Assembly (NCBI RefSeq): GCF_031457275.1
Contig: NZ_JAVDWH010000001.1
Coordinates: 1,612,001-1,676,000, forward strand
Origin: Aeromicrobium panaciterrae
GTDB lineage: Bacteria; Actinomycetota; Actinomycetes; Propionibacteriales; Nocardioidaceae
DNA: 64,000 bases
Direction of reading: 5' to 3'
Positions 1 to 64,000 of the stretch are shown piece after piece (the first letter of the stretch is position 1; every line of letters begins with the position of its first letter). Below the pieces are notes generated by a model. That model was given only the letters and a program-made list of their open reading frames with translations. It was not told the DNA's origin and did not search any database. A program made the translations under genes and the position numbers.

Positions 1-882
<882 letters not shown>

Positions 883-885
883 CCG

Positions 886-1440
886 GTGGACGTCACGGAT
901 CATGCTCGCGCCCTGCTGGGGCGCGTCCTGCATGGCCACGGCGTCGCAGCGCGGATCACCGAGGTCGAGGCCTACGGGGGAGTCAACGACCCTGCCTCGC
1001 ATGCGTACACCCGTACGCCGCGCTCAGAGATCATGTTCGGCGAGCCCTGGCGCTTATACGTCTACCGCTCGTACGGCATGCACTTCTGCGCCAACATCGT
1101 CACCGGTCCGACGGAGACCGCGTCGGCAGTTCTGATCCGGGCCGGCGAGATCGTCGACGGCATCAAGCTCGCGCGCGACCGGCGAGGCGACCAAGTGAAG
1201 GATGTCGCTCTTGCTCGTGGACCCGGCAACCTCGCCAAAGCGCTCGGCCTGTCGCTCGATGACTTGGGCATGGACCTGCTCGCGAGCAACGCAGTTCATC
1301 TCGGCGGTGAGCCGACCTCGACGACCACCATCAGCGATGGCCCACGTGTCGGAGTCTCGAAGGCCGCAGATGTTCCGTGGCGCTTCTGGATCACGGGCGA
1401 TCCAACAGTCTCGGCCTATCGCCGAAGCCCGCGCGCCTAG
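886..1440 (+). CDS. 3-methyladenine DNA glycosylase (AAG/Mpg family)
   Basis: This base-excision-repair enzyme flips out and removes alkylated purines such as 3-methyladenine. The protein is 184 residues, normal for bacterial AAG-type enzymes. Visible family features are TEVEAYGG near residue 26, with the glutamate that activates the water, then the YVYRSYGMHFC segment and LARGPGNLAKAL later on. It starts with GTG 3 bases after argH, which argues for translational coupling. The stop codon lies in a CTAG that is also the stop region of a small ORF on the opposite strand. Confidence 0.93.
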   Translation: MDVTDHARALLGRVLHGHGVAARITEVEAYGGVNDPASHAYTRTPRSEIMFGEPWRLYVYRSYGMHFCANIVTGPTETASAVLIRAGEIVDGIKLARDRRGDQVKDVALARGPGNLAKALGLSLDDLGMDLLASNAVHLGGEPTSTTTISDGPRVGVSKAADVPWRFWITGDPTVSAYRRSPRA

Positions 1441-1520
1441 TCGTCGGTGGTGGGGATTTCGCACACGCCGTCTTCACACAGCGGTGCGTCATCGCCGACC
1501 ATCTCGAACGGACCGGTCAC
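1437..1520 (-). CDS. 27-residue Cys-containing ORF, possibly the detached C-terminal tail of FrnE
   Basis: This small frame starts with GTG overlapping the TGA of the FrnE-like gene (GTGA) and runs 27 codons to a TAG. It reads MTGPFEMVGDDAPLCEDGVC and then EIPTTDD. Many FrnE/DsbA-family proteins end in an acidic tail with a similar Cys-x-Asp-Gly-Cys pattern, so this may be that tail moved out of frame by a small indel. Alternatively it is a separate, translationally coupled micro-ORF. The GTGA overlap and intact frame support some coding role, but length alone cannot prove it. Confidence 0.4.
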   Translation of the reverse strand: MTGPFEMVGDDAPLCEDGVCEIPTTDD

Positions 1521-2161
1521 TCGGCTGCCGCCTGAGTGAGCACGTCGACGAAGGTGGCTGATTCCTGGGCACCAGAGACGCCGTACTTCCCGTTAATCAC
1601 GAAGAACGGCACACCACGAATTCCGTACGCGACGGCCTGCGCCTTGTCAGCCATAACGTCGTCGAGGAACTTCTCGGACTTGAGAGCGTCGACGACCTCA
1701 TCGCGGTCGAGTCCGATCTCGGCACCTAGGTCAGCCAGTTCATCGATCTGACCAACGTGCCGACCTTCTTCGAAGTACGCCTTCAGTAGGCGCTCCTTCA
1801 TCTCCAGCTGCTTGTCGTGCGACTTGGCCAGATGCAGCAGCTCGTGCGCCTTGATCGTGTTGGTCGTGTGCAGCGAGTCGTAGTCGTACGCGATGTCGAC
1901 GGACTTGCCGAGCTCCGTCATCTGAGTGAGCATCTGGCTCGCCTGCGCCTCCGGGATGCCCTTGTGCTTCGACAGGAACTCGCTGTGGCTGCCGGTGTAA
2001 TCGATTGGGGTGTCGGGGGAGAGCTCGAACGAGTGGTACTCGACCTCGACGGTGTCACCACCAGCAGTGAAGTCGCCCACGGCTGCCTCAAACCGGCGCT
2101 TGCCGATGAAGCACCAGGGGCATGCCACGTCGGACCAGATGTCTACCTTCACATTGCTCAT
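1517..2161 (-). CDS. FrnE-like DsbA-family thiol oxidoreductase
   Basis: The protein is 214 residues and belongs to the cytoplasmic DsbA/FrnE group (no signal peptide). The N-terminus reads DIWSDVACPWCFIGKRRF, so the active site is CPWC near residue 14. It ends with the cis-proline region GIRGVPFFVINGKYGVSGAQ, which is typical of these thioredoxin-fold enzymes. The start was placed at ATG 2161 rather than the longer in-frame extension, because the beta-strand MSNVKVDIW begins there. It converges on the glycosylase gene and diverges from the stress-protein gene. The usual acidic Cys tail is out of frame (see the 27-residue ORF). Confidence 0.9.
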   Translation of the reverse strand: MSNVKVDIWSDVACPWCFIGKRRFEAAVGDFTAGGDTVEVEYHSFELSPDTPIDYTGSHSEFLSKHKGIPEAQASQMLTQMTELGKSVDIAYDYDSLHTTNTIKAHELLHLAKSHDKQLEMKERLLKAYFEEGRHVGQIDELADLGAEIGLDRDEVVDALKSEKFLDDVMADKAQAVAYGIRGVPFFVINGKYGVSGAQESATFVDVLTQAAAE

Positions 2162-2290
2162 GCAAGTTTCAACCACATCGGTACGTCTGGCTATTCCGTG
2201 CGCCTGATCACAAAGGGAGACACGGACGCACGCGGTGCGACATGATCTGGCGTGGGGAGGGGACCCAACCAGCAGAGAGAGGCCCACACG

Positions 2291-2704
2291 ATGTCAGTCG
2301 TGGTCGGATACCGCAGTGATGAGTACGGCGAGGCAGCCCTTGAGCACGGTGTAGCCCGGGCCAACGCAACAGATGACACGCTGACGGTGGTCAACGTGTC
2401 CCGCGACGCCGATCTTGACGCCCCGGGATTCCTGCGTGGCTTCGAGCTCGAGCAGCTTCGCCAGCGCCTCCATGAGTTGGTCGGTTCCAAGGTGTCGATC
2501 CAGCAGCCGGTTGGCGCCGATACCGCTGCTCAGATCCTCAAGGTCGTCGAAGATACGTCAGCCAGCCTGCTCGTGATCGGACTTCGGCCGCGTTCGCCCG
2601 TCGGCAAGTTCCTGATGGGCAGCACGGCTCAGCAACTGCTGCTCGACTCGTCGGTTCCGGTGCTCGCTGTGAAGCCAGGACAAGTTGCCGCAGCGGTGCT
2701 CTGA
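2291..2704 (+). CDS. Universal stress protein (UspA family)
   Basis: This is a 137-residue single-domain Usp. The N-terminal strand VVVGYRSDEYGEAAL and the C-terminal ATP-binding signature (GLRPRSPVGKFLMGSTAQQL, the G-2x-G-9x-GS pattern) are both visible, so an ATP-binding type is likely. ATG 2291 was chosen over an upstream GTG because the Usp fold starts at MSVVVGY and an AGAGAGG-type ribosome site lies just before it. Proteins of this family act in the cytosol in stress adaptation; the specific role here is unknown. Confidence 0.9.
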   Translation: MSVVVGYRSDEYGEAALEHGVARANATDDTLTVVNVSRDADLDAPGFLRGFELEQLRQRLHELVGSKVSIQQPVGADTAAQILKVVEDTSASLLVIGLRPRSPVGKFLMGSTAQQLLLDSSVPVLAVKPGQVAAAVL

Positions 2705-2747
2705 ACCGCTGTGGGCCGTATGAGCCCGGTGGGTGAGAATGGGCAGC

Positions 2748-4007
2748 GTGACCCACGTACTTGATGACCTCGAGGCGCGCGGCCTCATCGCGCACTCGAC
2801 GGACCCTGATGCACTGCGAGCAGATCTCACGACAGGTCCGATCACGTTCTATGTGGGCTTCGACCCCACGGCCCCGAGCCTGCACATCGGCAACCTGCTG
2901 CAGCTGCTCACCGCGCGACGCTTGCAGGACGCGGGCCACAAGCCGCTGATCCTCGTCGGCGGATCGACCGGACTCATCGGCGATCCCAAGGAAGCCGGCG
3001 AGCGCGTCATGAACACCAAGGAGACGACGGCCGAATGGGTCGAGCGCATCCGTACGCAGGTGTCTCACTTCGTCAAGCTCGACGGCGACGCCGCGGCGAC
3101 CTTGGTCAACAACCTCGACTGGACCGAAGGTCTCAGCACGATCGACTTCCTGCGCGACATCGGCAAGCACTTCCCGGTCAACCGGATGCTCGCCCGCGAA
3201 GTCGTCAGCGCCCGACTCGAAGCCGGCATCAGCTACACCGAGTTCAGCTACGTACTCCTACAGTCGCTCGACTACCTCGAGCTGCACCGCCGCCACGGCT
3301 GCGTTCTGCAGACGGGCGGAAGCGATCAGTGGGGCAACATCACGGCAGGCGTTGAGCTCGTACGTCGAGCGGCCGGCGCCAAGGTGCATGCGCTCGCGAC
3401 TCCATTGATCACCAAGGCGGATGGGACCAAGTTCGGCAAGACCGAGTCAGGCACTGTCTGGCTCGACGCCGAACTGACCAGTCCCTACGCGTTCTACCAG
3501 TCGTGGATTCAGGCTGAAGACAGCAAAGTGGGGGAGTACCTCCGCCAATTCACCTTCGTGCCGGTCGACGAGATCGCCGCACTGGAAACAGAGCACGCCG
3601 AGAAGCCAGGACTACGAGCTGCGCAACGCCGCTTGGCAGCCGAGGTGACAACGATCGTGCACGGCGCAGACGAGGCCGCTGCAGCAGAACTCGCCTCTGG
3701 AGCACTGTTCGGACGTGCCGAGCTGACGGACCTGCCCGAGACAACCCTTGGCGCAGCCCTCCGCGAAGCCGGCGCAGTTGAGCTCAAAGCCACCGATTCG
3801 CCGACTGTGGTCGACGCATTTGTGGCCACAGGTCTGGCCGAATCGAAGTCCGCCGCCAGACGCGCGGTTGCCGAGGGAGGGGCGTACGTGAACAACGAGC
3901 GTGTCACGGACCCTGATTTGGTGCTTTCCGGCGACCAACTGCTGCATGGCAAGTGGGCCGTTTTGCGTAAGGGCAAGCGGGCGATTTCGGGCGTGTCGGT
4001 GTCCTGA
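2748..4007 (+). CDS. tyrS: Tyrosyl-tRNA synthetase
   Basis: TyrRS charges tRNA-Tyr using ATP and tyrosine. The class-I signature HIGN is at the SLHIGNLLQLL segment and the KMSKS equivalent is KFGKT. The C-terminus carries the S4-like RNA-binding domain (SKSAARRAVAEGGAYVNNER). With the GTG at 2748 the protein is 419 residues; in-frame starts at GTG 2733 and ATG 2739 would add up to 5 residues. The 2748 start is preferred because family members begin at the VTHVLDDLEARGL segment. No T-box is visible in the 43-base gap upstream. The rRNA operon follows. Confidence 0.95.
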   Translation: MTHVLDDLEARGLIAHSTDPDALRADLTTGPITFYVGFDPTAPSLHIGNLLQLLTARRLQDAGHKPLILVGGSTGLIGDPKEAGERVMNTKETTAEWVERIRTQVSHFVKLDGDAAATLVNNLDWTEGLSTIDFLRDIGKHFPVNRMLAREVVSARLEAGISYTEFSYVLLQSLDYLELHRRHGCVLQTGGSDQWGNITAGVELVRRAAGAKVHALATPLITKADGTKFGKTESGTVWLDAELTSPYAFYQSWIQAEDSKVGEYLRQFTFVPVDEIAALETEHAEKPGLRAAQRRLAAEVTTIVHGADEAAAAELASGALFGRAELTDLPETTLGAALREAGAVELKATDSPTVVDAFVATGLAESKSAARRAVAEGGAYVNNERVTDPDLVLSGDQLLHGKWAVLRKGKRAISGVSVS

Positions 4008-4061
4008 ACCCTGCAATTTCAGGGGCTGGCGACCGTGTGACGCTAGCCACAGGACCCCGAT

Positions 4062-4091
4062 TTGACGTGCGCAAATCCCGCCCCGTAGTGT
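4062..4091 (+). promoter_or_regulatory. Candidate rRNA promoter P1
   Basis: TTGACG (4062-4067) and TAGTGT (4086-4091) form a sigma-70-type -35/-10 pair with an 18-base spacer. They lie about 345 bases before the 16S gene, in the usual place for an upstream actinobacterial rRNA promoter. Identified by eye only. Confidence 0.5.
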
Positions 4092-4176
4092 TCTACTTGT
4101 TGCACAGCACGACGGAGCGAAAAGCCGCAAGGCGGGTCGCTCGGGCTGGCAGCCAAATACTGTGACCGACCCGGGT

Positions 4177-4206
4177 TTGACCGGTGAAAACGAGCAGTGT
4201 AAGTTA
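4177..4206 (+). promoter_or_regulatory. Candidate rRNA promoter P2
   Basis: TTGACC (4177-4182) and TAAGTT (4201-4206) with an 18-base spacer form a second -35/-10-like pair downstream of P1. Tandem promoters are usual for rRNA operons. Identified by eye only. Confidence 0.4.
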
Positions 4207-4264
4207 GACGAGTTGCCCCAAAACTCAGACCGCAAGGTTCTGGGTTTCGGTGTGCGTCTGATCC

Positions 4265-4330
4265 TTGAGAACTCAACAGTGTGCCAAAAGTCGACGAGAT
4301 TAATTAGTAATACCCCGTCGAGACCATCGG
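4265..4330 (+). promoter_or_regulatory. rRNA leader antitermination/processing element
   Basis: The sequence TTGAGAACTCAACAGTGTGC at 4265 is the conserved actinobacterial rRNA-leader element, resembling the boxA-type Nus antitermination region. A very similar TTGAGAACTTCACAGTGGAC occurs in the 16S-23S spacer at 6267. The leader copy is followed by GTCGACGAG...CCCGTCGAG, which can pair as a stem. This suggests antitermination and RNase III processing of the long transcript. Confidence 0.6.
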
Positions 4331-4435
4331 AGAGCTTCGGCTCGCCGACCTTGATGGAAATCAATTCCGACAATTTATTTGTCAGCAAATAGTTTGTCAG
4401 AGTCGAACTGAAGTTTGAGCAGTACTTAACTGCTT

Positions 4436-9406
<4,971 letters not shown>

Positions 9407-9524
9407 TACAAAGATCTACCGCGTCCACTGTGAGGTTCCCGAGATATGTTCGGGAACCGGAAAAGTTCCACTGTGCCTTTGAAGGCCAGGAGAACTCCAA
9501 GGTTTTGTTGATATCTCAATAGAG

Positions 9525-9641
9525 TTTCGGCGGCCATAGCGAATGGGAAACACCCGGTAACATTCCGAACCCGGAAGTTAAGCCATTCAGCGCCGATGGT
9601 ACTGCACGGGTGACTGTGTGGGAGAGTAGGACGCCGCCGGA
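9525..9641 (+). rRNA. rrf: 5S ribosomal RNA
   Basis: About 117 nt. The sequence TTTCGGCGGCCATAGCGAAT opens the molecule, CCGAACCCGGAAGTTAAG is the conserved loop region, and GGGAGAGTAGGACGCCGCCGG closes it, pairing GGCGGC with GCCGCC. It lies about 120 bases after 23S with no tRNA between. Ends are approximate by 1-3 bases. Confidence 0.95.
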
Positions 9642-9657
9642 CAATCATTAAGCGCGA

Positions 9658-9686
9658 GGCCGCTCCCTATGGGAGCGGCCTTGCTG
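9658..9686 (+). terminator. rRNA operon terminator
   Basis: A perfect 10-bp stem, GGCCGCTCCC (9658-9667) with GGGAGCGGCC (9671-9680), closes on a TAT loop and is followed by TTGCTGCATTT. It sits 17 bases after 5S, as expected for an intrinsic terminator. Confidence 0.85.
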
Positions 9687-9739
9687 CATTTACTCGCCGA
9701 CTTTTGAAGTACAGAGCATTTCGATGAAAGGATCGACTC

Positions 9740-10675
9740 ATGGCAGAGTCGAGAAACCCCCGCCGAGACGGTGGGAAGCCCGCGGGTCGCGGGGGACCTC
9801 GTGGTGGCAAACCCGCAGGTCAGGGCCGAGATCGACGTGGAGCTGGCGATCCGCCGCGCCGCGACGGAAAGCCCGCAGGACAGGGTCGCGATAGCCGGCC
9901 CGAACGCCGTGATGGCAAGCCGCAGACCCCTCGTAGGGACGGCAAGCCGTACGAAGCACGCCGCGATCGTCGCCAGGAAGAAGGCGACCGCACCGCAGCA
10001 CAGAAGATCTACGACGGTCCTCCGATCCCTGACGATGTCAGCGCGAAGGACCTCGACAAGTACGCCCGCCAGGCTCTTCAGGCTCTTCCCGAGAAGCTCG
10101 CCGACAAGGTTGCGCGACACCTCGTGATGGCCGGTTTGTTGATCCACGAAAACCCTGAGCAGGCGCATCTGCACGCACTCGCAGCTCGCGCACGTGCCAC
10201 GCGCACCGGTCTGGTCCGCGAAGCGTGCGGCGAAACGGCTTATGCGTCGGGCAAGTTTGCTGAGGCACTTTCAGAGTTCAGGGCTGCCAAGCGCATGAAT
10301 GGCAGCTACCTCTACGCCCCGATGATGGCCGACTGTGAGCGCGCGTTGAAGCGTCCGCAGAAGGCGATCGAGTACGACACGCCTGCCGTCCGAGCCCACC
10401 TCGACGACGCCGGCCAGATCGAGCTATCGATCGTGGTTGCCGGCGCCCGCCGTGACCAGGGCCAGTATGACGCTGCGATTCGTCTCCTCGAGACCGAGCC
10501 GCTGCACACCAAGGGACGTGGCGAATGGGTGCCACGGCTCCGCTATGCGTACGCCGATGCCTTGCTCGACGCTGGTCGCAAGGAAGAAGCGATTGAGTGG
10601 TTCCACCGCACGGTTGCTGTTGACGGCAACCAGGCGACGGATGCTCACGAGCGCCTCGTTGACCTGGGCGAATAG
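9740..10675 (+). CDS. TPR-like protein with Arg/Gly/Lys-rich repeat N-terminus
   Basis: The protein has 311 residues. About the first 85 are disordered and very basic, with imperfect repeats of RRDGKP and GKPAG(Q)GRD. The rest, from about residue 90, is alpha-helical and reads as tetratricopeptide-like hairpins (for example GKFAEALSEFRAAKRMNGS and GQYDAAIRLLETEP). The start ATG has a GAAAGGA ribosome site 8 bases upstream. The basic tail could bind RNA or DNA, which is inference. The gene stands alone between the rRNA terminator and its own terminator at 10723. Similar TPR proteins are common in actinobacteria without a known role. Confidence 0.85.
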   Translation: MAESRNPRRDGGKPAGRGGPRGGKPAGQGRDRRGAGDPPRRDGKPAGQGRDSRPERRDGKPQTPRRDGKPYEARRDRRQEEGDRTAAQKIYDGPPIPDDVSAKDLDKYARQALQALPEKLADKVARHLVMAGLLIHENPEQAHLHALAARARATRTGLVREACGETAYASGKFAEALSEFRAAKRMNGSYLYAPMMADCERALKRPQKAIEYDTPAVRAHLDDAGQIELSIVVAGARRDQGQYDAAIRLLETEPLHTKGRGEWVPRLRYAYADALLDAGRKEEAIEWFHRTVAVDGNQATDAHERLVDLGE

Positions 10676-10722
10676 TCCACAGGCGCTCGACGATTTGTCC
10701 GCGTCCACAGCACGAAATCTGC

Positions 10723-10755
10723 ACTCTGCCCCTCGCCATTGGTGAGGGGCAGAGT
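10723..10755 (+). terminator. Intrinsic terminator after the TPR gene
   Basis: A perfect 12-bp stem, ACTCTGCCCCTC (10723-10734) with GAGGGGCAGAGT (10744-10755), has a 9-base loop and is followed by CGTTTC. It closes just before the ATG of the SSB-like gene, so it separates the two transcription units. Confidence 0.75.
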
Positions 10756-10761
10756 CGTTTC

Positions 10762-11121
10762 ATGACCCAAACACACAATCACGTGAGCTTGGCGGGCCGC
10801 GTGTCCGCTAGTCCAGAAGCCCACATCCTGCCCAGTGGCGACGAGGTCGTCTCGTTTCGCCTGATCGTGCAGCGGAGTCCGGCTGCACGGCGACGGTCCA
10901 AGCAACCTGTCGACACGATCGACTGCGCTGCCTGGACGACTGCCATGAGGCGTGCTGTTCGAAAGCTCGAAGCCGGAACAGAGGTCGTGGTGACCGGCGA
11001 GATCCGCCGACGATTCTCGCGAGGAGCGAGCGGACCGACCAGCCGCGTGACGGTTGAGCTCGATTCGTGCCAGAGGGCTGAGCGAGCGTCAGACAAGGCG
11101 GCGGTAGCCTCATCGTCATGA
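10762..11121 (+). CDS. Single-strand DNA-binding-like protein (OB fold)
   Basis: The protein is 119 residues with one OB fold. SLAGRVSASPEAHILPSGDE at the N-terminus matches the SSB opening, VSFRLIVQRS and CAAWTTAMRRAVRKLEAGTE are the expected strands, and VVVTGEIRRRFSRG follows. It lacks the long Gly-rich linker and acidic tip of housekeeping SSB, so it is probably an accessory paralogue. It overlaps the next gene by ATGA and likely leads that operon. The functional assignment stops at ssDNA binding. Confidence 0.8.
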   Translation: MTQTHNHVSLAGRVSASPEAHILPSGDEVVSFRLIVQRSPAARRRSKQPVDTIDCAAWTTAMRRAVRKLEAGTEVVVTGEIRRRFSRGASGPTSRVTVELDSCQRAERASDKAAVASSS

Positions 11122-12119
11122 CCTTGGGCTCGAGCGACCGACCGTTGAGCAGGGCCTACGACCTTGCGATGCTCGACCTTGATGGGGTTGTCTACGTCGG
11201 CCCGGATGCCGTGCCTGGTGCAGTCGAATCTCTTGGTGCAGCGCGAGCGAGTGGCACGCAACTGGCGTACATCACGAACAACGCTTCGCGGACGGCTGCC
11301 GAGGTTGCTTCGCATCTGCGCGAGCTCGGCTTGTCGGACGCCGAAGACGGTGACGTGGTCACCTCCGCCCAGGCCGTCGCGCATCTCGTTGCCGATGCAC
11401 TTCCAGCCGGTTCGCCCGTGCTTTTGGTGGGCGGGGAAGGACTGCGTCAGCCTCTGGAAGAACGTGGTCTGCGATGCGTGGCGACGTTAGATGATGGTCC
11501 GCTCGCCGTGGTCCAGGGGTTCCACCCGGATGTCAGCTGGGTCCAGCTGGCAGAAGCGTCCTATGCCATCGAGGCCGGTATTCCGTGGTTCGCGAGCAAC
11601 ACCGATCTCACGATCCCGACAGCTCGTGGAGTCGCACCTGGCAATGGCTCACTCGTCCAAGCGATTTCCAACGCGACCGGTACGAAGCCGACTGTTGCGG
11701 GCAAGCCCGAAGCAGCGCTGTTCCGCGAGACGCTCGAGCGCTTTGGTGGCGAGCGACCGTTGATGGTTGGCGATCGCCTCGACACCGACATCGATGGTGC
11801 GATCGGAGCCGACATCGACACACTGTTCGTGCTCACAGGGGTCAACGGTCTGCAGGATGTGATCGATGCCGGCGTCGGACATCGGCCGACCTACATCTCG
11901 TACGACCTGGGCGGGCTGAACGAAGCGCATGCACCCATCCAGATCGAGGGATCGACGGCACGTTGTGATGGGGCATCGGCGCAGGTCAGTGATGGTGTCC
12001 TGACCATCGAGGCGGCTGACCGCAGCACATCGGGTTTCCGTGCAGCCGTGGGACTCGCGTGGCATCTTGCCGATCACTCCGGCCAACACGTACGGCTCGA
12101 TGGGACAATGAAGCCATGA
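11118..12119 (+). CDS. HAD-IIA family sugar phosphatase
   Basis: This is a 333-residue NagD/p-nitrophenylphosphatase-type HAD hydrolase. Motif I is LDLDGVVYVG near residue 19 (nucleophile and acid Asp). YITNNASRT supplies motif II, and VGDRLDTDIDGAIGADIDT is motif IV. It would dephosphorylate small phosphate esters in the cytosol. The last 70 residues have an added segment beyond the HAD core, ending in RLDGTMKP. ATG overlaps the SSB-like gene's stop, and its own stop overlaps the next ATG. Confidence 0.9.
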   Translation: MTLGSSDRPLSRAYDLAMLDLDGVVYVGPDAVPGAVESLGAARASGTQLAYITNNASRTAAEVASHLRELGLSDAEDGDVVTSAQAVAHLVADALPAGSPVLLVGGEGLRQPLEERGLRCVATLDDGPLAVVQGFHPDVSWVQLAEASYAIEAGIPWFASNTDLTIPTARGVAPGNGSLVQAISNATGTKPTVAGKPEAALFRETLERFGGERPLMVGDRLDTDIDGAIGADIDTLFVLTGVNGLQDVIDAGVGHRPTYISYDLGGLNEAHAPIQIEGSTARCDGASAQVSDGVLTIEAADRSTSGFRAAVGLAWHLADHSGQHVRLDGTMKP

Positions 12120-12337
12120 CCGAGACGCCTGCCGACGACGTGACGACCCCCGAGCCAGAGTCGGCCGAGGTGGAGTCAACAGGCAACGAACGAATCGACG
12201 AGGCTCTCAAGCGACTCGAGTCACTCGACGAGCTCGACATCAACGACCACCCGGAGCAATTCGACGCCATCCATCAGGCTCTCCGTGAGTCGTTGGCAAG
12301 CGCAGGTCGTGACGGGGACGCACCGGAGTCACCATGA
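12116..12337 (+). CDS. Small acidic protein, conserved position before tlyA
   Basis: The protein is 73 residues and strongly acidic (TETPADDVTTPEPESAEVES), with a predicted helical stretch around NERIDEALKRLESLDELDI. ATG 12116 overlaps the phosphatase stop and the stop overlaps the tlyA start. A tightly coupled position like this is strong evidence for a real gene. Short acidic proteins of this kind are common before tlyA in actinobacteria. Function unknown. Confidence 0.75.
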   Translation: MTETPADDVTTPEPESAEVESTGNERIDEALKRLESLDELDINDHPEQFDAIHQALRESLASAGRDGDAPESP

Positions 12338-13158
12338 CCCGTCGGCTTCGACTCGACGCTGAACTCGTACGTCGAGGACTGGCGAAGTCGCGCGACCACG
12401 CCGCGACATTGATCGGTGAAGGATCGGTTTCTGTCGCAGGCTCGGTGGCGACCAAAGCAGCCACGGGAGTCACCACGGACCAGGCAATCGTGGTGCGCAC
12501 GAGCTCGGGACCGACCTATGCATCTCGCGGCGCCCACAAGTTGTTGGGTGCACTCGAGGTCTTCGAACCTCTGGGCCTCAACGTCGAGGGACGTCGGGCG
12601 CTCGACGCCGGTGCCTCGACCGGTGGGTTCACCGATGTTCTGCTGCGCAAGGGCGTACGCGAGGTGGCTGCAGTCGACGTCGGCTACGGACAGTTGGTCT
12701 GGGCACTGCAGTCCGACGATCGTGTTCACGTCTTCGATCGCACCAACATCCGCAACATCGAGGCAGGTGACATTGGGGGAGAGGTAGGGCTCGTCGTGTC
12801 CGATCTGTCGTTCATCTCCCTTACGGTGGTCATGCCGGCATTGACGCGGGTGTGCGAGGACGGAGGCGACATCGTGCTGATGATCAAGCCGCAGTTCGAG
12901 GTTGGCAAGAGCAACCTCGGCAAGAACGGCGTGGTCCGCGATCCACTTCTGCATGCCGATGCCGTCCACCGCGTGTGCTTGTCAGCCTCGGAGCTCGGAT
13001 GGGGGACACGCGCGTTGGCGCCGAGTCCGCTTCCGGGTCCTGCCGGCAACGTCGAATACTTCTGCTGGCTGCGCACGGACGCCGAACCTCCCTCGATTGA
13101 TGCTGCCCATGACGTTGTCGCGGCCGGCCCGCTCGACACTTCGAGGACGCCATCATGA
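12334..13158 (+). CDS. tlyA: TlyA family rRNA 2'-O-methyltransferase/hemolysin-like protein
   Basis: The protein is 274 residues. The N-terminal S4 domain (LRLDAELVRRGLAKSRDHAA) binds RNA. A FtsJ/RrmJ-like SAM fold follows, with motif I at ALDAGASTGGFTDVLL and the KPQFE segment later. TlyA methylates the 2'-OH of C1409 in 16S and C1920 in 23S rRNA in mycobacteria, and loss gives capreomycin resistance. Its placement next to nadK and recN is widely conserved in actinobacteria. The next ATG overlaps its stop. Confidence 0.93.
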   Translation: MTRRLRLDAELVRRGLAKSRDHAATLIGEGSVSVAGSVATKAATGVTTDQAIVVRTSSGPTYASRGAHKLLGALEVFEPLGLNVEGRRALDAGASTGGFTDVLLRKGVREVAAVDVGYGQLVWALQSDDRVHVFDRTNIRNIEAGDIGGEVGLVVSDLSFISLTVVMPALTRVCEDGGDIVLMIKPQFEVGKSNLGKNGVVRDPLLHADAVHRVCLSASELGWGTRALAPSPLPGPAGNVEYFCWLRTDAEPPSIDAAHDVVAAGPLDTSRTPS

Positions 13159-14069
13159 GGACGATCCTGCTTGCGGTGCATGTCGCTCGCGACGAGGCCA
13201 CGAAGATTGCTGCGGCCTTTGCGGCTGATCTGCGGGCTGAAGGTCTCGACGTACGCATCCTCGACACAGAAGTTGATCAACTCAGGGCCGCGGGTCTTGA
13301 GGCGACTGATGTTGTCCCGTCGGCTCCTGGGGCTGCTCAGGGCTGCGAGCTCGCGGTTGTGTTCGGTGGTGATGGCACGATCCTGCGCGCCGCCGAGCTG
13401 TGCCGAGGCACCGATACGCCGGTGCTCGGAGTCAACCTGGGACACGTCGGCTTCCTGGCTGAGGCCGACGCCGAAGATCTGCACGACGTCGTACGCGGCG
13501 TTGTGGATCGCAGCTTCACCGTCGAGGAGCGTTTGACGGTCGATGTCGCGGTCACGGTGGGCGGCGAGATCGTTGCGACCAACTGGGCACTTAACGAAGC
13601 ATCCGTCGAGAAGGCGGCCCGCGAGCGCATGCTTGAGATCGTCGTCGAAATCGACGGTCGGCCCGTGTCTCGCTGGGGCTGCGACGGTGTCGTCTGTGCA
13701 ACGCCAACCGGCTCGACCGCATACAACTTCAGTGCGGGCGGACCGATCGTCTGGCCCGAAGTTTCGGCGCTGCTGATGGTTCCGATCAGTGCTCATGCTC
13801 TGTTCGCGCGACCACTCGTGGTTTCGCCCGACTCGACTTTGGCAATTGAGATCGTCGGCGAGCAGTCCACTGGAGTCCTGTGGTGCGACGGTCGACGTGC
13901 GGCTGATTTGCCGTTCGGCGCACGAGTCGAGGTCCGCAAGGGCGCGACACCCGTACGTCTGGCACGCCTCCAGCCCGCATCGTTCACGGATCGCCTCGTG
14001 CGCAAGTTCGACCTCCCCATCAATGGCTGGCGCGGAGCAGCTGAGCGTCGACAGCGCGGTGAGAGCTGA
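13155..14069 (+). CDS. nadK: NAD kinase
   Basis: NAD kinase makes NADP from NAD and ATP or polyphosphate. The protein is 304 residues. The signature FGGDGTILRAAE is at about residue 75, NLGHVGFLAE follows, and the conserved TPTGSTAYNFSAGGP loop is near 185. Start and stop overlap both neighbours by 1-4 bases, so it is translated in a chain from tlyA to recN. Confidence 0.95.
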   Translation: MRTILLAVHVARDEATKIAAAFAADLRAEGLDVRILDTEVDQLRAAGLEATDVVPSAPGAAQGCELAVVFGGDGTILRAAELCRGTDTPVLGVNLGHVGFLAEADAEDLHDVVRGVVDRSFTVEERLTVDVAVTVGGEIVATNWALNEASVEKAARERMLEIVVEIDGRPVSRWGCDGVVCATPTGSTAYNFSAGGPIVWPEVSALLMVPISAHALFARPLVVSPDSTLAIEIVGEQSTGVLWCDGRRAADLPFGARVEVRKGATPVRLARLQPASFTDRLVRKFDLPINGWRGAAERRQRGES

Positions 14070-15754
14070 TGTGGCAACACCTGCGACTTTCATCGTTGGG
14101 AGTGATCGACTCCGCTGAACTCGAGCTGTCCGCGGGATTCACTGTGATTACAGGCGAAACTGGTGCGGGCAAGACCATGGTCGTGACAGCGCTCGGACTT
14201 CTGCGCGGCGATCGTGCTGACCTTGGCCTCGTACGACAGGGCGCTGATCAGGCGCGGGTTGAAGCCAGCATTGGCGTTCCTGCGGGAGCGGCGGCCGTCG
14301 CGGCAGTTGAAGAAGCCGGCGGTCGGATCGACGACGACGTCGTGATCCTGGGACGCGTGCTGTCTGCCCAGGGCCGGTCGAGGGCACTCGCTGGTGGTGC
14401 CACGGTTCCGGCGGCGTTGCTGGCCGAGGTCACCGACGAGCTCGTCGCCGTACACGGTCAATCCGATCAGCACCGCCTGTTGCGTTCGACCGAGCAGCGC
14501 TCAGCGCTCGACCGCTTTGCCGGCGCGGAGTTCACCGCTGCTGCTGAGGCCTACGAGCCGGTTTACAGGCGGTGGCGGATCGTCGAGCGAACTCTCAATG
14601 AGTTGCGCACGCATGCACAGGAGCGAGCCCGCGAGCTCGACGTGCTCCGCTACGGACTCGATGAGATCGAGCAGGTAGCACCCGAACCGCGCGAGGACGA
14701 GACTCTCAAGGCCGACGAGAGCCGGCTTGCCCACTCCGAATCCTTGGCAAGGGCGGCCGATCAGGCGCAACGTGCTCTCGCGGGTGATGGTGATGTGCAG
14801 GCGGCACGCACCAAAATCGCCGAAGCATCAACGGCGTTGCGAGAATCCGCCGGGCACGACCCAGCACTCGATGCGCTGGGGGAGCGAGTTCACGAGCTCG
14901 GCATCCTGCTCGACGAGGTGGCAACAGAGCTTGCGGCCTACTCCGGTGGTGTTGAGCTCGACCCAGAACGCCTCTCGACGATTCAGGAACGGCGCGCGGC
15001 GCTGTCGGGTCTGCAGCGCAAGTACGGGCCAACGCTCGACGACGTAATGGCGTGGGCCGAGAAGAGTGCCGCGAGGCTCAACGAGCTCAGCCACGACGAC
15101 GCATCCATCGAAGAGCTTGAGGCAGAGCAGGCCCAACTCGTCCCAGAGACGATGCGACTGGCCAAGGTCATGTCGGATCTCCGCACAGAAGCCGCTCAGC
15201 GGCTGTCAGGACTCGTCGACACCGAAATCGCACAGCTGTCGATGCCCTCGGCTCGTCTGGTCGTCCAGGTGACTTCTGCGGAGGACGCAGTTCCAGGAGC
15301 CCACGGCATCGATGAGGTCGAGTTCCAGTTCGCCGCCAACAGCGGTACGGGACTGCGACCGCTGCACAAGGGAGCAAGTGGCGGCGAGCTTTCGCGCCTG
15401 ATGTTGGCGCTCGAAGTCGTACTGGCCGATCGCACGACCGTGCCAACGCTGGTGTTCGACGAGGTCGACGCTGGAATCGGTGGCAAGGCGGCAGTTGAAG
15501 TGGGACGCCGACTGGCGAAGCTCTCCGAGCATGCTCAAGTCATCGCAGTGACGCATTTGCCTCAGGTGGCCGCGTTTGCGCACCATCACTTCGTCGTGAC
15601 CAAGGACGACGATGGCACCATCACCAGCAGTTCGGTGGTCGAGCTCGGCGAAGACAATCGCGTCGACGAGCTTGCTCGCATGTTGGCTGGCCAGGAAGAC
15701 TCCGCAGCTGCACAGGCGCACGCTCGCGAGCTGCTCGAACTCGCGCGCGCCTAG
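14069..15754 (+). CDS. recN: DNA repair protein RecN
   Basis: This is a 561-residue SMC-like ATPase that helps join or protect broken DNA ends. The Walker A GETGAGKTM is near residue 30 and the ABC signature SGGELSRLMLALE is near 440. Walker B is LVFDEVDAGIGG, followed by VIAVTHLPQVAAFA. Between them lie long coiled-coil arms. The usual RecN length is about 550-600. The start overlaps the last base of nadK. Confidence 0.95.
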   Translation: MWQHLRLSSLGVIDSAELELSAGFTVITGETGAGKTMVVTALGLLRGDRADLGLVRQGADQARVEASIGVPAGAAAVAAVEEAGGRIDDDVVILGRVLSAQGRSRALAGGATVPAALLAEVTDELVAVHGQSDQHRLLRSTEQRSALDRFAGAEFTAAAEAYEPVYRRWRIVERTLNELRTHAQERARELDVLRYGLDEIEQVAPEPREDETLKADESRLAHSESLARAADQAQRALAGDGDVQAARTKIAEASTALRESAGHDPALDALGERVHELGILLDEVATELAAYSGGVELDPERLSTIQERRAALSGLQRKYGPTLDDVMAWAEKSAARLNELSHDDASIEELEAEQAQLVPETMRLAKVMSDLRTEAAQRLSGLVDTEIAQLSMPSARLVVQVTSAEDAVPGAHGIDEVEFQFAANSGTGLRPLHKGASGGELSRLMLALEVVLADRTTVPTLVFDEVDAGIGGKAAVEVGRRLAKLSEHAQVIAVTHLPQVAAFAHHHFVVTKDDDGTITSSSVVELGEDNRVDELARMLAGQEDSAAAQAHARELLELARA

Positions 15755-15815
15755 GCCACACGCCGCCGTCGCGCCTCCCGATCATCGCTTGAGGTCCGTG
15801 GCAGCATGGTTCGCG

Positions 15816-16991
15816 ATGGCCATCCGCAACCGCAAGACGCCCCTGCCGCCTGAGGCGAAGGGGATTGTGGGCACCGTTCGGTTCGCCCGTCGCGACAAAG
15901 ATCTCGCCGCCCTCCGTGAGGGCGACATTGCCGTGGTTGACCACCCTGACCTCGACAGTCAGCAGGCCGAGGTGTTGATCGACCGGCGGGTTCGGGCGGT
16001 CGTCAACACATCACGATCCAGTTCTGGGCGCATACCCAATGTGGGGCCGCAGATGCTCGCGCACGCGGGAATCACGCTGGTCGACGTGTCCCAGATCGAT
16101 CTCAGTCTTCGTCTCAAGACCGGCGACACCGTGCGTATTGAGGCCGGCAAGATTTTCAAGGACGAGATCCTGGTTGCCTCAGGGGCGGAGCTCGACCAAC
16201 AGCGCACCAGCACCGACCTCGCCTCTGCCGAATCCGGCCTCGCCACCAAGCTCGACTCGTTGGCGGCGAATGCGTCTGACCACATTCAGCGTGAGCACGC
16301 GATGCTCATTGGCGGCGCACGGATCCCTCGTCTTCGCACCAGACTGCGTCGGCGACCGGTGGTCGTGGTCTCACGAGGACACGATGATGTGGCAGACCTT
16401 CGTGGCCTTCGCCGCTACATCCGGGACAGCGATCCCGTCCTGATCGGCGCCGGAGCGGGCGCGGACCTACTTCTGGATTCTGGCTACACGCCCAAGATCG
16501 TGATTGGCGCTTTGGACAATCTGTCGGACCGGGCGATTCGCGCCGCCGGCGAAGTGGTCGTGACCACGGCGTCTGGACGCGTCGAGATGCCTGAACGCCT
16601 CGAAAAGCACGGCAAGCAGGTGGCCACCTTCGTCTCGACCGGCGCTGACGACGATCTTGCGATTCTCTTGGCAGACACCAACGAAGCATCGGTGATCATC
16701 CATGTGGGTGCTCCGGCCGACCTTTCGCAGTTCCTGGATCGGGCTCCGACTGAGGCTGCGCGGATGTTCGTCTCGCGCCTGCGGGCTGGGTCGAAGATCG
16801 TCGACGCCAAGGCCGTTCACCATTTCAGCAACGACCGTATGCCGCTCTGGCCCATCACCCTCCTCCTGTTCGCCGGACTGGCTGCCGTCATCACGGCAGT
16901 TGGTGTGACTCCGGTCGGACAGGACTGGTTCGACTCGATCGGGTCACAGCTCGGCGACCTCGGCACCTGGATCAAAGGACTTGTCTCGTGA
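15816..16991 (+). CDS. steA: SteA, putative cytokinetic ring/thiamin-pyrophosphokinase-like membrane protein
   Basis: The protein is 391 residues. The body carries the SteA/thiamin-pyrophosphokinase-like fold (RRPVVVVSRGHDDVADLRGL), and one C-terminal transmembrane helix (PLWPITLLLFAGLAAVITAV) ends it. In Corynebacterium, SteA and SteB form a complex tied to cytokinetic septum and cell-wall hydrolysis. ATG 15816 was chosen because MAIRNRKTPLPPEAKGIVG matches family N-termini; the longer open frame overlaps recN. Its stop overlaps the GTG of steB. Confidence 0.88.
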   Translation: MAIRNRKTPLPPEAKGIVGTVRFARRDKDLAALREGDIAVVDHPDLDSQQAEVLIDRRVRAVVNTSRSSSGRIPNVGPQMLAHAGITLVDVSQIDLSLRLKTGDTVRIEAGKIFKDEILVASGAELDQQRTSTDLASAESGLATKLDSLAANASDHIQREHAMLIGGARIPRLRTRLRRRPVVVVSRGHDDVADLRGLRRYIRDSDPVLIGAGAGADLLLDSGYTPKIVIGALDNLSDRAIRAAGEVVVTTASGRVEMPERLEKHGKQVATFVSTGADDDLAILLADTNEASVIIHVGAPADLSQFLDRAPTEAARMFVSRLRAGSKIVDAKAVHHFSNDRMPLWPITLLLFAGLAAVITAVGVTPVGQDWFDSIGSQLGDLGTWIKGLVS

Positions 16992-17869
16992 TCAACTTCC
17001 GCTACCACCTCGTCTCGATTGCGGCGATTCTGCTGGCTCTGGCCGCGGGCATTGCGCTCGGATCTGGCCCGCTGGATGATGCCGGATCCGCGCTGGACGG
17101 TGACGATTCGTCGACGACGGCGTCGGCCGATCCTGCGGTGACGTCGTTTGAGTCGGCGTATGCCGCGCGTACGTCGCTCCCGTTGTTCAAGGGAGCGCTC
17201 AAGGGTCAGTCGGTTGTGGTGATCACGATGCCTGGCGCGAGCGCGGCTGAGGCCAAGGGCATTTCGACACTGCTGCAGCAGGCGGATGCCGAGGTGACGG
17301 GCCAGGTCGAGCTGACGTCCAAGCTCCTGAGCTCATCGAACCGACAGTTCGCCGAGGGTATCGCGCAGCAAGCCGCGACCGATGTTCCGGGAGTTTCTGC
17401 GGCTGGAGACAGCTACGGCCGCATCGGCGCAGCACTGGGCCGGGCGATCATGGCCAACAAGACCGCCGCTGTTGACCCCACGGCCACCACGATCCAGTCG
17501 GCGTTCGTCGAAGGTGACCTGATCACCCTGACGTCCACTCCGACCAAGCGAGCCACACTCGCCGTCATCCTCACTGCCCCGAAGGCAGGCAACTCCGGAG
17601 ACCAGGGAAGTGTCGTGGCCGCCATGGCTGCCGCGCTCGACGCCAGCGGCAAGGGTGTTGTCGTCGCAGGGCCTTCGTCCGCGAGCACCGACGGCGGAAT
17701 CGTCAAAGCCGTACGCGACAGCGATGCAACGAGCAGTGTCTCGACCGTCGATGTGACGGATCTGGCTGCCGGACGCGTGGTCACGGTCCTGGCCGCAGCC
17801 AAGGAAGCGTCAGGACTCAGCGGCTCGTGGGGCACCTCCCGCAGCGCTGACGGCGGATTGCCTGACTAA
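16988..17869 (+). CDS. steB: SteB/MctB-like membrane protein
   Basis: The protein is 293 residues with a short cytoplasmic N-terminus, INFRYHLVSIAAILLALAAG, that is a signal-anchor helix; most of it then lies outside. This family is also annotated as copper transporter MctB, after a mycobacterial outer-membrane-associated protein. Pairing with steA upstream by a GTG/TGA overlap supports the SteB partner role. The external part is rich in Ala, Ser and Thr. GTG 16988 is the only sensible start. Confidence 0.85.
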   Translation: MINFRYHLVSIAAILLALAAGIALGSGPLDDAGSALDGDDSSTTASADPAVTSFESAYAARTSLPLFKGALKGQSVVVITMPGASAAEAKGISTLLQQADAEVTGQVELTSKLLSSSNRQFAEGIAQQAATDVPGVSAAGDSYGRIGAALGRAIMANKTAAVDPTATTIQSAFVEGDLITLTSTPTKRATLAVILTAPKAGNSGDQGSVVAAMAAALDASGKGVVVAGPSSASTDGGIVKAVRDSDATSSVSTVDVTDLAAGRVVTVLAAAKEASGLSGSWGTSRSADGGLPD

Positions 17870-17899
17870 ATCTCCCGATGTGGGGCAGCCGACACGCTC

Positions 17900-17912
17900 G
17901 TTGGTAACCAAC
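17900..17912. promoter_or_regulatory. Palindrome upstream of pyrG
   Basis: GTTGGTAACCAAC is a perfect 6-bp inverted repeat around one central base, about 100 bases before the pyrG start. It could be an operator for a dimeric repressor. No particular regulator can be named. Confidence 0.3.
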
Positions 17913-17931
17913 ACGGCGTTCTTCTTGGTAG

Positions 17932-20281
<2,350 letters not shown>

Positions 20282-20285
<4 letters not shown>

Positions 20286-21202
20286 GCATGGATCGGGTCG
20301 TCCAGGACTACCTGAGTCACCTCAGCGTCGAGCGCGGCCTGGCTGACAACACGATCCGTTCCTACCGCCGTGACCTGCGGCGATACGTCGACTTCCTCAA
20401 CGCAGAGGGCCTGACGGAGCCGACAGCGATCACCGAGAACCACATCGCGGCATTCCTTGGGTCGTTGCGTACCGGCGATGACGAGCATTCGGCCCTCGGG
20501 ACGGCCAGCGCAGCTCGCACCATCGTCTCGGCGCGCGGACTGCATCGCTTCATGGTGCGAGAGCAACTCGTCACGTCTGACGTGACGGCAGCCGTGAAGC
20601 CACCACGACCAGCGGCACGACTGCCCAAGGCTTTGCCGCTGAGTGACATTGAGGCGATCCTCGACGCCGCTGGAGCGCCTGGCACGACGCTGTCATCACG
20701 CGATCGCGCGCTGCTCGAAGTCCTGTACGGCACCGGCGCGCGCATCTCCGAGGCCGTCGGCATCGACCTGGACGATCTGGATCTCGAGGACTCGACCGTC
20801 CTCTTGCGAGGCAAGGGCGGCAAGCAACGCATACTCCCGGTGGGCTCTTTCGCTCTCGCGTCGCTGAGCGACTACCTGACCTCGTCGCGACCGGCGTTGG
20901 TGTCAGCCCGGCAGAACTCGCCAGCCGTGTTCCTCAACGCACGAGGTGGGCGCCTCTCACGACAGAGCGCATGGACCGTACTCACGAAGGCGGCCAAGCG
21001 TGCGGGGATCACATCGGACGTATCTCCACACACGTTGCGGCACTCTTTTGCGACCCATCTCCTCGACGGAGGAGCCGATGTACGAGTCGTTCAGGAGCTC
21101 CTCGGACACGCCTCGGTGACGACGACGCAGATCTACACACTGGTCACAGTCGAGAAACTGCGGGAGATTTATGCATCTGCCCACCCGAGGGCAACACAGT
21201 GA
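20282..21202 (+). CDS. xerD: Site-specific tyrosine recombinase XerD
   Basis: XerD resolves chromosome dimers at dif together with XerC. The protein is 306 residues. The N-terminal SAM-like domain ([20 protein letters not shown]) binds the arm of dif. The catalytic domain shows [15 protein letters not shown] (first Arg), [18 protein letters not shown] (His-x-x-Arg) and [13 protein letters not shown] (final His and Tyr nucleophile). Core chromosomal context (pyrG before, parA/scpAB after) separates it from the island integrase. Confidence 0.93.
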
Positions 21203-21258
21203 CGGAATCTGGGCGGTAGAGTGACGCTCGTCCGACGGTCGAGCTGCAAGGGAACCAG

Positions 21259-22107
21259 ATGAGCAAGGAACTTGGACCGACCGGCCGTCCTCTGCCGAAC
21301 TTTCCGGAGCCCAAGAAGCGCAAGCCCGGCCTGCCCGCGACTGTGATCGCGATGTGCAACCAAAAGGGCGGCGTTGGCAAGACCACGACGGCCATCAACC
21401 TCGGTGCCGCACTGGTCGAGACCGGTCGCAGGGTGCTGCTCGTTGACTTCGATCCGCAGGGATCGATGACCGTCGGTATGGGCGTCAATGCGTACGAGCT
21501 CGAGCAGAGCATCTATCACGTGCTGATGGACCGCGAGATCGGCATCAAGGACATCATCATGCCGACGTCGATCGAGGGCCTCGACCTGGCGCCTTCGAAC
21601 ATTGACCTCTCCGCGGCCGAAATGCGATTGGTCACCGAAGTCGGTCGCGAGCAGGTGCTCTCACGGGTGCTGAAGCCGATCCTGCATGACTACGACGTCA
21701 TCCTCATCGACTGCCAGCCGTCGCTCGGCTTGCTCACCGTCAACGCCCTGACCGCAGCCGACGGCGTCGTCGTCCCGCTCGAGTGCGAATACTTCGCGTT
21801 GCGTGGCGTGGCTCTGCTCAAGGACACGATTGAAAAGGTGCGCGACCGCACCAACGACGATCTCCAGATCATCGGCCTCCTGGGCACGATGTACGACAGT
21901 CGCACGCTGCACGGCAAGGAAGTTCTGCAGACGCTCGTCGAAGGCTGGGGCGATCTCGTGTTCCACACCGTCATCCGACGCACGGTGAAGTTCTCCGATT
22001 CGACGGTCGCGGGCGAACCGATCACCGAGTACGCCACGAACTCACCCGGCTCGGCGTCCTACCGTCAACTCGCGCGAGAGGTCTTGGTGCGATGCCCCGG
22101 GGCGTGA
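21259..22107 (+). CDS. ParA family ATPase upstream of scpAB
   Basis: The protein is 282 residues. A short Pro/Lys-rich N-terminus precedes the deviant Walker A CNQKGGVGKTTTAINLGAAL near residue 33, and DFDPQGSMTVGMG is the A' motif. ATPases of this type bind DNA nonspecifically and help segregation. No parB is adjacent. This copy is the one commonly linked to scpA and scpB and is probably distinct from the parAB near the origin. It overlaps the next small gene by 16 bases. Confidence 0.9.
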   Translation: MSKELGPTGRPLPNFPEPKKRKPGLPATVIAMCNQKGGVGKTTTAINLGAALVETGRRVLLVDFDPQGSMTVGMGVNAYELEQSIYHVLMDREIGIKDIIMPTSIEGLDLAPSNIDLSAAEMRLVTEVGREQVLSRVLKPILHDYDVILIDCQPSLGLLTVNALTAADGVVVPLECEYFALRGVALLKDTIEKVRDRTNDDLQIIGLLGTMYDSRTLHGKEVLQTLVEGWGDLVFHTVIRRTVKFSDSTVAGEPITEYATNSPGSASYRQLAREVLVRCPGA

Positions 22108-22433
22108 CTGGAAACTCGGGAGGGACCGGCAAGCGTCCGGCGATGCCCGGCGCCGATGAACTCTTCCGTGCAACCGCGAACGATGGCATCGCGGCGGCCG
22201 ATGACGAGGCCGCGACCGCGAGCGGTCGGGTCAAGCACGACGAGAAGATGACGGTGTACGTCACCGCAGCCGAGCTGCTTGCCGTCGAGCAGGCGCGACT
22301 CAAGTTGCGCAGTGAGCTCGGCCGGACGGTCGATCGCGGACGGTTCGTACGCGCCGCACTAGCCCTCGCGCTAGCCGATCTTGAGGCACGCGGCACCGAC
22401 AGCGATGTCGCCAGACGATTGAGCGAGACGTGA
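22092..22433 (+). CDS. Conserved small protein between parA and scpA
   Basis: The protein is 113 residues. The first 50 are Gly/Ala-rich and probably flexible. The second half, from KHDEKMTVYVTAAELLAVEQ onward, has a strand followed by two helices and ends in RFVRAALALALADLEARG, which resembles a ribbon-helix-helix or CopG-type DNA-binding module. Overlap with both parA and scpA supports coding. A role with ParA and the Scp complex is inference from position. Confidence 0.7.
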   Translation: MPRGVTGNSGGTGKRPAMPGADELFRATANDGIAAADDEAATASGRVKHDEKMTVYVTAAELLAVEQARLKLRSELGRTVDRGRFVRAALALALADLEARGTDSDVARRLSET

Positions 22434-23329
22434 CACTGGCCGACTCAGATGTCGCCGCCCCTGCTGGTTTCTCGGTCAACCTGGCAAATTTCGAGGGTCC
22501 GTTCGACCTGTTGCTCCAGCTGATCTCCAAACATCAGCTCGACATCACCGAAGTTGCGCTCTCGACCGTGACGACTGAGTTCATCGCGTACATCAAGGCG
22601 TTGGGTGACGATCTCGACCAAACGACCAACTTCCTGCTGGTCGCCTCCACCTTGCTTGACCTCAAGACGGCGCGGCTTCTGCCGCAGGCAGAGGTTGAGG
22701 ACGAGGAAGACCTTGCGCTGCTCGAGGCACGCGACCTGCTGTTCGCGCGGTTGATGCAGTACCGCGCCTACAAGCTGATGGCTGGCGTGATGGCCGAGAA
22801 GTTGGCCGACGAGTCTCGTCGGTTCCCGCGCGTCGTCGGCCTCGAGCCGAGATTCGCCGAGCTCCTGCCGGAAGTGCTCATCTCGGTTGGGCCTGAGGAA
22901 CTCGCGGCACTCGCCGCGGCGGCGCTGCAGCCGAAGGCCGTGCCGATCCTGTCCTTGGCTCACCTGCACGCTCCTTCGGTCAGCGTGCGCGAGCAGGGTC
23001 ACCTCATCGTCGACCGCCTGCGCAGGGAGCGAGGCCTGACGTTCCGTGCGCTCACGGCAGACGCCCCCGACCTGATCACGAAGGTCGCTCGATTCCTCGC
23101 TCTGCTCGAGTTGTTCAAGGAAGGCGTCATCGCCTTCGAACAGGCAACACCGCTCGGCGACCTGCACTTGCGATGGACCGGAACTGACGAAGGCGACATT
23201 GACGTCGGCGACGAGTTCGACAAGCCGATGGGCTCACCAGACGACGAGCCCGCCCCTGACCTGCACATTGCCGAAGACTCCCCAAGCGATGACCCAGAGA
23301 GCACCGAACTTGAAGGCACAGATGACTGA
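22430..23329 (+). CDS. scpA: Segregation and condensation protein A
   Basis: This is the 299-residue kleisin that joins SMC heads in the bacterial condensin complex. The family opening FEGPFDLLLQLISKHQLDIT is present near residue 25, and a winged helix near 190-240 ends in FLALLELFKEGVIAFEQ. The last 45 residues are acidic and probably disordered, longer than in B. subtilis. It starts with GTG overlapping the upstream stop. Confidence 0.93.
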   Translation: MTLADSDVAAPAGFSVNLANFEGPFDLLLQLISKHQLDITEVALSTVTTEFIAYIKALGDDLDQTTNFLLVASTLLDLKTARLLPQAEVEDEEDLALLEARDLLFARLMQYRAYKLMAGVMAEKLADESRRFPRVVGLEPRFAELLPEVLISVGPEELAALAAAALQPKAVPILSLAHLHAPSVSVREQGHLIVDRLRRERGLTFRALTADAPDLITKVARFLALLELFKEGVIAFEQATPLGDLHLRWTGTDEGDIDVGDEFDKPMGSPDDEPAPDLHIAEDSPSDDPESTELEGTDD

Positions 23330-23963
23330 GCACGACCTGCCCACCGGACCACACGAGCTCGAACTGGAGATGCTCGACCTCTTGCCAGCTCTTGAAGCGG
23401 TACTGATGGTGGCGGACCAGCCTCTGGATCACCTGACGCTCGCCCAGGCCGTGGGACACCCACCGATTGACGTGGACACAGCGCTCAAGTCCTTGGCCGC
23501 GCAGTACACCGAACAGGGGAGAGGCTTCGAGCTGCGCAACGTCGCAGGTGGCTGGCGCTTTTTCACGCGTGAGGAGTACGCGAGTGCGGTCGAGCGGTTC
23601 ATCCTCGACGGTCAGCAGGCCCGACTCACGCAGGCAGCTCTGGAGACCATGGCTGTCGTGGCGTACCGCCAGCCCATCAGTCGTACGCGGATCTCCGCGA
23701 TTCGTGGAGTCAACGTCGACAGCGTCGTACGAACACTCGTCACCCGTGGACTGATTGAAGAGTCCGACGTCGACGGTGAGAGCGGAGCAATTCTCTACCG
23801 CACGACGAGCTACTTCCTCGAGCGCATGGGCATGGGCAGCATCAGCGAACTTCCCGACATCGCACCGCTGCTGCCGGAGATCGGCGACATGGATGACGAG
23901 ACGCCCCTTGCTGATGCCCTCTCGGTTGAGGCTAGTGCCGAGGCTGCCGACGATCGTGGCTGA
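23322..23963 (+). CDS. scpB: Segregation and condensation protein B
   Basis: The 213-residue partner of ScpA has two winged-helix domains. LPALEAVLMVADQPLDHLTL opens the first, while ETMAVVAYRQPISRTRISAI and RGVNVDSVVRTLVTRGLIEE are the conserved signature of the second. ATG 23322 overlaps the scpA stop by 8 bases; the longer upstream open frame is ignored because it lies inside scpA. The acidic C-terminus is probably flexible. The stop overlaps the GTG of rluB. Confidence 0.92.
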   Translation: MTEHDLPTGPHELELEMLDLLPALEAVLMVADQPLDHLTLAQAVGHPPIDVDTALKSLAAQYTEQGRGFELRNVAGGWRFFTREEYASAVERFILDGQQARLTQAALETMAVVAYRQPISRTRISAIRGVNVDSVVRTLVTRGLIEESDVDGESGAILYRTTSYFLERMGMGSISELPDIAPLLPEIGDMDDETPLADALSVEASAEAADDRG

Positions 23964-24681
23964 AATCCGCCTGCAAAAGGCGCTGGCGCAAGCCGGGCTT
24001 GGAAGTCGTCGACGCTGCGACGACATGATCGCTCACGGTCGAGTTGAGGTGAACGGCGAGATCATCGACCAGATGGGATCGCGCGTCGATCCGCTGACAG
24101 ACGTCATTCGCGTCGATGGCAAGCGCATTCCGCCGCCCAACGACCACGCGTATGTACTGCTCAACAAGCCGCGCGGCATCGTGACGTCGATGGCCGACGA
24201 GCACGGTCGCCCCGACCTCTCGTCGCTCCTCAAGGGTCGCGAGGATCGCCTGTTTCACGTGGGGCGCCTCGACACTGACACGTCAGGCCTGTTGCTGCTG
24301 ACCAATGACGGCGATCTCGCCCACAAGCTTGCGCATCCGTCGTTCGAGATCACCAAGACGTACGTCGCACTGGTCGACGGGAACGTCGCCGACACCGTGG
24401 CGGCAACGCTCAAGGCCGGTATTGAGCTTGACGACGGTCCTGCAATCGTTGACCGGTTCCTGGTCAAGGACCGGTCGCGCGGAAAGTCGATCGTCGAACT
24501 CGATATCCATATGGGACGCAATCGCATCGTGCGGCGCATGTTGGACGCGGTGGGCCACCCGGTGATCGAGCTCAACCGGTCGGCATTCGGACCGCTGGAC
24601 CTGCGCGGACTCGCAGCCGGCGCCATGCGGAACCTGTCACGCGAGGAGCTCGGCGCACTCTTCGATAGCGTGGAGGCATGA
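23956..24681 (+). CDS. 23S rRNA pseudouridine synthase RluB family
   Basis: The protein is 241 residues with an N-terminal S4 domain (RLQKALAQAGLGSRRRCDDM). The RsuA/RluB-type catalytic domain has the active-site aspartate in FHVGRLDTDTSGLLLLTNDG. It probably makes the pseudouridine near 23S position 2605, as RluB does, but RluE/RsuA specificity cannot be excluded from motifs. GTG 23956 overlaps the scpB stop and starts exactly before the S4 fold. Confidence 0.9.
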   Translation: MAEIRLQKALAQAGLGSRRRCDDMIAHGRVEVNGEIIDQMGSRVDPLTDVIRVDGKRIPPPNDHAYVLLNKPRGIVTSMADEHGRPDLSSLLKGREDRLFHVGRLDTDTSGLLLLTNDGDLAHKLAHPSFEITKTYVALVDGNVADTVAATLKAGIELDDGPAIVDRFLVKDRSRGKSIVELDIHMGRNRIVRRMLDAVGHPVIELNRSAFGPLDLRGLAAGAMRNLSREELGALFDSVEA

Positions 24682-25730
24682 GCCCCAGTCCCGTCCTCGT
24701 CCTGGGCTGTGGACTTATTGGTACTTCTCTCGCTCTTGCGCTGACCGAGGCAGGTGTTGAAGTCCACCTCGACGACATCCTCGAGTCGAATGTCGAGCTT
24801 GCCGTTGCACGTGGCGCGGGGACTGCAGATCCCGTTGATGCCCCCGCAGTCGTAGTCGTCGCGGTCCCGCCGACCGAGGTCGCGGCCTGCGTCGCCCTCG
24901 CCCTTGAGACCTGGCCCGACGCGACAGTCACTGATGTCGCGAGCGTCAAGGCAACTCTGCAGAACAAGATTGCCGCGCTTCCAGGCAACGAGCGGTACGT
25001 CGGAAGTCACCCGATGGCGGGCAGCGAGCGTTCCGGACCCATGGCGGCGTATGCACGCCTCTTCGAGGGGCGCCCGTGGGCTGTCACCTCGCGCGCAGGA
25101 GCGGACGCCGCCTCGATCGCGCGGGTCGTCGAGATTGCTGAGTTGGTCGGTGCTGTGCCGCTCGAGATGGATGCTGAGGCGCATGACCGCGCCGTGGCCG
25201 TCGTGTCCCATGTGCCGCACGTGCTCGCGGTCCTGACAGCAGCTCGCCTCCACGGTGCGCCGCAGGATCACCTCGCACTGTCTGGCCCCGGTCTGCGCGA
25301 CGTCACCCGCATCGCAGGCAGCGACATCGCCCTGTGGCAGGAGATTCTCGGTGCCAACGCCACAGAAGTGCGTGCCGTGCTCGAACAGGTTCGCGGCGAC
25401 CTCGATCGAGTCATCGACTCCATCGGCACCGACACGGATCGTCTGGGAGACGTGCTGCAGTCAGGTCAGGACGGCACGAAGCTCATACCTGGAAAGCACG
25501 GCGAAGAAGTCGCCGCGCTCGCCACCGTGTTTGTATCCGTACCGGATGAGCCGGGCGAGTTGTCGCGACTCATGGCACATACGGGAGAATCAGGTGTCAA
25601 CATCGAGGACATCCGCATCGATCACGAACTCGGTCGACGCGTGGGTCAGGTCGAGATCGCCGTGGTCGCAGCGCAAGCCGCGAGGCTGGTCGAAGCCCTG
25701 ACTGCACGTGGTTGGTCCGCCTACAGCTGA
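24678..25730 (+). CDS. tyrA: Prephenate dehydrogenase with C-terminal ACT domain
   Basis: TyrA oxidises prephenate to 4-hydroxyphenylpyruvate for tyrosine synthesis with NAD(P). The protein is 350 residues. The Rossmann glycine motif LVLGCGLIGTSLALAL starts at residue 7, and YVGSHPMAGSERSGP is the substrate-binding signature. A C-terminal ACT domain (SVPDEPGELSRLMAHTGES) suggests feedback control by tyrosine. The placement between rluB and cmk is common in actinobacteria. Confidence 0.93.
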   Translation: MSPSPVLVLGCGLIGTSLALALTEAGVEVHLDDILESNVELAVARGAGTADPVDAPAVVVVAVPPTEVAACVALALETWPDATVTDVASVKATLQNKIAALPGNERYVGSHPMAGSERSGPMAAYARLFEGRPWAVTSRAGADAASIARVVEIAELVGAVPLEMDAEAHDRAVAVVSHVPHVLAVLTAARLHGAPQDHLALSGPGLRDVTRIAGSDIALWQEILGANATEVRAVLEQVRGDLDRVIDSIGTDTDRLGDVLQSGQDGTKLIPGKHGEEVAALATVFVSVPDEPGELSRLMAHTGESGVNIEDIRIDHELGRRVGQVEIAVVAAQAARLVEALTARGWSAYS

Positions 25731-25741
25731 GGAGCATTCCT

Positions 25742-26404
25742 GTGAGCACGTCCCTGGTCGTTGCCGTCGACGGTCCGTCTGGTTCGGGCAAGTCGAGCAC
25801 GGCGCGCGGAGTTGCCGATCGGCTCGGCCTCGCATACCTCGACACGGGTGCGATGTATCGCGCGATGACCTGGGCGCTCCTCCGGGCTGGCACTGATCTC
25901 AGCGATCCGGATGCGATTGCAGCTGCGGCCAGGGGCATACATCTCGAATCGGGAGTCGATCCGCTCGATCCCACGATCTATGCCGATGGTGTTGACGTGG
26001 CCGAGGCAATCCGCGGCGAGAACGTCACCGCCGCCGTGAGTTATGTCGCGGCTGTGCCATCCGTACGCGAGCAGCTCGTGGCCATGCAGCGTCAGTCGAT
26101 TGCCGACAACGGCGATCGCATTGTCGTCGAGGGGCGCGACATCGGTTCGACAGTTGCTCCGGACGCGGACTTCAAGATCTACCTGGTTGCCGATCCTGCA
26201 GCACGGGCCGCTCGTCGGGCTGCCGAAGACGGATCCGCGGACGCCCTCGCCACCGAGCAGGCGCTCGCGAAGCGCGATGAAATCGACTCGAACCGTGCTG
26301 CTTCTCCCTTGGCGATGGCCGATGATGCCGTGCTGGTCGACAGCACGTACATGACTCTCGAAGAAGTGATCGCGACCATCGTAGACATGGTGGAGCAGCC
26401 GTGA
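25742..26404 (+). CDS. cmk: Cytidylate kinase
   Basis: Cmk phosphorylates CMP and dCMP. The protein is 220 residues. The P-loop DGPSGSGKSSTARGVA is near residue 9, LDTGAMYRAMTWALL follows, and EGRDIGSTVAPDADFKIYL is the conserved CMP-binding/linker region. A good ribosome site (GAGGAG at 25730) lies 7 bases before GTG 25742. The stop overlaps the acyltransferase GTG. Confidence 0.94.
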   Translation: MSTSLVVAVDGPSGSGKSSTARGVADRLGLAYLDTGAMYRAMTWALLRAGTDLSDPDAIAAAARGIHLESGVDPLDPTIYADGVDVAEAIRGENVTAAVSYVAAVPSVREQLVAMQRQSIADNGDRIVVEGRDIGSTVAPDADFKIYLVADPAARAARRAAEDGSADALATEQALAKRDEIDSNRAASPLAMADDAVLVDSTYMTLEEVIATIVDMVEQP

Positions 26405-27102
26405 GCCTCATCGACGCACCGCCTCGCGGGTTGCCCGAGGGCGGCCTCAAGTTCATGCGCAGCATCGCGGAGCCCTATTTCAACCGGCGTTGGGACATCC
26501 ACGAGCGCGGCCACGGCAACGTGCCCGAAGACGGCCCTGTCATCCTGGCCAGCAACCACATCGGCTGGCTCGATGGGCCACTGATGTTCGTGAAGTCTCC
26601 GCGTCCGGCCCACGCGCTGGTCAAGGAAGAAGAGTTCGTCGGCAAGACCGGTGCTCTGCTGAAGTTTCTCGGCCAGATCAAGGTCAGCCGTACGCGTACA
26701 GACAGCGGCGCTCTGCGCCGTGCAGCACAGGCTCTCTCGGTCAGCCAGACGGTCCTGATCTATCCCGAGGGCAAGCGCGGAGGTGGCGACTTCGAGAACT
26801 TCAAGGGTGGTGTCACCTGGCTGGCTCTCGTCAGCGGTGCGCCGATCGTCCCGGTCGCCATCTTCGGCACCCGCCAGGCGGGGGAGCCTTCTGAGACCAA
26901 AGCGCCCAAGGGCGCGCGCCTGGACATCGTGTATGGCAAGCCGCTGCAATTCCCGATGCAGGTTTGGCCACGAGATCGTGAGATACTGGAAGACGCGGGC
27001 GAGCAGATTCACGAGCACCTGCGATCCCATGTCACTTGGTCACAGAACGTGCTGAAACGCGAGCTGCCCGGCCCCTTGCCGAGAGGCTCATCCGATGGCT
27101 GA
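26401..27102 (+). CDS. 1-acyl-glycerol-3-phosphate acyltransferase (PlsC family)
   Basis: The protein is 233 residues. The acyltransferase motif I (H-x4-D) is in [13 protein letters not shown], motif III in [12 protein letters not shown], and motif IV-like VPVAIFGT follows. It would acylate lysophosphatidate or a related lipid acceptor at the membrane; no strong transmembrane helix is visible. Coupling between cmk and der is common in this phylum. Confidence 0.88.
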
Positions 27103-28420
27103 GGCCGTACCTGTCCTGGCTGTGATCGGTCGACCCAACGTAGGAAAATCCACGCTCGTCAACCGCATCATCGGCCGGCGCGAAGCAGTCGTTGAGGACG
27201 TCCCCGGAGTTACCCGCGACCGCGTCTACTACGACGCCGTATGGAACGGTCGCGCGTTCACCGTCGTCGACACTGGCGGCTGGGATCCCGACGCTCGTGG
27301 ACTCGCCGAACGCATCGCTGCTCAGGCTGAGATCGCGATCCAGGTCGCAGACGCTGTGCTGTTTGTCGTTGACGCGACCGTTGGCATCACGGATGTCGAC
27401 GAGAAGGTCGTCAAGATTCTTCGAGCCGCCAAGAAGCCCGTCGTACTGGCAGCCAACAAGGTTGATGACCAGCGCGCCGAAGCCGAAGCTGCCGGACTGT
27501 GGAATCTCGGTCTTGGCGAGCCGTACCCCGTCTCCGCCCTGCATGGGCGCGGTTCCGGAGACATGCTCGACGCAATCCTCGAGGCGCTGCCGGAGACACC
27601 CCCAGAAGACTTCGACGCTCCCGAGGGTCCGCGTCGTGTCGCGATCGTCGGCAAGCCCAACGTCGGCAAGTCCAGCCTACTCAACCGCCTGGCGGGCGAA
27701 GAACGCGTTGTCGTCGACGATGCCTCCGGTACGACCGTCGACCCGGTCGATGAGCTTGTCGTCCTGGGCGATCGCACGTGGAACTTCATCGACACGGCAG
27801 GCATCCGTCGTCGCGTTCGTGACGCGTCGGGCCACGAGTACTACGCCAGCCTCCGTACGAGCTCGGCCATCGATCGGGCCGAAGTTGCCGTCGTCATCAT
27901 CGATGCCAGCCAGCCGATCACCGAGCAGGACACCCGCATCATCAGCTCCGTCGCCGATGCTGGCCGCGCGCTGATCATCGCGTTCAACAAATGGGACCTC
28001 GTTGACGAAGAGCGCCGCTACTACCTCGAGCGCGAGATGGAGCGCGAGTTCGTACAGGTTCCCTGGGCGCCCACGATCAACATCACGGCTCGCACGGGTT
28101 GGCACATTGATCGCCTCGTACGCGCTCTCGACGCCGCACTGGAGGGTTGGGAGACGCGCGTAACCACCGGCGCTCTCAACGCCTTCCTGGGTCGTCTCGT
28201 CGCCGAGCACCCGCACCCCGTACGCGGTGGCAAGCAGTCCAAGATCATGTTCGGTACCCAGGCCACCACGTCGCCGCCGACGTTCATCCTGTTCACGTCA
28301 GGCAAGCTCGAGGCGTCCTACATGCGCTATATCGAGCGCCGCCTGCGTGAGACGTTCGGCTTCGTCGGTACGCCGATCCACCTGCAGCAGCGTCCGCGCA
28401 AGAAGCGCGAACGCCGCTGA
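27095..28420 (+). CDS. der: GTPase Der (EngA), ribosome assembly
   Basis: This is a double Era-like GTPase needed for 50S maturation, 441 residues. The first G domain shows [22 protein letters not shown] and NKVD. The second shows [22 protein letters not shown] and NKWD. A KH-like C-terminal domain ends in the basic RPRKKRERR tail. Start overlaps the acyltransferase by 8 bases. It is the last gene before tRNA-Pro and the island. Confidence 0.95.
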
Positions 28421-28475
28421 TCGACCGCTGGCGGAACGGTGACCGTGCTGCGGTAAAGTTCCTCTTCGGTACAAA

Positions 28476-28549
28476 CGGGCTGTAGCGCAGCTTGGTAGCG
28501 CACCTGACTGGGGGTCAGGGGGTCGCAGGTTCAAATCCTGTCAGCCCGA
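28476..28549 (+). tRNA. tRNA-Pro (anticodon GGG), probable island attachment site
   Basis: This is a 74-nt cloverleaf. The acceptor arms are CGGGCTG (28476-28482) and CAGCCCG (28542-28548) with discriminator A. The D arm is around GCGC-agcttggta-GCGC. The anticodon arm is CCTGA-CTGGGGG-TCAGG, with anticodon GGG. The T arm contains GGTTCAAATCC. CCA is not encoded. Island genes start directly downstream, and tRNA 3' ends are classic targets of tyrosine integrases. No second copy of its 3' end is seen in the window. Confidence 0.95.
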
Positions 28550-28556
28550 CAGAAAA

Positions 28557-28602
28557 GGCTGGGATTCCGGGTAAAAATGGAGTCCCAGCCTTCGTCGTTT
28601 TG
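28557..28602 (+). terminator. Terminator after tRNA-Pro
   Basis: GGCTGGGA (28557-28564) pairs with TCCCAGCC (28583-28590), followed by TTCGTCGTTTTG. It lies 8 bases after the tRNA and should end its transcript. The loop is 18 bases, so it is weaker than the rRNA terminator. Confidence 0.6.
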
Positions 28603-28765
28603 ACCCGCACCCGGCTTTCCAACGGGTTTGCAACAGTTTTCGAACGGGATTCGGCGTATCTGAGGAGTACCGACGCATGTAATGACGTTCGCCCGTTCTT
28701 GCGGAGCTTTGTCGGCGGCTTCTGAAAGGTTCACTTTGTGTTGGGCATTTGGAGTACCTATTGCA

Positions 28766-29602
28766 CTAGCGTCGTCTGGTGCGTTCCAAGAGCTTTACGA
28801 CCTCGTCGAGGCAGTTGCGAACGAACACGGTTAGGGGGTTCTCGGGAGTCAACCGCTTTGCGAGCCCAGGGCTCACGAAGTAGTAGAAGCGTATGAAGCC
28901 GCGACCGATCGGGGAGTAGGCCAAATGGTCATCTCGGAATCGGCGAAGTGTCATCACGGGTGGTGCATCGTAGGAGCCGTAAACGGCGGTGGCGATGTAG
29001 CACCCGCCTTGCTTTGCTTGAACTTTTGGTTGCTGCTGCCCACCCAGTTGGCGGAGGATATCGTCACGCACTTGGTTGGAGTGAGCCATCGCTCTTCCTG
29101 TGGAGTCCTTGTAGGACTGCTCCACGTACTGAAAGTCTTGGCTTCCGAGCTTCAGTTGGAGTGCTTCCAAACGCCATGTCGCGACTTCAGAACCTAATGC
29201 TTCTGCACGACGGTACTGAGAAATCGCGTGGCCTAGATGATTTACGAATCCAGATGCGCGGTAGTCGGGACTCTTCCCGGTCCGGCGCTCGATGAACCCT
29301 TTGAACTCTGTTTCGGCGCCCATAAAGACAATGGCGGAGGGATCGGACCTCGGGTTACGAACTAGGTGAGGTGAATACTTGCCGTGCTCATCGAGATGTC
29401 CTTTCGCGGCCATGGCAACTTCACATACAGGCGAGATCCCGTTTGCTGGATTGTAGGTCTCTGACAAACCTGACACCTCAAGTTGCTCGGCGCCAGCCGC
29501 AACCAGTAACGACTTAAGGCCTTCTTCGTATCGGCCATTTTCCATGTGGTTGAAGCCGATCTCAAACAGATTGTCAGAGAAGTGCCGGTCGTGTTTTGTC
29601 AT
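28766..29602 (-). CDS. CFI-box C-terminal domain protein
   Basis: The protein is 278 residues. The last 85 residues match the CFI-box C-terminal domain: GCYIATAVYGSYDAPPVMTL, then LRRFRDDHLAYSPIGRGFIR and FYYFVSPGLAKRL. This domain is recurrent but poorly understood and often sits at the end of unrelated N-termini. The N-terminal 190 residues are helical; FEIGFNHMENGRYEEGLKSL reads like a TPR hairpin. It lies between tRNA-Pro and the integrase, so it is probably the outermost gene on this side of the element. No catalytic site can be assigned. Confidence 0.75.
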   Translation of the reverse strand: MTKHDRHFSDNLFEIGFNHMENGRYEEGLKSLLVAAGAEQLEVSGLSETYNPANGISPVCEVAMAAKGHLDEHGKYSPHLVRNPRSDPSAIVFMGAETEFKGFIERRTGKSPDYRASGFVNHLGHAISQYRRAEALGSEVATWRLEALQLKLGSQDFQYVEQSYKDSTGRAMAHSNQVRDDILRQLGGQQQPKVQAKQGGCYIATAVYGSYDAPPVMTLRRFRDDHLAYSPIGRGFIRFYYFVSPGLAKRLTPENPLTVFVRNCLDEVVKLLERTRRR

Positions 29603-29738
29603 CTGGGTGCCCGCCTGCTTCCACGCCTGAGTGTCTTCTCAGGTCGAACTTCACAGGATCGTATCCAGTTCCTGATGCAAGTAGTGCAAGATCGGCGACC
29701 GACCCAGTCGTCCAGGTCGGGGCGTTCTTCTCGTTCCA

Positions 29739-30921
29739 TCAAGGTGCGTCGTCGCTTCGGAACTGTTCCAGCGTCTCCCTGAAGTCCGGCGCCGGTGGAC
29801 GCTGGATGTAGTGGTCCTTGGTGACCTTGTCGCTGGTATGACCCAGCTGCTCAGCCGAACCCTCAGATCCATGCTCGCGTGCGATGAGTGTTGCCACCGT
29901 CCTGCGGAAGTCGTGAGGAGTGACTTCCCCGAAGACCGTGCCTTCCCTGATCTTGCGCCAGGTGCGGCGCACATTGTTGGGAGACACCCACGTCCCGCTG
30001 CCAGTGGCGAAGACTGCGTTGTGCGGGTTGGGTTCACTGCGAGCCTTCATCCTGGTCAGCGTCTCGACAGCGAAGAGCGGCAGGTAAAACCGTCCTGATT
30101 CCGGCTGGGGTCTTGGTGGTCGAACGCGTGATGCCCATGCCGGAGCGCTTGCCCTCCAACACTGAACCGTTGATCGTGAGGGTCGGCCTCTCGCTCTCGA
30201 GGTCGATGTCGCTCCACCGCACAGCCAGAGCTTCGCCGATACGACATCCGGTGGCGAGCATGATGTCGACCAGGTCGCCCATCAGAACCGACACAGGACC
30301 TGGTCGCTTCCTGCGGTCATAGAGGAAAACGGCGTGACGGAGTGCCTTCAAGGTGTCGGAGTCGATGGCTCGGACCTCCTTCTTCTCCTTAGCCATCGTG
30401 GTCGAGTCCACCATCGGGTTGATGTTGACGGCCTCCAGCTGCACCGCCATGGGGAACATCAGCGACAGGACGGTCTTTGAGTGGCGGAACACCGACGGCT
30501 TGCCAAGCTCGCGCAACTCACGCAGGAACCTGTCGATCGTCCTCGGCCTGATCTCCCGCAGCCGCAGCTGACCGAGGGAGGGCTGGATGTGCCTCGCGTA
30601 CATCGCCTCGTAGTCACTGATGGTCTGCTCCGTGCGCCGGCCGTCCGCCCTGGCCTCCTCGAACCAGCGGGTTGCGAGCTGGTCGAGGGTCGAGGCCGAC
30701 GTGATCTGGTCCTCCTTGTGCCCACGATGGTCGAGGTCGCCATCCCTGAGTTTGAGCGTCAGCGCCAAGACAGCGGCGCTCTTCGACGGACCCCTGGCCT
30801 CGCTGTTGCGGTAGGCCCCAGCGTGGGTCCGATACGCAGCCCTCGCCACGTACCGGCCGTCAGGAAGTGCCCTGGTGCTGATCGTTCCCCAGGCTCCCGG
30901 TTTTAGCCTGTCACGCGGCAC
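29739..30921 (-). pseudogene. Tyrosine integrase split by a +1 frameshift
   Basis: The 5' part (30921 down to about 30085) encodes the arm- and core-binding domains (TISDYEAMYARHIQPSLGQL) and the first catalytic Arg (ATGCRIGEALAVRW). The 3' part (about 30095 down to 29739) is in another frame and carries HDFRRTVATLIAREHG and LGHTSDKVTKDHYIQ, i.e. the His-x-x-Arg, final His and Tyr. Total length is 1183 bases, one more than a multiple of three. The break lies near the minus-strand sequence GGTTTTACCTGCCGCTC; one extra T or C there explains it. As written no complete integrase is made. A homopolymer sequencing error or natural decay are both possible. Confidence 0.85.
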
Positions 30922-31159
30922 GACTCGACCCCGCGATCTGCTGGTCGATCCAAGCGTCGACGTCTGCGCGACGGTAGCGAAGGAAGCGACCGAGGCGGTA
31001 AGCCGGCGGGCCCTGGTCCTCAGGACGCTCGTTGGTACGCCAGTCGTGCAAGGTGCGCTTGGGGATCTGAAGGTAGGTGGACACGTCGTCGATCGTCATG
31101 AGTTGCTCCGTCTCGTCGACGGGCGTGATGGTCAGCTGTGTTGCCTGATCAGTAGTCAT
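30911..31159 (-). CDS. Excisionase-like helix-turn-helix protein (AlpA/MerR type)
   Basis: The protein is 82 residues. LMTIDDVSTYLQIPKRTLHD is the winged helix-turn-helix start, and PAYRLGRFLRYRRADVDAWI is the typical end of the excisionase fold. Xis proteins of this class bend attachment-site DNA and steer the integrase towards excision. ATG 31159 was chosen over the longer frame because the domain begins about 20 residues later. It overlaps the integrase start by 11 bases, the usual xis-int layout. Confidence 0.85.
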   Translation of the reverse strand: MTTDQATQLTITPVDETEQLMTIDDVSTYLQIPKRTLHDWRTNERPEDQGPPAYRLGRFLRYRRADVDAWIDQQIAGSSRAA

Positions 31160-31239
31160 ACCCCCTCTATGCGTTGAGCGACCGAACCAGGCGTGACTTA
31201 ACCGCCTCACTCCGTGTTTCCCATTCATGGCAGAAGGCA

Positions 31240-31965
31240 TCAGGTGTGCCAGTCCACTGCCCCCGTGACTGCAGCGGCGAGCCTGCGAATTGTCCCGGCT
31301 AGCCCAGGCGACAGGTCGGGAAGGTTGGCGACTTGATCCTCCACGAGCTGTCGAATCTCGGACCACGTGATCCACGCAAGAGTGTCCTCGAGGTCGTGAA
31401 GCAGTCCGCTCGCGTCGAATTCAATCAAACCTGTTTCCGCAAGTACCTCGTCAATGGTGAGTGAAATGGCTTGGACCAGATCGATGCGTCCGAGGTTGTC
31501 GACGAGGACGGGCGGGGGTGCGCTGAGGACGAGAAATAGAAGCGGAGTGCGGCCATCCGATTGTTGGTGCAGCGCCACGAGCTCGCGCGCCAGCTGCTTT
31601 GTCTGAAACGAAGACCTCCGGATCCTCTTGGCTTCGATCAGCACGAGCGTTGATGGCGTCGCCAAGCATCCATCAGGCTGCACCTTGATGGACTTAGGCC
31701 CTACGAGCACTTCGTCGGGGAGAAGGGTGAACTGAGCGTCCTCAATCTCCGAGACAATTGCCGCACGTGCATGGTTCGCGCCGTGGCCCCGCCGGAAGAC
31801 TTCACCTAAGAACAGGTCTCGTGGCAGGTAGTCGAGCGGCATGAACACCTCAGCAGTCAGTACGTCTTCAATGCCTCGTCCGCCCTGTCGGTATTTCGCG
31901 GCTTTCTGCCACGAGATCTCCTCTAGGAGTCGACCGATCACTGATTCGTTGGCTTGGTCATCCAT
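31240..31965 (-). CDS. PD-(D/E)XK nuclease-like protein
   Basis: The protein is 241 residues. The core QPDGCLATPSTLVLIEAKRI gives Asp98, Glu111 and Lys113 as a textbook PD-(D/E)XK metal site. An upstream Glu near residue 33 (GIEDVLTAEVF) could complete it. The rest has no family I recognise. ATG 31965 is used; the longer frame runs past the divergent neighbour's promoter. It may be in one transcript with xis and int, 80 bases downstream. Likely a DNA-cutting or repair-related enzyme; the target is unknown. Confidence 0.7.
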   Translation of the reverse strand: MDDQANESVIGRLLEEISWQKAAKYRQGGRGIEDVLTAEVFMPLDYLPRDLFLGEVFRRGHGANHARAAIVSEIEDAQFTLLPDEVLVGPKSIKVQPDGCLATPSTLVLIEAKRIRRSSFQTKQLARELVALHQQSDGRTPLLFLVLSAPPPVLVDNLGRIDLVQAISLTIDEVLAETGLIEFDASGLLHDLEDTLAWITWSEIRQLVEDQVANLPDLSPGLAGTIRRLAAAVTGAVDWHT

Positions 31966-32028
31966 GACACGAGTGTGACGCTTCGTGCTGACATCGGCGC
32001 GCGATGGCAATCAGCGAGGATGTCAGGT

Positions 32029-32667
32029 ATGGCAGTCGAGAGCATTGGCGTAGACGGTGTCCTTTTCGAAGATGCATGGGCCCAATTTGCGGCTGAATGC
32101 GAAGCGACGGTTGCGCCCGAAGCGACCTATCAGGCCTGGCTGGCACACTTCGCCATCCAGAAGCTCGGACTGTTACGAGTGGTGCGGGAGGTGGATTTCG
32201 GTGCTCGGTATCTCGGTGCCGAGGCGGCCACGCACTTCCCTGGCAACAACTTGATGGTCGATCTGTTGATTCTCAGGGAGCCGGCCTTCCCTCGTGACCT
32301 TGTGGTCGACTTGCCGCGCCGATCGTGGCTCGGGCCGAGAAAGCCGATCGACGAGCTCCCGAACCCACGGTCAGGACTTGAGCGGCTGCGAGACTTCTCG
32401 GTCATCACCGAGCTGAAGGTCTCCGCGACTCAGGGAGGAGGTCTTGATCAAGGCGAGGTGTTGCGAGACTTCCGAAAGTTGTCGGCCATTCTGTCCACGG
32501 CATCCAGGCACTATCAGGATGCGCCGCTGCCGGATGCATTCGTTGGGGTCTTCGACAACCACCCCACGAGACGCTTCGACTTTGAGTTACTGAAGCACCG
32601 AATTGCCGAGGCTGACATCAGGCCGGATGTGCATTTGCTGGCTTTTCCAGTTCCCGCTGTCACATAG
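32029..32667 (+). CDS. Possible PD-(D/E)XK-fold protein, divergent from the previous gene
   Basis: The protein is 212 residues of unknown family. MVDLLILREP followed much later by FSVITELKVSA (Asp78, Glu128, Lys130) resembles the Asp and Glu-x-Lys of PD-(D/E)XK nucleases, and FRKLSAI helices follow as in such folds. GCGAGGA lies 8 bases before ATG 32029. It is transcribed away from the other nuclease-like gene, with about 60 bases between starts, so they probably share a promoter region. Confidence 0.6.
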   Translation: MAVESIGVDGVLFEDAWAQFAAECEATVAPEATYQAWLAHFAIQKLGLLRVVREVDFGARYLGAEAATHFPGNNLMVDLLILREPAFPRDLVVDLPRRSWLGPRKPIDELPNPRSGLERLRDFSVITELKVSATQGGGLDQGEVLRDFRKLSAILSTASRHYQDAPLPDAFVGVFDNHPTRRFDFELLKHRIAEADIRPDVHLLAFPVPAVT

Positions 32668-32761
32668 TCGTACTGGACCCGAGGGGTTCGTCGTCTTCCG
32701 CGTCCTTCAGGAAGGCCTGAACCCGGCGGCTGGGATGAATTTGGCCCAAATTGGGCGAATC

Positions 32762-33220
32762 TGTCCCGCAGCGAACACCCTCGAAAACACCCCTCTGCGG
32801 GACACATCCGTTTTCAGCCCCTGCAATTGCAGGCAATTATTTTCGTGTCCCGAACGTGCGGGACACTCTGCGGGACACCTAAAAGACCGTCATTGCAGAC
32901 CAAATCGACCAAAAGGGGCGTGTCCCGCAGGAAATACCCCTATGCCCTTACTGCAAGAAGTGGGTATGTATTAGGGGATCGAGCTCAACTGCGAAACAGC
33001 ACACTGCTGCTGTAACACGCGACCTATACATATATCTCACGGGACAGGTCAGAAAAGTAGTAGTAAAGGGCCCTTTTCCCTGCCATTGCAATGGCTGATG
33101 TGTCCCGCAGACTGTCCCGCACTGTCCCGCAGAAGGCGGTTTTGTCCCGCAGCATCACCTATCCGAGGACCGCATTTGGACGTTTTCCCTGAAACCGCAG
33201 GCAAATGACCCGCGGGACAG
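32762..33220. repeat. Array of TGTCCCGCA motifs in both orientations
   Basis: The motif TGTCCCGCA(G) or its complement (C)TGCGGGACA occurs at 32762, 32795 (complement), 32857 (complement), 32868 (complement), 32921, 33101, 33113, 33123 and 33143. Partial copies lie at 32845, 33038 and 33212. CTGCGGGACAC (32868) and GTGTCCCGCAG (32920) form a long-range inverted pair. The four copies at 33101-33152 are direct repeats at 10-20 base spacing. Two other palindromes, CTGCAATTGCAG (32821) and CCATTGCAATGG (33083), sit inside. The stretch 32668-33770 has no gene I can support. It could be iterons, a regulator array or part of a transfer origin. Confidence 0.75.
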
Positions 33221-33431
33221 ATTTGAGAACCTGGTTCCCCGGCTGAATTGGTCTCTGAACGCATAGGGCACATAACGACCAATCGTGAGCATCCGCTCGC
33301 GGAGAAACGAGCTCAAGCAATCACGGCTACGCTCCAGGCTCCAGGAACGCGGATCTCGCCCAACCGGTCTGAACATCAAACAGCCCAAGAAGTGCAACGC
33401 GCTTCGATGGGCGTTGACAACTAATCTGAAA

Positions 33432-33563
33432 TCAACCGATGAGGGCAAGGACTCCAAATTCGGAACCGCAGGCGAAGTCGCCATAAGACTCACCCCGGTC
33501 GAAACCGGGAACAATTCAACCGATGAGGGCGAGAAGGCCAAATTCGGAAACGCAGTTGATTTC
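33432..33563. repeat. Two imperfect 48-bp direct repeats
   Basis: TCAACCGATGAGGGC starts a 48-base unit at 33432 and another at 33516 (84 bases apart). Both continue with CCAAATTCGGAA and CGCAG. An open frame crosses them on each strand but neither has a convincing start or family match, so they are given as a repeat only. They may be remnants of a duplicated segment. Confidence 0.55.
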
Positions 33564-33770
33564 TCAACACAAGAAGGTCGTCTGGTGCAATCCAAACTTG
33601 TCGGGGGCCAGACCCCGTTTGAAAATTCAAGAAAGTTCCGCTGCTGCCTGCTGCGCTTGGACTTGCCCAGCTGTCGGCGAACAGGGAACTGATCACGAGC
33701 AGAGCGTCCTTAGCCTCGGATTCTGTGCGGCTTGCACGTGGGTCCCATTGACGCGTGGGAGAGTACTGAT

Positions 33771-34688
33771 GTGACGAGCGAGCAGCCGAGCCTCTTCGAC
33801 GGAGACGAGTCGTCCGCGAATGAACTGAAAGCAGCAGCGGAGCTTTGGGCATTGACGCAACTGCCGGGAATCGGAAACGCTCGCGCTCTTCGCCTTTCCA
33901 GCGGCTTCGCGTCTTGGGATGAACTCGTTGACGCGTCCCCAGCGGCTCGTAGGCAGGTGGCTGGCGCCGAGATCGATTACGTTCCGGCCATGCCTGTCCC
34001 GCGCGTTCCCGAAGGCGTTCAGCTCTGCGGCTATTTCGATGACGACTACCCGGATGCGCTCAGGGCGATAAAGAATCCACCGGTGGCACTCTGGGTCCGG
34101 GGAGAAATCGCTCGATCGACCCCATCAGTCGCCGTAGTTGGCGCACGTGAGGCCAGTGACTGGGCGATCCAAATGGCTGGGTCCATTGCCGCAGATGCGT
34201 CCGAACTCGGTGTCGCGGTGGTATCCGGCCTTGCATTTGGAATCGACATTGCAGCTCACCGGTCAGCGTTGACATCTGGTGGCCGAACGATCGCTGTGCT
34301 TGGGAGCGGAGTCGACGTTCCGACACCTCGTGAGCACCTGGCCGATGCTGAGCGCATTCTCGAAACCGGGGGAGCGTTGATTTCGGAAGTTCCCCTTGGC
34401 AGTGCGCCGAACCCGAGAACGCTTGTGGCTCGCAACCGAATTCAGAGCGGCTTGTCGTTCGCGACGATCGTTGTCGAGTGCGGGCTGAAATCTGGCACTA
34501 TGCAGACCGCAAAGTTTGCCGTCGAGCAGGGGCGCCGACTATGCGTGCCATCGCCCGAAGCGCACGATGAATCCGAGATGAACGCCGGAAGCCGAAGCTT
34601 GCTAGACATCGGGGTGGGCAATGTCGCTGCTGAACGACTCCGATCCCGTGAGGATCTCCATGAACTCCTTCGATCCGCGGCTTCCTGA
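33771..34688 (+). CDS. DprA/Smf-like protein (SLOG superfamily)
   Basis: The protein is 305 residues. An N-terminal helix-hairpin-helix (LTQLPGIGNARALRLSSGF) precedes the DprA Rossmann-like domain: SVAVVGAREASDWAIQMAGS, VVSGLAFGIDIAAHRSAL, and FATIVVECGLKSGTMQTAKF near the end. DprA loads RecA on single-stranded DNA during transformation, while island copies of the SLOG fold are often linked to nucleotide ligands in conflict systems. The usual C-terminal winged helix is short or missing. GTG 33771 follows GGGAGAG. The next gene is a ComF-like phosphoribosyltransferase, which is the striking feature. Confidence 0.85.
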   Translation: MTSEQPSLFDGDESSANELKAAAELWALTQLPGIGNARALRLSSGFASWDELVDASPAARRQVAGAEIDYVPAMPVPRVPEGVQLCGYFDDDYPDALRAIKNPPVALWVRGEIARSTPSVAVVGAREASDWAIQMAGSIAADASELGVAVVSGLAFGIDIAAHRSALTSGGRTIAVLGSGVDVPTPREHLADAERILETGGALISEVPLGSAPNPRTLVARNRIQSGLSFATIVVECGLKSGTMQTAKFAVEQGRRLCVPSPEAHDESEMNAGSRSLLDIGVGNVAAERLRSREDLHELLRSAAS

Positions 34689-34812
34689 CAAGACGCCCAT
34701 GCTCTCGCAGTGGATGACGTGAGCCAGCCCTAACGAAACTGGGATTTGGACACCGCAATTGAGGGATAGTCGACGGATCGCATCCCTGACGCGGAGAGAG
34801 GGAAGGAGGGGC

Positions 34813-36735
34813 ATGGGCCACGCAACGCCGAAGTATCGTTTCAAACTCTCAGAGCTTGTGCCGATGCTCCGCCATGACGATTCTCTTTGTGACGTCTGCT
34901 TTCAGCCGTCAACTTGGAGCGACACATGTCGTTCCTGTCAGCACTCGTTGGATCAGCTAGGAATTGGGAAGCCGACTGTGTTGCCGATCGCCTTGGCTGA
35001 GAAGACTCATGCGTTGGCTACTGCCTTGTGGAAATACAAGGATCGGGACATAGATGATGGTGAGCGGCACGCAGCGGCCGCACGTTTGAGGGATCTTTTC
35101 GAGTCCTACTTGGTGAATCACGAGCGGTGCCTTGCGAATGCGACTGGGGTCGAAGGGTTTGACGTGATCTGCCCGATCCCGAGTTCGAAGGGACGCACAG
35201 GAATCCATCCGCTCAGCGAGTTGCTTGCGTACTCAGATTGGGCCTCGGGGCGGTTTAGAGCAGACATCCTGAAAACTGTTCGGGCCGGCACGCCTCACCA
35301 GCCTGATTCAGGGAGATTCTCGGCAACAGACGTGGCGGGACTTTCAGTCCTCATTGTTGATGACACGTGGACCACGAGCTCGAACGTCATGTCAGCAGTC
35401 GCCGCGATTCAGGGCGGATCTCCCAGAGCGGTTGCGGTCGCCGTGATCGGACGACATTTCGACCCCACTTACAGCGCCGAGACCGCCGAGTTCAGTGAAA
35501 GAGCTCATGCGCGCCCGTTCGTCATGGACGACTGCGTGCACCACGAGATTGCCGAAACCGTCGGGAGAGCGAGCCTGCCGCGTGGATGGGCCATCACACA
35601 CTCGCAGCCTGAACTCAAGACGAAGAACGACCCGTTCTTACGCAATGCCGGTGAACCGGTTTCGATTGAGGTGCTTTGGCAGGAGCTCGCAGGGATCACC
35701 CTGGCTAGTGACCTGGCTCTGCAACTTAAGGCGACCGAAGAGTCCGAAGACCTTGCAGCTTTTGATCCGCGGACCCTAAATACAGGCGCCAATCGGGCGA
35801 TGAACAAACATCCGACCTATCAATTGAAGTTGTCTGATTGGCTGCGGGAATGTCGAGCCATCGTTGCAGCTGTACCCGGGGGAACTGTCTCGGCGACAAG
35901 ATCGAAGCCGATCGTGGACGGCGAGCCAGAACTCGTCCGCTACGCCAGACTCGCAGCTGAAAAGGCCAGAGGTGCCGAAGTCAGGCAAGCGGATCTACCC
36001 AAGTACAAGGCGCGCGAGGCTGAGGTGGCCGCGAGGTTCAAGGCGAGCGGTCGCCTCGAACCCGCTGGCGCGAAAGAGGACGAAACAGACCAGGAGGAAG
36101 TGTCCGACGGCAACGCGCTTATTCAGCAAGCCATAGACAGGGTCGACCGCGAGTTCAGGGACGAGGACGAGCACACGCGCCGGCAACTGGGCCACCAAGC
36201 CCGCAACCTTGCGATCGGGCGCGGAGTTCCAGACTCCGAGCTGGACGAATTTGTCTCGAACTTTGTCGAGCAGGAATTTTCAGTTTGGCTCGAGGCTCAA
36301 AAGACTGACCGAGCGAAGGAGCGCAAAGCTGCAGGACCGCGAGCGGTGGCTGAAGAACTTGAGATGAAGGTGCACTTAGCTGAGCTCAGAGCTCTCGAAG
36401 CTCAGGCACGTGAGCAAGCAGAACTGGAGGCTCTGCAGAAGCGCATGGAGGAGTCAAAGCCATCTCCAAAACCTGCGGCGAATCGACCCGCACCAACTCC
36501 CGACGCAACAAGCACCGACGTTCAAAAAGTTCCATCAGCAGCTCAAAAGGATTCGACGTCCACTGGGCTTGGCGGCGACCCATCAATCTGTCCGAGGTGC
36601 GCTGGCTCTGGCCACTTGCCCCACTACAACCACGTTGCAGAAGGCGTCTGTTTCCTCTGTGGAGGTTCGGGACGAGTGAGCGTCGCCGTGCGCAGGAGTC
36701 ACCGGCGGTGGTGGTGGCCTTGGGGGACCCGTTAG
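34813..36735 (+). CDS. ComF-like phosphoribosyltransferase fused to a long tail with a zinc finger
   Basis: The protein is 640 residues. Cys26/Cys29 and Cys39/Cys42 form an N-terminal zinc finger like that of ComF. VLIVDDTWTTSSN near 179-191 is the PRPP-binding loop of a type-I phosphoribosyltransferase. A long helical, charged segment (about 400-580) follows. The end carries CPRCAGSGH (593-596) and CFLCGGSGR (613-616), a DnaJ-like zinc finger. GGAAGGAGGGG lies just before ATG 34813. ComF proteins normally have about 240 residues, so the tail is unusual. Pairing with the DprA-like gene, 124 bases upstream, mirrors the competence pair and suggests joint work on nucleotides or DNA. Confidence 0.8.
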   Translation: MGHATPKYRFKLSELVPMLRHDDSLCDVCFQPSTWSDTCRSCQHSLDQLGIGKPTVLPIALAEKTHALATALWKYKDRDIDDGERHAAAARLRDLFESYLVNHERCLANATGVEGFDVICPIPSSKGRTGIHPLSELLAYSDWASGRFRADILKTVRAGTPHQPDSGRFSATDVAGLSVLIVDDTWTTSSNVMSAVAAIQGGSPRAVAVAVIGRHFDPTYSAETAEFSERAHARPFVMDDCVHHEIAETVGRASLPRGWAITHSQPELKTKNDPFLRNAGEPVSIEVLWQELAGITLASDLALQLKATEESEDLAAFDPRTLNTGANRAMNKHPTYQLKLSDWLRECRAIVAAVPGGTVSATRSKPIVDGEPELVRYARLAAEKARGAEVRQADLPKYKAREAEVAARFKASGRLEPAGAKEDETDQEEVSDGNALIQQAIDRVDREFRDEDEHTRRQLGHQARNLAIGRGVPDSELDEFVSNFVEQEFSVWLEAQKTDRAKERKAAGPRAVAEELEMKVHLAELRALEAQAREQAELEALQKRMEESKPSPKPAANRPAPTPDATSTDVQKVPSAAQKDSTSTGLGGDPSICPRCAGSGHLPHYNHVAEGVCFLCGGSGRVSVAVRRSHRRWWWPWGTR

Positions 36736-36798
36736 AGCCTTCTACGCGCCTTGCCGTTGCTGCTTAGTTGCGTGCGCTACTTGGCCAGAAGCTCTTAG

Positions 36799-38319
36799 TT
36801 AGGCCGGTGAAGCGGCGACGAGAGCTTCAAGAACAGCTCGCTTGGTCTGTTCAATCTGCGCCACCAAGGATAGGAACGCCTCTACGCCGTTGGAGCCCTC
36901 GGGGATCTTGGCGGGGAGTCCACGCCCACGAGGAATGTCTACTGTCTCACCTGGAAACAGTTCGTCAAGGACCCGATACGCCAGCGCACTCGACGGTGTG
37001 GCCTCGTGCACAGATATCCAAACCCAATCTTGTGCGTGGCTACCGTCGGTACGTTCGATCCCAATCGAAATATGGGTGCCGAACGGGGCGATCCCGATCC
37101 AGCACCGCTTCGCGAAGGGTTCGCTCCGCGGTAGACGAACTGGCTTTCCATCGAACACGTGACGCAATGCCGCTCTTGTTACTAGTTCGAGGTCAGCGCG
37201 CCGGTCGGAGGTGTCAAGGAGGTCTGCCTTTGTGAACGGAGGAATGCCGACCAGGTTGTGCGGGACCTCGGCCGGTGCGCCCGCTTCGTGTTCGGCAAGT
37301 TCCGCGAGACCACTTGCGATTCCCTCTCTGATGGTCGCTGCGATTTCGAACAGTTTTTCCCGTATGTCTTCTTCGAGCTCAACACCTGAGAGCCCCGCCG
37401 TGAGGGGTATTGGAATGGCAATCTCACGACCGTCTCGAATCGCGTCATCGAACCTTGCCAGCAATGCTTCCTGTGCGGCTCGTCCGAAACGACTGACCTC
37501 GTCGACGCTTGCCCAGATCCAAGACTCGTTGCTGCCGCGATTCCGCCTGCCGAGTCCTACCTTGAACGATGCGTCGTAGCCTCCGACCGAGACGAAGCGC
37601 CATCGTTCAAATGGGCCGCGATGTTGCATTGGCAGAACGTGATCGAAGAGACCGAATGAAGCTCGATCAAGGACGCGCCAGAGATCATGAACCCGCGAGG
37701 AATCGGCCACATCCAGTTGAGACGTGGTGAACGGCATGACATCTAGGGCGCCAGCAGCCGCGATGAGGCCGCGAAGTTGCGCAACGTCCGAGCTGTCGCC
37801 GAGGGCCGATTCCAATTGGCGTGCCACGTCGTCCCAAGTCCATAGCGCGACCCCAACCGTGTCACCCTCGTCGGAATACCGCGCGCGGAGAGACTCCACT
37901 ATCACCGAACTCTCTCGGGTTCTGGTCGTCGGAACGAGTACTACGAGGAGGCCGCCTGCAGAAGGAAGCCTCGATCGGTACCCGTCCAGCTGGCTGGCTT
38001 CGAGGGTGTGCCCGATTTTCGCCTCAACGATTACGCGCGCTTTCTCGCCCCACCAGTACTCCAAGTCCGTGCGGCCGCCATCATCGTGCCCAACCTCGGT
38101 AAGCCAGTAGCCGTCCTGCCCTGGCTCCAAGCCCGCTTTCCGAACCAACTCATCGAGTGCGCTGCTCGCTCCGGGTAGCCCCAGCAGAAATCGGACGGCT
38201 CGCGTGAGTACAGGCTCGGGTTGCACCAAGGAGCCCGCCGACAACAACGACGCGAGGAGGTGACCGGGGACATTCGATGCGGGGAGCGTGGGGGGCGGTC
38301 CGAACGGGGAGTCAGGCAT
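36799..38319 (-). CDS. PD-(D/E)XK nuclease family protein
   Basis: The protein is 506 residues. GGRTDLEYWWGEKARVIVEA then KIGHTLEASQLDGYR gives Asp85, Glu99 and Lys101, a clear PD-(D/E)XK nuclease core. The remaining 380 residues have no known domain to me. They include GRRNRGSNESWIWASVDEVS and QDWVWISVHEATPSSALAY, which look like two similar beta-rich units. It converges on the PRTase gene with 63 bases between. Proteins of this type are frequent orphans in defence islands. Confidence 0.75.
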   Translation of the reverse strand: MPDSPFGPPPTLPASNVPGHLLASLLSAGSLVQPEPVLTRAVRFLLGLPGASSALDELVRKAGLEPGQDGYWLTEVGHDDGGRTDLEYWWGEKARVIVEAKIGHTLEASQLDGYRSRLPSAGGLLVVLVPTTRTRESSVIVESLRARYSDEGDTVGVALWTWDDVARQLESALGDSSDVAQLRGLIAAAGALDVMPFTTSQLDVADSSRVHDLWRVLDRASFGLFDHVLPMQHRGPFERWRFVSVGGYDASFKVGLGRRNRGSNESWIWASVDEVSRFGRAAQEALLARFDDAIRDGREIAIPIPLTAGLSGVELEEDIREKLFEIAATIREGIASGLAELAEHEAGAPAEVPHNLVGIPPFTKADLLDTSDRRADLELVTRAALRHVFDGKPVRLPRSEPFAKRCWIGIAPFGTHISIGIERTDGSHAQDWVWISVHEATPSSALAYRVLDELFPGETVDIPRGRGLPAKIPEGSNGVEAFLSLVAQIEQTKRAVLEALVAASPA

Positions 38320-38497
38320 TGCATCAAACTAGTACCGCGTTCCGCGCCACCGGCCGTTTTGGGTGTACCTCGATGTTGCAGATTGAACTCTGAGGAGCCG
38401 ACGATCCGGTCGGTCGTTCGTAGCCGCCCCCATGGGCGAGGGGTTAGGCGGGCTTAAAGGGATCACGCCGCGCCACTAGGACCAGTAGCGTTGCTGC

Positions 38498-39133
38498 ATG
38501 CATTTCGATCAGCACTGGGAACTCCAGCCAAACGGCTTTCACTACTTTGCGCCAGCGATTGGCACGAAAGATGGACGGTTTCATGGCTGGTGCTTCAACT
38601 TCAGAATCCCTCAAGATTTTAGATACTCATGGCTCTCCGACGACGGTGTCGGCAGTGTGGCAAATCGAGTATTCGGAACAGAGCAGCCAAATCAAGGTCC
38701 ACACACACCACTAAGGCCTACACAGTCTGCAATATTGCAGAAGTCGAGTGCGAATGATGGGCCTCTAGAGTTCATAGAAATCTCATGGGCGCCAAGGTCT
38801 GAGTACGGCCTGCGTTCAATCGTTGACGACCAGATACGACGCGGTTCCCTGACCGATTTGGCCCCGCCAAACAGTCCCGGTTTCATGGGCACCCAGATAC
38901 ATCTAGGCGAGAATGCAGGTGTGAGGCTGAGCCATGAATGGGACTCCGCTTGGGTAGATGGGTCTGGCTGGGTGCCGATCATCAGAGGTCTGGGTATACA
39001 AGGTTCGGAACTCAAAGTTCCTTACTTTTCATTCGGAGTGACTGAGCACGCGACCGCAGCAATCGACCTGATTCTCGTATCGAGCAGTTTTGAACTTCTT
39101 GCCGAGATTGGGTCAAGTTGGATTTGGAACTGA
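38498..39133 (+). CDS. Orphan hypothetical protein of AT-richer composition
   Basis: The protein is 211 residues, with no family recognised. It is rich in Trp, Phe and Gly and reads as mostly beta-strands (for example FHGWCFNFRIPQDFRYSWLS). It begins at an ATG after GTTGCTGC without a strong ribosome site. The base composition is visibly richer in A and T than flanking genes, a sign of recent transfer. Gaps of 178 and 186 bases on both sides hold nothing I can name. Confidence 0.55.
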   Translation: MHFDQHWELQPNGFHYFAPAIGTKDGRFHGWCFNFRIPQDFRYSWLSDDGVGSVANRVFGTEQPNQGPHTPLRPTQSAILQKSSANDGPLEFIEISWAPRSEYGLRSIVDDQIRRGSLTDLAPPNSPGFMGTQIHLGENAGVRLSHEWDSAWVDGSGWVPIIRGLGIQGSELKVPYFSFGVTEHATAAIDLILVSSSFELLAEIGSSWIWN

Positions 39134-39319
39134 AATCGTTCGTGTTCGCCCTTGTTGATCTACGGGTGCCCAAATGGAGTACACCCGAACTGGACAAGCG
39201 CCCCAAGCCGTCAGCCTGTCCAACTAGACCTGGCTGGATGTTGATGGACAGTTTCGTCGGGAGTCTAGAGCTGTCAGGACATCGACCTGCGAGGCCGCGT
39301 CATATCGCCCTAAATGCAG

Positions 39320-40525
39320 TCAGGCGCCATCCTTCGGCGGGTTCTTGACGGCGTTGGTCCCCGCCGCGATCACCGTCGCCACGAGTCCGACCGCTGCCGC
39401 CTTCTGCCCGACCTCGGCGCCGGCCGTCTTAAGGTGCTCCACATCGCGCACTGCGTCTCGCCAGCGCACAGCGGTTACGGCTTCGCGGCTCGATTCGATT
39501 CCGAGCGGGGCGTGGAAGTCGTCCACGAGTGCCGCCGTGGAATTGAGTGAACCGATGACGGCCCGGGCGGCACGAGCGTGGACCAGGATGTTCGCGTTCG
39601 CCACTCCTCCGACGGCGTCCATCCGCTCCATCAGCCGCTTCGTGCGCTCCAGCACCCGCGCTCTTCGCATTTCACGCGCAGCTGCCAGCCCGGCTCGATG
39701 GCCGTCGAGGGTGAGCGGCGCTGTCGCGAGCACGTGGTCGAGCTCGACGACCGCGAACTCGTCCTGGAGCTCAAAGCACCTTGCGAGGATCGCGAGCTGC
39801 ACCGATGTTTCGCGCTCGACCTCGCGACTGGTGCGTTTGAGTTCGCCTACCTTGGTCGTCCCGTCGACCTTGTCGGCCAGAGCTCCGAGTCTGAGCAGCG
39901 CGGCGTTCTGCACCTCGGAGATCATCGAGGACTCGCCACTCACCTTCGACCACAACGTGGCGGCATCGCCGCCGTGCTCACGCAACGTCATGGCGTCTTC
40001 TATCGCCTCGGCCGATCTGTGCATCTTGGCCAGCAGTGCGTCGCGCTGCGTGCGCCGGACGTCGTCGAGTTTGCCGTCCATTGTCACGAGGAGTGCTTTC
40101 AGCGCCTGAGCCTCTGTCTGGTGCGCGACCTGACTCATCAACCCTCCGATCCCGGAAAGCACCGCCGGGTTCGTGAGCAGGGACAGCGGGCCGTCTTCGA
40201 CCTGGAGCCACCCTCCGATACTTCCAGGATCGCCGAGCATAGCGAAGCTGATCCCCTTGGTCTTCGTCTTCATCAGCCCGCCGGCGTCCTTGATCCGTTT
40301 TGCCGTTTCCGGGGTCACCTTCAAGTAGTAGGCCGACTGCTCGGCGGCACCGGAAGCCGTCTTGGCTAGCTCCGAACCTGTCTTGATGACAGAGCTGAGT
40401 TTGCTTAGCGAAAACCTCTCCGCGGCTGGGAGAAGATCGGCGTGCTCGAGGAATCGTTCGATGTCCGAACGTTCCCCTGCGACCACCACACCGTCTCCGT
40501 CGCTAACCAGCGCCACATCGCCCAT
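39320..40525 (-). CDS. Unrecognised helical protein with a C-terminal hydrophobic segment
   Basis: The protein is 401 residues if it starts at ATG 40525 (MGDVALVSDGDGVVVAGERS); an in-frame start at 40612 would add 29. It is largely helical and charged (CFELQDEFAVVELDHVLATA and similar). Near the end is a short hydrophobic stretch, VGQKAAAVGLVATVIAAGTN, which could be a membrane helix. No catalytic motif is seen. It diverges from the serine recombinase, sharing a 328-base region with the inverted repeat. Confidence 0.6.
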   Translation of the reverse strand: MGDVALVSDGDGVVVAGERSDIERFLEHADLLPAAERFSLSKLSSVIKTGSELAKTASGAAEQSAYYLKVTPETAKRIKDAGGLMKTKTKGISFAMLGDPGSIGGWLQVEDGPLSLLTNPAVLSGIGGLMSQVAHQTEAQALKALLVTMDGKLDDVRRTQRDALLAKMHRSAEAIEDAMTLREHGGDAATLWSKVSGESSMISEVQNAALLRLGALADKVDGTTKVGELKRTSREVERETSVQLAILARCFELQDEFAVVELDHVLATAPLTLDGHRAGLAAAREMRRARVLERTKRLMERMDAVGGVANANILVHARAARAVIGSLNSTAALVDDFHAPLGIESSREAVTAVRWRDAVRDVEHLKTAGAEVGQKAAAVGLVATVIAAGTNAVKNPPKDGA

Positions 40526-40763
40526 GCCGAGCCACCCTTCACGTGTGGCGGCCAGCGTATCCGGCTGCAGAGTGCATACGTGTCCAGACGCAGAATCGCA
40601 GACGGATCCCAACGACTGTCCGACGGCGTGACAAGACCCACGCGCCGACTAGGAACGCTTTTGCCACGACGCGACCTGCGTCTTACCGCCGCGTTTGCAC
40701 GAGGTAGCGATTGCGGATGCCAACCAAAACATGGGTGTCCACATAGGGTTCCCTCTGCGGACC

Positions 40764-40824
40764 AATTGAGACAACGGACTTGGTCAAGCAACCCCGCCTT
40801 GTCGGTTGTCTCAATTAGGTTGTC
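40764..40824. repeat. 12-bp inverted repeat and direct repeats upstream of the recombinase
   Basis: AATTGAGACAAC (40764-40775) and GTTGTCTCAATT (40805-40816) form a perfect 12-bp inverted repeat 29 bases apart. GGTTGTC is then repeated directly at 40804 and 40818. It ends about 30 bases before the recombinase start. This could be a crossover or res-type site for the enzyme, or the end of an older transposon. Confidence 0.65.
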
Positions 40825-40853
40825 CAAAGGGATTCTCAGATGAGGTGGGGCAA

Positions 40854-41447
40854 GTGGGACAAGACGGATTGCTGATCGGGTACGCACGCTGCTCGACGGA
40901 CGAACAAGACCTCCAAGCACAACGTGACGGACTGATCCGTCTCGGCGTCCCGGCTGACCGCATCTACATGGACCACGGCCGCACCGGATCCAATCGAGAC
41001 CGCCCAGGACTGCGCGAGGCGATGGCTGCCGTGCGGGACGGCGACACCTTGGTTGTTACCAAGCTGGATCGCCTGGCTCGCTCCGTGAAGGACGCCGCCG
41101 AGCTCGTAGAGGAGCTCACAGAGTCTGGCGCCCGGCTCTCGATCGCCGGCTCGATCCACGATCCAGCGGACCCCGTCGGAAAACTCCTGTTCAACGTGCT
41201 CTCGATGGTCGCCGAGTTCGAACGAGACCTCATTCGCGCTCGCACCCGCGAGGGGATGGCCGTTGCTCGAGCTCGGGGCCGGCTAAAGGGGCGCCAGCCG
41301 AAGCTGAGCCAGGCGCAGCAGAGGCAGGTCATTCGTTTGATGGACGAAGGCGAACAGACCCCAACAGAGATCGGTGAGCTTTTCGGGGTGAGCCGCCAGA
41401 CCGTGTACCGACTTGTCGCCAAGGCACGCGAGGGGCACGCAGCATGA
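40854..41447 (+). CDS. Serine recombinase (resolvase/invertase family)
   Basis: The protein is 197 residues. LLIGYARCSTDEQDLQAQRD opens the catalytic domain with the nucleophile serine in RCST. The second active-site region VVTKLDRLARSVKDA and the E-helix EFERDLIRARTREGMAVARA are present. The C-terminal helix-turn-helix (TEIGELFGVSRQTVYRLVAK) binds DNA. GAGGTGGGG lies just before GTG 40854. It overlaps the methylase gene by 4 bases, so recombinase and RM genes are translated together, which is unusual and suggests a functional link such as DNA inversion or controlled spread. Confidence 0.9.
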   Translation: MGQDGLLIGYARCSTDEQDLQAQRDGLIRLGVPADRIYMDHGRTGSNRDRPGLREAMAAVRDGDTLVVTKLDRLARSVKDAAELVEELTESGARLSIAGSIHDPADPVGKLLFNVLSMVAEFERDLIRARTREGMAVARARGRLKGRQPKLSQAQQRQVIRLMDEGEQTPTEIGELFGVSRQTVYRLVAKAREGHAA

Positions 41448-42103
41448 TCGAAGTCAGCCCGCCCGAGGTGATCGTGGCGAAGGCACTCATCAAGTCTCGC
41501 CAACGGGTCTCCGACCACGGAGAGGTCTTTACGCCCGACTGGCTGGTCGAAACCATGCTGGATCTGGTTCGTGAAGAGTCGCAACGCATCGACTCGCGGT
41601 TTCTCGAACCAGCCTGCGGGGAGGGCAACTTCCTGATGAAGGTCCTCGAGCGAAAGCTCGCCGCTGTACAGATTAAGTACGGACAGAGCGAGTTCGAGAA
41701 GCGGCACTTCTCGTTGCTTGGCCTCATGTGCATCTACGGCATCGAGTTGTTGCCGGACAATCTGGACGAGTGCCGGGCGAACATGCTGGCGATCTTCGTG
41801 GACTTCCTCAAGCTGACGGAGGGCGACGATCTGTTGATCGCCGGCGCCTACGTGCTCAGCAAGAACATCGTCCTCGGCGACGCCCTCACGATGCTCAATG
41901 ACAAAGGCAGCGCCATCACGTTCGCGGAATGGGGCTACCTCGGGCGCGGCAAGTTTCAACGCCGCGACTTCCGGTTCGACACGTTGACGCAGATGAGCGC
42001 CTTTGGAGAGGAAGACACGTTGTTTGCGGACCTCGGCCGGCATGAAGTATTCACGCCCTCGAAGAACTACACGCCGATGACAGTCAGAGAGTTGAGCGCA
42101 TGA
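41444..42103 (+). CDS. N6-adenine DNA methylase-like protein lacking the NPPY motif
   Basis: The protein is 219 residues. HGEVFTPDWLVETMLDLV and FLEPACGEGNFLMKVLE (motif I, SAM binding) are typical of gamma-type N6-adenine methyltransferases. The chain then stops without the NPPY catalytic motif; its end is a short tail with GYLGRGKFQRRDF. It is thus half an enzyme. The next gene begins with the same EVFTP element and has NPPY, so the two may work as a complex or the first is a remnant duplicate. Confidence 0.75.
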   Translation: MIEVSPPEVIVAKALIKSRQRVSDHGEVFTPDWLVETMLDLVREESQRIDSRFLEPACGEGNFLMKVLERKLAAVQIKYGQSEFEKRHFSLLGLMCIYGIELLPDNLDECRANMLAIFVDFLKLTEGDDLLIAGAYVLSKNIVLGDALTMLNDKGSAITFAEWGYLGRGKFQRRDFRFDTLTQMSAFGEEDTLFADLGRHEVFTPSKNYTPMTVRELSA

Positions 42104-43783
42104 GTGAGAAGGCGAGTTTCGCGTTGCGTGGACGAAACCCCGACGTTCTTACCTGCATCGCCAATCTCTCGAACGATGAGGTCTTCACGCCCCCGGACTT
42201 CGCTAACAGCATGCTCAACAACGTGGCGACGATGTGGGCCGAGGGCCATGGTGGAGAGGACTTGTGGTCTAGGTCTGACGTGACTTTCCTCGACCCCTTC
42301 ACAAAGTCAGGAGTGTTCCTCCGAGAAATAACGACACGACTCACCAAGGGTCTCGAAGAAGCCATCCCCGACCTCGATGAGCGAGTCGAGCACATCCTCA
42401 CTCAGCAGGTTTTCGGCATCGGAATCACGGACCTGACCAGCATGCTCGCTCGCCGCAGTCTTTACTGCTCGAAGAGGGCCAACGGTCCACACTCGATTGC
42501 GAAGTCGTTTGGCGCCGAGCAAGGCAACATCTGGTTCGAGCGCACTGAACACACCTGGGTGGGCGGAAATGACTCGGTGGTCACTGCCGACAAAGACGGC
42601 AACAGCATCGAAAAGTCCACCAACGGCAAATGTAAATACTGCGGTGCAGGTCAGCTCGCCCTCGACCGTGGCGAAGCGTTTGAGACCCACGCCTACGCCT
42701 TTATCCACACTGAAGACATACGAGTTCGCATGGGCGAGCTGTTCGGAGAAGACATGCAGTTCGACGTCATCATTGGAAATCCTCCGTACCAGCTCAACGA
42801 TGGGGGATTCGGCACGAGTGCCGCACCCATCTATCAGAAGTTCGTGGAGCAGGCGAAGTTACTCGATCCTCGCTTGCTGACGATGGTCATTCCTGCGCGT
42901 TGGTTCGCAGGGGGCAAGGGTCTAGATGACTTCCGGGAGTCGATGCTTACGGACGACCGAGTTCGGTCAATTGATGACTACCTCAGCGCCGCGGATGTGT
43001 TTCCTGGCGTTGGCCTCAAGGGCGGCATTTGCTACTTCCTGTGGGATCGCGATAACGCTGGTCCCTGCCGGGTCACCACCTACCTCAACAACGAGGAACC
43101 CTCGACGACTACCCGCCAGCTTCTCGAGAAGGGGGCGGATGTTTTCATCCGCTTCAACGAGGGCCTGTCCATCCTCAAGAAGGTCGTCGCCGTAGAGACA
43201 GGTCAGTCACATTCAGTTGCGCTACCTAAGGAGAAGCGGTTTGATCAACTGGTCTCCTCTCGTAAGCCGTTCGGGCTGGAGACGACCTTTAAGGGCAAGC
43301 CGACGAAAGCCGATGGCGATGTCCTGATCTACCAGAACGGTGGCACCGGCTACACGCCTCGGGGTGTCATCGCTCAGGGCGAGCACCTCGTGGACAAATG
43401 GAAGATCTTCACGGGACGAGCGGCACCAGGAACGGGCAATAGAGACACGTACCCGCACCGGATTCTCAGTACGCCATTTATCGGTGAACCAGGCAGCATC
43501 TCGTCGGAGACCTACATAGCTATCGGTCCCTTCGATTCGAAGGACGAGGTCGAGAGCGCCTTGTCCTATCTCACCTGTCGACTCACGCGTCTATTGGTTC
43601 TGCTTCACAAGCCGTCGCAGGACACTACGCGCAAGGTCTACACCTTCGTCCCCACGCAGGACTGGACACAGCAGTGGACCGATGAGGCGCTGTACGACAA
43701 GTACGGCATCAACGAGGAAGAGAAAGCGTTCATCGAGAAGGTAGTGCGTCCAATGGACCTCGACCTGCTGGGTGGCATCGCGG

Positions 43784-43791
<8 letters not shown>
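42100..43791 (+). CDS. N6-adenine DNA methyltransferase of an RM system (Eco57I-like)
   Basis: The protein is 563 residues. DEVFTPPDFANSMLNNV and VTFLDPFTKSGVFLRE correspond to the N-terminal element and a degenerate motif I. CKYCGAGQ is a possible small zinc site, and FDVIIGNPPYQL is the catalytic motif IV. The second half probably holds the target-recognition domain. It overlaps the upstream methylase by 4 bases and the helicase gene by 8. It likely modifies host DNA at the site cut by the following gene. Confidence 0.88.
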
Positions 43792-46339
<2,548 letters not shown>

Positions 46340-46478
46340 TCAGTGACCGGCAGGAACAGCTCCGAGAGCAAGAGATCGTGGAGATTCGCGTCCTCATGAG
46401 GGATATTTCTGATCGCGAATGTACGATCATCCGACTCGATAGGCTGACGAGGTCCTACTTCGTCGACTCGGGGGAAAT

Positions 46479-49400
46479 GTGCACGAGAATCTCGTCAATC
46501 TAGGGACTGTGATCCGGGACTTTCTCGCCGAGAATCTGCCAAAGATGGGGCCGGACTGGTGGGACCGGGGGGTCATTGGTGCCCTCTCATTTCCACAACG
46601 CTCCACAGCTCGCGATCGGGATTGGGCAAGCCTTGCCGACCTTGATTTTGCTGCACTCCTGCGGGTTCTTGATCAGAACTGGGAGTTCTTTCGAGGACGG
46701 AAATTCGTGTCCTACGATGCCCGAAACTGGGTTAAGGAAGCCTCGAGTATTCGCAACCGGTGGGCCCACCAAGCACCCGGTCACGAGCCCGCTCCAAGTT
46801 TGGTCTACCGCGACATCGACACGTTGGCGCTCCTGGCGACAGAGCTTCATGCCGATGCCGCGGGAACGCAGGCGCTGTCGGAGGCCCGTGTAAGCGCCTC
46901 GAAGGACTTGGCGCCGTCAGACACTACAACTGCTCAACCGCCGGAGTATGTTCAGCCGCATGGCCTCGCACCCGGCTCCAAGGTGCGCTTAAAGGCCAGG
47001 CCCGACGTCATCGGTGCCGTCCTAAGCATCAGCGATTCCCCCGGCGAGCGACGAGTGGGGGTGTTCCACGGGCAGGTCACGCAGACATACTTTGAGTCTC
47101 AGCTCGAACTCGTCGAGGAGCCAACCGGTGATCAGCTCACGGCAGACGAGTTGAAGGCGCGCCTGACAGCTGCGTACGTGCTCCATCCAGCAGTTACCCG
47201 CCTCTACTCCCTTAACAGTGGCCGGATCGATTACGAGCCATACCAGTACCGGCCGGTCATGAAGCTCATCAGCGCCGATAGGCCCCGCCTATTGATCGCG
47301 GACGATGTCGGGGTGGGCAAGACAATCGAGGCCGGCCTCATCATCAAGGAACTTCAGGCACGTCAGAAGCTGGACTCCATCTTGGTCATCTGCCCCAAGC
47401 CATTGGTTGTCGAGCACAAATGGCGCGACGAACTGAGAAGATTCGACGAGGATTTTGCCCAACTCGACAGCGCAACTCTCAGGCATTGCATCGAGGAGAC
47501 ACGATCGGAAGGTCATTGGCCCGCCCGTTATCGCAAGGCGATCGTTCCGTACTCCTTGCTCGACGAGCGGCTGCTCCTGGGTGATGAGTCTGGGCACCGG
47601 CCGCGGACCGGACTTGCCTCGCTTATGCCGCCAGCAAAGTTCGATCTGGTTATCGTCGACGAGGCGCATCACGTCCGAAACAGCGATACCTGGAGCCACC
47701 GCGTCGTCAAGCATTTCCTGGACGCTGCCGAGGCCGCCGTCCTCATCTCGGCGACACCCATCCAGACCGGCAGCGATGACCTAAAGACGCTACTGCGTCT
47801 CCTGCGTCCCGACTTGTTCGGCGAGACATCTGCGTTCGAGCTGATGCGTCAACCAAATAGCCACCTGGCCAGTGTCGAGCAAGCGATACGAGGCGCGGAC
47901 GAAGAATGGCAATTGGATGCGCTCCTGAATCTAGAAGAGGCGCTCGCCACAACATGGGGCGCGAAAGTTCTGCTCGCAGACCCCCGCGCGCAGGAACTCC
48001 ACGACCTTCTCGAAGACCATGAGATCGACGATCGTGAACGTGTCCAGGCATTGCGTCTCACCCAGTCGCTCAACACATTCTCTGGACTCATTAATCGGAC
48101 GCGCCGCCGGGACATCGGATCCTTCACAACTCGCAAGCCGGAAACACTTGAGGTCGACTTCACGTCGGAGCAGGAAGCCGTATATGACGACCTTCTTGAG
48201 CTTGCCGGGCGCATTACGAGGGAGAGCGGCGCTGGTCAATCCCTTGACTTCATACTTTCGACGCTCAAGCGCCAGGCAGCGAGTTGTCTCAACGGTCTTG
48301 CACCGTTCGTGGACGATCTCCTCACGCGCAAACTTTCCCTTGAGGAGCTGAGCGAAGCAGATGTCGACCTTGAGAAGCTTGATACGACCGAAATCGAGGG
48401 ATTCGTTCGTGAGATCACCGATCTTGCGGCCAGAGCGGCGAAATTAGACGACGACCCCAAACTGGATACCTTCCTTGGGCTCGTCGGCGACAAGCAGGAG
48501 CTGCCGAATAACAAGCTGCTGGTCTTCAGCACCTTCCGCCACACACTCGGGTACTTGAATGCGCACCTCGAAAGCACGCCTGTGCGCGTGGGCCTCGTTC
48601 ACGGCATGGTTCCTGATGATGTCCGTCGCGAACTTCGCGCGCGATTCGCCAAGCCGAAGGAAGATCCGGAGGCAATCGACGTCCTTTTGTCGTCCGAGGT
48701 GGGAACTGAAGGTCTGGACTATCAGTTCTGCGATTACCTCGTGAACTACGACATCCCTTGGAACCCGATGCGCATCGAACAGCGCATTGGACGTATCGAT
48801 CGCCGGGGCCAAGTCAGCGAGACTGTCGCGATCAAGAACCTTGTTGTCTCGAACACCGTCGATGCCGTGATCTTTCATAGATGCTTGGAGCGAATCGGCG
48901 TGTTCCAGCGCGCGCTCGGCGGAAGCGAAGTGATCCTCGGGGAACTCACGCGAGAGATTCGCACGATTGGTGACGACCTCCAGCTCACGCCAGATGAACG
49001 TGATCTGCGCCTTCGCCAGCTCGCGGACAATAAGATCGCCAAGATCCAAGAGCAGCAAGAGCTTGAGGAGCGCGAGTCGTCACTATTCGGCCTGTCGTTA
49101 AAGCACCTCGACGACGACGGAGTCGAGCAGGCGGCCAGCCCGTGGCTAGCGCCCGATCAACTTGCACGTCTCGTGGTTGGCTATTTGCGTGACCAGGGCT
49201 ATGAGCGCGCTGACACACTGTTTGATCGTCAGGTCGCCGTCTTCCGCCCTGACAAGGAAGTTCGGTCGGCCCTCCTAGTTGATCTGAAAAGCAGCAGTCG
49301 CGAGACGTCATCGTGGGAACGGTGGCTCGCTACGCCCTCTGAGCAGTCGCGCCGACTGACATTTGATCCCAAGAGCGCAACCAGTTCGGAGATCGAGCTT

Positions 49401-49973
49401 CTCTCGCCAGTTCACGATCTGGTTCGCGCCGCAGCCGTGCACAACGCGGGATTCCCCGCCCACAGCACATTCTCGATGGTGGTCGAGTCGAACGATCTGC
49501 CAGCCGGCGTCCACCCGGTCAGCATTCATGGGTGGACGTATCTAGGGTCTCGCGAGGACTTCGAACTTGTCCTCACTACAGCTACCAATCTAGATCCGGA
49601 GCAAAGCACCAAGATGCTTCTGAACGGGTCCGACGCCGCTGTGCCCGGCCAGCAAGACGCGACGCCAGAACTTGATGAACTCCACTACATACGGTGGTCA
49701 GACGCGCGAGGTGCACACGTCGAACGAACTCGGGTCCATATCGAAAGCCAGTCGGCTTCGCTACGGACAACCCACGGTGCGCGAGTTCAGTTGATTGAGG
49801 ACCAGTTGTCCAAGGCTAACGACGACCGAATCCGACGAATGCGTGAGTCTGAGTTGGCCACAGTCGAGGCAGACTTCGACGCACGCTCGCATCGACTCGC
49901 CCAGGACGTCGAACGTAGCGAGTTGACGAGCGAACTCCTGTGTCGCGGGCTGATTGAGGTGATTCATGGCTGA
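46479..49973 (+). CDS. SNF2-type helicase with an N-terminal Swt1-like HEPN domain
   Basis: The protein is 1164 residues. Residues 1-105 form a helical domain ending in IRNRWAH, which gives the R-x4-H pattern (Arg92-His97) of HEPN ribonucleases such as the Swt1 type. A RapA/SNF2 helicase follows with Walker A IADDVGVGKTIEAGLII near 277, VIVDEAHH at 392-398, and LISATPIQTGSDDLKTLLRL. The C-terminal half has YDIPWNPMRIEQRIGRIDRR. GGGGAAAT lies just before GTG 46479. The stop overlaps the ATG of the HSP90-like gene. A nuclease toxin tied to a DNA or RNA translocase is a plausible reading. Confidence 0.85.
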   Translation: MHENLVNLGTVIRDFLAENLPKMGPDWWDRGVIGALSFPQRSTARDRDWASLADLDFAALLRVLDQNWEFFRGRKFVSYDARNWVKEASSIRNRWAHQAPGHEPAPSLVYRDIDTLALLATELHADAAGTQALSEARVSASKDLAPSDTTTAQPPEYVQPHGLAPGSKVRLKARPDVIGAVLSISDSPGERRVGVFHGQVTQTYFESQLELVEEPTGDQLTADELKARLTAAYVLHPAVTRLYSLNSGRIDYEPYQYRPVMKLISADRPRLLIADDVGVGKTIEAGLIIKELQARQKLDSILVICPKPLVVEHKWRDELRRFDEDFAQLDSATLRHCIEETRSEGHWPARYRKAIVPYSLLDERLLLGDESGHRPRTGLASLMPPAKFDLVIVDEAHHVRNSDTWSHRVVKHFLDAAEAAVLISATPIQTGSDDLKTLLRLLRPDLFGETSAFELMRQPNSHLASVEQAIRGADEEWQLDALLNLEEALATTWGAKVLLADPRAQELHDLLEDHEIDDRERVQALRLTQSLNTFSGLINRTRRRDIGSFTTRKPETLEVDFTSEQEAVYDDLLELAGRITRESGAGQSLDFILSTLKRQAASCLNGLAPFVDDLLTRKLSLEELSEADVDLEKLDTTEIEGFVREITDLAARAAKLDDDPKLDTFLGLVGDKQELPNNKLLVFSTFRHTLGYLNAHLESTPVRVGLVHGMVPDDVRRELRARFAKPKEDPEAIDVLLSSEVGTEGLDYQFCDYLVNYDIPWNPMRIEQRIGRIDRRGQVSETVAIKNLVVSNTVDAVIFHRCLERIGVFQRALGGSEVILGELTREIRTIGDDLQLTPDERDLRLRQLADNKIAKIQEQQELEERESSLFGLSLKHLDDDGVEQAASPWLAPDQLARLVVGYLRDQGYERADTLFDRQVAVFRPDKEVRSALLVDLKSSSRETSSWERWLATPSEQSRRLTFDPKSATSSEIELLSPVHDLVRAAAVHNAGFPAHSTFSMVVESNDLPAGVHPVSIHGWTYLGSREDFELVLTTATNLDPEQSTKMLLNGSDAAVPGQQDATPELDELHYIRWSDARGAHVERTRVHIESQSASLRTTHGARVQLIEDQLSKANDDRIRRMRESELATVEADFDARSHRLAQDVERSELTSELLCRGLIEVIHG

Positions 49974-52900
49974 GTCGGCCGTTCCCGAAGAGGGGTCGTT
50001 TACTCAGCTTCGAGAAAAGCGATTGAGTTACGTCACGGCAGCGCGCGAAAACGGGTTCGAGAAGGGGCTACGCACACTCCTTGCCGAGCTGTACCCGGAC
50101 GAGGCGCACTTCATATACGAGCTGTTGCAGAACGCGGAGGACGCTCAGGCGAGCGCAATTGAGTTCGACCTAACGGACGCCGCCCTCACGGCGACTCACA
50201 ACGGCCGACGCCAGTTCAGGCTCGCCGACATCGAAGCCATCACGAGTATTGGGAACTCGACAAAGAAGGACGATGAAACGCTCATCGGCAAGTTTGGAGT
50301 GGGCTTCAAGGCAGTGTTCGCCTACACCGACCGGCCTGAAGTGCGTTCCGGAGAACACGCGTTCGCGATTGTGGACCTCTTCGTCCCTGAAAAAGTCGAC
50401 GCGGTCATAGACGGACTCAAGACGACCTTCGCCTTTCCTTTCGATCGCGCCGAGAAGCCAGCCGGGCTCGCTTACCAAGAGATCGAGAAGGCGCTACGAG
50501 CCCTTGACGAGAAGACGTTGCTATTCCTCACCAACATCTCCTCGATCAGTTACACGCTCGCGGATGGCACCATCGGGATTCTTGACCGGAAGGAGAACGA
50601 CGACCTCACAATCGTGATCCAGAAGTCTGAGGGTGCAAACTTCGTAGAGTCCCACTGGCTGCGTCTGATCGGTCCGGCAAGCGTGCAACCAACCGCGGCG
50701 GGCGCCCTGACGGTGGCGGCGGCCTTCAGCCTCTCGGAGAAGCGGCCGCTCAGGAAGGGGGGTAAATCCAGCGGGTCCAACCCGCCGCGTTCACGGGGCA
50801 TTGTTCCCCTCGCCGAACGTGAGGGTGAGGTTTCGATCTACTTCCCAGCTGTCAAGGAGGAGGCCGGACTCCGATTTCACATACACGCACCGTTCGCATC
50901 GACTGTGGCTCGTGACAGCGTGCGTGCAACGCCAGAGAATCAGCAGCTGGTCGAGGACATCGGTGCCCTGATCGCGTCGCACCTGGCGGGGTTCCGCGAC
51001 CTCGACCTCATAGACGATGGCCTCCTAGAGGCGCTTCCCAACGCAGGTGACGCCCTCGAATGGCCCTATTCGGCGATCCGCGACGCAGTGGTCGAAGCAT
51101 TCGATACGCAGGCGCTGGCACCGATCTACGGTGGCGGATTCGCGCCGGCTACACAGCTGGTGAGTACGCCGGAGGAAGTGCGGTCTGGTCTCGAGATGAA
51201 GGACCTCCCGCTGCTTCTCGAACTAGCTGAGGTGGACCACCCGACCGAACCGAGGTGGATCGCGCCGCGTCGTGGGCGCGCTGAGCGATTCCTAAGTCAG
51301 CTCGCCACTGCAGAATTCGGTTGGGACGGCTTAAACTCGGCGCTCGAGGCGATGGAGGTCTCGACGAATTATGTATGGATGAACGGAAGGTACATCCGTT
51401 TAGACCAGGCACCTACCCCAGCTCAGGTCGACAAGTGGACCGCATGGCTGGGCGAGAAGAGTGACGCCAAACTCCTCGACCTCTACCGCCTGATCGGGCA
51501 CGGCGTGTATTCAGGTGAACTCGATTCGAATGCTCTCGAGACCATTCCGATCGTTCGTCTGCGCCGTAAAGGAGAGGTCGTCCATGTCCGCGGGACGGAG
51601 ACTTTCCTTCCGGAGAGCAGGAGCGACAAGGTCCAAGCACGTGTGCCCGTGGAGCTCGCCTACTTCGACAGCGACGTTCAGGACGATCCAGGACTGCGTA
51701 CGTTCTACAAGTCCGTCGGAGTCGAGCGTTGGAACGCCGATGCTCGGGTTGACACTCGTCTTCAGCCGTATCGCGACGGGGCCCTCGATGCTGTAGAGGT
51801 CGGCGACCATCCTGCGAAGCATTTGGAGGATATGGCCGCGTTTGTGAAGCACTGTAGTGCCGACTCCGAGGTCACGCGGAAAATGTTCACAGGAGTCGAG
51901 TTCGTTCTGGCCGCCGATGACGGCGCAGAGTGGGATTGGGTCAGCCCGGAGTCGATATACCTTGACGAACCATTCCACGACACCGGTCTCGCCGCTATCT
52001 ACCAGCAGACCCGCTGGGCGCTCCCGGGAATCTATCTCGAGATCGAGGGGATAGCTGAGTTCCTCGTCAAGGCCGGCGCCATCGACAGGGTTCGATTCGT
52101 GAATGCGTCGGCGCGTTCCAATCCAATGTTCGAGTGGTCCTGGGCTCGCGGGACGCGAGAGAGTGCTAAGACAGTCAAGCGCGATTGGGACATCGAGCAT
52201 TTCGATGCGATTGTGGCCGCCAATGACACTCGGTTGTTCAAGAGCCTTTGGGAGGCAGTCGCGACTGTCGGTGCTGACCACGCGACCGCGACCTATCGGG
52301 CCAACGCCAGCAACCCGATCCACAGGTTCGACTCCAGGGCGAAGCAGCGGCTCGAAAGTGCGCCCTGGATCCCGAGTCCGAACGGTGATTTGGTCCGACC
52401 AAGTCAGATCGAGCGCCAACATCTCCCCTCGAACTGGGTCGAACCGAGACCAGGCTCTTTGGCCATCGAACTGAACTTTGGGGCAGAAGCTCATGCAATC
52501 CGAGAGCGGGAGACTCAAGCTGAGGCGCGGTACGAGCAAGACCTCGAGGCGGTCGAGCGGCTGGGAATCTCAAGCAAGAACCTCGATATCTATCGAGATC
52601 TCGAAGAGATCCCGAGAGAGGACCTCATGGCATTCCTTGCGGAGCAACGGGATCATGCTCGGCTGGCCGAAGCTAGTTCTCTCGACCCAGTTCGGCGCGC
52701 GGAGATCGCAACTGCTGATGCGGTCAACGCCACCCAGCACCGCACCGAGCAGAAGCTCCGAAGCGTGGTTGTTGGAGCTGACACGGCGAGAGCTGATTCG
52801 AAGAATTACCTGCGCGAGCACTACACGACCGCTGCTGGCGACATGTCCTGCCAGGCGTGTTGGCGGCTCCTTCCGTTCAAGGTCAGTGGGCGGTGGTACT

Positions 52901-53178
52901 TCGAAGCCATTCCGTTTGCGAGAGATCGCAAGTACGTTCACGTAGCCAACGCGATTGCCCTATGTCCGCTATGCGCGGCGCTGTATCAGCACAAGAGCGA
53001 GACGAAGCCGACTGACCTGGTCGCTTCGCTGCTCGACATCAAGATCGAGCGGGGCCAAGGTTCTGTGGAGATTCCCGTACTCATCAACGACAAGCGAGTG
53101 CGAATCCGGCTGACCGGCAAGCACGCGATCGACCTTCAGTCAGCGTTGCGCGCCGCCGGGGAGCAACGGTCCAAATGA
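49966..53178 (+). CDS. Sacsin/HSP90-like GHKL ATPase with a C-terminal zinc-finger-like region
   Basis: The protein is 1070 residues. YELLQNAEDAQASAIEFDL at 51-69 is the N-box of the sacsin-type HSP90 ATPase, and LIGKFGVGFKAVFAYTD near 107 is the glycine-rich lid. The long middle has no domain I can name. Cys962/Cys965 and Cys1000/Cys1003, around CQACWRLLPFKVSGRWYFEA, form a possible zinc site. It overlaps the helicase stop by 8 bases, so both are translated together. GHKL ATPases of this type open and close on ATP. Confidence 0.82.
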   Translation: MAESAVPEEGSFTQLREKRLSYVTAARENGFEKGLRTLLAELYPDEAHFIYELLQNAEDAQASAIEFDLTDAALTATHNGRRQFRLADIEAITSIGNSTKKDDETLIGKFGVGFKAVFAYTDRPEVRSGEHAFAIVDLFVPEKVDAVIDGLKTTFAFPFDRAEKPAGLAYQEIEKALRALDEKTLLFLTNISSISYTLADGTIGILDRKENDDLTIVIQKSEGANFVESHWLRLIGPASVQPTAAGALTVAAAFSLSEKRPLRKGGKSSGSNPPRSRGIVPLAEREGEVSIYFPAVKEEAGLRFHIHAPFASTVARDSVRATPENQQLVEDIGALIASHLAGFRDLDLIDDGLLEALPNAGDALEWPYSAIRDAVVEAFDTQALAPIYGGGFAPATQLVSTPEEVRSGLEMKDLPLLLELAEVDHPTEPRWIAPRRGRAERFLSQLATAEFGWDGLNSALEAMEVSTNYVWMNGRYIRLDQAPTPAQVDKWTAWLGEKSDAKLLDLYRLIGHGVYSGELDSNALETIPIVRLRRKGEVVHVRGTETFLPESRSDKVQARVPVELAYFDSDVQDDPGLRTFYKSVGVERWNADARVDTRLQPYRDGALDAVEVGDHPAKHLEDMAAFVKHCSADSEVTRKMFTGVEFVLAADDGAEWDWVSPESIYLDEPFHDTGLAAIYQQTRWALPGIYLEIEGIAEFLVKAGAIDRVRFVNASARSNPMFEWSWARGTRESAKTVKRDWDIEHFDAIVAANDTRLFKSLWEAVATVGADHATATYRANASNPIHRFDSRAKQRLESAPWIPSPNGDLVRPSQIERQHLPSNWVEPRPGSLAIELNFGAEAHAIRERETQAEARYEQDLEAVERLGISSKNLDIYRDLEEIPREDLMAFLAEQRDHARLAEASSLDPVRRAEIATADAVNATQHRTEQKLRSVVVGADTARADSKNYLREHYTTAAGDMSCQACWRLLPFKVSGRWYFEAIPFARDRKYVHVANAIALCPLCAALYQHKSETKPTDLVASLLDIKIERGQGSVEIPVLINDKRVRIRLTGKHAIDLQSALRAAGEQRSK

Positions 53179-53363
53179 ACGGGCACGGCGGCAACATCCG
53201 GCTTCTCCCTCGAGATCCGAGCACGTTCCGCTTCAGCCTGCTGCGTGTGTTCGATCCGGCGACGCCGATCAGCAAGACCAACGCTGCGGAGTGCCACTTC
53301 AAATACGCCCTCGACAGCGTCATACGCGGTATGAACGGGGCTGGCCAGACGGCCCGAGTCTGA
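53175..53363 (+). CDS. Short ORF overlapping the HSP90-like gene
   Basis: This is a 62-residue frame with ATG overlapping the upstream stop (ATGA). It reads MNGHGGNIRLLPRDPSTFRF and onward without known similarity. Coupling suggests a real third gene, perhaps a truncated version of a longer partner; it could equally be chance. The 93 bases after it are free of features. Confidence 0.4.
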   Translation: MNGHGGNIRLLPRDPSTFRFSLLRVFDPATPISKTNAAECHFKYALDSVIRGMNGAGQTARV

Positions 53364-53456
53364 AAGGTATGCGCATTCGTTCTGTTCCAGCGAAATCCAC
53401 GCCGCTATTTCAGCCCGTCTCTCACTCTGACCAGGAAGGAGTTAGGAGGCCATTCC

Positions 53457-54239
53457 CTACTCGTCACCGGCTTCGAACTCCGTTATGACCTGGATATCGA
53501 GACCTTTTGAGCGGGCGATCCGATCGAGGAATCTCAACGAGGTTAGGTACCACTCTGACCCACCTCGACGAGTTCGGCTCGCAGAATGATCAGCATCCTT
53601 CAGCCAAGTGTGAAAGTCGCGCTCAGCCAGTGCCGACTCCTCGACTGGATAGATTCGCAGAAGAATCGGATCCTCCGGAAGGGCTGTGAGCCGACCTTGT
53701 GACCCTGCTCGGTAGTGAGCATCCACGCTGGAATGACCGACCTTCAGCAGGGTGCGTCCCGTTTCAGTGTCGTAGGGGTATCGCAGGTAGTGGGGCAAGG
53801 TATACACGTAAATGCCTGGTGTTCCTGCCGCTTCTGCCGCCTTCGTAGCCTCGACAGCACCCTCTACCTCTTCCGATTGGGCTTGCCGATCCTCCGCACG
53901 CGACATCAGAAGCGACTCCTGCTGCACCAACGCTGCACGCAACTCCGGGCTCATGTCTATCTTCTTGAGCCATGCGCGCACTCTTCGTGCTGCCTGGATC
54001 GAGAGACCGGGGCTGTTCGGTATTTCTCCGTCGCGCAGCACTCGAACCAGTGACCGATAGTTGTATACCCAACCGAAGCTGGGCGTGCCCTCCCGTGCGC
54101 CGATCTCCTCTGCCGTGAGGTCCTCGCGGTCGTATGCCCAGAGTCGACCTAGAAGGGTCTCATCCTCAGCGAGAATCCGATCGACTTCGGCTTGTCGGTC
54201 GAACTGTGATCCTGCGGTGTCGGGCGGTGTGATGGACAT
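53457..54239 (-). CDS. T5orf172/GIY-YIG nuclease-like protein
   Basis: The protein is 260 residues. GIYVYTLPHYLRYPYDTETG then RTLLKVGHSSVDAHYR matches the T5orf172 variant of the GIY-YIG nuclease fold. The N-terminal 130 residues are helical and charged, with WVYNYRSLVRVLRDGEIPN, and may be a specificity or linker part. It is the second protein in the island with such a domain, after the RM helicase. ATG 54239 is the start. It stands alone, convergent with the HEPN-SNF2/HSP90 operon. Confidence 0.75.
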   Translation of the reverse strand: MSITPPDTAGSQFDRQAEVDRILAEDETLLGRLWAYDREDLTAEEIGAREGTPSFGWVYNYRSLVRVLRDGEIPNSPGLSIQAARRVRAWLKKIDMSPELRAALVQQESLLMSRAEDRQAQSEEVEGAVEATKAAEAAGTPGIYVYTLPHYLRYPYDTETGRTLLKVGHSSVDAHYRAGSQGRLTALPEDPILLRIYPVEESALAERDFHTWLKDADHSASRTRRGGSEWYLTSLRFLDRIARSKGLDIQVITEFEAGDE

Positions 54240-54494
54240 ACGAGAAACCTAACGGCAACCGTTGGAGTGCCATCGCGTTTGAACAATCGCAAGCCACAAC
54301 CACGACAGAGTCGTGACACAACGACAAGACAGTCGCGGTAGGGCGGCTGATGAATCGGATTGATCTCCGATTCGCTGATTGCTCCTCGACCACGGCATTC
54401 GAGTCTCCGGGAGATGGTCGAGTCAGGCGTCGCCACCTGCTCGAGTGCTGAACGGGCCAGCGCAGCGGGCGAGGCCGCAAAAACACTGGATCAC

Positions 54495-54851
54495 TCACAA
54501 CGGTGGTTTGGTCCACGAACCATCGGGCCACTCAACGGCCCACTCGATCATGTCGTTGAAGAGAATGCGGCGAAAGTTCGTCAGGTCGTTCCCCTCCTGA
54601 ACTCCGCCGGATTCATGGATGAGGGCTCCCAGCGGCGAGACCAACGTGAGAAGGCCGGCTGACGTGAACAATTCGACAAGCCCGTTGAACGTGTGGCCGG
54701 GCCAGTGGGTGTCGACGTGTTGAGTTGTAAATCCTCTTGTTCGTGGAATGAAGTGCGCATAGTGGAGCAGGCTCTGCACTTCATCGAACGACCGATCTTC
54801 GGCGAAGGTATCCATGTCGAAGTCCTCAGACTCTGTGAACGCGCTCGGCAT
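54495..54851 (-). CDS. Unrecognised small acidic protein
   Basis: The protein is 118 residues, acidic and aromatic (FDEVQSLLHYAHFIPRTRGF), with no family I can name. It overlaps the upstream zinc-site gene by 26 bases and shares the strand and operon with the EVE-like gene. It may be an accessory subunit or immunity-like partner, purely by position. The 255 bases beyond its stop hold nothing I can name. Confidence 0.5.
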   Translation of the reverse strand: MPSAFTESEDFDMDTFAEDRSFDEVQSLLHYAHFIPRTRGFTTQHVDTHWPGHTFNGLVELFTSAGLLTLVSPLGALIHESGGVQEGNDLTNFRRILFNDMIEWAVEWPDGSWTKPPL

Positions 54852-55083
54852 GGCCCTGTAGCGTGCCTTGGCTCTCCTCCCAATCGACTTTGCACGGGTC
54901 GCACAGCAACATCGTTTCTACGCCGGGCGTGGGGTAGGGACCGGGGAATCGAACGGTGTAACGCCATTCAATCGGCGGGTGGGGTTCCCCGAACGGTAGG
55001 TGGCAGAGCATGCATTCGCAGTCGATGTCGCCATGGTCCACCAGTTGGGCGAGGGCCTCGGGGGATACGTCGAGGAGCTTCAT
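54826..55083 (-). CDS. Small protein with two CxxC pairs
   Basis: The protein is 85 residues. CMLC near residue 24 and CDPC near residue 61 make a likely zinc site around HLPFGEPHPPIEWRYTVRF. The start overlaps the EVE-like gene's stop (ATGA type overlap at 55080-55083), so it is translated with it. Function unknown. Confidence 0.6.
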   Translation of the reverse strand: MKLLDVSPEALAQLVDHGDIDCECMLCHLPFGEPHPPIEWRYTVRFPGPYPTPGVETMLLCDPCKVDWEESQGTLQGHAERVHRV

Positions 55084-55982
55084 ACGAGCGACCCCCAGCC
55101 ATGTTCACAGGTGGCGCAGACGTACACCGGTTCGTGACCGCTGACAACGCATCCGCCGAGCTGGTAGTTCGGATCGTCCACCAACGAAACGGGTGGCATT
55201 CCCATCAAAAGGTCTTGGATTTCATGACCACCACAGTTGGGACACGCACCAATCCGATGCGCGCGATCACAAGCTCGCGCCTCGCCGATAGGCGCAACCG
55301 AGAACAGGACGCGTTTTCCATCGGGTCCGTCAACGGCGAGAAGCTCGTCCTTCCAAATCTGCACCGGCGACTCGAACGTGTCGGTGAAGACTGGAGGCGG
55401 ACCCAACAACGTCACAGCGCGTTCTAGCTCGAGTGCGTTGTGGGTCCAAAAACGTCGCCATTGACCGTCAACCTCGATATCGACGACATTGTCTTCGCGC
55501 CGCCGAAACATGCCCGATTCGGCTCGTCCGTTGGCGATGGTCCGCTGTGCAACAGCGTCCGCGACATTGTGACCTCGACCGTCACTCGAACAGAGCCACC
55601 TTTGCCAGAGCTGAGTGACAACATCGTGCGCTTCGGCCGGAATCGACTGCCCAGACTGATAGCGGTTGTTCCAACTCCCGCCGGGGGCCTTCGCGAGCAA
55701 TGATTCGACCGGCAACATCTGTTCCAGAGGCAAGACTTCGTCGAACACGACGTCAACCCAGTTGCACTCAGTTTCTTCGTCCCACGCCGGCGTCGATTTC
55801 ACGGTGCCTCGCCCTAGAAGACCTCGTGCACCTCGGCCTTGGAGAAAGAGCCAGGCGGGGGTTTCGACCTCAAGGGTCGTGCGGCGGCCGACACTCCATT
55901 CGACGACACCTTGGGTCGAGACTCCGTCTGCGTCGATCCGGCTGGGACTCCACAGAAGTACAGCTGCTGGACCATGGGTCAT
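55080..55982 (-). CDS. EVE/PUA-like reader domain protein with a C-terminal zinc ribbon
   Basis: The protein is 300 residues. Residues 38-130 (TPAWLFLQGRGARGLLGRGT, NWVDVVFDEVLPLEQMLPVE, NNRYQSGQSIPAEAHDVVTQ) resemble the EVE/PUA-like domain of McrA-type and HNH restriction proteins that recognise modified or specific bases. The end has CPNC (247-250) and CATC (289-292), a zinc ribbon. There is no HNH motif. ATG 55982 is used. It heads a three-gene minus-strand operon. A reader that senses modified DNA is inference. Confidence 0.6.
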   Translation of the reverse strand: MTHGPAAVLLWSPSRIDADGVSTQGVVEWSVGRRTTLEVETPAWLFLQGRGARGLLGRGTVKSTPAWDEETECNWVDVVFDEVLPLEQMLPVESLLAKAPGGSWNNRYQSGQSIPAEAHDVVTQLWQRWLCSSDGRGHNVADAVAQRTIANGRAESGMFRRREDNVVDIEVDGQWRRFWTHNALELERAVTLLGPPPVFTDTFESPVQIWKDELLAVDGPDGKRVLFSVAPIGEARACDRAHRIGACPNCGGHEIQDLLMGMPPVSLVDDPNYQLGGCVVSGHEPVYVCATCEHGWGSLV

Positions 55983-56349
55983 TGACGTCCACCTTTCGTG
56001 TTGTCGCGGACAGGTTCCGCGACCAGCTCGATCACCGCCTGGGGCACCCATCCACGAACGGGTTGCTGTGCAACTACCAGGATTTCTTTGTCTGCATCTC
56101 TTTCTGAGCTACCTCCATCATAGTTGGCGGCACCGACATTTTCTCTCGCGTTCTAGGCGAATGACGCTGTCGCTCGGGCCGACAAGGTGACGAGTTTGAT
56201 CTCCGAAACTTCTGAAGACTCGACCCCGCCGTGCCCGCAGTACGACAAGATCGTCACGTGCCCCCGACGATCGATACTGACCCGCACGGCAGCGCCCTGA
56301 TGGCGGCTAAAGCATGGGCTTCCGAAGCGCCTACGAGCGGCCACCAACG
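55983..56349. other. Divergent intergenic region
   Basis: About 365 bases lie between the minus-strand EVE-like operon and the plus-strand unknown/PLD/SNF2 operon, so promoters for both should be here. I see no tRNA, terminator or strong repeat. A 64-residue minus-strand frame (56153-56347) crosses it but has no support. Confidence 0.5.
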
Positions 56350-57636
56350 ATGAGCCTGCTGGCTCAACTGCCCAAGCTCTCGCAGTTGGACGAGGCGGAT
56401 ATGCCAGAGGGCGGTCTAGACCCCCTCGGCCTTTCAGCCGCTGCCGATCGATTGGCGGACGCGATCGTGCCCGGTCTGCGTGCCCGCATGTCGCAGCCCC
56501 GGTTCGTCAGCCTCGCGCTTGCCGGGGCGCTTGCGTGCCAGGACCTGACCGACGTGGTGTCGATCGACGGGTCGACCCGCTTCGACGTCGCATTCGAGTG
56601 GCTCGTGGTCGAGGCGTTGGTAGTGAACCGGCCCGACCAACTTGCCGGTGTCCCGGGAGGCACCAAAGCGAAGCGGGCCCGCGCTGGACGAGCAAGGCTT
56701 AGCGCGAAAAGCTATCTGAGCGGCCCGCGGGTGTTCGGATTCACCGGCGTGTACCGGCCTTTCGCGATCGCGGCCGGTGTGGTGGACCAAGACGGGCTGC
56801 CGACAGCGGCGGCCGAGCCACTTCTCCGTGCGTGGGAGAAGGGAGCCGGGTTGCCCGGCTTCGTGGACGGCACGCCCGGTACCACCGGCAACAGCCTGCG
56901 TCGCGAGATCCGTGAACAAGTACTCAGGTCTCTCAAGCATGGCCAGTCGACAGCCCCGATCGAAGGTCAGTTCCTGAATGATCTCGCGGGCCACGTCACT
57001 GCCCAGGGAGCCAAGGGTCGCGAGCGGGCCGCGCTGCGCGCGTTGATCCTCGAGCCTCTAAACGGCGGTGCCCGATACGAGCTGGGCACGCTGCTTGCCG
57101 GTGATCTACCCGAGGCCACGGCCATCGACCCGGAGATCGCCGCCGGCCTCGTACGCCGTGCCAGCGGCGAGACCCAGGCACGGCTACGAGCCGCGATCGC
57201 GTACGAGAATTGCGCGACACTCATCGACACCACGTTCCGTCAAATCCTCAATCACGCCGGTCAGCACTCCGGACTTCTCCGCTCCAGTGACGCGCCTCGC
57301 CTTGAGGTGCTGACCCTGACGTCGCCGCGCGTTGCACCATTGGTCTCGACCGCAATCGCGGCCGCCGAAAACCTCGATGCGGGGATCGCGACGAGTGTGG
57401 TCGAGTCGCTATCGACGTTCGAGAGCGTTCGGCGACCAAACGAGATGTTCGATGCCCTGATGGACCGGCACGAGAAGGTTCAGGCTGCCAAGGCCAAGCG
57501 GTCTTGGCTCGACCCGTACGCCGACGACTGGCTCGTCCGCGGGCCGTATCAGACTCAGCCGTTCGCCTCAGAAGGTGGATGGAGTCATCCGATGCGGCTG
57601 AGAACACTGGTTCAGTTCCTCCGGGAGACGTCATGA
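56350..57636 (+). CDS. Unrecognised first protein of the PLD/SNF2 cassette
   Basis: The protein is 428 residues from ATG 56350; ATG 56314 would add 12. It is mostly helical. DPLGLSAAADRLADAIVPGL then RARMSQPRFVSLALAGALAC resembles the opening of accessory proteins found with PLD nucleases and helicases, but I cannot name the family. The stop overlaps the PLD gene by ATGA, so all three genes are translated in a chain. It could be a sensor or specificity subunit. Codon use and GC match the cassette. Confidence 0.65.
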   Translation: MSLLAQLPKLSQLDEADMPEGGLDPLGLSAAADRLADAIVPGLRARMSQPRFVSLALAGALACQDLTDVVSIDGSTRFDVAFEWLVVEALVVNRPDQLAGVPGGTKAKRARAGRARLSAKSYLSGPRVFGFTGVYRPFAIAAGVVDQDGLPTAAAEPLLRAWEKGAGLPGFVDGTPGTTGNSLRREIREQVLRSLKHGQSTAPIEGQFLNDLAGHVTAQGAKGRERAALRALILEPLNGGARYELGTLLAGDLPEATAIDPEIAAGLVRRASGETQARLRAAIAYENCATLIDTTFRQILNHAGQHSGLLRSSDAPRLEVLTLTSPRVAPLVSTAIAAAENLDAGIATSVVESLSTFESVRRPNEMFDALMDRHEKVQAAKAKRSWLDPYADDWLVRGPYQTQPFASEGGWSHPMRLRTLVQFLRETS

Positions 57637-59609
57637 AGCTCCAACCGCTCCTTGACCACTGGTCTGCCCCTGCCGACGCCGGATCACCGGTGGCAATTTT
57701 CGCGACCACATTCGTGTTGGATCCGGACTTCTTCGAACGCGACTGCCTGGCGCGCTTCCTCGCCCTTCAAGCCGTCGATGAGGAAACCGGATCGGCTGAC
57801 GACACGATCGCTCGCATCGAGCTCGAGGAGAAGCTGACCGAGCCGTCGATCACGGTTCTTGCCGACCGCAGCACGTCAGCGGAGCGCGGTTCTTTGCGTT
57901 GGAATCTCCTGCATTGCTTTCACCGCGGCGGCCTACTTCATGCGAAGGTCGCGATTCTGATCTGGGAGAACGCCACTCGTGTCGTTTTGGGGTCGGCCAA
58001 CCTGACTTCGGCTGGGTATAGGCGCCAGATCGAAATGGCGTTGGCGGCGGACCTCGGACCGGGTTGCTTGTTCCCACAACCTGTCCTCGAACAGTTGGCG
58101 AACGAATTGGCTGAGTTGCTGGGGCTGGTGCAAGGGCTGCGCCCGGGTATTCCGGCCTACGACCAGGCGCAGAGGACGCTGAGCATCTTCCGTGATCGGA
58201 TCGCCTCCTCGGGCGCGGGATCTTCGAAGGTGCTGGTGAGTCTCGCCCCGACCAAACCAGGGGCGAGCCCTCTCCAGGGAAGCTCGCTCGTCTGGAAGGG
58301 CTCTCAGCCTGTACGGGCCGTCCAACTGTCGCCGTTCTGGGACTCGACAGACGCGACCGCGGTGAAGGAGGTGCGGGCTCTACTCACGGGACGCGGCCAA
58401 CCGCGAAGTCATTCCATTGCCACGGTGATCTCGCCGTACGGCACGATTCCGGTCACTCCGATCCACCGAGCTCAGGTGGACAAGGTCGTCGAACTCGGGC
58501 CTATCGACCAGGAGTCATCTCGGCTTCTCCACGCGAAGTGCTTGCTGCTTGAGAGCGACACGTGGGTTGCCGCACTAGTCGGATCCTCGAACCACACCAA
58601 GGCGGGCCTCGGGCTGGGCGGTCGCAGCCATCGAGAACTAAATGTGTGGCTGGGAGCGTCGTCTGGCTCGGCCGAGGGCAAGGCGCTGCGCAACCTAATT
58701 CCACAGGGCAAGGCTGTTCCGGCCGACGTGGATTCGAATGACGAAGCGACCGATGAGGACGAGGTGGAACCGCCGGTGCTCCCGCTGGGTTTTCAACTCT
58801 GCCGGCTGCACTGCTCGGACGAGAGATGGCACCTCACGTTGTCGCTTGATCCCCGGGAACTGCCGGAGAAGTGGACGGTCAGGACGGAACTCGGCGTCGT
58901 GCTCGACGCCACACGTTGGGAAACGCTAGGTCGCCCCAGCGAATTCGTTGAAGACGTCTCCGTCGAGCACCTGCCCACCTTCCTAACGGTTACCTGGGAA
59001 GGTGGCGCGGCGAGTTGGACAGTGTTGGCGGACGACCGCCACGTTCTGCCACCTGGTCCCGGGATCGGTGCATTCAAGGCTCACCAGCTCTTTGCGGCCC
59101 TGAGCTCCGGTAAATCCATCACCGAAGCAATGCGTGACGAGGCGACTCGACAACAGAACCTCGGCGGAGCACTCGAGCTCGACCCCCTCAAGCGATACGA
59201 CAGTCAGACCACGTTGCTGCGCCGCGGACGCGCCCTCTCGGCGGCACTTGAGGCGTTGCGACGTCGCCTGGAACGTCCTGTGTTATCGGTCGACGCGCTC
59301 GCGGCCCGACTTGCCTCGCCGTTGGCACCGGACTTCTTGGCCGCCAAGACAGCACAGTCGGTTCTTGAGGGCGAGCAGGACCTGCCCGAAGGATTGTTCA
59401 CTCTCGGCGAGCTCGCCCTGGAGTTGGGGCGAGTCAACTGGGCGGCCACGTTCAAGGCGCTGGAGGACACCGCCGAGGCGTATGCGCTCGTGGGTGGGGC
59501 GATCGACCAAGTGAAGGCCCACGTCGCTTCGCTCGGTTCTGACGAGACCGCGCTGATGGGCTACGCGACGCGATGTGTGCAGGAGGCCCGCCGATGCCTA
59601 CCGAACTGA
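57633..59609 (+). CDS. Phospholipase D-family nuclease-like protein
   Basis: The protein is 658 residues with two PLD-type half sites. LLHAKVAILIWENATRVVLG then SANLTSAG is the first, and LLHAKCLLLESDTWVAALVG then SSNHTKAG the second. Both keep His-x-Lys and the Gly-Ser-x-Asn loop, but the usual Asp four residues after Lys is replaced, as in some DISARM-type DrmC relatives. The middle is beta-rich and the C-terminus helical. It is coupled on both sides, so it is probably the nuclease arm of the cassette. Confidence 0.82.
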   Translation: MKLQPLLDHWSAPADAGSPVAIFATTFVLDPDFFERDCLARFLALQAVDEETGSADDTIARIELEEKLTEPSITVLADRSTSAERGSLRWNLLHCFHRGGLLHAKVAILIWENATRVVLGSANLTSAGYRRQIEMALAADLGPGCLFPQPVLEQLANELAELLGLVQGLRPGIPAYDQAQRTLSIFRDRIASSGAGSSKVLVSLAPTKPGASPLQGSSLVWKGSQPVRAVQLSPFWDSTDATAVKEVRALLTGRGQPRSHSIATVISPYGTIPVTPIHRAQVDKVVELGPIDQESSRLLHAKCLLLESDTWVAALVGSSNHTKAGLGLGGRSHRELNVWLGASSGSAEGKALRNLIPQGKAVPADVDSNDEATDEDEVEPPVLPLGFQLCRLHCSDERWHLTLSLDPRELPEKWTVRTELGVVLDATRWETLGRPSEFVEDVSVEHLPTFLTVTWEGGAASWTVLADDRHVLPPGPGIGAFKAHQLFAALSSGKSITEAMRDEATRQQNLGGALELDPLKRYDSQTTLLRRGRALSAALEALRRRLERPVLSVDALAARLASPLAPDFLAAKTAQSVLEGEQDLPEGLFTLGELALELGRVNWAATFKALEDTAEAYALVGGAIDQVKAHVASLGSDETALMGYATRCVQEARRCLPN

Positions 59610-62344
59610 GCTCGCAGCTAAAGACTCATGCGGCGAAGGGTTTTGAGGACGACTGGAAACGTCAGCGGCGCACGGCTCGCGACATCTTGAATCGGTTGGA
59701 CGAGCAAGAGGGCGTGATCCTGGCCGACCAGGTCGGCATGGGAAAGACGTACGTCGCACTCGCCGTGGCGGTTTCGAAGATCCTTGAGAAGAAGAAACAG
59801 CAACAAGTCGTGGTTCTCGTCCCACCTGCGGTGGCCCAGAAGTGGGTCGATGATTGGGCCAAGTTTTCCGGAGCGTTGCTCGATCCCGACGTCGAAATTC
59901 GATGTGTTGCTGAACCGATTCGAAGCGGAGAGGGGCTGCTGGCTGCGCTCGACGACCCTCAGGAAACCAGAAGCCACCTGTTGGTGGTGACCCACACCGC
60001 CCTGACCGCGTCGCTCAAGGACAGTTTCATCCAGCTGGCGTTGCTCCAGGCCGCCACCAAGGGTAGGCCGGGTGTGCAGGCCCAGCGAGATCGCATCGCC
60101 AAATGGTGCGTCCGCCGAGACGGGCTTCTGCGTGACTCGCGTCTCACCACCGACCGGGTGTCACTTCTTCTGGCACATTCTGCGGCTGAATGGCGCCAGG
60201 TGTGGAGCGATATCACCGGCCAGGACCTGCCTGATGACCCTGTTCCGTTGGCGGTGCAAGAGGCACTGAGTGGCCTCGATCTGAGCGACCTTCGAGCCGT
60301 GATCGACGACCTCCCGATTAGAAGATCGGCGGGGATCACCTACAAACTGAAGACGGCGAGAGCCAGTCTTGAGATCGTGACGCAGAGTCTGTGGCGGTTG
60401 GTGCTGTCGTCGACGAACCTCAAGCGTCCGCTTCTGATCGTCGACGAGGCGCATCGACTCAAGAACGAACAGACCCGGATCTCCCAGCTCTTCGCGCCGC
60501 GGGCCGAGTCCGAGACCAGTGGCGCTCTGTCCGACATCTTCGAGCGGATCGTCCTGATGACGGCGACACCCTTTGAACTCGGCCATCGGGAACTCATCAG
60601 CGTGCTCTCCCGACTCTCGGCAGTGCGACCGATGCCGAAGGGGACAGAGCCGTTGGAAAATCGCCTCGACGCTCTGAGTGAAGCTCTCCAGAACGCCCAG
60701 GCTGCCGCGGTCACGTTCGACCACGACTGGGGAGAGATCGATGCGGCAGACGCCCACTTGTTTGATCAGTGGAGCAAGAACTCACCCCCGCCGACCGAGG
60801 CCAGCGCACAAATCGTCACTGCGTGGCGCTCCGCGACGAACTCGATCGCCAGCCGGAAGGCGATGAACAAGGCCCTGGCGCCCTGGGTGATCAGGCACCA
60901 ACGGCCTTCACGTCGAACTCATCTCCCCGGAGGCGCGATCCTTGTCGCCAGCGATGCTGACAGCAGGCATGGGCTCACCGTGTCGGACGAAGTCGTCCTC
61001 CCATTCCTGCTCGCTGCGCGAGCGCAGTCGGTGGCTGCCGAGGATGGCGCTTCCCGCCCACTGTTCGCCTACGGCATCGCATCCTCGTTCGAGGCGTTCA
61101 GGCGTCTTGGCTCCTCAGAACCGGACCTCGATTCGGATACCCGGGCCGACGACGAGGACCGTGATTCGGGGATGGTAGGGGTTCGGCACCAACGCGGCGG
61201 CAGTGCTGCGGACTGGTATCGCCGTGAGATCGATGCTCTCCTGGTCGACGGCGGTCTAGATCGATCGTTGCATCCCAAAATCAAGGCAACCGTCGACCGC
61301 GCGACCCAGCTCTGGTTACAAGGCGAGAAGTGCGTGATCTTCGCCTGGTACGTCGCGACCGGAGGTGCCCTTGAAAAGGCTTTGGCACAGCGGATTGAAG
61401 AGTTCGTTCTCGAGAGTGGTCGCAAGCGTCTCGGGCTGGCCGGCGCCGACAGTGACGTCGTACTCGCAGGATTCCGGAGGATCTCGGACAGACTCCTTCG
61501 AGGCGACTCGCCCGGCTACGAGTTGGTGACCGGACACCTTCGGGCGTTCTACGGGGAGCATGTCGCCGGCGCGGTTCCGAGGGAACGCGAAGCACTGATC
61601 GGCAAGTTGGTCGAGGCCACGGTGCGCTACCTGAGAAGGCGCGAGGTCCTCGTCAGGTTCACGGACCTGCATACAGAGCTGACTGCTGAACAGCTGTGGG
61701 CAGGCATATCGGGATCGAACTCGCAGGGCATCTCCCTGTTGCCACGGTGGCAACGGTTCGGGGAGCGGATGGCTGAATCGGGTGAGAAGGAACGCAAGCG
61801 GGTCATGGATGCGCTCCTGGGCGACCAAGGTACGACAGATGCGGAGGCGCACGGATCCGGGGATAGCGACTTGTCCGGTGGACTGGGAGCTCGCCTTGAC
61901 CCGGTACGACGAGCTCACGGTGGGACTCGACGGGAGGACCGGGAACGTCTGACGGCGGTCTTCAACACTCCCTTTGCCCCCGACGTGCTCGTGGCGAGTT
62001 CGGTTATGGGGGAGGGCATTGACCTTCATCACGAGTGTCGACACCTGATTCACCATGATCTCGACTGGAACCCGAGTGTCCTGGAGCAACGGACCGGAAG
62101 GCTTGACCGCATCGGTGCTCTTGCCGAGCATGACGGCTGCAACATCGACGTCTATGAGCCGTATCTGGCAGGCACACACGACGAGAAGATGTTCCGAGTC
62201 GTCAAAGATCGCGCCGGCTGGTTCGACGTCGTGATGGGGCGACCCGTCGCCCACGACGAAGCGCACACCGACGCTGAGGAAAGCCGTGTACCGCTTCCTG
62301 CGGCGATCGTCGACGCGCTGACGATGGATCTTGAGAGCAGGTAG
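59594..62344 (+). CDS. SNF2-family helicase of the PLD cassette
   Basis: The protein is 916 residues. AGGAGG (59581-59586) sits 7 bases before ATG 59594. Walker A is ILADQVGMGKTYVALAVAV near 41, LLIVDEAHRLKNEQTR is Walker B, LMTATPFELGHRELISVLSR is motif III, and LVASSVMGEGIDLHHECRHL with LDWNPSVLEQRTGRLDRI forms the second half. It overlaps the PLD gene by 16 bases. Together with the first protein it forms a translocase-nuclease module; no methylase is adjacent, unlike DISARM. Confidence 0.88.
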   Translation: MPTELSSQLKTHAAKGFEDDWKRQRRTARDILNRLDEQEGVILADQVGMGKTYVALAVAVSKILEKKKQQQVVVLVPPAVAQKWVDDWAKFSGALLDPDVEIRCVAEPIRSGEGLLAALDDPQETRSHLLVVTHTALTASLKDSFIQLALLQAATKGRPGVQAQRDRIAKWCVRRDGLLRDSRLTTDRVSLLLAHSAAEWRQVWSDITGQDLPDDPVPLAVQEALSGLDLSDLRAVIDDLPIRRSAGITYKLKTARASLEIVTQSLWRLVLSSTNLKRPLLIVDEAHRLKNEQTRISQLFAPRAESETSGALSDIFERIVLMTATPFELGHRELISVLSRLSAVRPMPKGTEPLENRLDALSEALQNAQAAAVTFDHDWGEIDAADAHLFDQWSKNSPPPTEASAQIVTAWRSATNSIASRKAMNKALAPWVIRHQRPSRRTHLPGGAILVASDADSRHGLTVSDEVVLPFLLAARAQSVAAEDGASRPLFAYGIASSFEAFRRLGSSEPDLDSDTRADDEDRDSGMVGVRHQRGGSAADWYRREIDALLVDGGLDRSLHPKIKATVDRATQLWLQGEKCVIFAWYVATGGALEKALAQRIEEFVLESGRKRLGLAGADSDVVLAGFRRISDRLLRGDSPGYELVTGHLRAFYGEHVAGAVPREREALIGKLVEATVRYLRRREVLVRFTDLHTELTAEQLWAGISGSNSQGISLLPRWQRFGERMAESGEKERKRVMDALLGDQGTTDAEAHGSGDSDLSGGLGARLDPVRRAHGGTRREDRERLTAVFNTPFAPDVLVASSVMGEGIDLHHECRHLIHHDLDWNPSVLEQRTGRLDRIGALAEHDGCNIDVYEPYLAGTHDEKMFRVVKDRAGWFDVVMGRPVAHDEAHTDAEESRVPLPAAIVDALTMDLESR

Positions 62345-62415
62345 GCGGAATCCCGCGATCGCCCAAGGCGCCCACGCAAATCGAGTCGGCCACCTCCGAA
62401 CGGCATGATGTCTCC

Positions 62416-62928
62416 ATGACTCACCTGTCTAATCGAGACAACTCCGGGGGTCATCAATCGAGAACTGCCCGGACAGCTGAACTTGTCGACAAACTGCATT
62501 CGATCGTGTCCGAGTTAGAGAGTATGCATCCGGGAAGGAAATTTCCCTTGGACGGACACCTTGTCGGGTCGATTGGCGAGGCGGCGGCAGAAACACTTTT
62601 CGATCTCGAACTTCTGCCAGCTTCTACGTCTGGCCATGATGCAATCGCGACCGACGGGCGCCGTGTGGAAATCAAGGCGACATACGGGACGCAGGGTGTT
62701 GGGATCCGCAGCACTTCGGAGCAACACGCGGATGCTCTGGTGGTTCTCCGATTGTCGCGGGACCCGCGAATCGGTCACGAGATCGTCTTCAACGGACCCT
62801 TTCGGATCGCATCGGACGTCGCCGGCAAGATGCAAAGCAACGGTCAAGCTCGGGTGAGCTTGAGCCGTCTCCGATCGTTAAACGCGGCCGTCCCACAGGC
62901 AGATCGCGTCCCATTCCGCAGCGCCTAG
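62416..62928 (+). CDS. Small PD-(D/E)XK-like protein (DUF6998-type)
   Basis: The protein is 170 residues. HLVGSIGEAAAETLFDLELL then GHDAIATDGRRVEIKATYGT gives Glu55, Asp75, Glu85 and Lys87 in the order of a PD-(D/E)XK nuclease. I recall such sequences as DUF6998 proteins near restriction systems, without certainty. It starts 72 bases after the helicase on the same strand and may be the fourth cassette gene. It converges with the next gene. Confidence 0.65.
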   Translation: MTHLSNRDNSGGHQSRTARTAELVDKLHSIVSELESMHPGRKFPLDGHLVGSIGEAAAETLFDLELLPASTSGHDAIATDGRRVEIKATYGTQGVGIRSTSEQHADALVVLRLSRDPRIGHEIVFNGPFRIASDVAGKMQSNGQARVSLSRLRSLNAAVPQADRVPFRSA

Positions 62929-63458
62929 GTGTCGAGCGCGTCGTCCATGGAGTGCGTGACTGGTTCGTCATCCGCTCCCAATTGGAATCTAATGTCATTC
63001 CATCGGTTGTTCGCTTGCGGGAGTGGCTCAGTTGGAGTCATCTCTGAACGCTTCATCGCGCAGTCGTACGAGACGAGTGACGAGACTTCAGTTGTCCGCC
63101 GGTCGACGAAGAACGGGTTACCTCCGACATAAAGGACGCCCTCAGGAAGTGGCTCGTAGTCGGGGGAGTAGTGCGTAGCATCCGCCCGCACGCCGATGAT
63201 CGGGAACGGTGCGTCGGTGAGGTAGACCGTCGCTAGTGCGAGGAGGTCCGCGTCCTCCGGACTCATGCGCGCGGCTATCCCGTGGGCCTCAGCGACGGCG
63301 AGACGAAGCCGCCACATGAAGGGGCGGGGGAGTACGTCGGAGTTCACGACCCGAGCTAGAAAGCGGGACCGGGTAGGAGAGATCGCATCGTCCTCGTAGT
63401 CCTCGCTCGGCTCAAAGCCGTAGTCGTTCCACCGGGTCCTCCGAGGCACGGGGCTCAC
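62925..63458 (-). CDS. Unrecognised protein, third of a terminal operon
   Basis: The protein is 177 residues. It is charged, with a beta-rich segment around PLPEGVLYVGGNPFFVDRRT and no known family. It starts with GTG overlapping the upstream gene's stop and ends 4 bases inside the opposite nuclease-like gene. No function can be proposed. Confidence 0.6.
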   Translation of the reverse strand: MSPVPRRTRWNDYGFEPSEDYEDDAISPTRSRFLARVVNSDVLPRPFMWRLRLAVAEAHGIAARMSPEDADLLALATVYLTDAPFPIIGVRADATHYSPDYEPLPEGVLYVGGNPFFVDRRTTEVSSLVSYDCAMKRSEMTPTEPLPQANNRWNDIRFQLGADDEPVTHSMDDALDT

Positions 63459-63730
63459 GGCTTTTCTTCGCCGTGGTCCTTGACGAGTTCGAACCCGTTC
63501 TCATGCCATCGCGGGTGCGAGTGCGGCGGCTCCTTCGACCACTCGGTTTCGGGGTCGGCGGCTTTACGCCTCGCTTCTTCGAGGGTCCACGTGCCGCCGC
63601 TCCAACGGCTCCAGTCGGGCTCGGGGAACTTCTCGGGGTGCGCGGCTCGGTACGCCGCAGCTTCTGCTTCCTCTGCCAGCAGGAACTCGATGCTCTCGGC
63701 GTCCTCGTGGGGGTTGAACTCGCGGGTCAT
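63455..63730 (-). CDS. Unrecognised small acidic protein, second of a terminal operon
   Basis: The protein is 91 residues, acidic, with many Trp and Glu (FPEPDWSRWSGGTWTLEEAR). Start and stop both overlap the neighbours by 4 bases, so it belongs to the same transcript as both. No family is recognised. Confidence 0.6.
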   Translation of the reverse strand: MTREFNPHEDAESIEFLLAEEAEAAAYRAAHPEKFPEPDWSRWSGGTWTLEEARRKAADPETEWSKEPPHSHPRWHENGFELVKDHGEEKP

Positions 63731-64000
63731 ACGCTACTCAGATTCGTGTCGACGTCGCGTTCGATCAGGATCCTTGTCGAGACTGGCCGTTCTATGCCTG
63801 GGGTTCCGATTCCATGGGTGTCCCAGCGGTCGAGAGCTAGCATCTCCGCAGCGCCCGCCAATATGTCGGCGAGTCGAGCAGCCTGATCCGCGGGGAAGTT
63901 GTCCTTGAACACCTGGACACGCACCGTTCCGGTGGTGTGTGGGTGCCCAGCCTCCGCATCTTGCGTGAGGGCGACATAAAACCAGTCGTTGTCGACGAAT
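63727..64000 (-). CDS. Partial unrecognised protein, first of a terminal operon
   Basis: The frame is open to the window end, so the 5' part is missing; 90 residues are visible. It reads FVDNDWFYVALTQDAEAGHP and onward, ending in RILIERDVDTNLSSV. It resembles a small alpha/beta protein with VRVQVFKDNFPADQAARLAD, but I cannot assign it. Its stop overlaps the next gene start. Confidence 0.55.
   Translation of the reverse strand, partial: FVDNDWFYVALTQDAEAGHPHTTGTVRVQVFKDNFPADQAARLADILAGAAEMLALDRWDTHGIGTPGIERPVSTRILIERDVDTNLSSV

Follow-up and report, generated by a model that had tools for sequence, protein, structure and literature searches.

The window, a 64,000-nucleotide stretch of an Aeromicrobium panaciterrae contig, holds three forward-strand genes that overlap in a chain. 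Gene A (56350..57636, +) encodes a helical protein of 428 amino acids that is, over its N-terminal part, remotely related to ZacA/DUF6361. Gene B (57633..59609, +) encodes 658 amino acids, predicted to form a two-half PLD-superfamily phosphodiesterase (residues 1-373) followed by C-terminal beta and helical domains, and gene C (59594..62344, +) encodes an SF2/SNF2-type helicase or translocase of 916 amino acids. A and B share the four nucleotides ATGA (57633..57636, +), and B and C share 16 nucleotides (59594..59609, +), with AGGAGG, the likely ribosome-binding site of C, at 59581..59586 (+), 7 nucleotides before the ATG of C in the sequence. This chain had been described in the first-pass annotation, and all four open reading frames of the cassette were found in place. 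A promoter and terminator scan of positions 56000-63000 gave nothing beyond the level in shuffled sequence. The fourth gene (62416..62928, +), which had been counted as part of the cassette, encodes a DUF6998 protein (E 2.3e-41) with a weak match to a type II restriction endonuclease (1.1e-5). No relative of it was detected in the loci of 12 relatives of the trio (phmmer E ≤ 1e-3, open reading frames of at least 80 amino acids), and it is therefore judged to be a neighbour outside the unit and was rejected as a component.

A direct search with A found no match in genome contigs or plasmids, so the helicase was used as the query instead and all relatives were chosen by C. Some of these are metagenome bins (L010, L011 and L013-L015), whose species may be misassigned. 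Thirteen relatives have sequence reaching about 10 kb upstream, a count made without L019, L020 and L023 (contig edges) and after removal of L006 as a copy of L022, and 12 of them keep the order A-B-C. The sole miss, L024, has a C fragment of 163 amino acids and lacks A and B; among those that keep the order, L014 has its B divided between two open reading frames. An A-B overlap of four nucleotides is kept in 12/12 relatives with the trio, counting an internal start of B chosen by the analyst in five (L011, L013, L015, L016 and L018). The B-C overlap is of equal length in 10 of the 12, two of which (L009 and L016) have an internal start of C so chosen; it measures 13 nucleotides in L021 and 4 in L018. 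The protein distances of A, B and C, computed without L014, are correlated with r between 0.93 and 0.97, and none of 2000 permutations reached as high. Thus the three genes form one real, co-inherited unit, as had been proposed. At full coverage, gene B was found only in its own genome among the 294 of its family, which marks it as accessory.

Gene B matches PLDc_2 in Pfam (1.3e-7) and ZacB in PADLOC (4.1e-18). Its first half site, H103-x-K105 with GSAN123 and E134 (57939..58034, +), and its second, H300-x-K302 with GSSN320 and E335 (58530..58637, +), are invariant in the 12/12 aligned B proteins, an alignment built without L014 because of its divided B. The first-pass reading, HxK and GSxN twice with no HKD aspartate, was correct, and an invariant glutamate (E134, E335) stands in place of the aspartate. 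B has the two HxK...N half sites, the Glu/Gln instead of Asp and the predicted PLD fold that mark the Tdp1/BfiI-like (HxK-N-E) type within the PLD superfamily. All 43 Foldseek matches of the B model at E ≤ 0.001 are Tdp1 chains, and VIA-align gave Tdp1 a Z of 19.1 over 311 residues at about 15% identity. Vaccinia F13 also aligned well (Z 20.2), as did a phospholipase D at 18.2 and PLD3/4 at about 17. A sequence search of the PDB with B gave no match at 0.1, and Pfam gave no Tdp1 match. Tdp1 and BfiI share an HxK-N-E active-site motif. Since both half sites are invariant and the predicted fold is closest to Tdp1 by Foldseek, the absent aspartate is taken as a subfamily signature rather than decay, and a degenerate PLD protein was ruled out. 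Fold and motif together suggest that B is a nuclease.

Gene C matches Helicase_C (8.7e-14) and SNF2-rel_dom (4.4e-9) in Pfam; in PADLOC its best match is PDC-M27C (1.9e-36), with ZacC at 1.7e-20. The motor is common to many helicases, and the DrmD and DpdE models match it too. Motif I (Walker A), ADQVGMGKT (59723..59749, +), has G48, G50, K51 and T52 invariant in 13/13 sequences, as is the whole of motif II, DEAH (60443..60454, +), while in motif VI, QRTGRLDR (62087..62110, +), Q832, R833, G835, R836 and R839 are invariant in 13/13. In a helicase tree the 13 sequences of this branch lie apart from Azaca and PDC-M27, and the branch and PDC-M27 form separate groups, each supported at 100/100. 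How this branch, Azaca, PDC-M27 and a Methylocystis set are ordered relative to one another is unsure, the inner forks being weak and the branches long.

Gene A of the window, which had been noted as having no recognised family, indeed found no match in Pfam (E ≤ 1), NCBIfam, PHROGs or PADLOC (E ≤ 0.1). Its 12 relatives are 32-48% identical to it. The predicted structure has a pLDDT of 89.3; Foldseek found no PDB chain at E ≤ 0.001 (best E 0.37), and VIA-align gave Z values of at most 5.3, which lie within the chance level for helical models and are not proof of a new fold. The best PDB sequence match was a designed repeat protein (0.004). A profile-profile comparison by hhalign aligned about 100 N-terminal residues of A (residues 22-130; 56413..56739, +) with ZacA at a probability of 78.6 and E 1.7e-5, with the remainder of A unaligned; the ZacA alignment was built without L028 and L032, which have a 76-residue ZacA match. 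In the control set this comparison had E 9.3e-5 and a score of 43; 50 column shuffles reached no more than 21.5, and seven comparisons between unlike genes no more than 21.3. The similarity to PDC-M27A was weaker, with a score of 32.7 where shuffles reached as high as 23.4. Taken singly, three of the four divergent A relatives scanned matched the ZacA profile weakly (0.0036-0.055), one of 13 branch members matched the DUF6361 profile (0.083), and one of four A relatives (L015, 4.1e-5) matched that of PDC-M27A, which window A did not. That A might be an unrelated core protein, the outcome that would have counted against a defence cassette, was not borne out, as A is present in only 1/296 genomes of the phylum, its own.

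The trio is carried on a 49-kb island at a tRNA-Pro gene. The left end is a repeat of 36 bp (28515..28550, +) where the tRNA gene has its 3' end; the right copy of the repeat lies outside the window at the equivalent of position 77737. A tyrosine-type integrase (30034..30921, -) is found 1.5 kb from the left repeat and matches Phage_int_M (3.3e-8), Phage_int_SAM_3 (5.8e-8) and, below its cut-off, Phage_integrase (2.3e-4), so that its catalytic domain is partly matched. Other restriction and defence genes are present on the island. The relatives of the trio, too, sit in neighbourhoods rich in restriction and other defence genes: flanking sequences from all 12 matched 260 PADLOC models compared to 37 in controls of near-equal residue number, which were not paired genome by genome. 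The controls were 139 open reading frames from 12 of 15 stretches (L048-L059, the last in part), with L060-L062 left out. The defence-type setting expected of the trio was therefore found.

Taken together, these findings make it probable that the trio is an Azaca-type mobile system directed against phages or plasmids, on a branch of its own. In such a system, A would serve as a recognition or adaptor subunit, and C would be a DNA translocase that probes DNA as it enters, at the expense of ATP. A and C together would release or deliver B, which would break the DNA backbone by way of a phosphohistidine intermediate and without a metal. The trio would act without a self-marking methylase. Since no modification enzyme travels with it, the likeliest trigger would be either a free end of DNA or an intermediate of replication.

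DISARM also has PLD and SNF2-type proteins, and the first-pass annotation set the trio apart from it on the grounds that DrmA, DrmB and a methylase were missing. The separation holds, as B reaches 27 of the 133 bits required by the NCBIfam cut-off for DrmC and C 107.5 of 610 bits for DrmD. PADLOC assigned neither DrmA nor DrmB among the 18 larger island open reading frames scanned, considering the matches listed for the two helicases; those listed to the DrmA model were to C and to a DrmD-like gene, both of which score higher with other models. On this basis a DISARM remnant was rejected. An Eco57I-type methylase (42100-43791) is present on the island, however, about 13 kb upstream of the trio. 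With the DrmD-like gene (46479-49973, E 6.7e-113), about 6 kb upstream, and the DrmC matches of B (8.8e-7), it might suggest that the trio is a reduced or split DISARM working with this upstream helicase and methylase, but several minus-strand open reading frames intervene. Among the families listed for the flanks of the 12 relatives are DrmD, DrmA and DrmMII models, which speaks for the idea, but each of them matches 2 of 113 proteins, a small number. We consider a split DISARM very improbable.

The closeness of B to Tdp1 in Foldseek raises the question of whether the trio removes proteins covalently bound to DNA ends. It would then attack phage or plasmid DNA capped by terminal proteins or relaxases, or repair adducts of this type on behalf of host or island. 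The half sites of B, HxK-N-E with no Asp, resemble those of Tdp1, as do the spacing of 11 residues from N123 to E134 and the two-half PLD fold in a single chain, and C could strip or unwind ends. A similar fold does not define the substrate, however; F13 scores as high in VIA-align and the phospholipase D and PLD3/4 come close, while B lacks a Pfam Tdp1 match and differs in its low identity, its extra C-terminal domains and its operon partners. This role seems rather unlikely. Bolder still, and in our judgement unlikely, is the proposal that the trio represents a third branch within a widespread superfamily of helical sensor, Tdp1-like phosphodiesterase and SNF2 motor, whose effector would hydrolyse protein-DNA bonds or ends rather than ordinary restriction sites and give immunity to protein-capped or broken invading DNA. 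The integrase-bearing island, and the location of Azaca and PDC-M27 relatives on plasmids, would also suit a DNA-handling module of the island concerned with maintenance, transfer or exclusion of rivals and not with phage. The company that the relatives keep and the listing of Azaca as an anti-phage system argue against such a module, which appears quite improbable.

The system of the Azaca kind, which we favour, can be compared with its named counterparts. Azaca has been listed as an anti-phage system (PMC12926258), and it is placed among systems of unknown mechanism (PMC12926258; PMC10482375). No mechanism for it was found in the open-access literature searched, and the term Azaca is absent from PMC12839542 and PMC12458937. 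No paper naming PDC-M27 or DUF6361 was found in that literature. The original description of Azaca is reportedly that of Millman in 2022.

Azaca comprises ZacA, ZacB and ZacC, of which ZacA is DUF6361, and like the trio it has three adjacent, tightly spaced genes on one strand in the order A-B-C, with a PLD protein as B and a helicase as C. Remote homology ties B, C and the N-terminal part of A to their counterparts; hhalign gave E 5.7e-8 over 371 columns for B and ZacB and E 1.8e-10 for an 85-column match of C and ZacC, and the PADLOC matches likewise cover parts of B and C. In contrast, the ZacA and DUF6361 profiles miss window A, C is shorter than the 1040-1076 amino acids of four Azaca helicases (a set without L029) and groups apart from them, and no more than two of four Azaca B proteins have a first half site that conforms to the motif (a set without L030, at a contig end, and L035, which is split). 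PDC-M27, a three-gene PADLOC candidate, has the same gene order, both half sites in 3/3 of its B proteins and the best PADLOC match to C, with E 1.2e-29 for C and PDC-M27C by hhalign. B is less similar to PDC-M27B than to ZacB (PADLOC 2.4e-4 over 41 residues; hhalign E 1.2e-5), window A does not match PDC-M27A, the helicases form separate supported groups, and PDC-M27 has no more than candidate status.

The three-gene order, for which a search had been suggested, is thus kept in the relatives but is already that of Azaca and PDC-M27. The idea of a separate defence type holds insofar as the trio has its own branch, but not insofar as B, C and the N-terminal part of A share ancestry with these systems. 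The match to named catalogue systems that would have spoken against novelty is a remote one, with window A missed by their profiles and the helicases apart in the tree. From its sequence, the trio looks like an unrecognised branch of the Azaca-type defence family. This branch suggests an active site like that of Tdp1 and supplies a gene A family missed by the libraries tested. It also ties Azaca to an unnamed catalogue candidate, PDC-M27, the shared parts being an N-terminus resembling ZacA, a PLD protein of two halves and a helicase.

The genome is a single contig of 2.8 Mb, of which the window covers bases 1612001-1676000. Three + strand genes were read there as ORFs: gene A, for a helical protein (56350-57636), gene B, for a protein of the PLD superfamily (57633-59609), and gene C, for an SNF2-type helicase (59594-62344). 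The chain of overlaps described in the first-pass annotation was borne out: A and B share 4 nt, B and C share 16 nt, and AGGAGG precedes C. The frame of A can be extended upstream to an ATG at 56314; in a protein alignment most relatives of A start near 56350.

A scan of genome_contigs with C as the query gave 16 loci; the trio and its relatives are referred to below as this branch. The search for the three-gene order suggested by the same annotation recovered A-B-C in 12 of the 13 loci that have roughly 10 kb of sequence ahead of C, the basis of this count, including L014, in which B reads as two ORFs; the one exception, L024, has a fragment of C only. The 4-nt overlap of A and B recurs in 12/12 relatives, five of them with an internal B start chosen by us, and the 16-nt overlap of B and C in 10/12, two of these with an internal C start so chosen. 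Among the window and 11 relatives (n = 12; L014 left out), pairwise protein distances were correlated at 0.973 for A-B, 0.931 for A-C and 0.967 for B-C, with 0/2000 permutations as high. The trio is rare. Gene A was present in 1/296 genomes of the phylum, the source genome itself, and C in 2/396 at E<=1e-20, the source genome and one other; B was matched in 2/294 genomes of the family, the source genome and one with a weak 59-residue match. The relatives' records are titled Gordonia, Microlunatus, Dactylosporangium, Rhodococcus, Mycolicibacterium, Williamsia and Dietzia, and further relatives lie in bins labelled Pseudonocardiales, Burkholderiaceae, Cupriavidus and Verrucomicrobia.

The first gene had been noted as lacking a known family, and Pfam, PADLOC, NCBIfam and PHROGs indeed gave no match for it. 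The predicted model of A is confident (pLDDT 89.3) and nearly all helical, and fold searches found no convincing match among solved structures. Stretches conserved among relatives include GEGxLDPLGL, RARM, FEW, GPRVFGFTGVYRP and a C-terminal HxxxQxxK. A PLDc_2 match (1.3e-7) marks B as a PLD protein, and the half sites of B, H103xK105...GSAN123...E134 and H300xK302...GSSN320...E335, are both invariant in 12/12 aligned sequences. The predicted model of B (pLDDT 84.2) had 43 Foldseek matches at E<=0.001, every one a chain of tyrosyl-DNA phosphodiesterase 1 (Tdp1); VIA-align with residues 1-373 gave Z 20.2 for vaccinia F13, 19.1 for Tdp1 (rmsd 3.2, 311 residues), 18.2 for a phospholipase D and about 17 for PLD3/4. 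Taken together, these scores indicate that the modelled fold is that of a PLD enzyme made of two halves; Tdp1 is its best match, though not an exclusive one. Motif I, DEAH and motif VI of C are invariant in 13/13 sequences.

The trio is most likely a nuclease-motor complex. C would translocate on DNA, driven by ATP, and A would serve in recognition or coupling. Since PLD superfamily chemistry involves a covalent histidine intermediate, cutting by B is proposed to proceed through one. The trigger would be what C or A senses, for example DNA ends or replication forms; because the unit has no methylase, self is probably spared by this sensing, not by a mark.

A 36-bp repeat at the tRNA-Pro 3' end (28515-28550) has a second copy at genome positions 1689737-1689772, 49.2 kb on, and the 49.2-kb island between them reaches about 13.7 kb past the window. 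The integrase gene is located 1.5 kb inward of the left repeat and may be split: in this region (29651-30921, -) the main ORF has only a partial match to the catalytic domain and is followed, with a 4-nt overlap, by a 128-aa ORF. The island also carries a DprA-like DNA-processing gene (33732-34688, +; E 1.2e-58) and a near-contiguous set (42100-53178, +) encoding an Eco57I-type methylase, a T5orf172+ResIII protein, a DrmD-like SNF2 helicase and a sacsin/TmtA (Tiamat)-like protein, which may be one composite restriction system. Its remainder beyond the window (L047) encodes a type IV REase-like protein (L047:8425-10347; 6.2e-59) and a PDC-M02B-like protein (L047:11560-12930; 3.5e-128). The flanks of 12 relatives (113 ORFs, 49,878 residues) matched 260 PADLOC models at 1e-10, compared to 37 in control stretches (139 ORFs, 49,860 residues) from elsewhere in eight of the relatives' genomes, not matched genome by genome; because of overlap among the models, the two figures do not count systems.

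Azaca, the anti-phage system ZacA (DUF6361)-ZacB-ZacC, is listed as of unknown mechanism in portions of PMC10482375 and PMC12926258. A passage of PMC10952713 describes a PLD-like domain common to Mokosh and Azaca, one of PMC12278908 takes ZacC as an SF1/SF2 helicase, and one of PMC12629846 reports that Azaca and Tiamat share an island hotspot in Pseudomonas. Azaca loci and those of PDC-M27, a three-gene PADLOC candidate, were gathered for comparison of order and profiles. Four Azaca loci (L029, L031, L033, L034) and three of PDC-M27 (L039-L041) have three genes in the same order as the trio, and by PADLOC scores all three proteins of L034 are confirmed as Azaca proteins and those of L039 as PDC-M27 proteins; another Azaca locus, L030, stops within B. 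An Azaca-like locus on the Agrobacterium fabrum pTi plasmid (L035, 10154-12010) has, where B would be, two short hypothetical genes that may represent a broken or split ZacB.

PADLOC profiles matched B to ZacB (4.1e-18) and C to PDC-M27C (1.9e-36) and ZacC (1.7e-20); of four divergent A relatives scanned, three gave weak hits to ZacA (0.0036-0.055) and one a hit to PDC-M27A (4.1e-5). In profile-profile comparisons A scored 43.0 against ZacA (E 9.3e-5; <=21.5 in 50 shuffles, <=21.3 in seven unlike-gene comparisons) and 32.7 against PDC-M27A (E 0.0025; <=23.4 in 50 shuffles). B gave E 5.7e-8 with ZacB and 1.2e-5 with PDC-M27B, and C gave 1.2e-29 with PDC-M27C and 1.8e-10 with ZacC. Set against each other, ZacA and PDC-M27A gave no significant match (E 0.79); these two A proteins are thus linked through this branch. 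A distant A-B-C set spans the start point of a Methylocystis sp. MJC1 plasmid record; its helicase is missing from the gene table, which omits genes crossing the record start. Profile-profile comparison with this branch (A E 3e-9, B 6.1e-11, C 1.5e-45) makes the set an outlying relative. All 13 helicases of the branch fell into one group (100/100) in a 24-sequence tree, and those of Azaca and of PDC-M27 each did likewise; the tree did not settle the mutual order of the three groups. The trio is real and coherent. The proposal of a separate defence type holds insofar as the tested profiles do not capture it as a system; in kind it is not separate, being a divergent branch of a known one.
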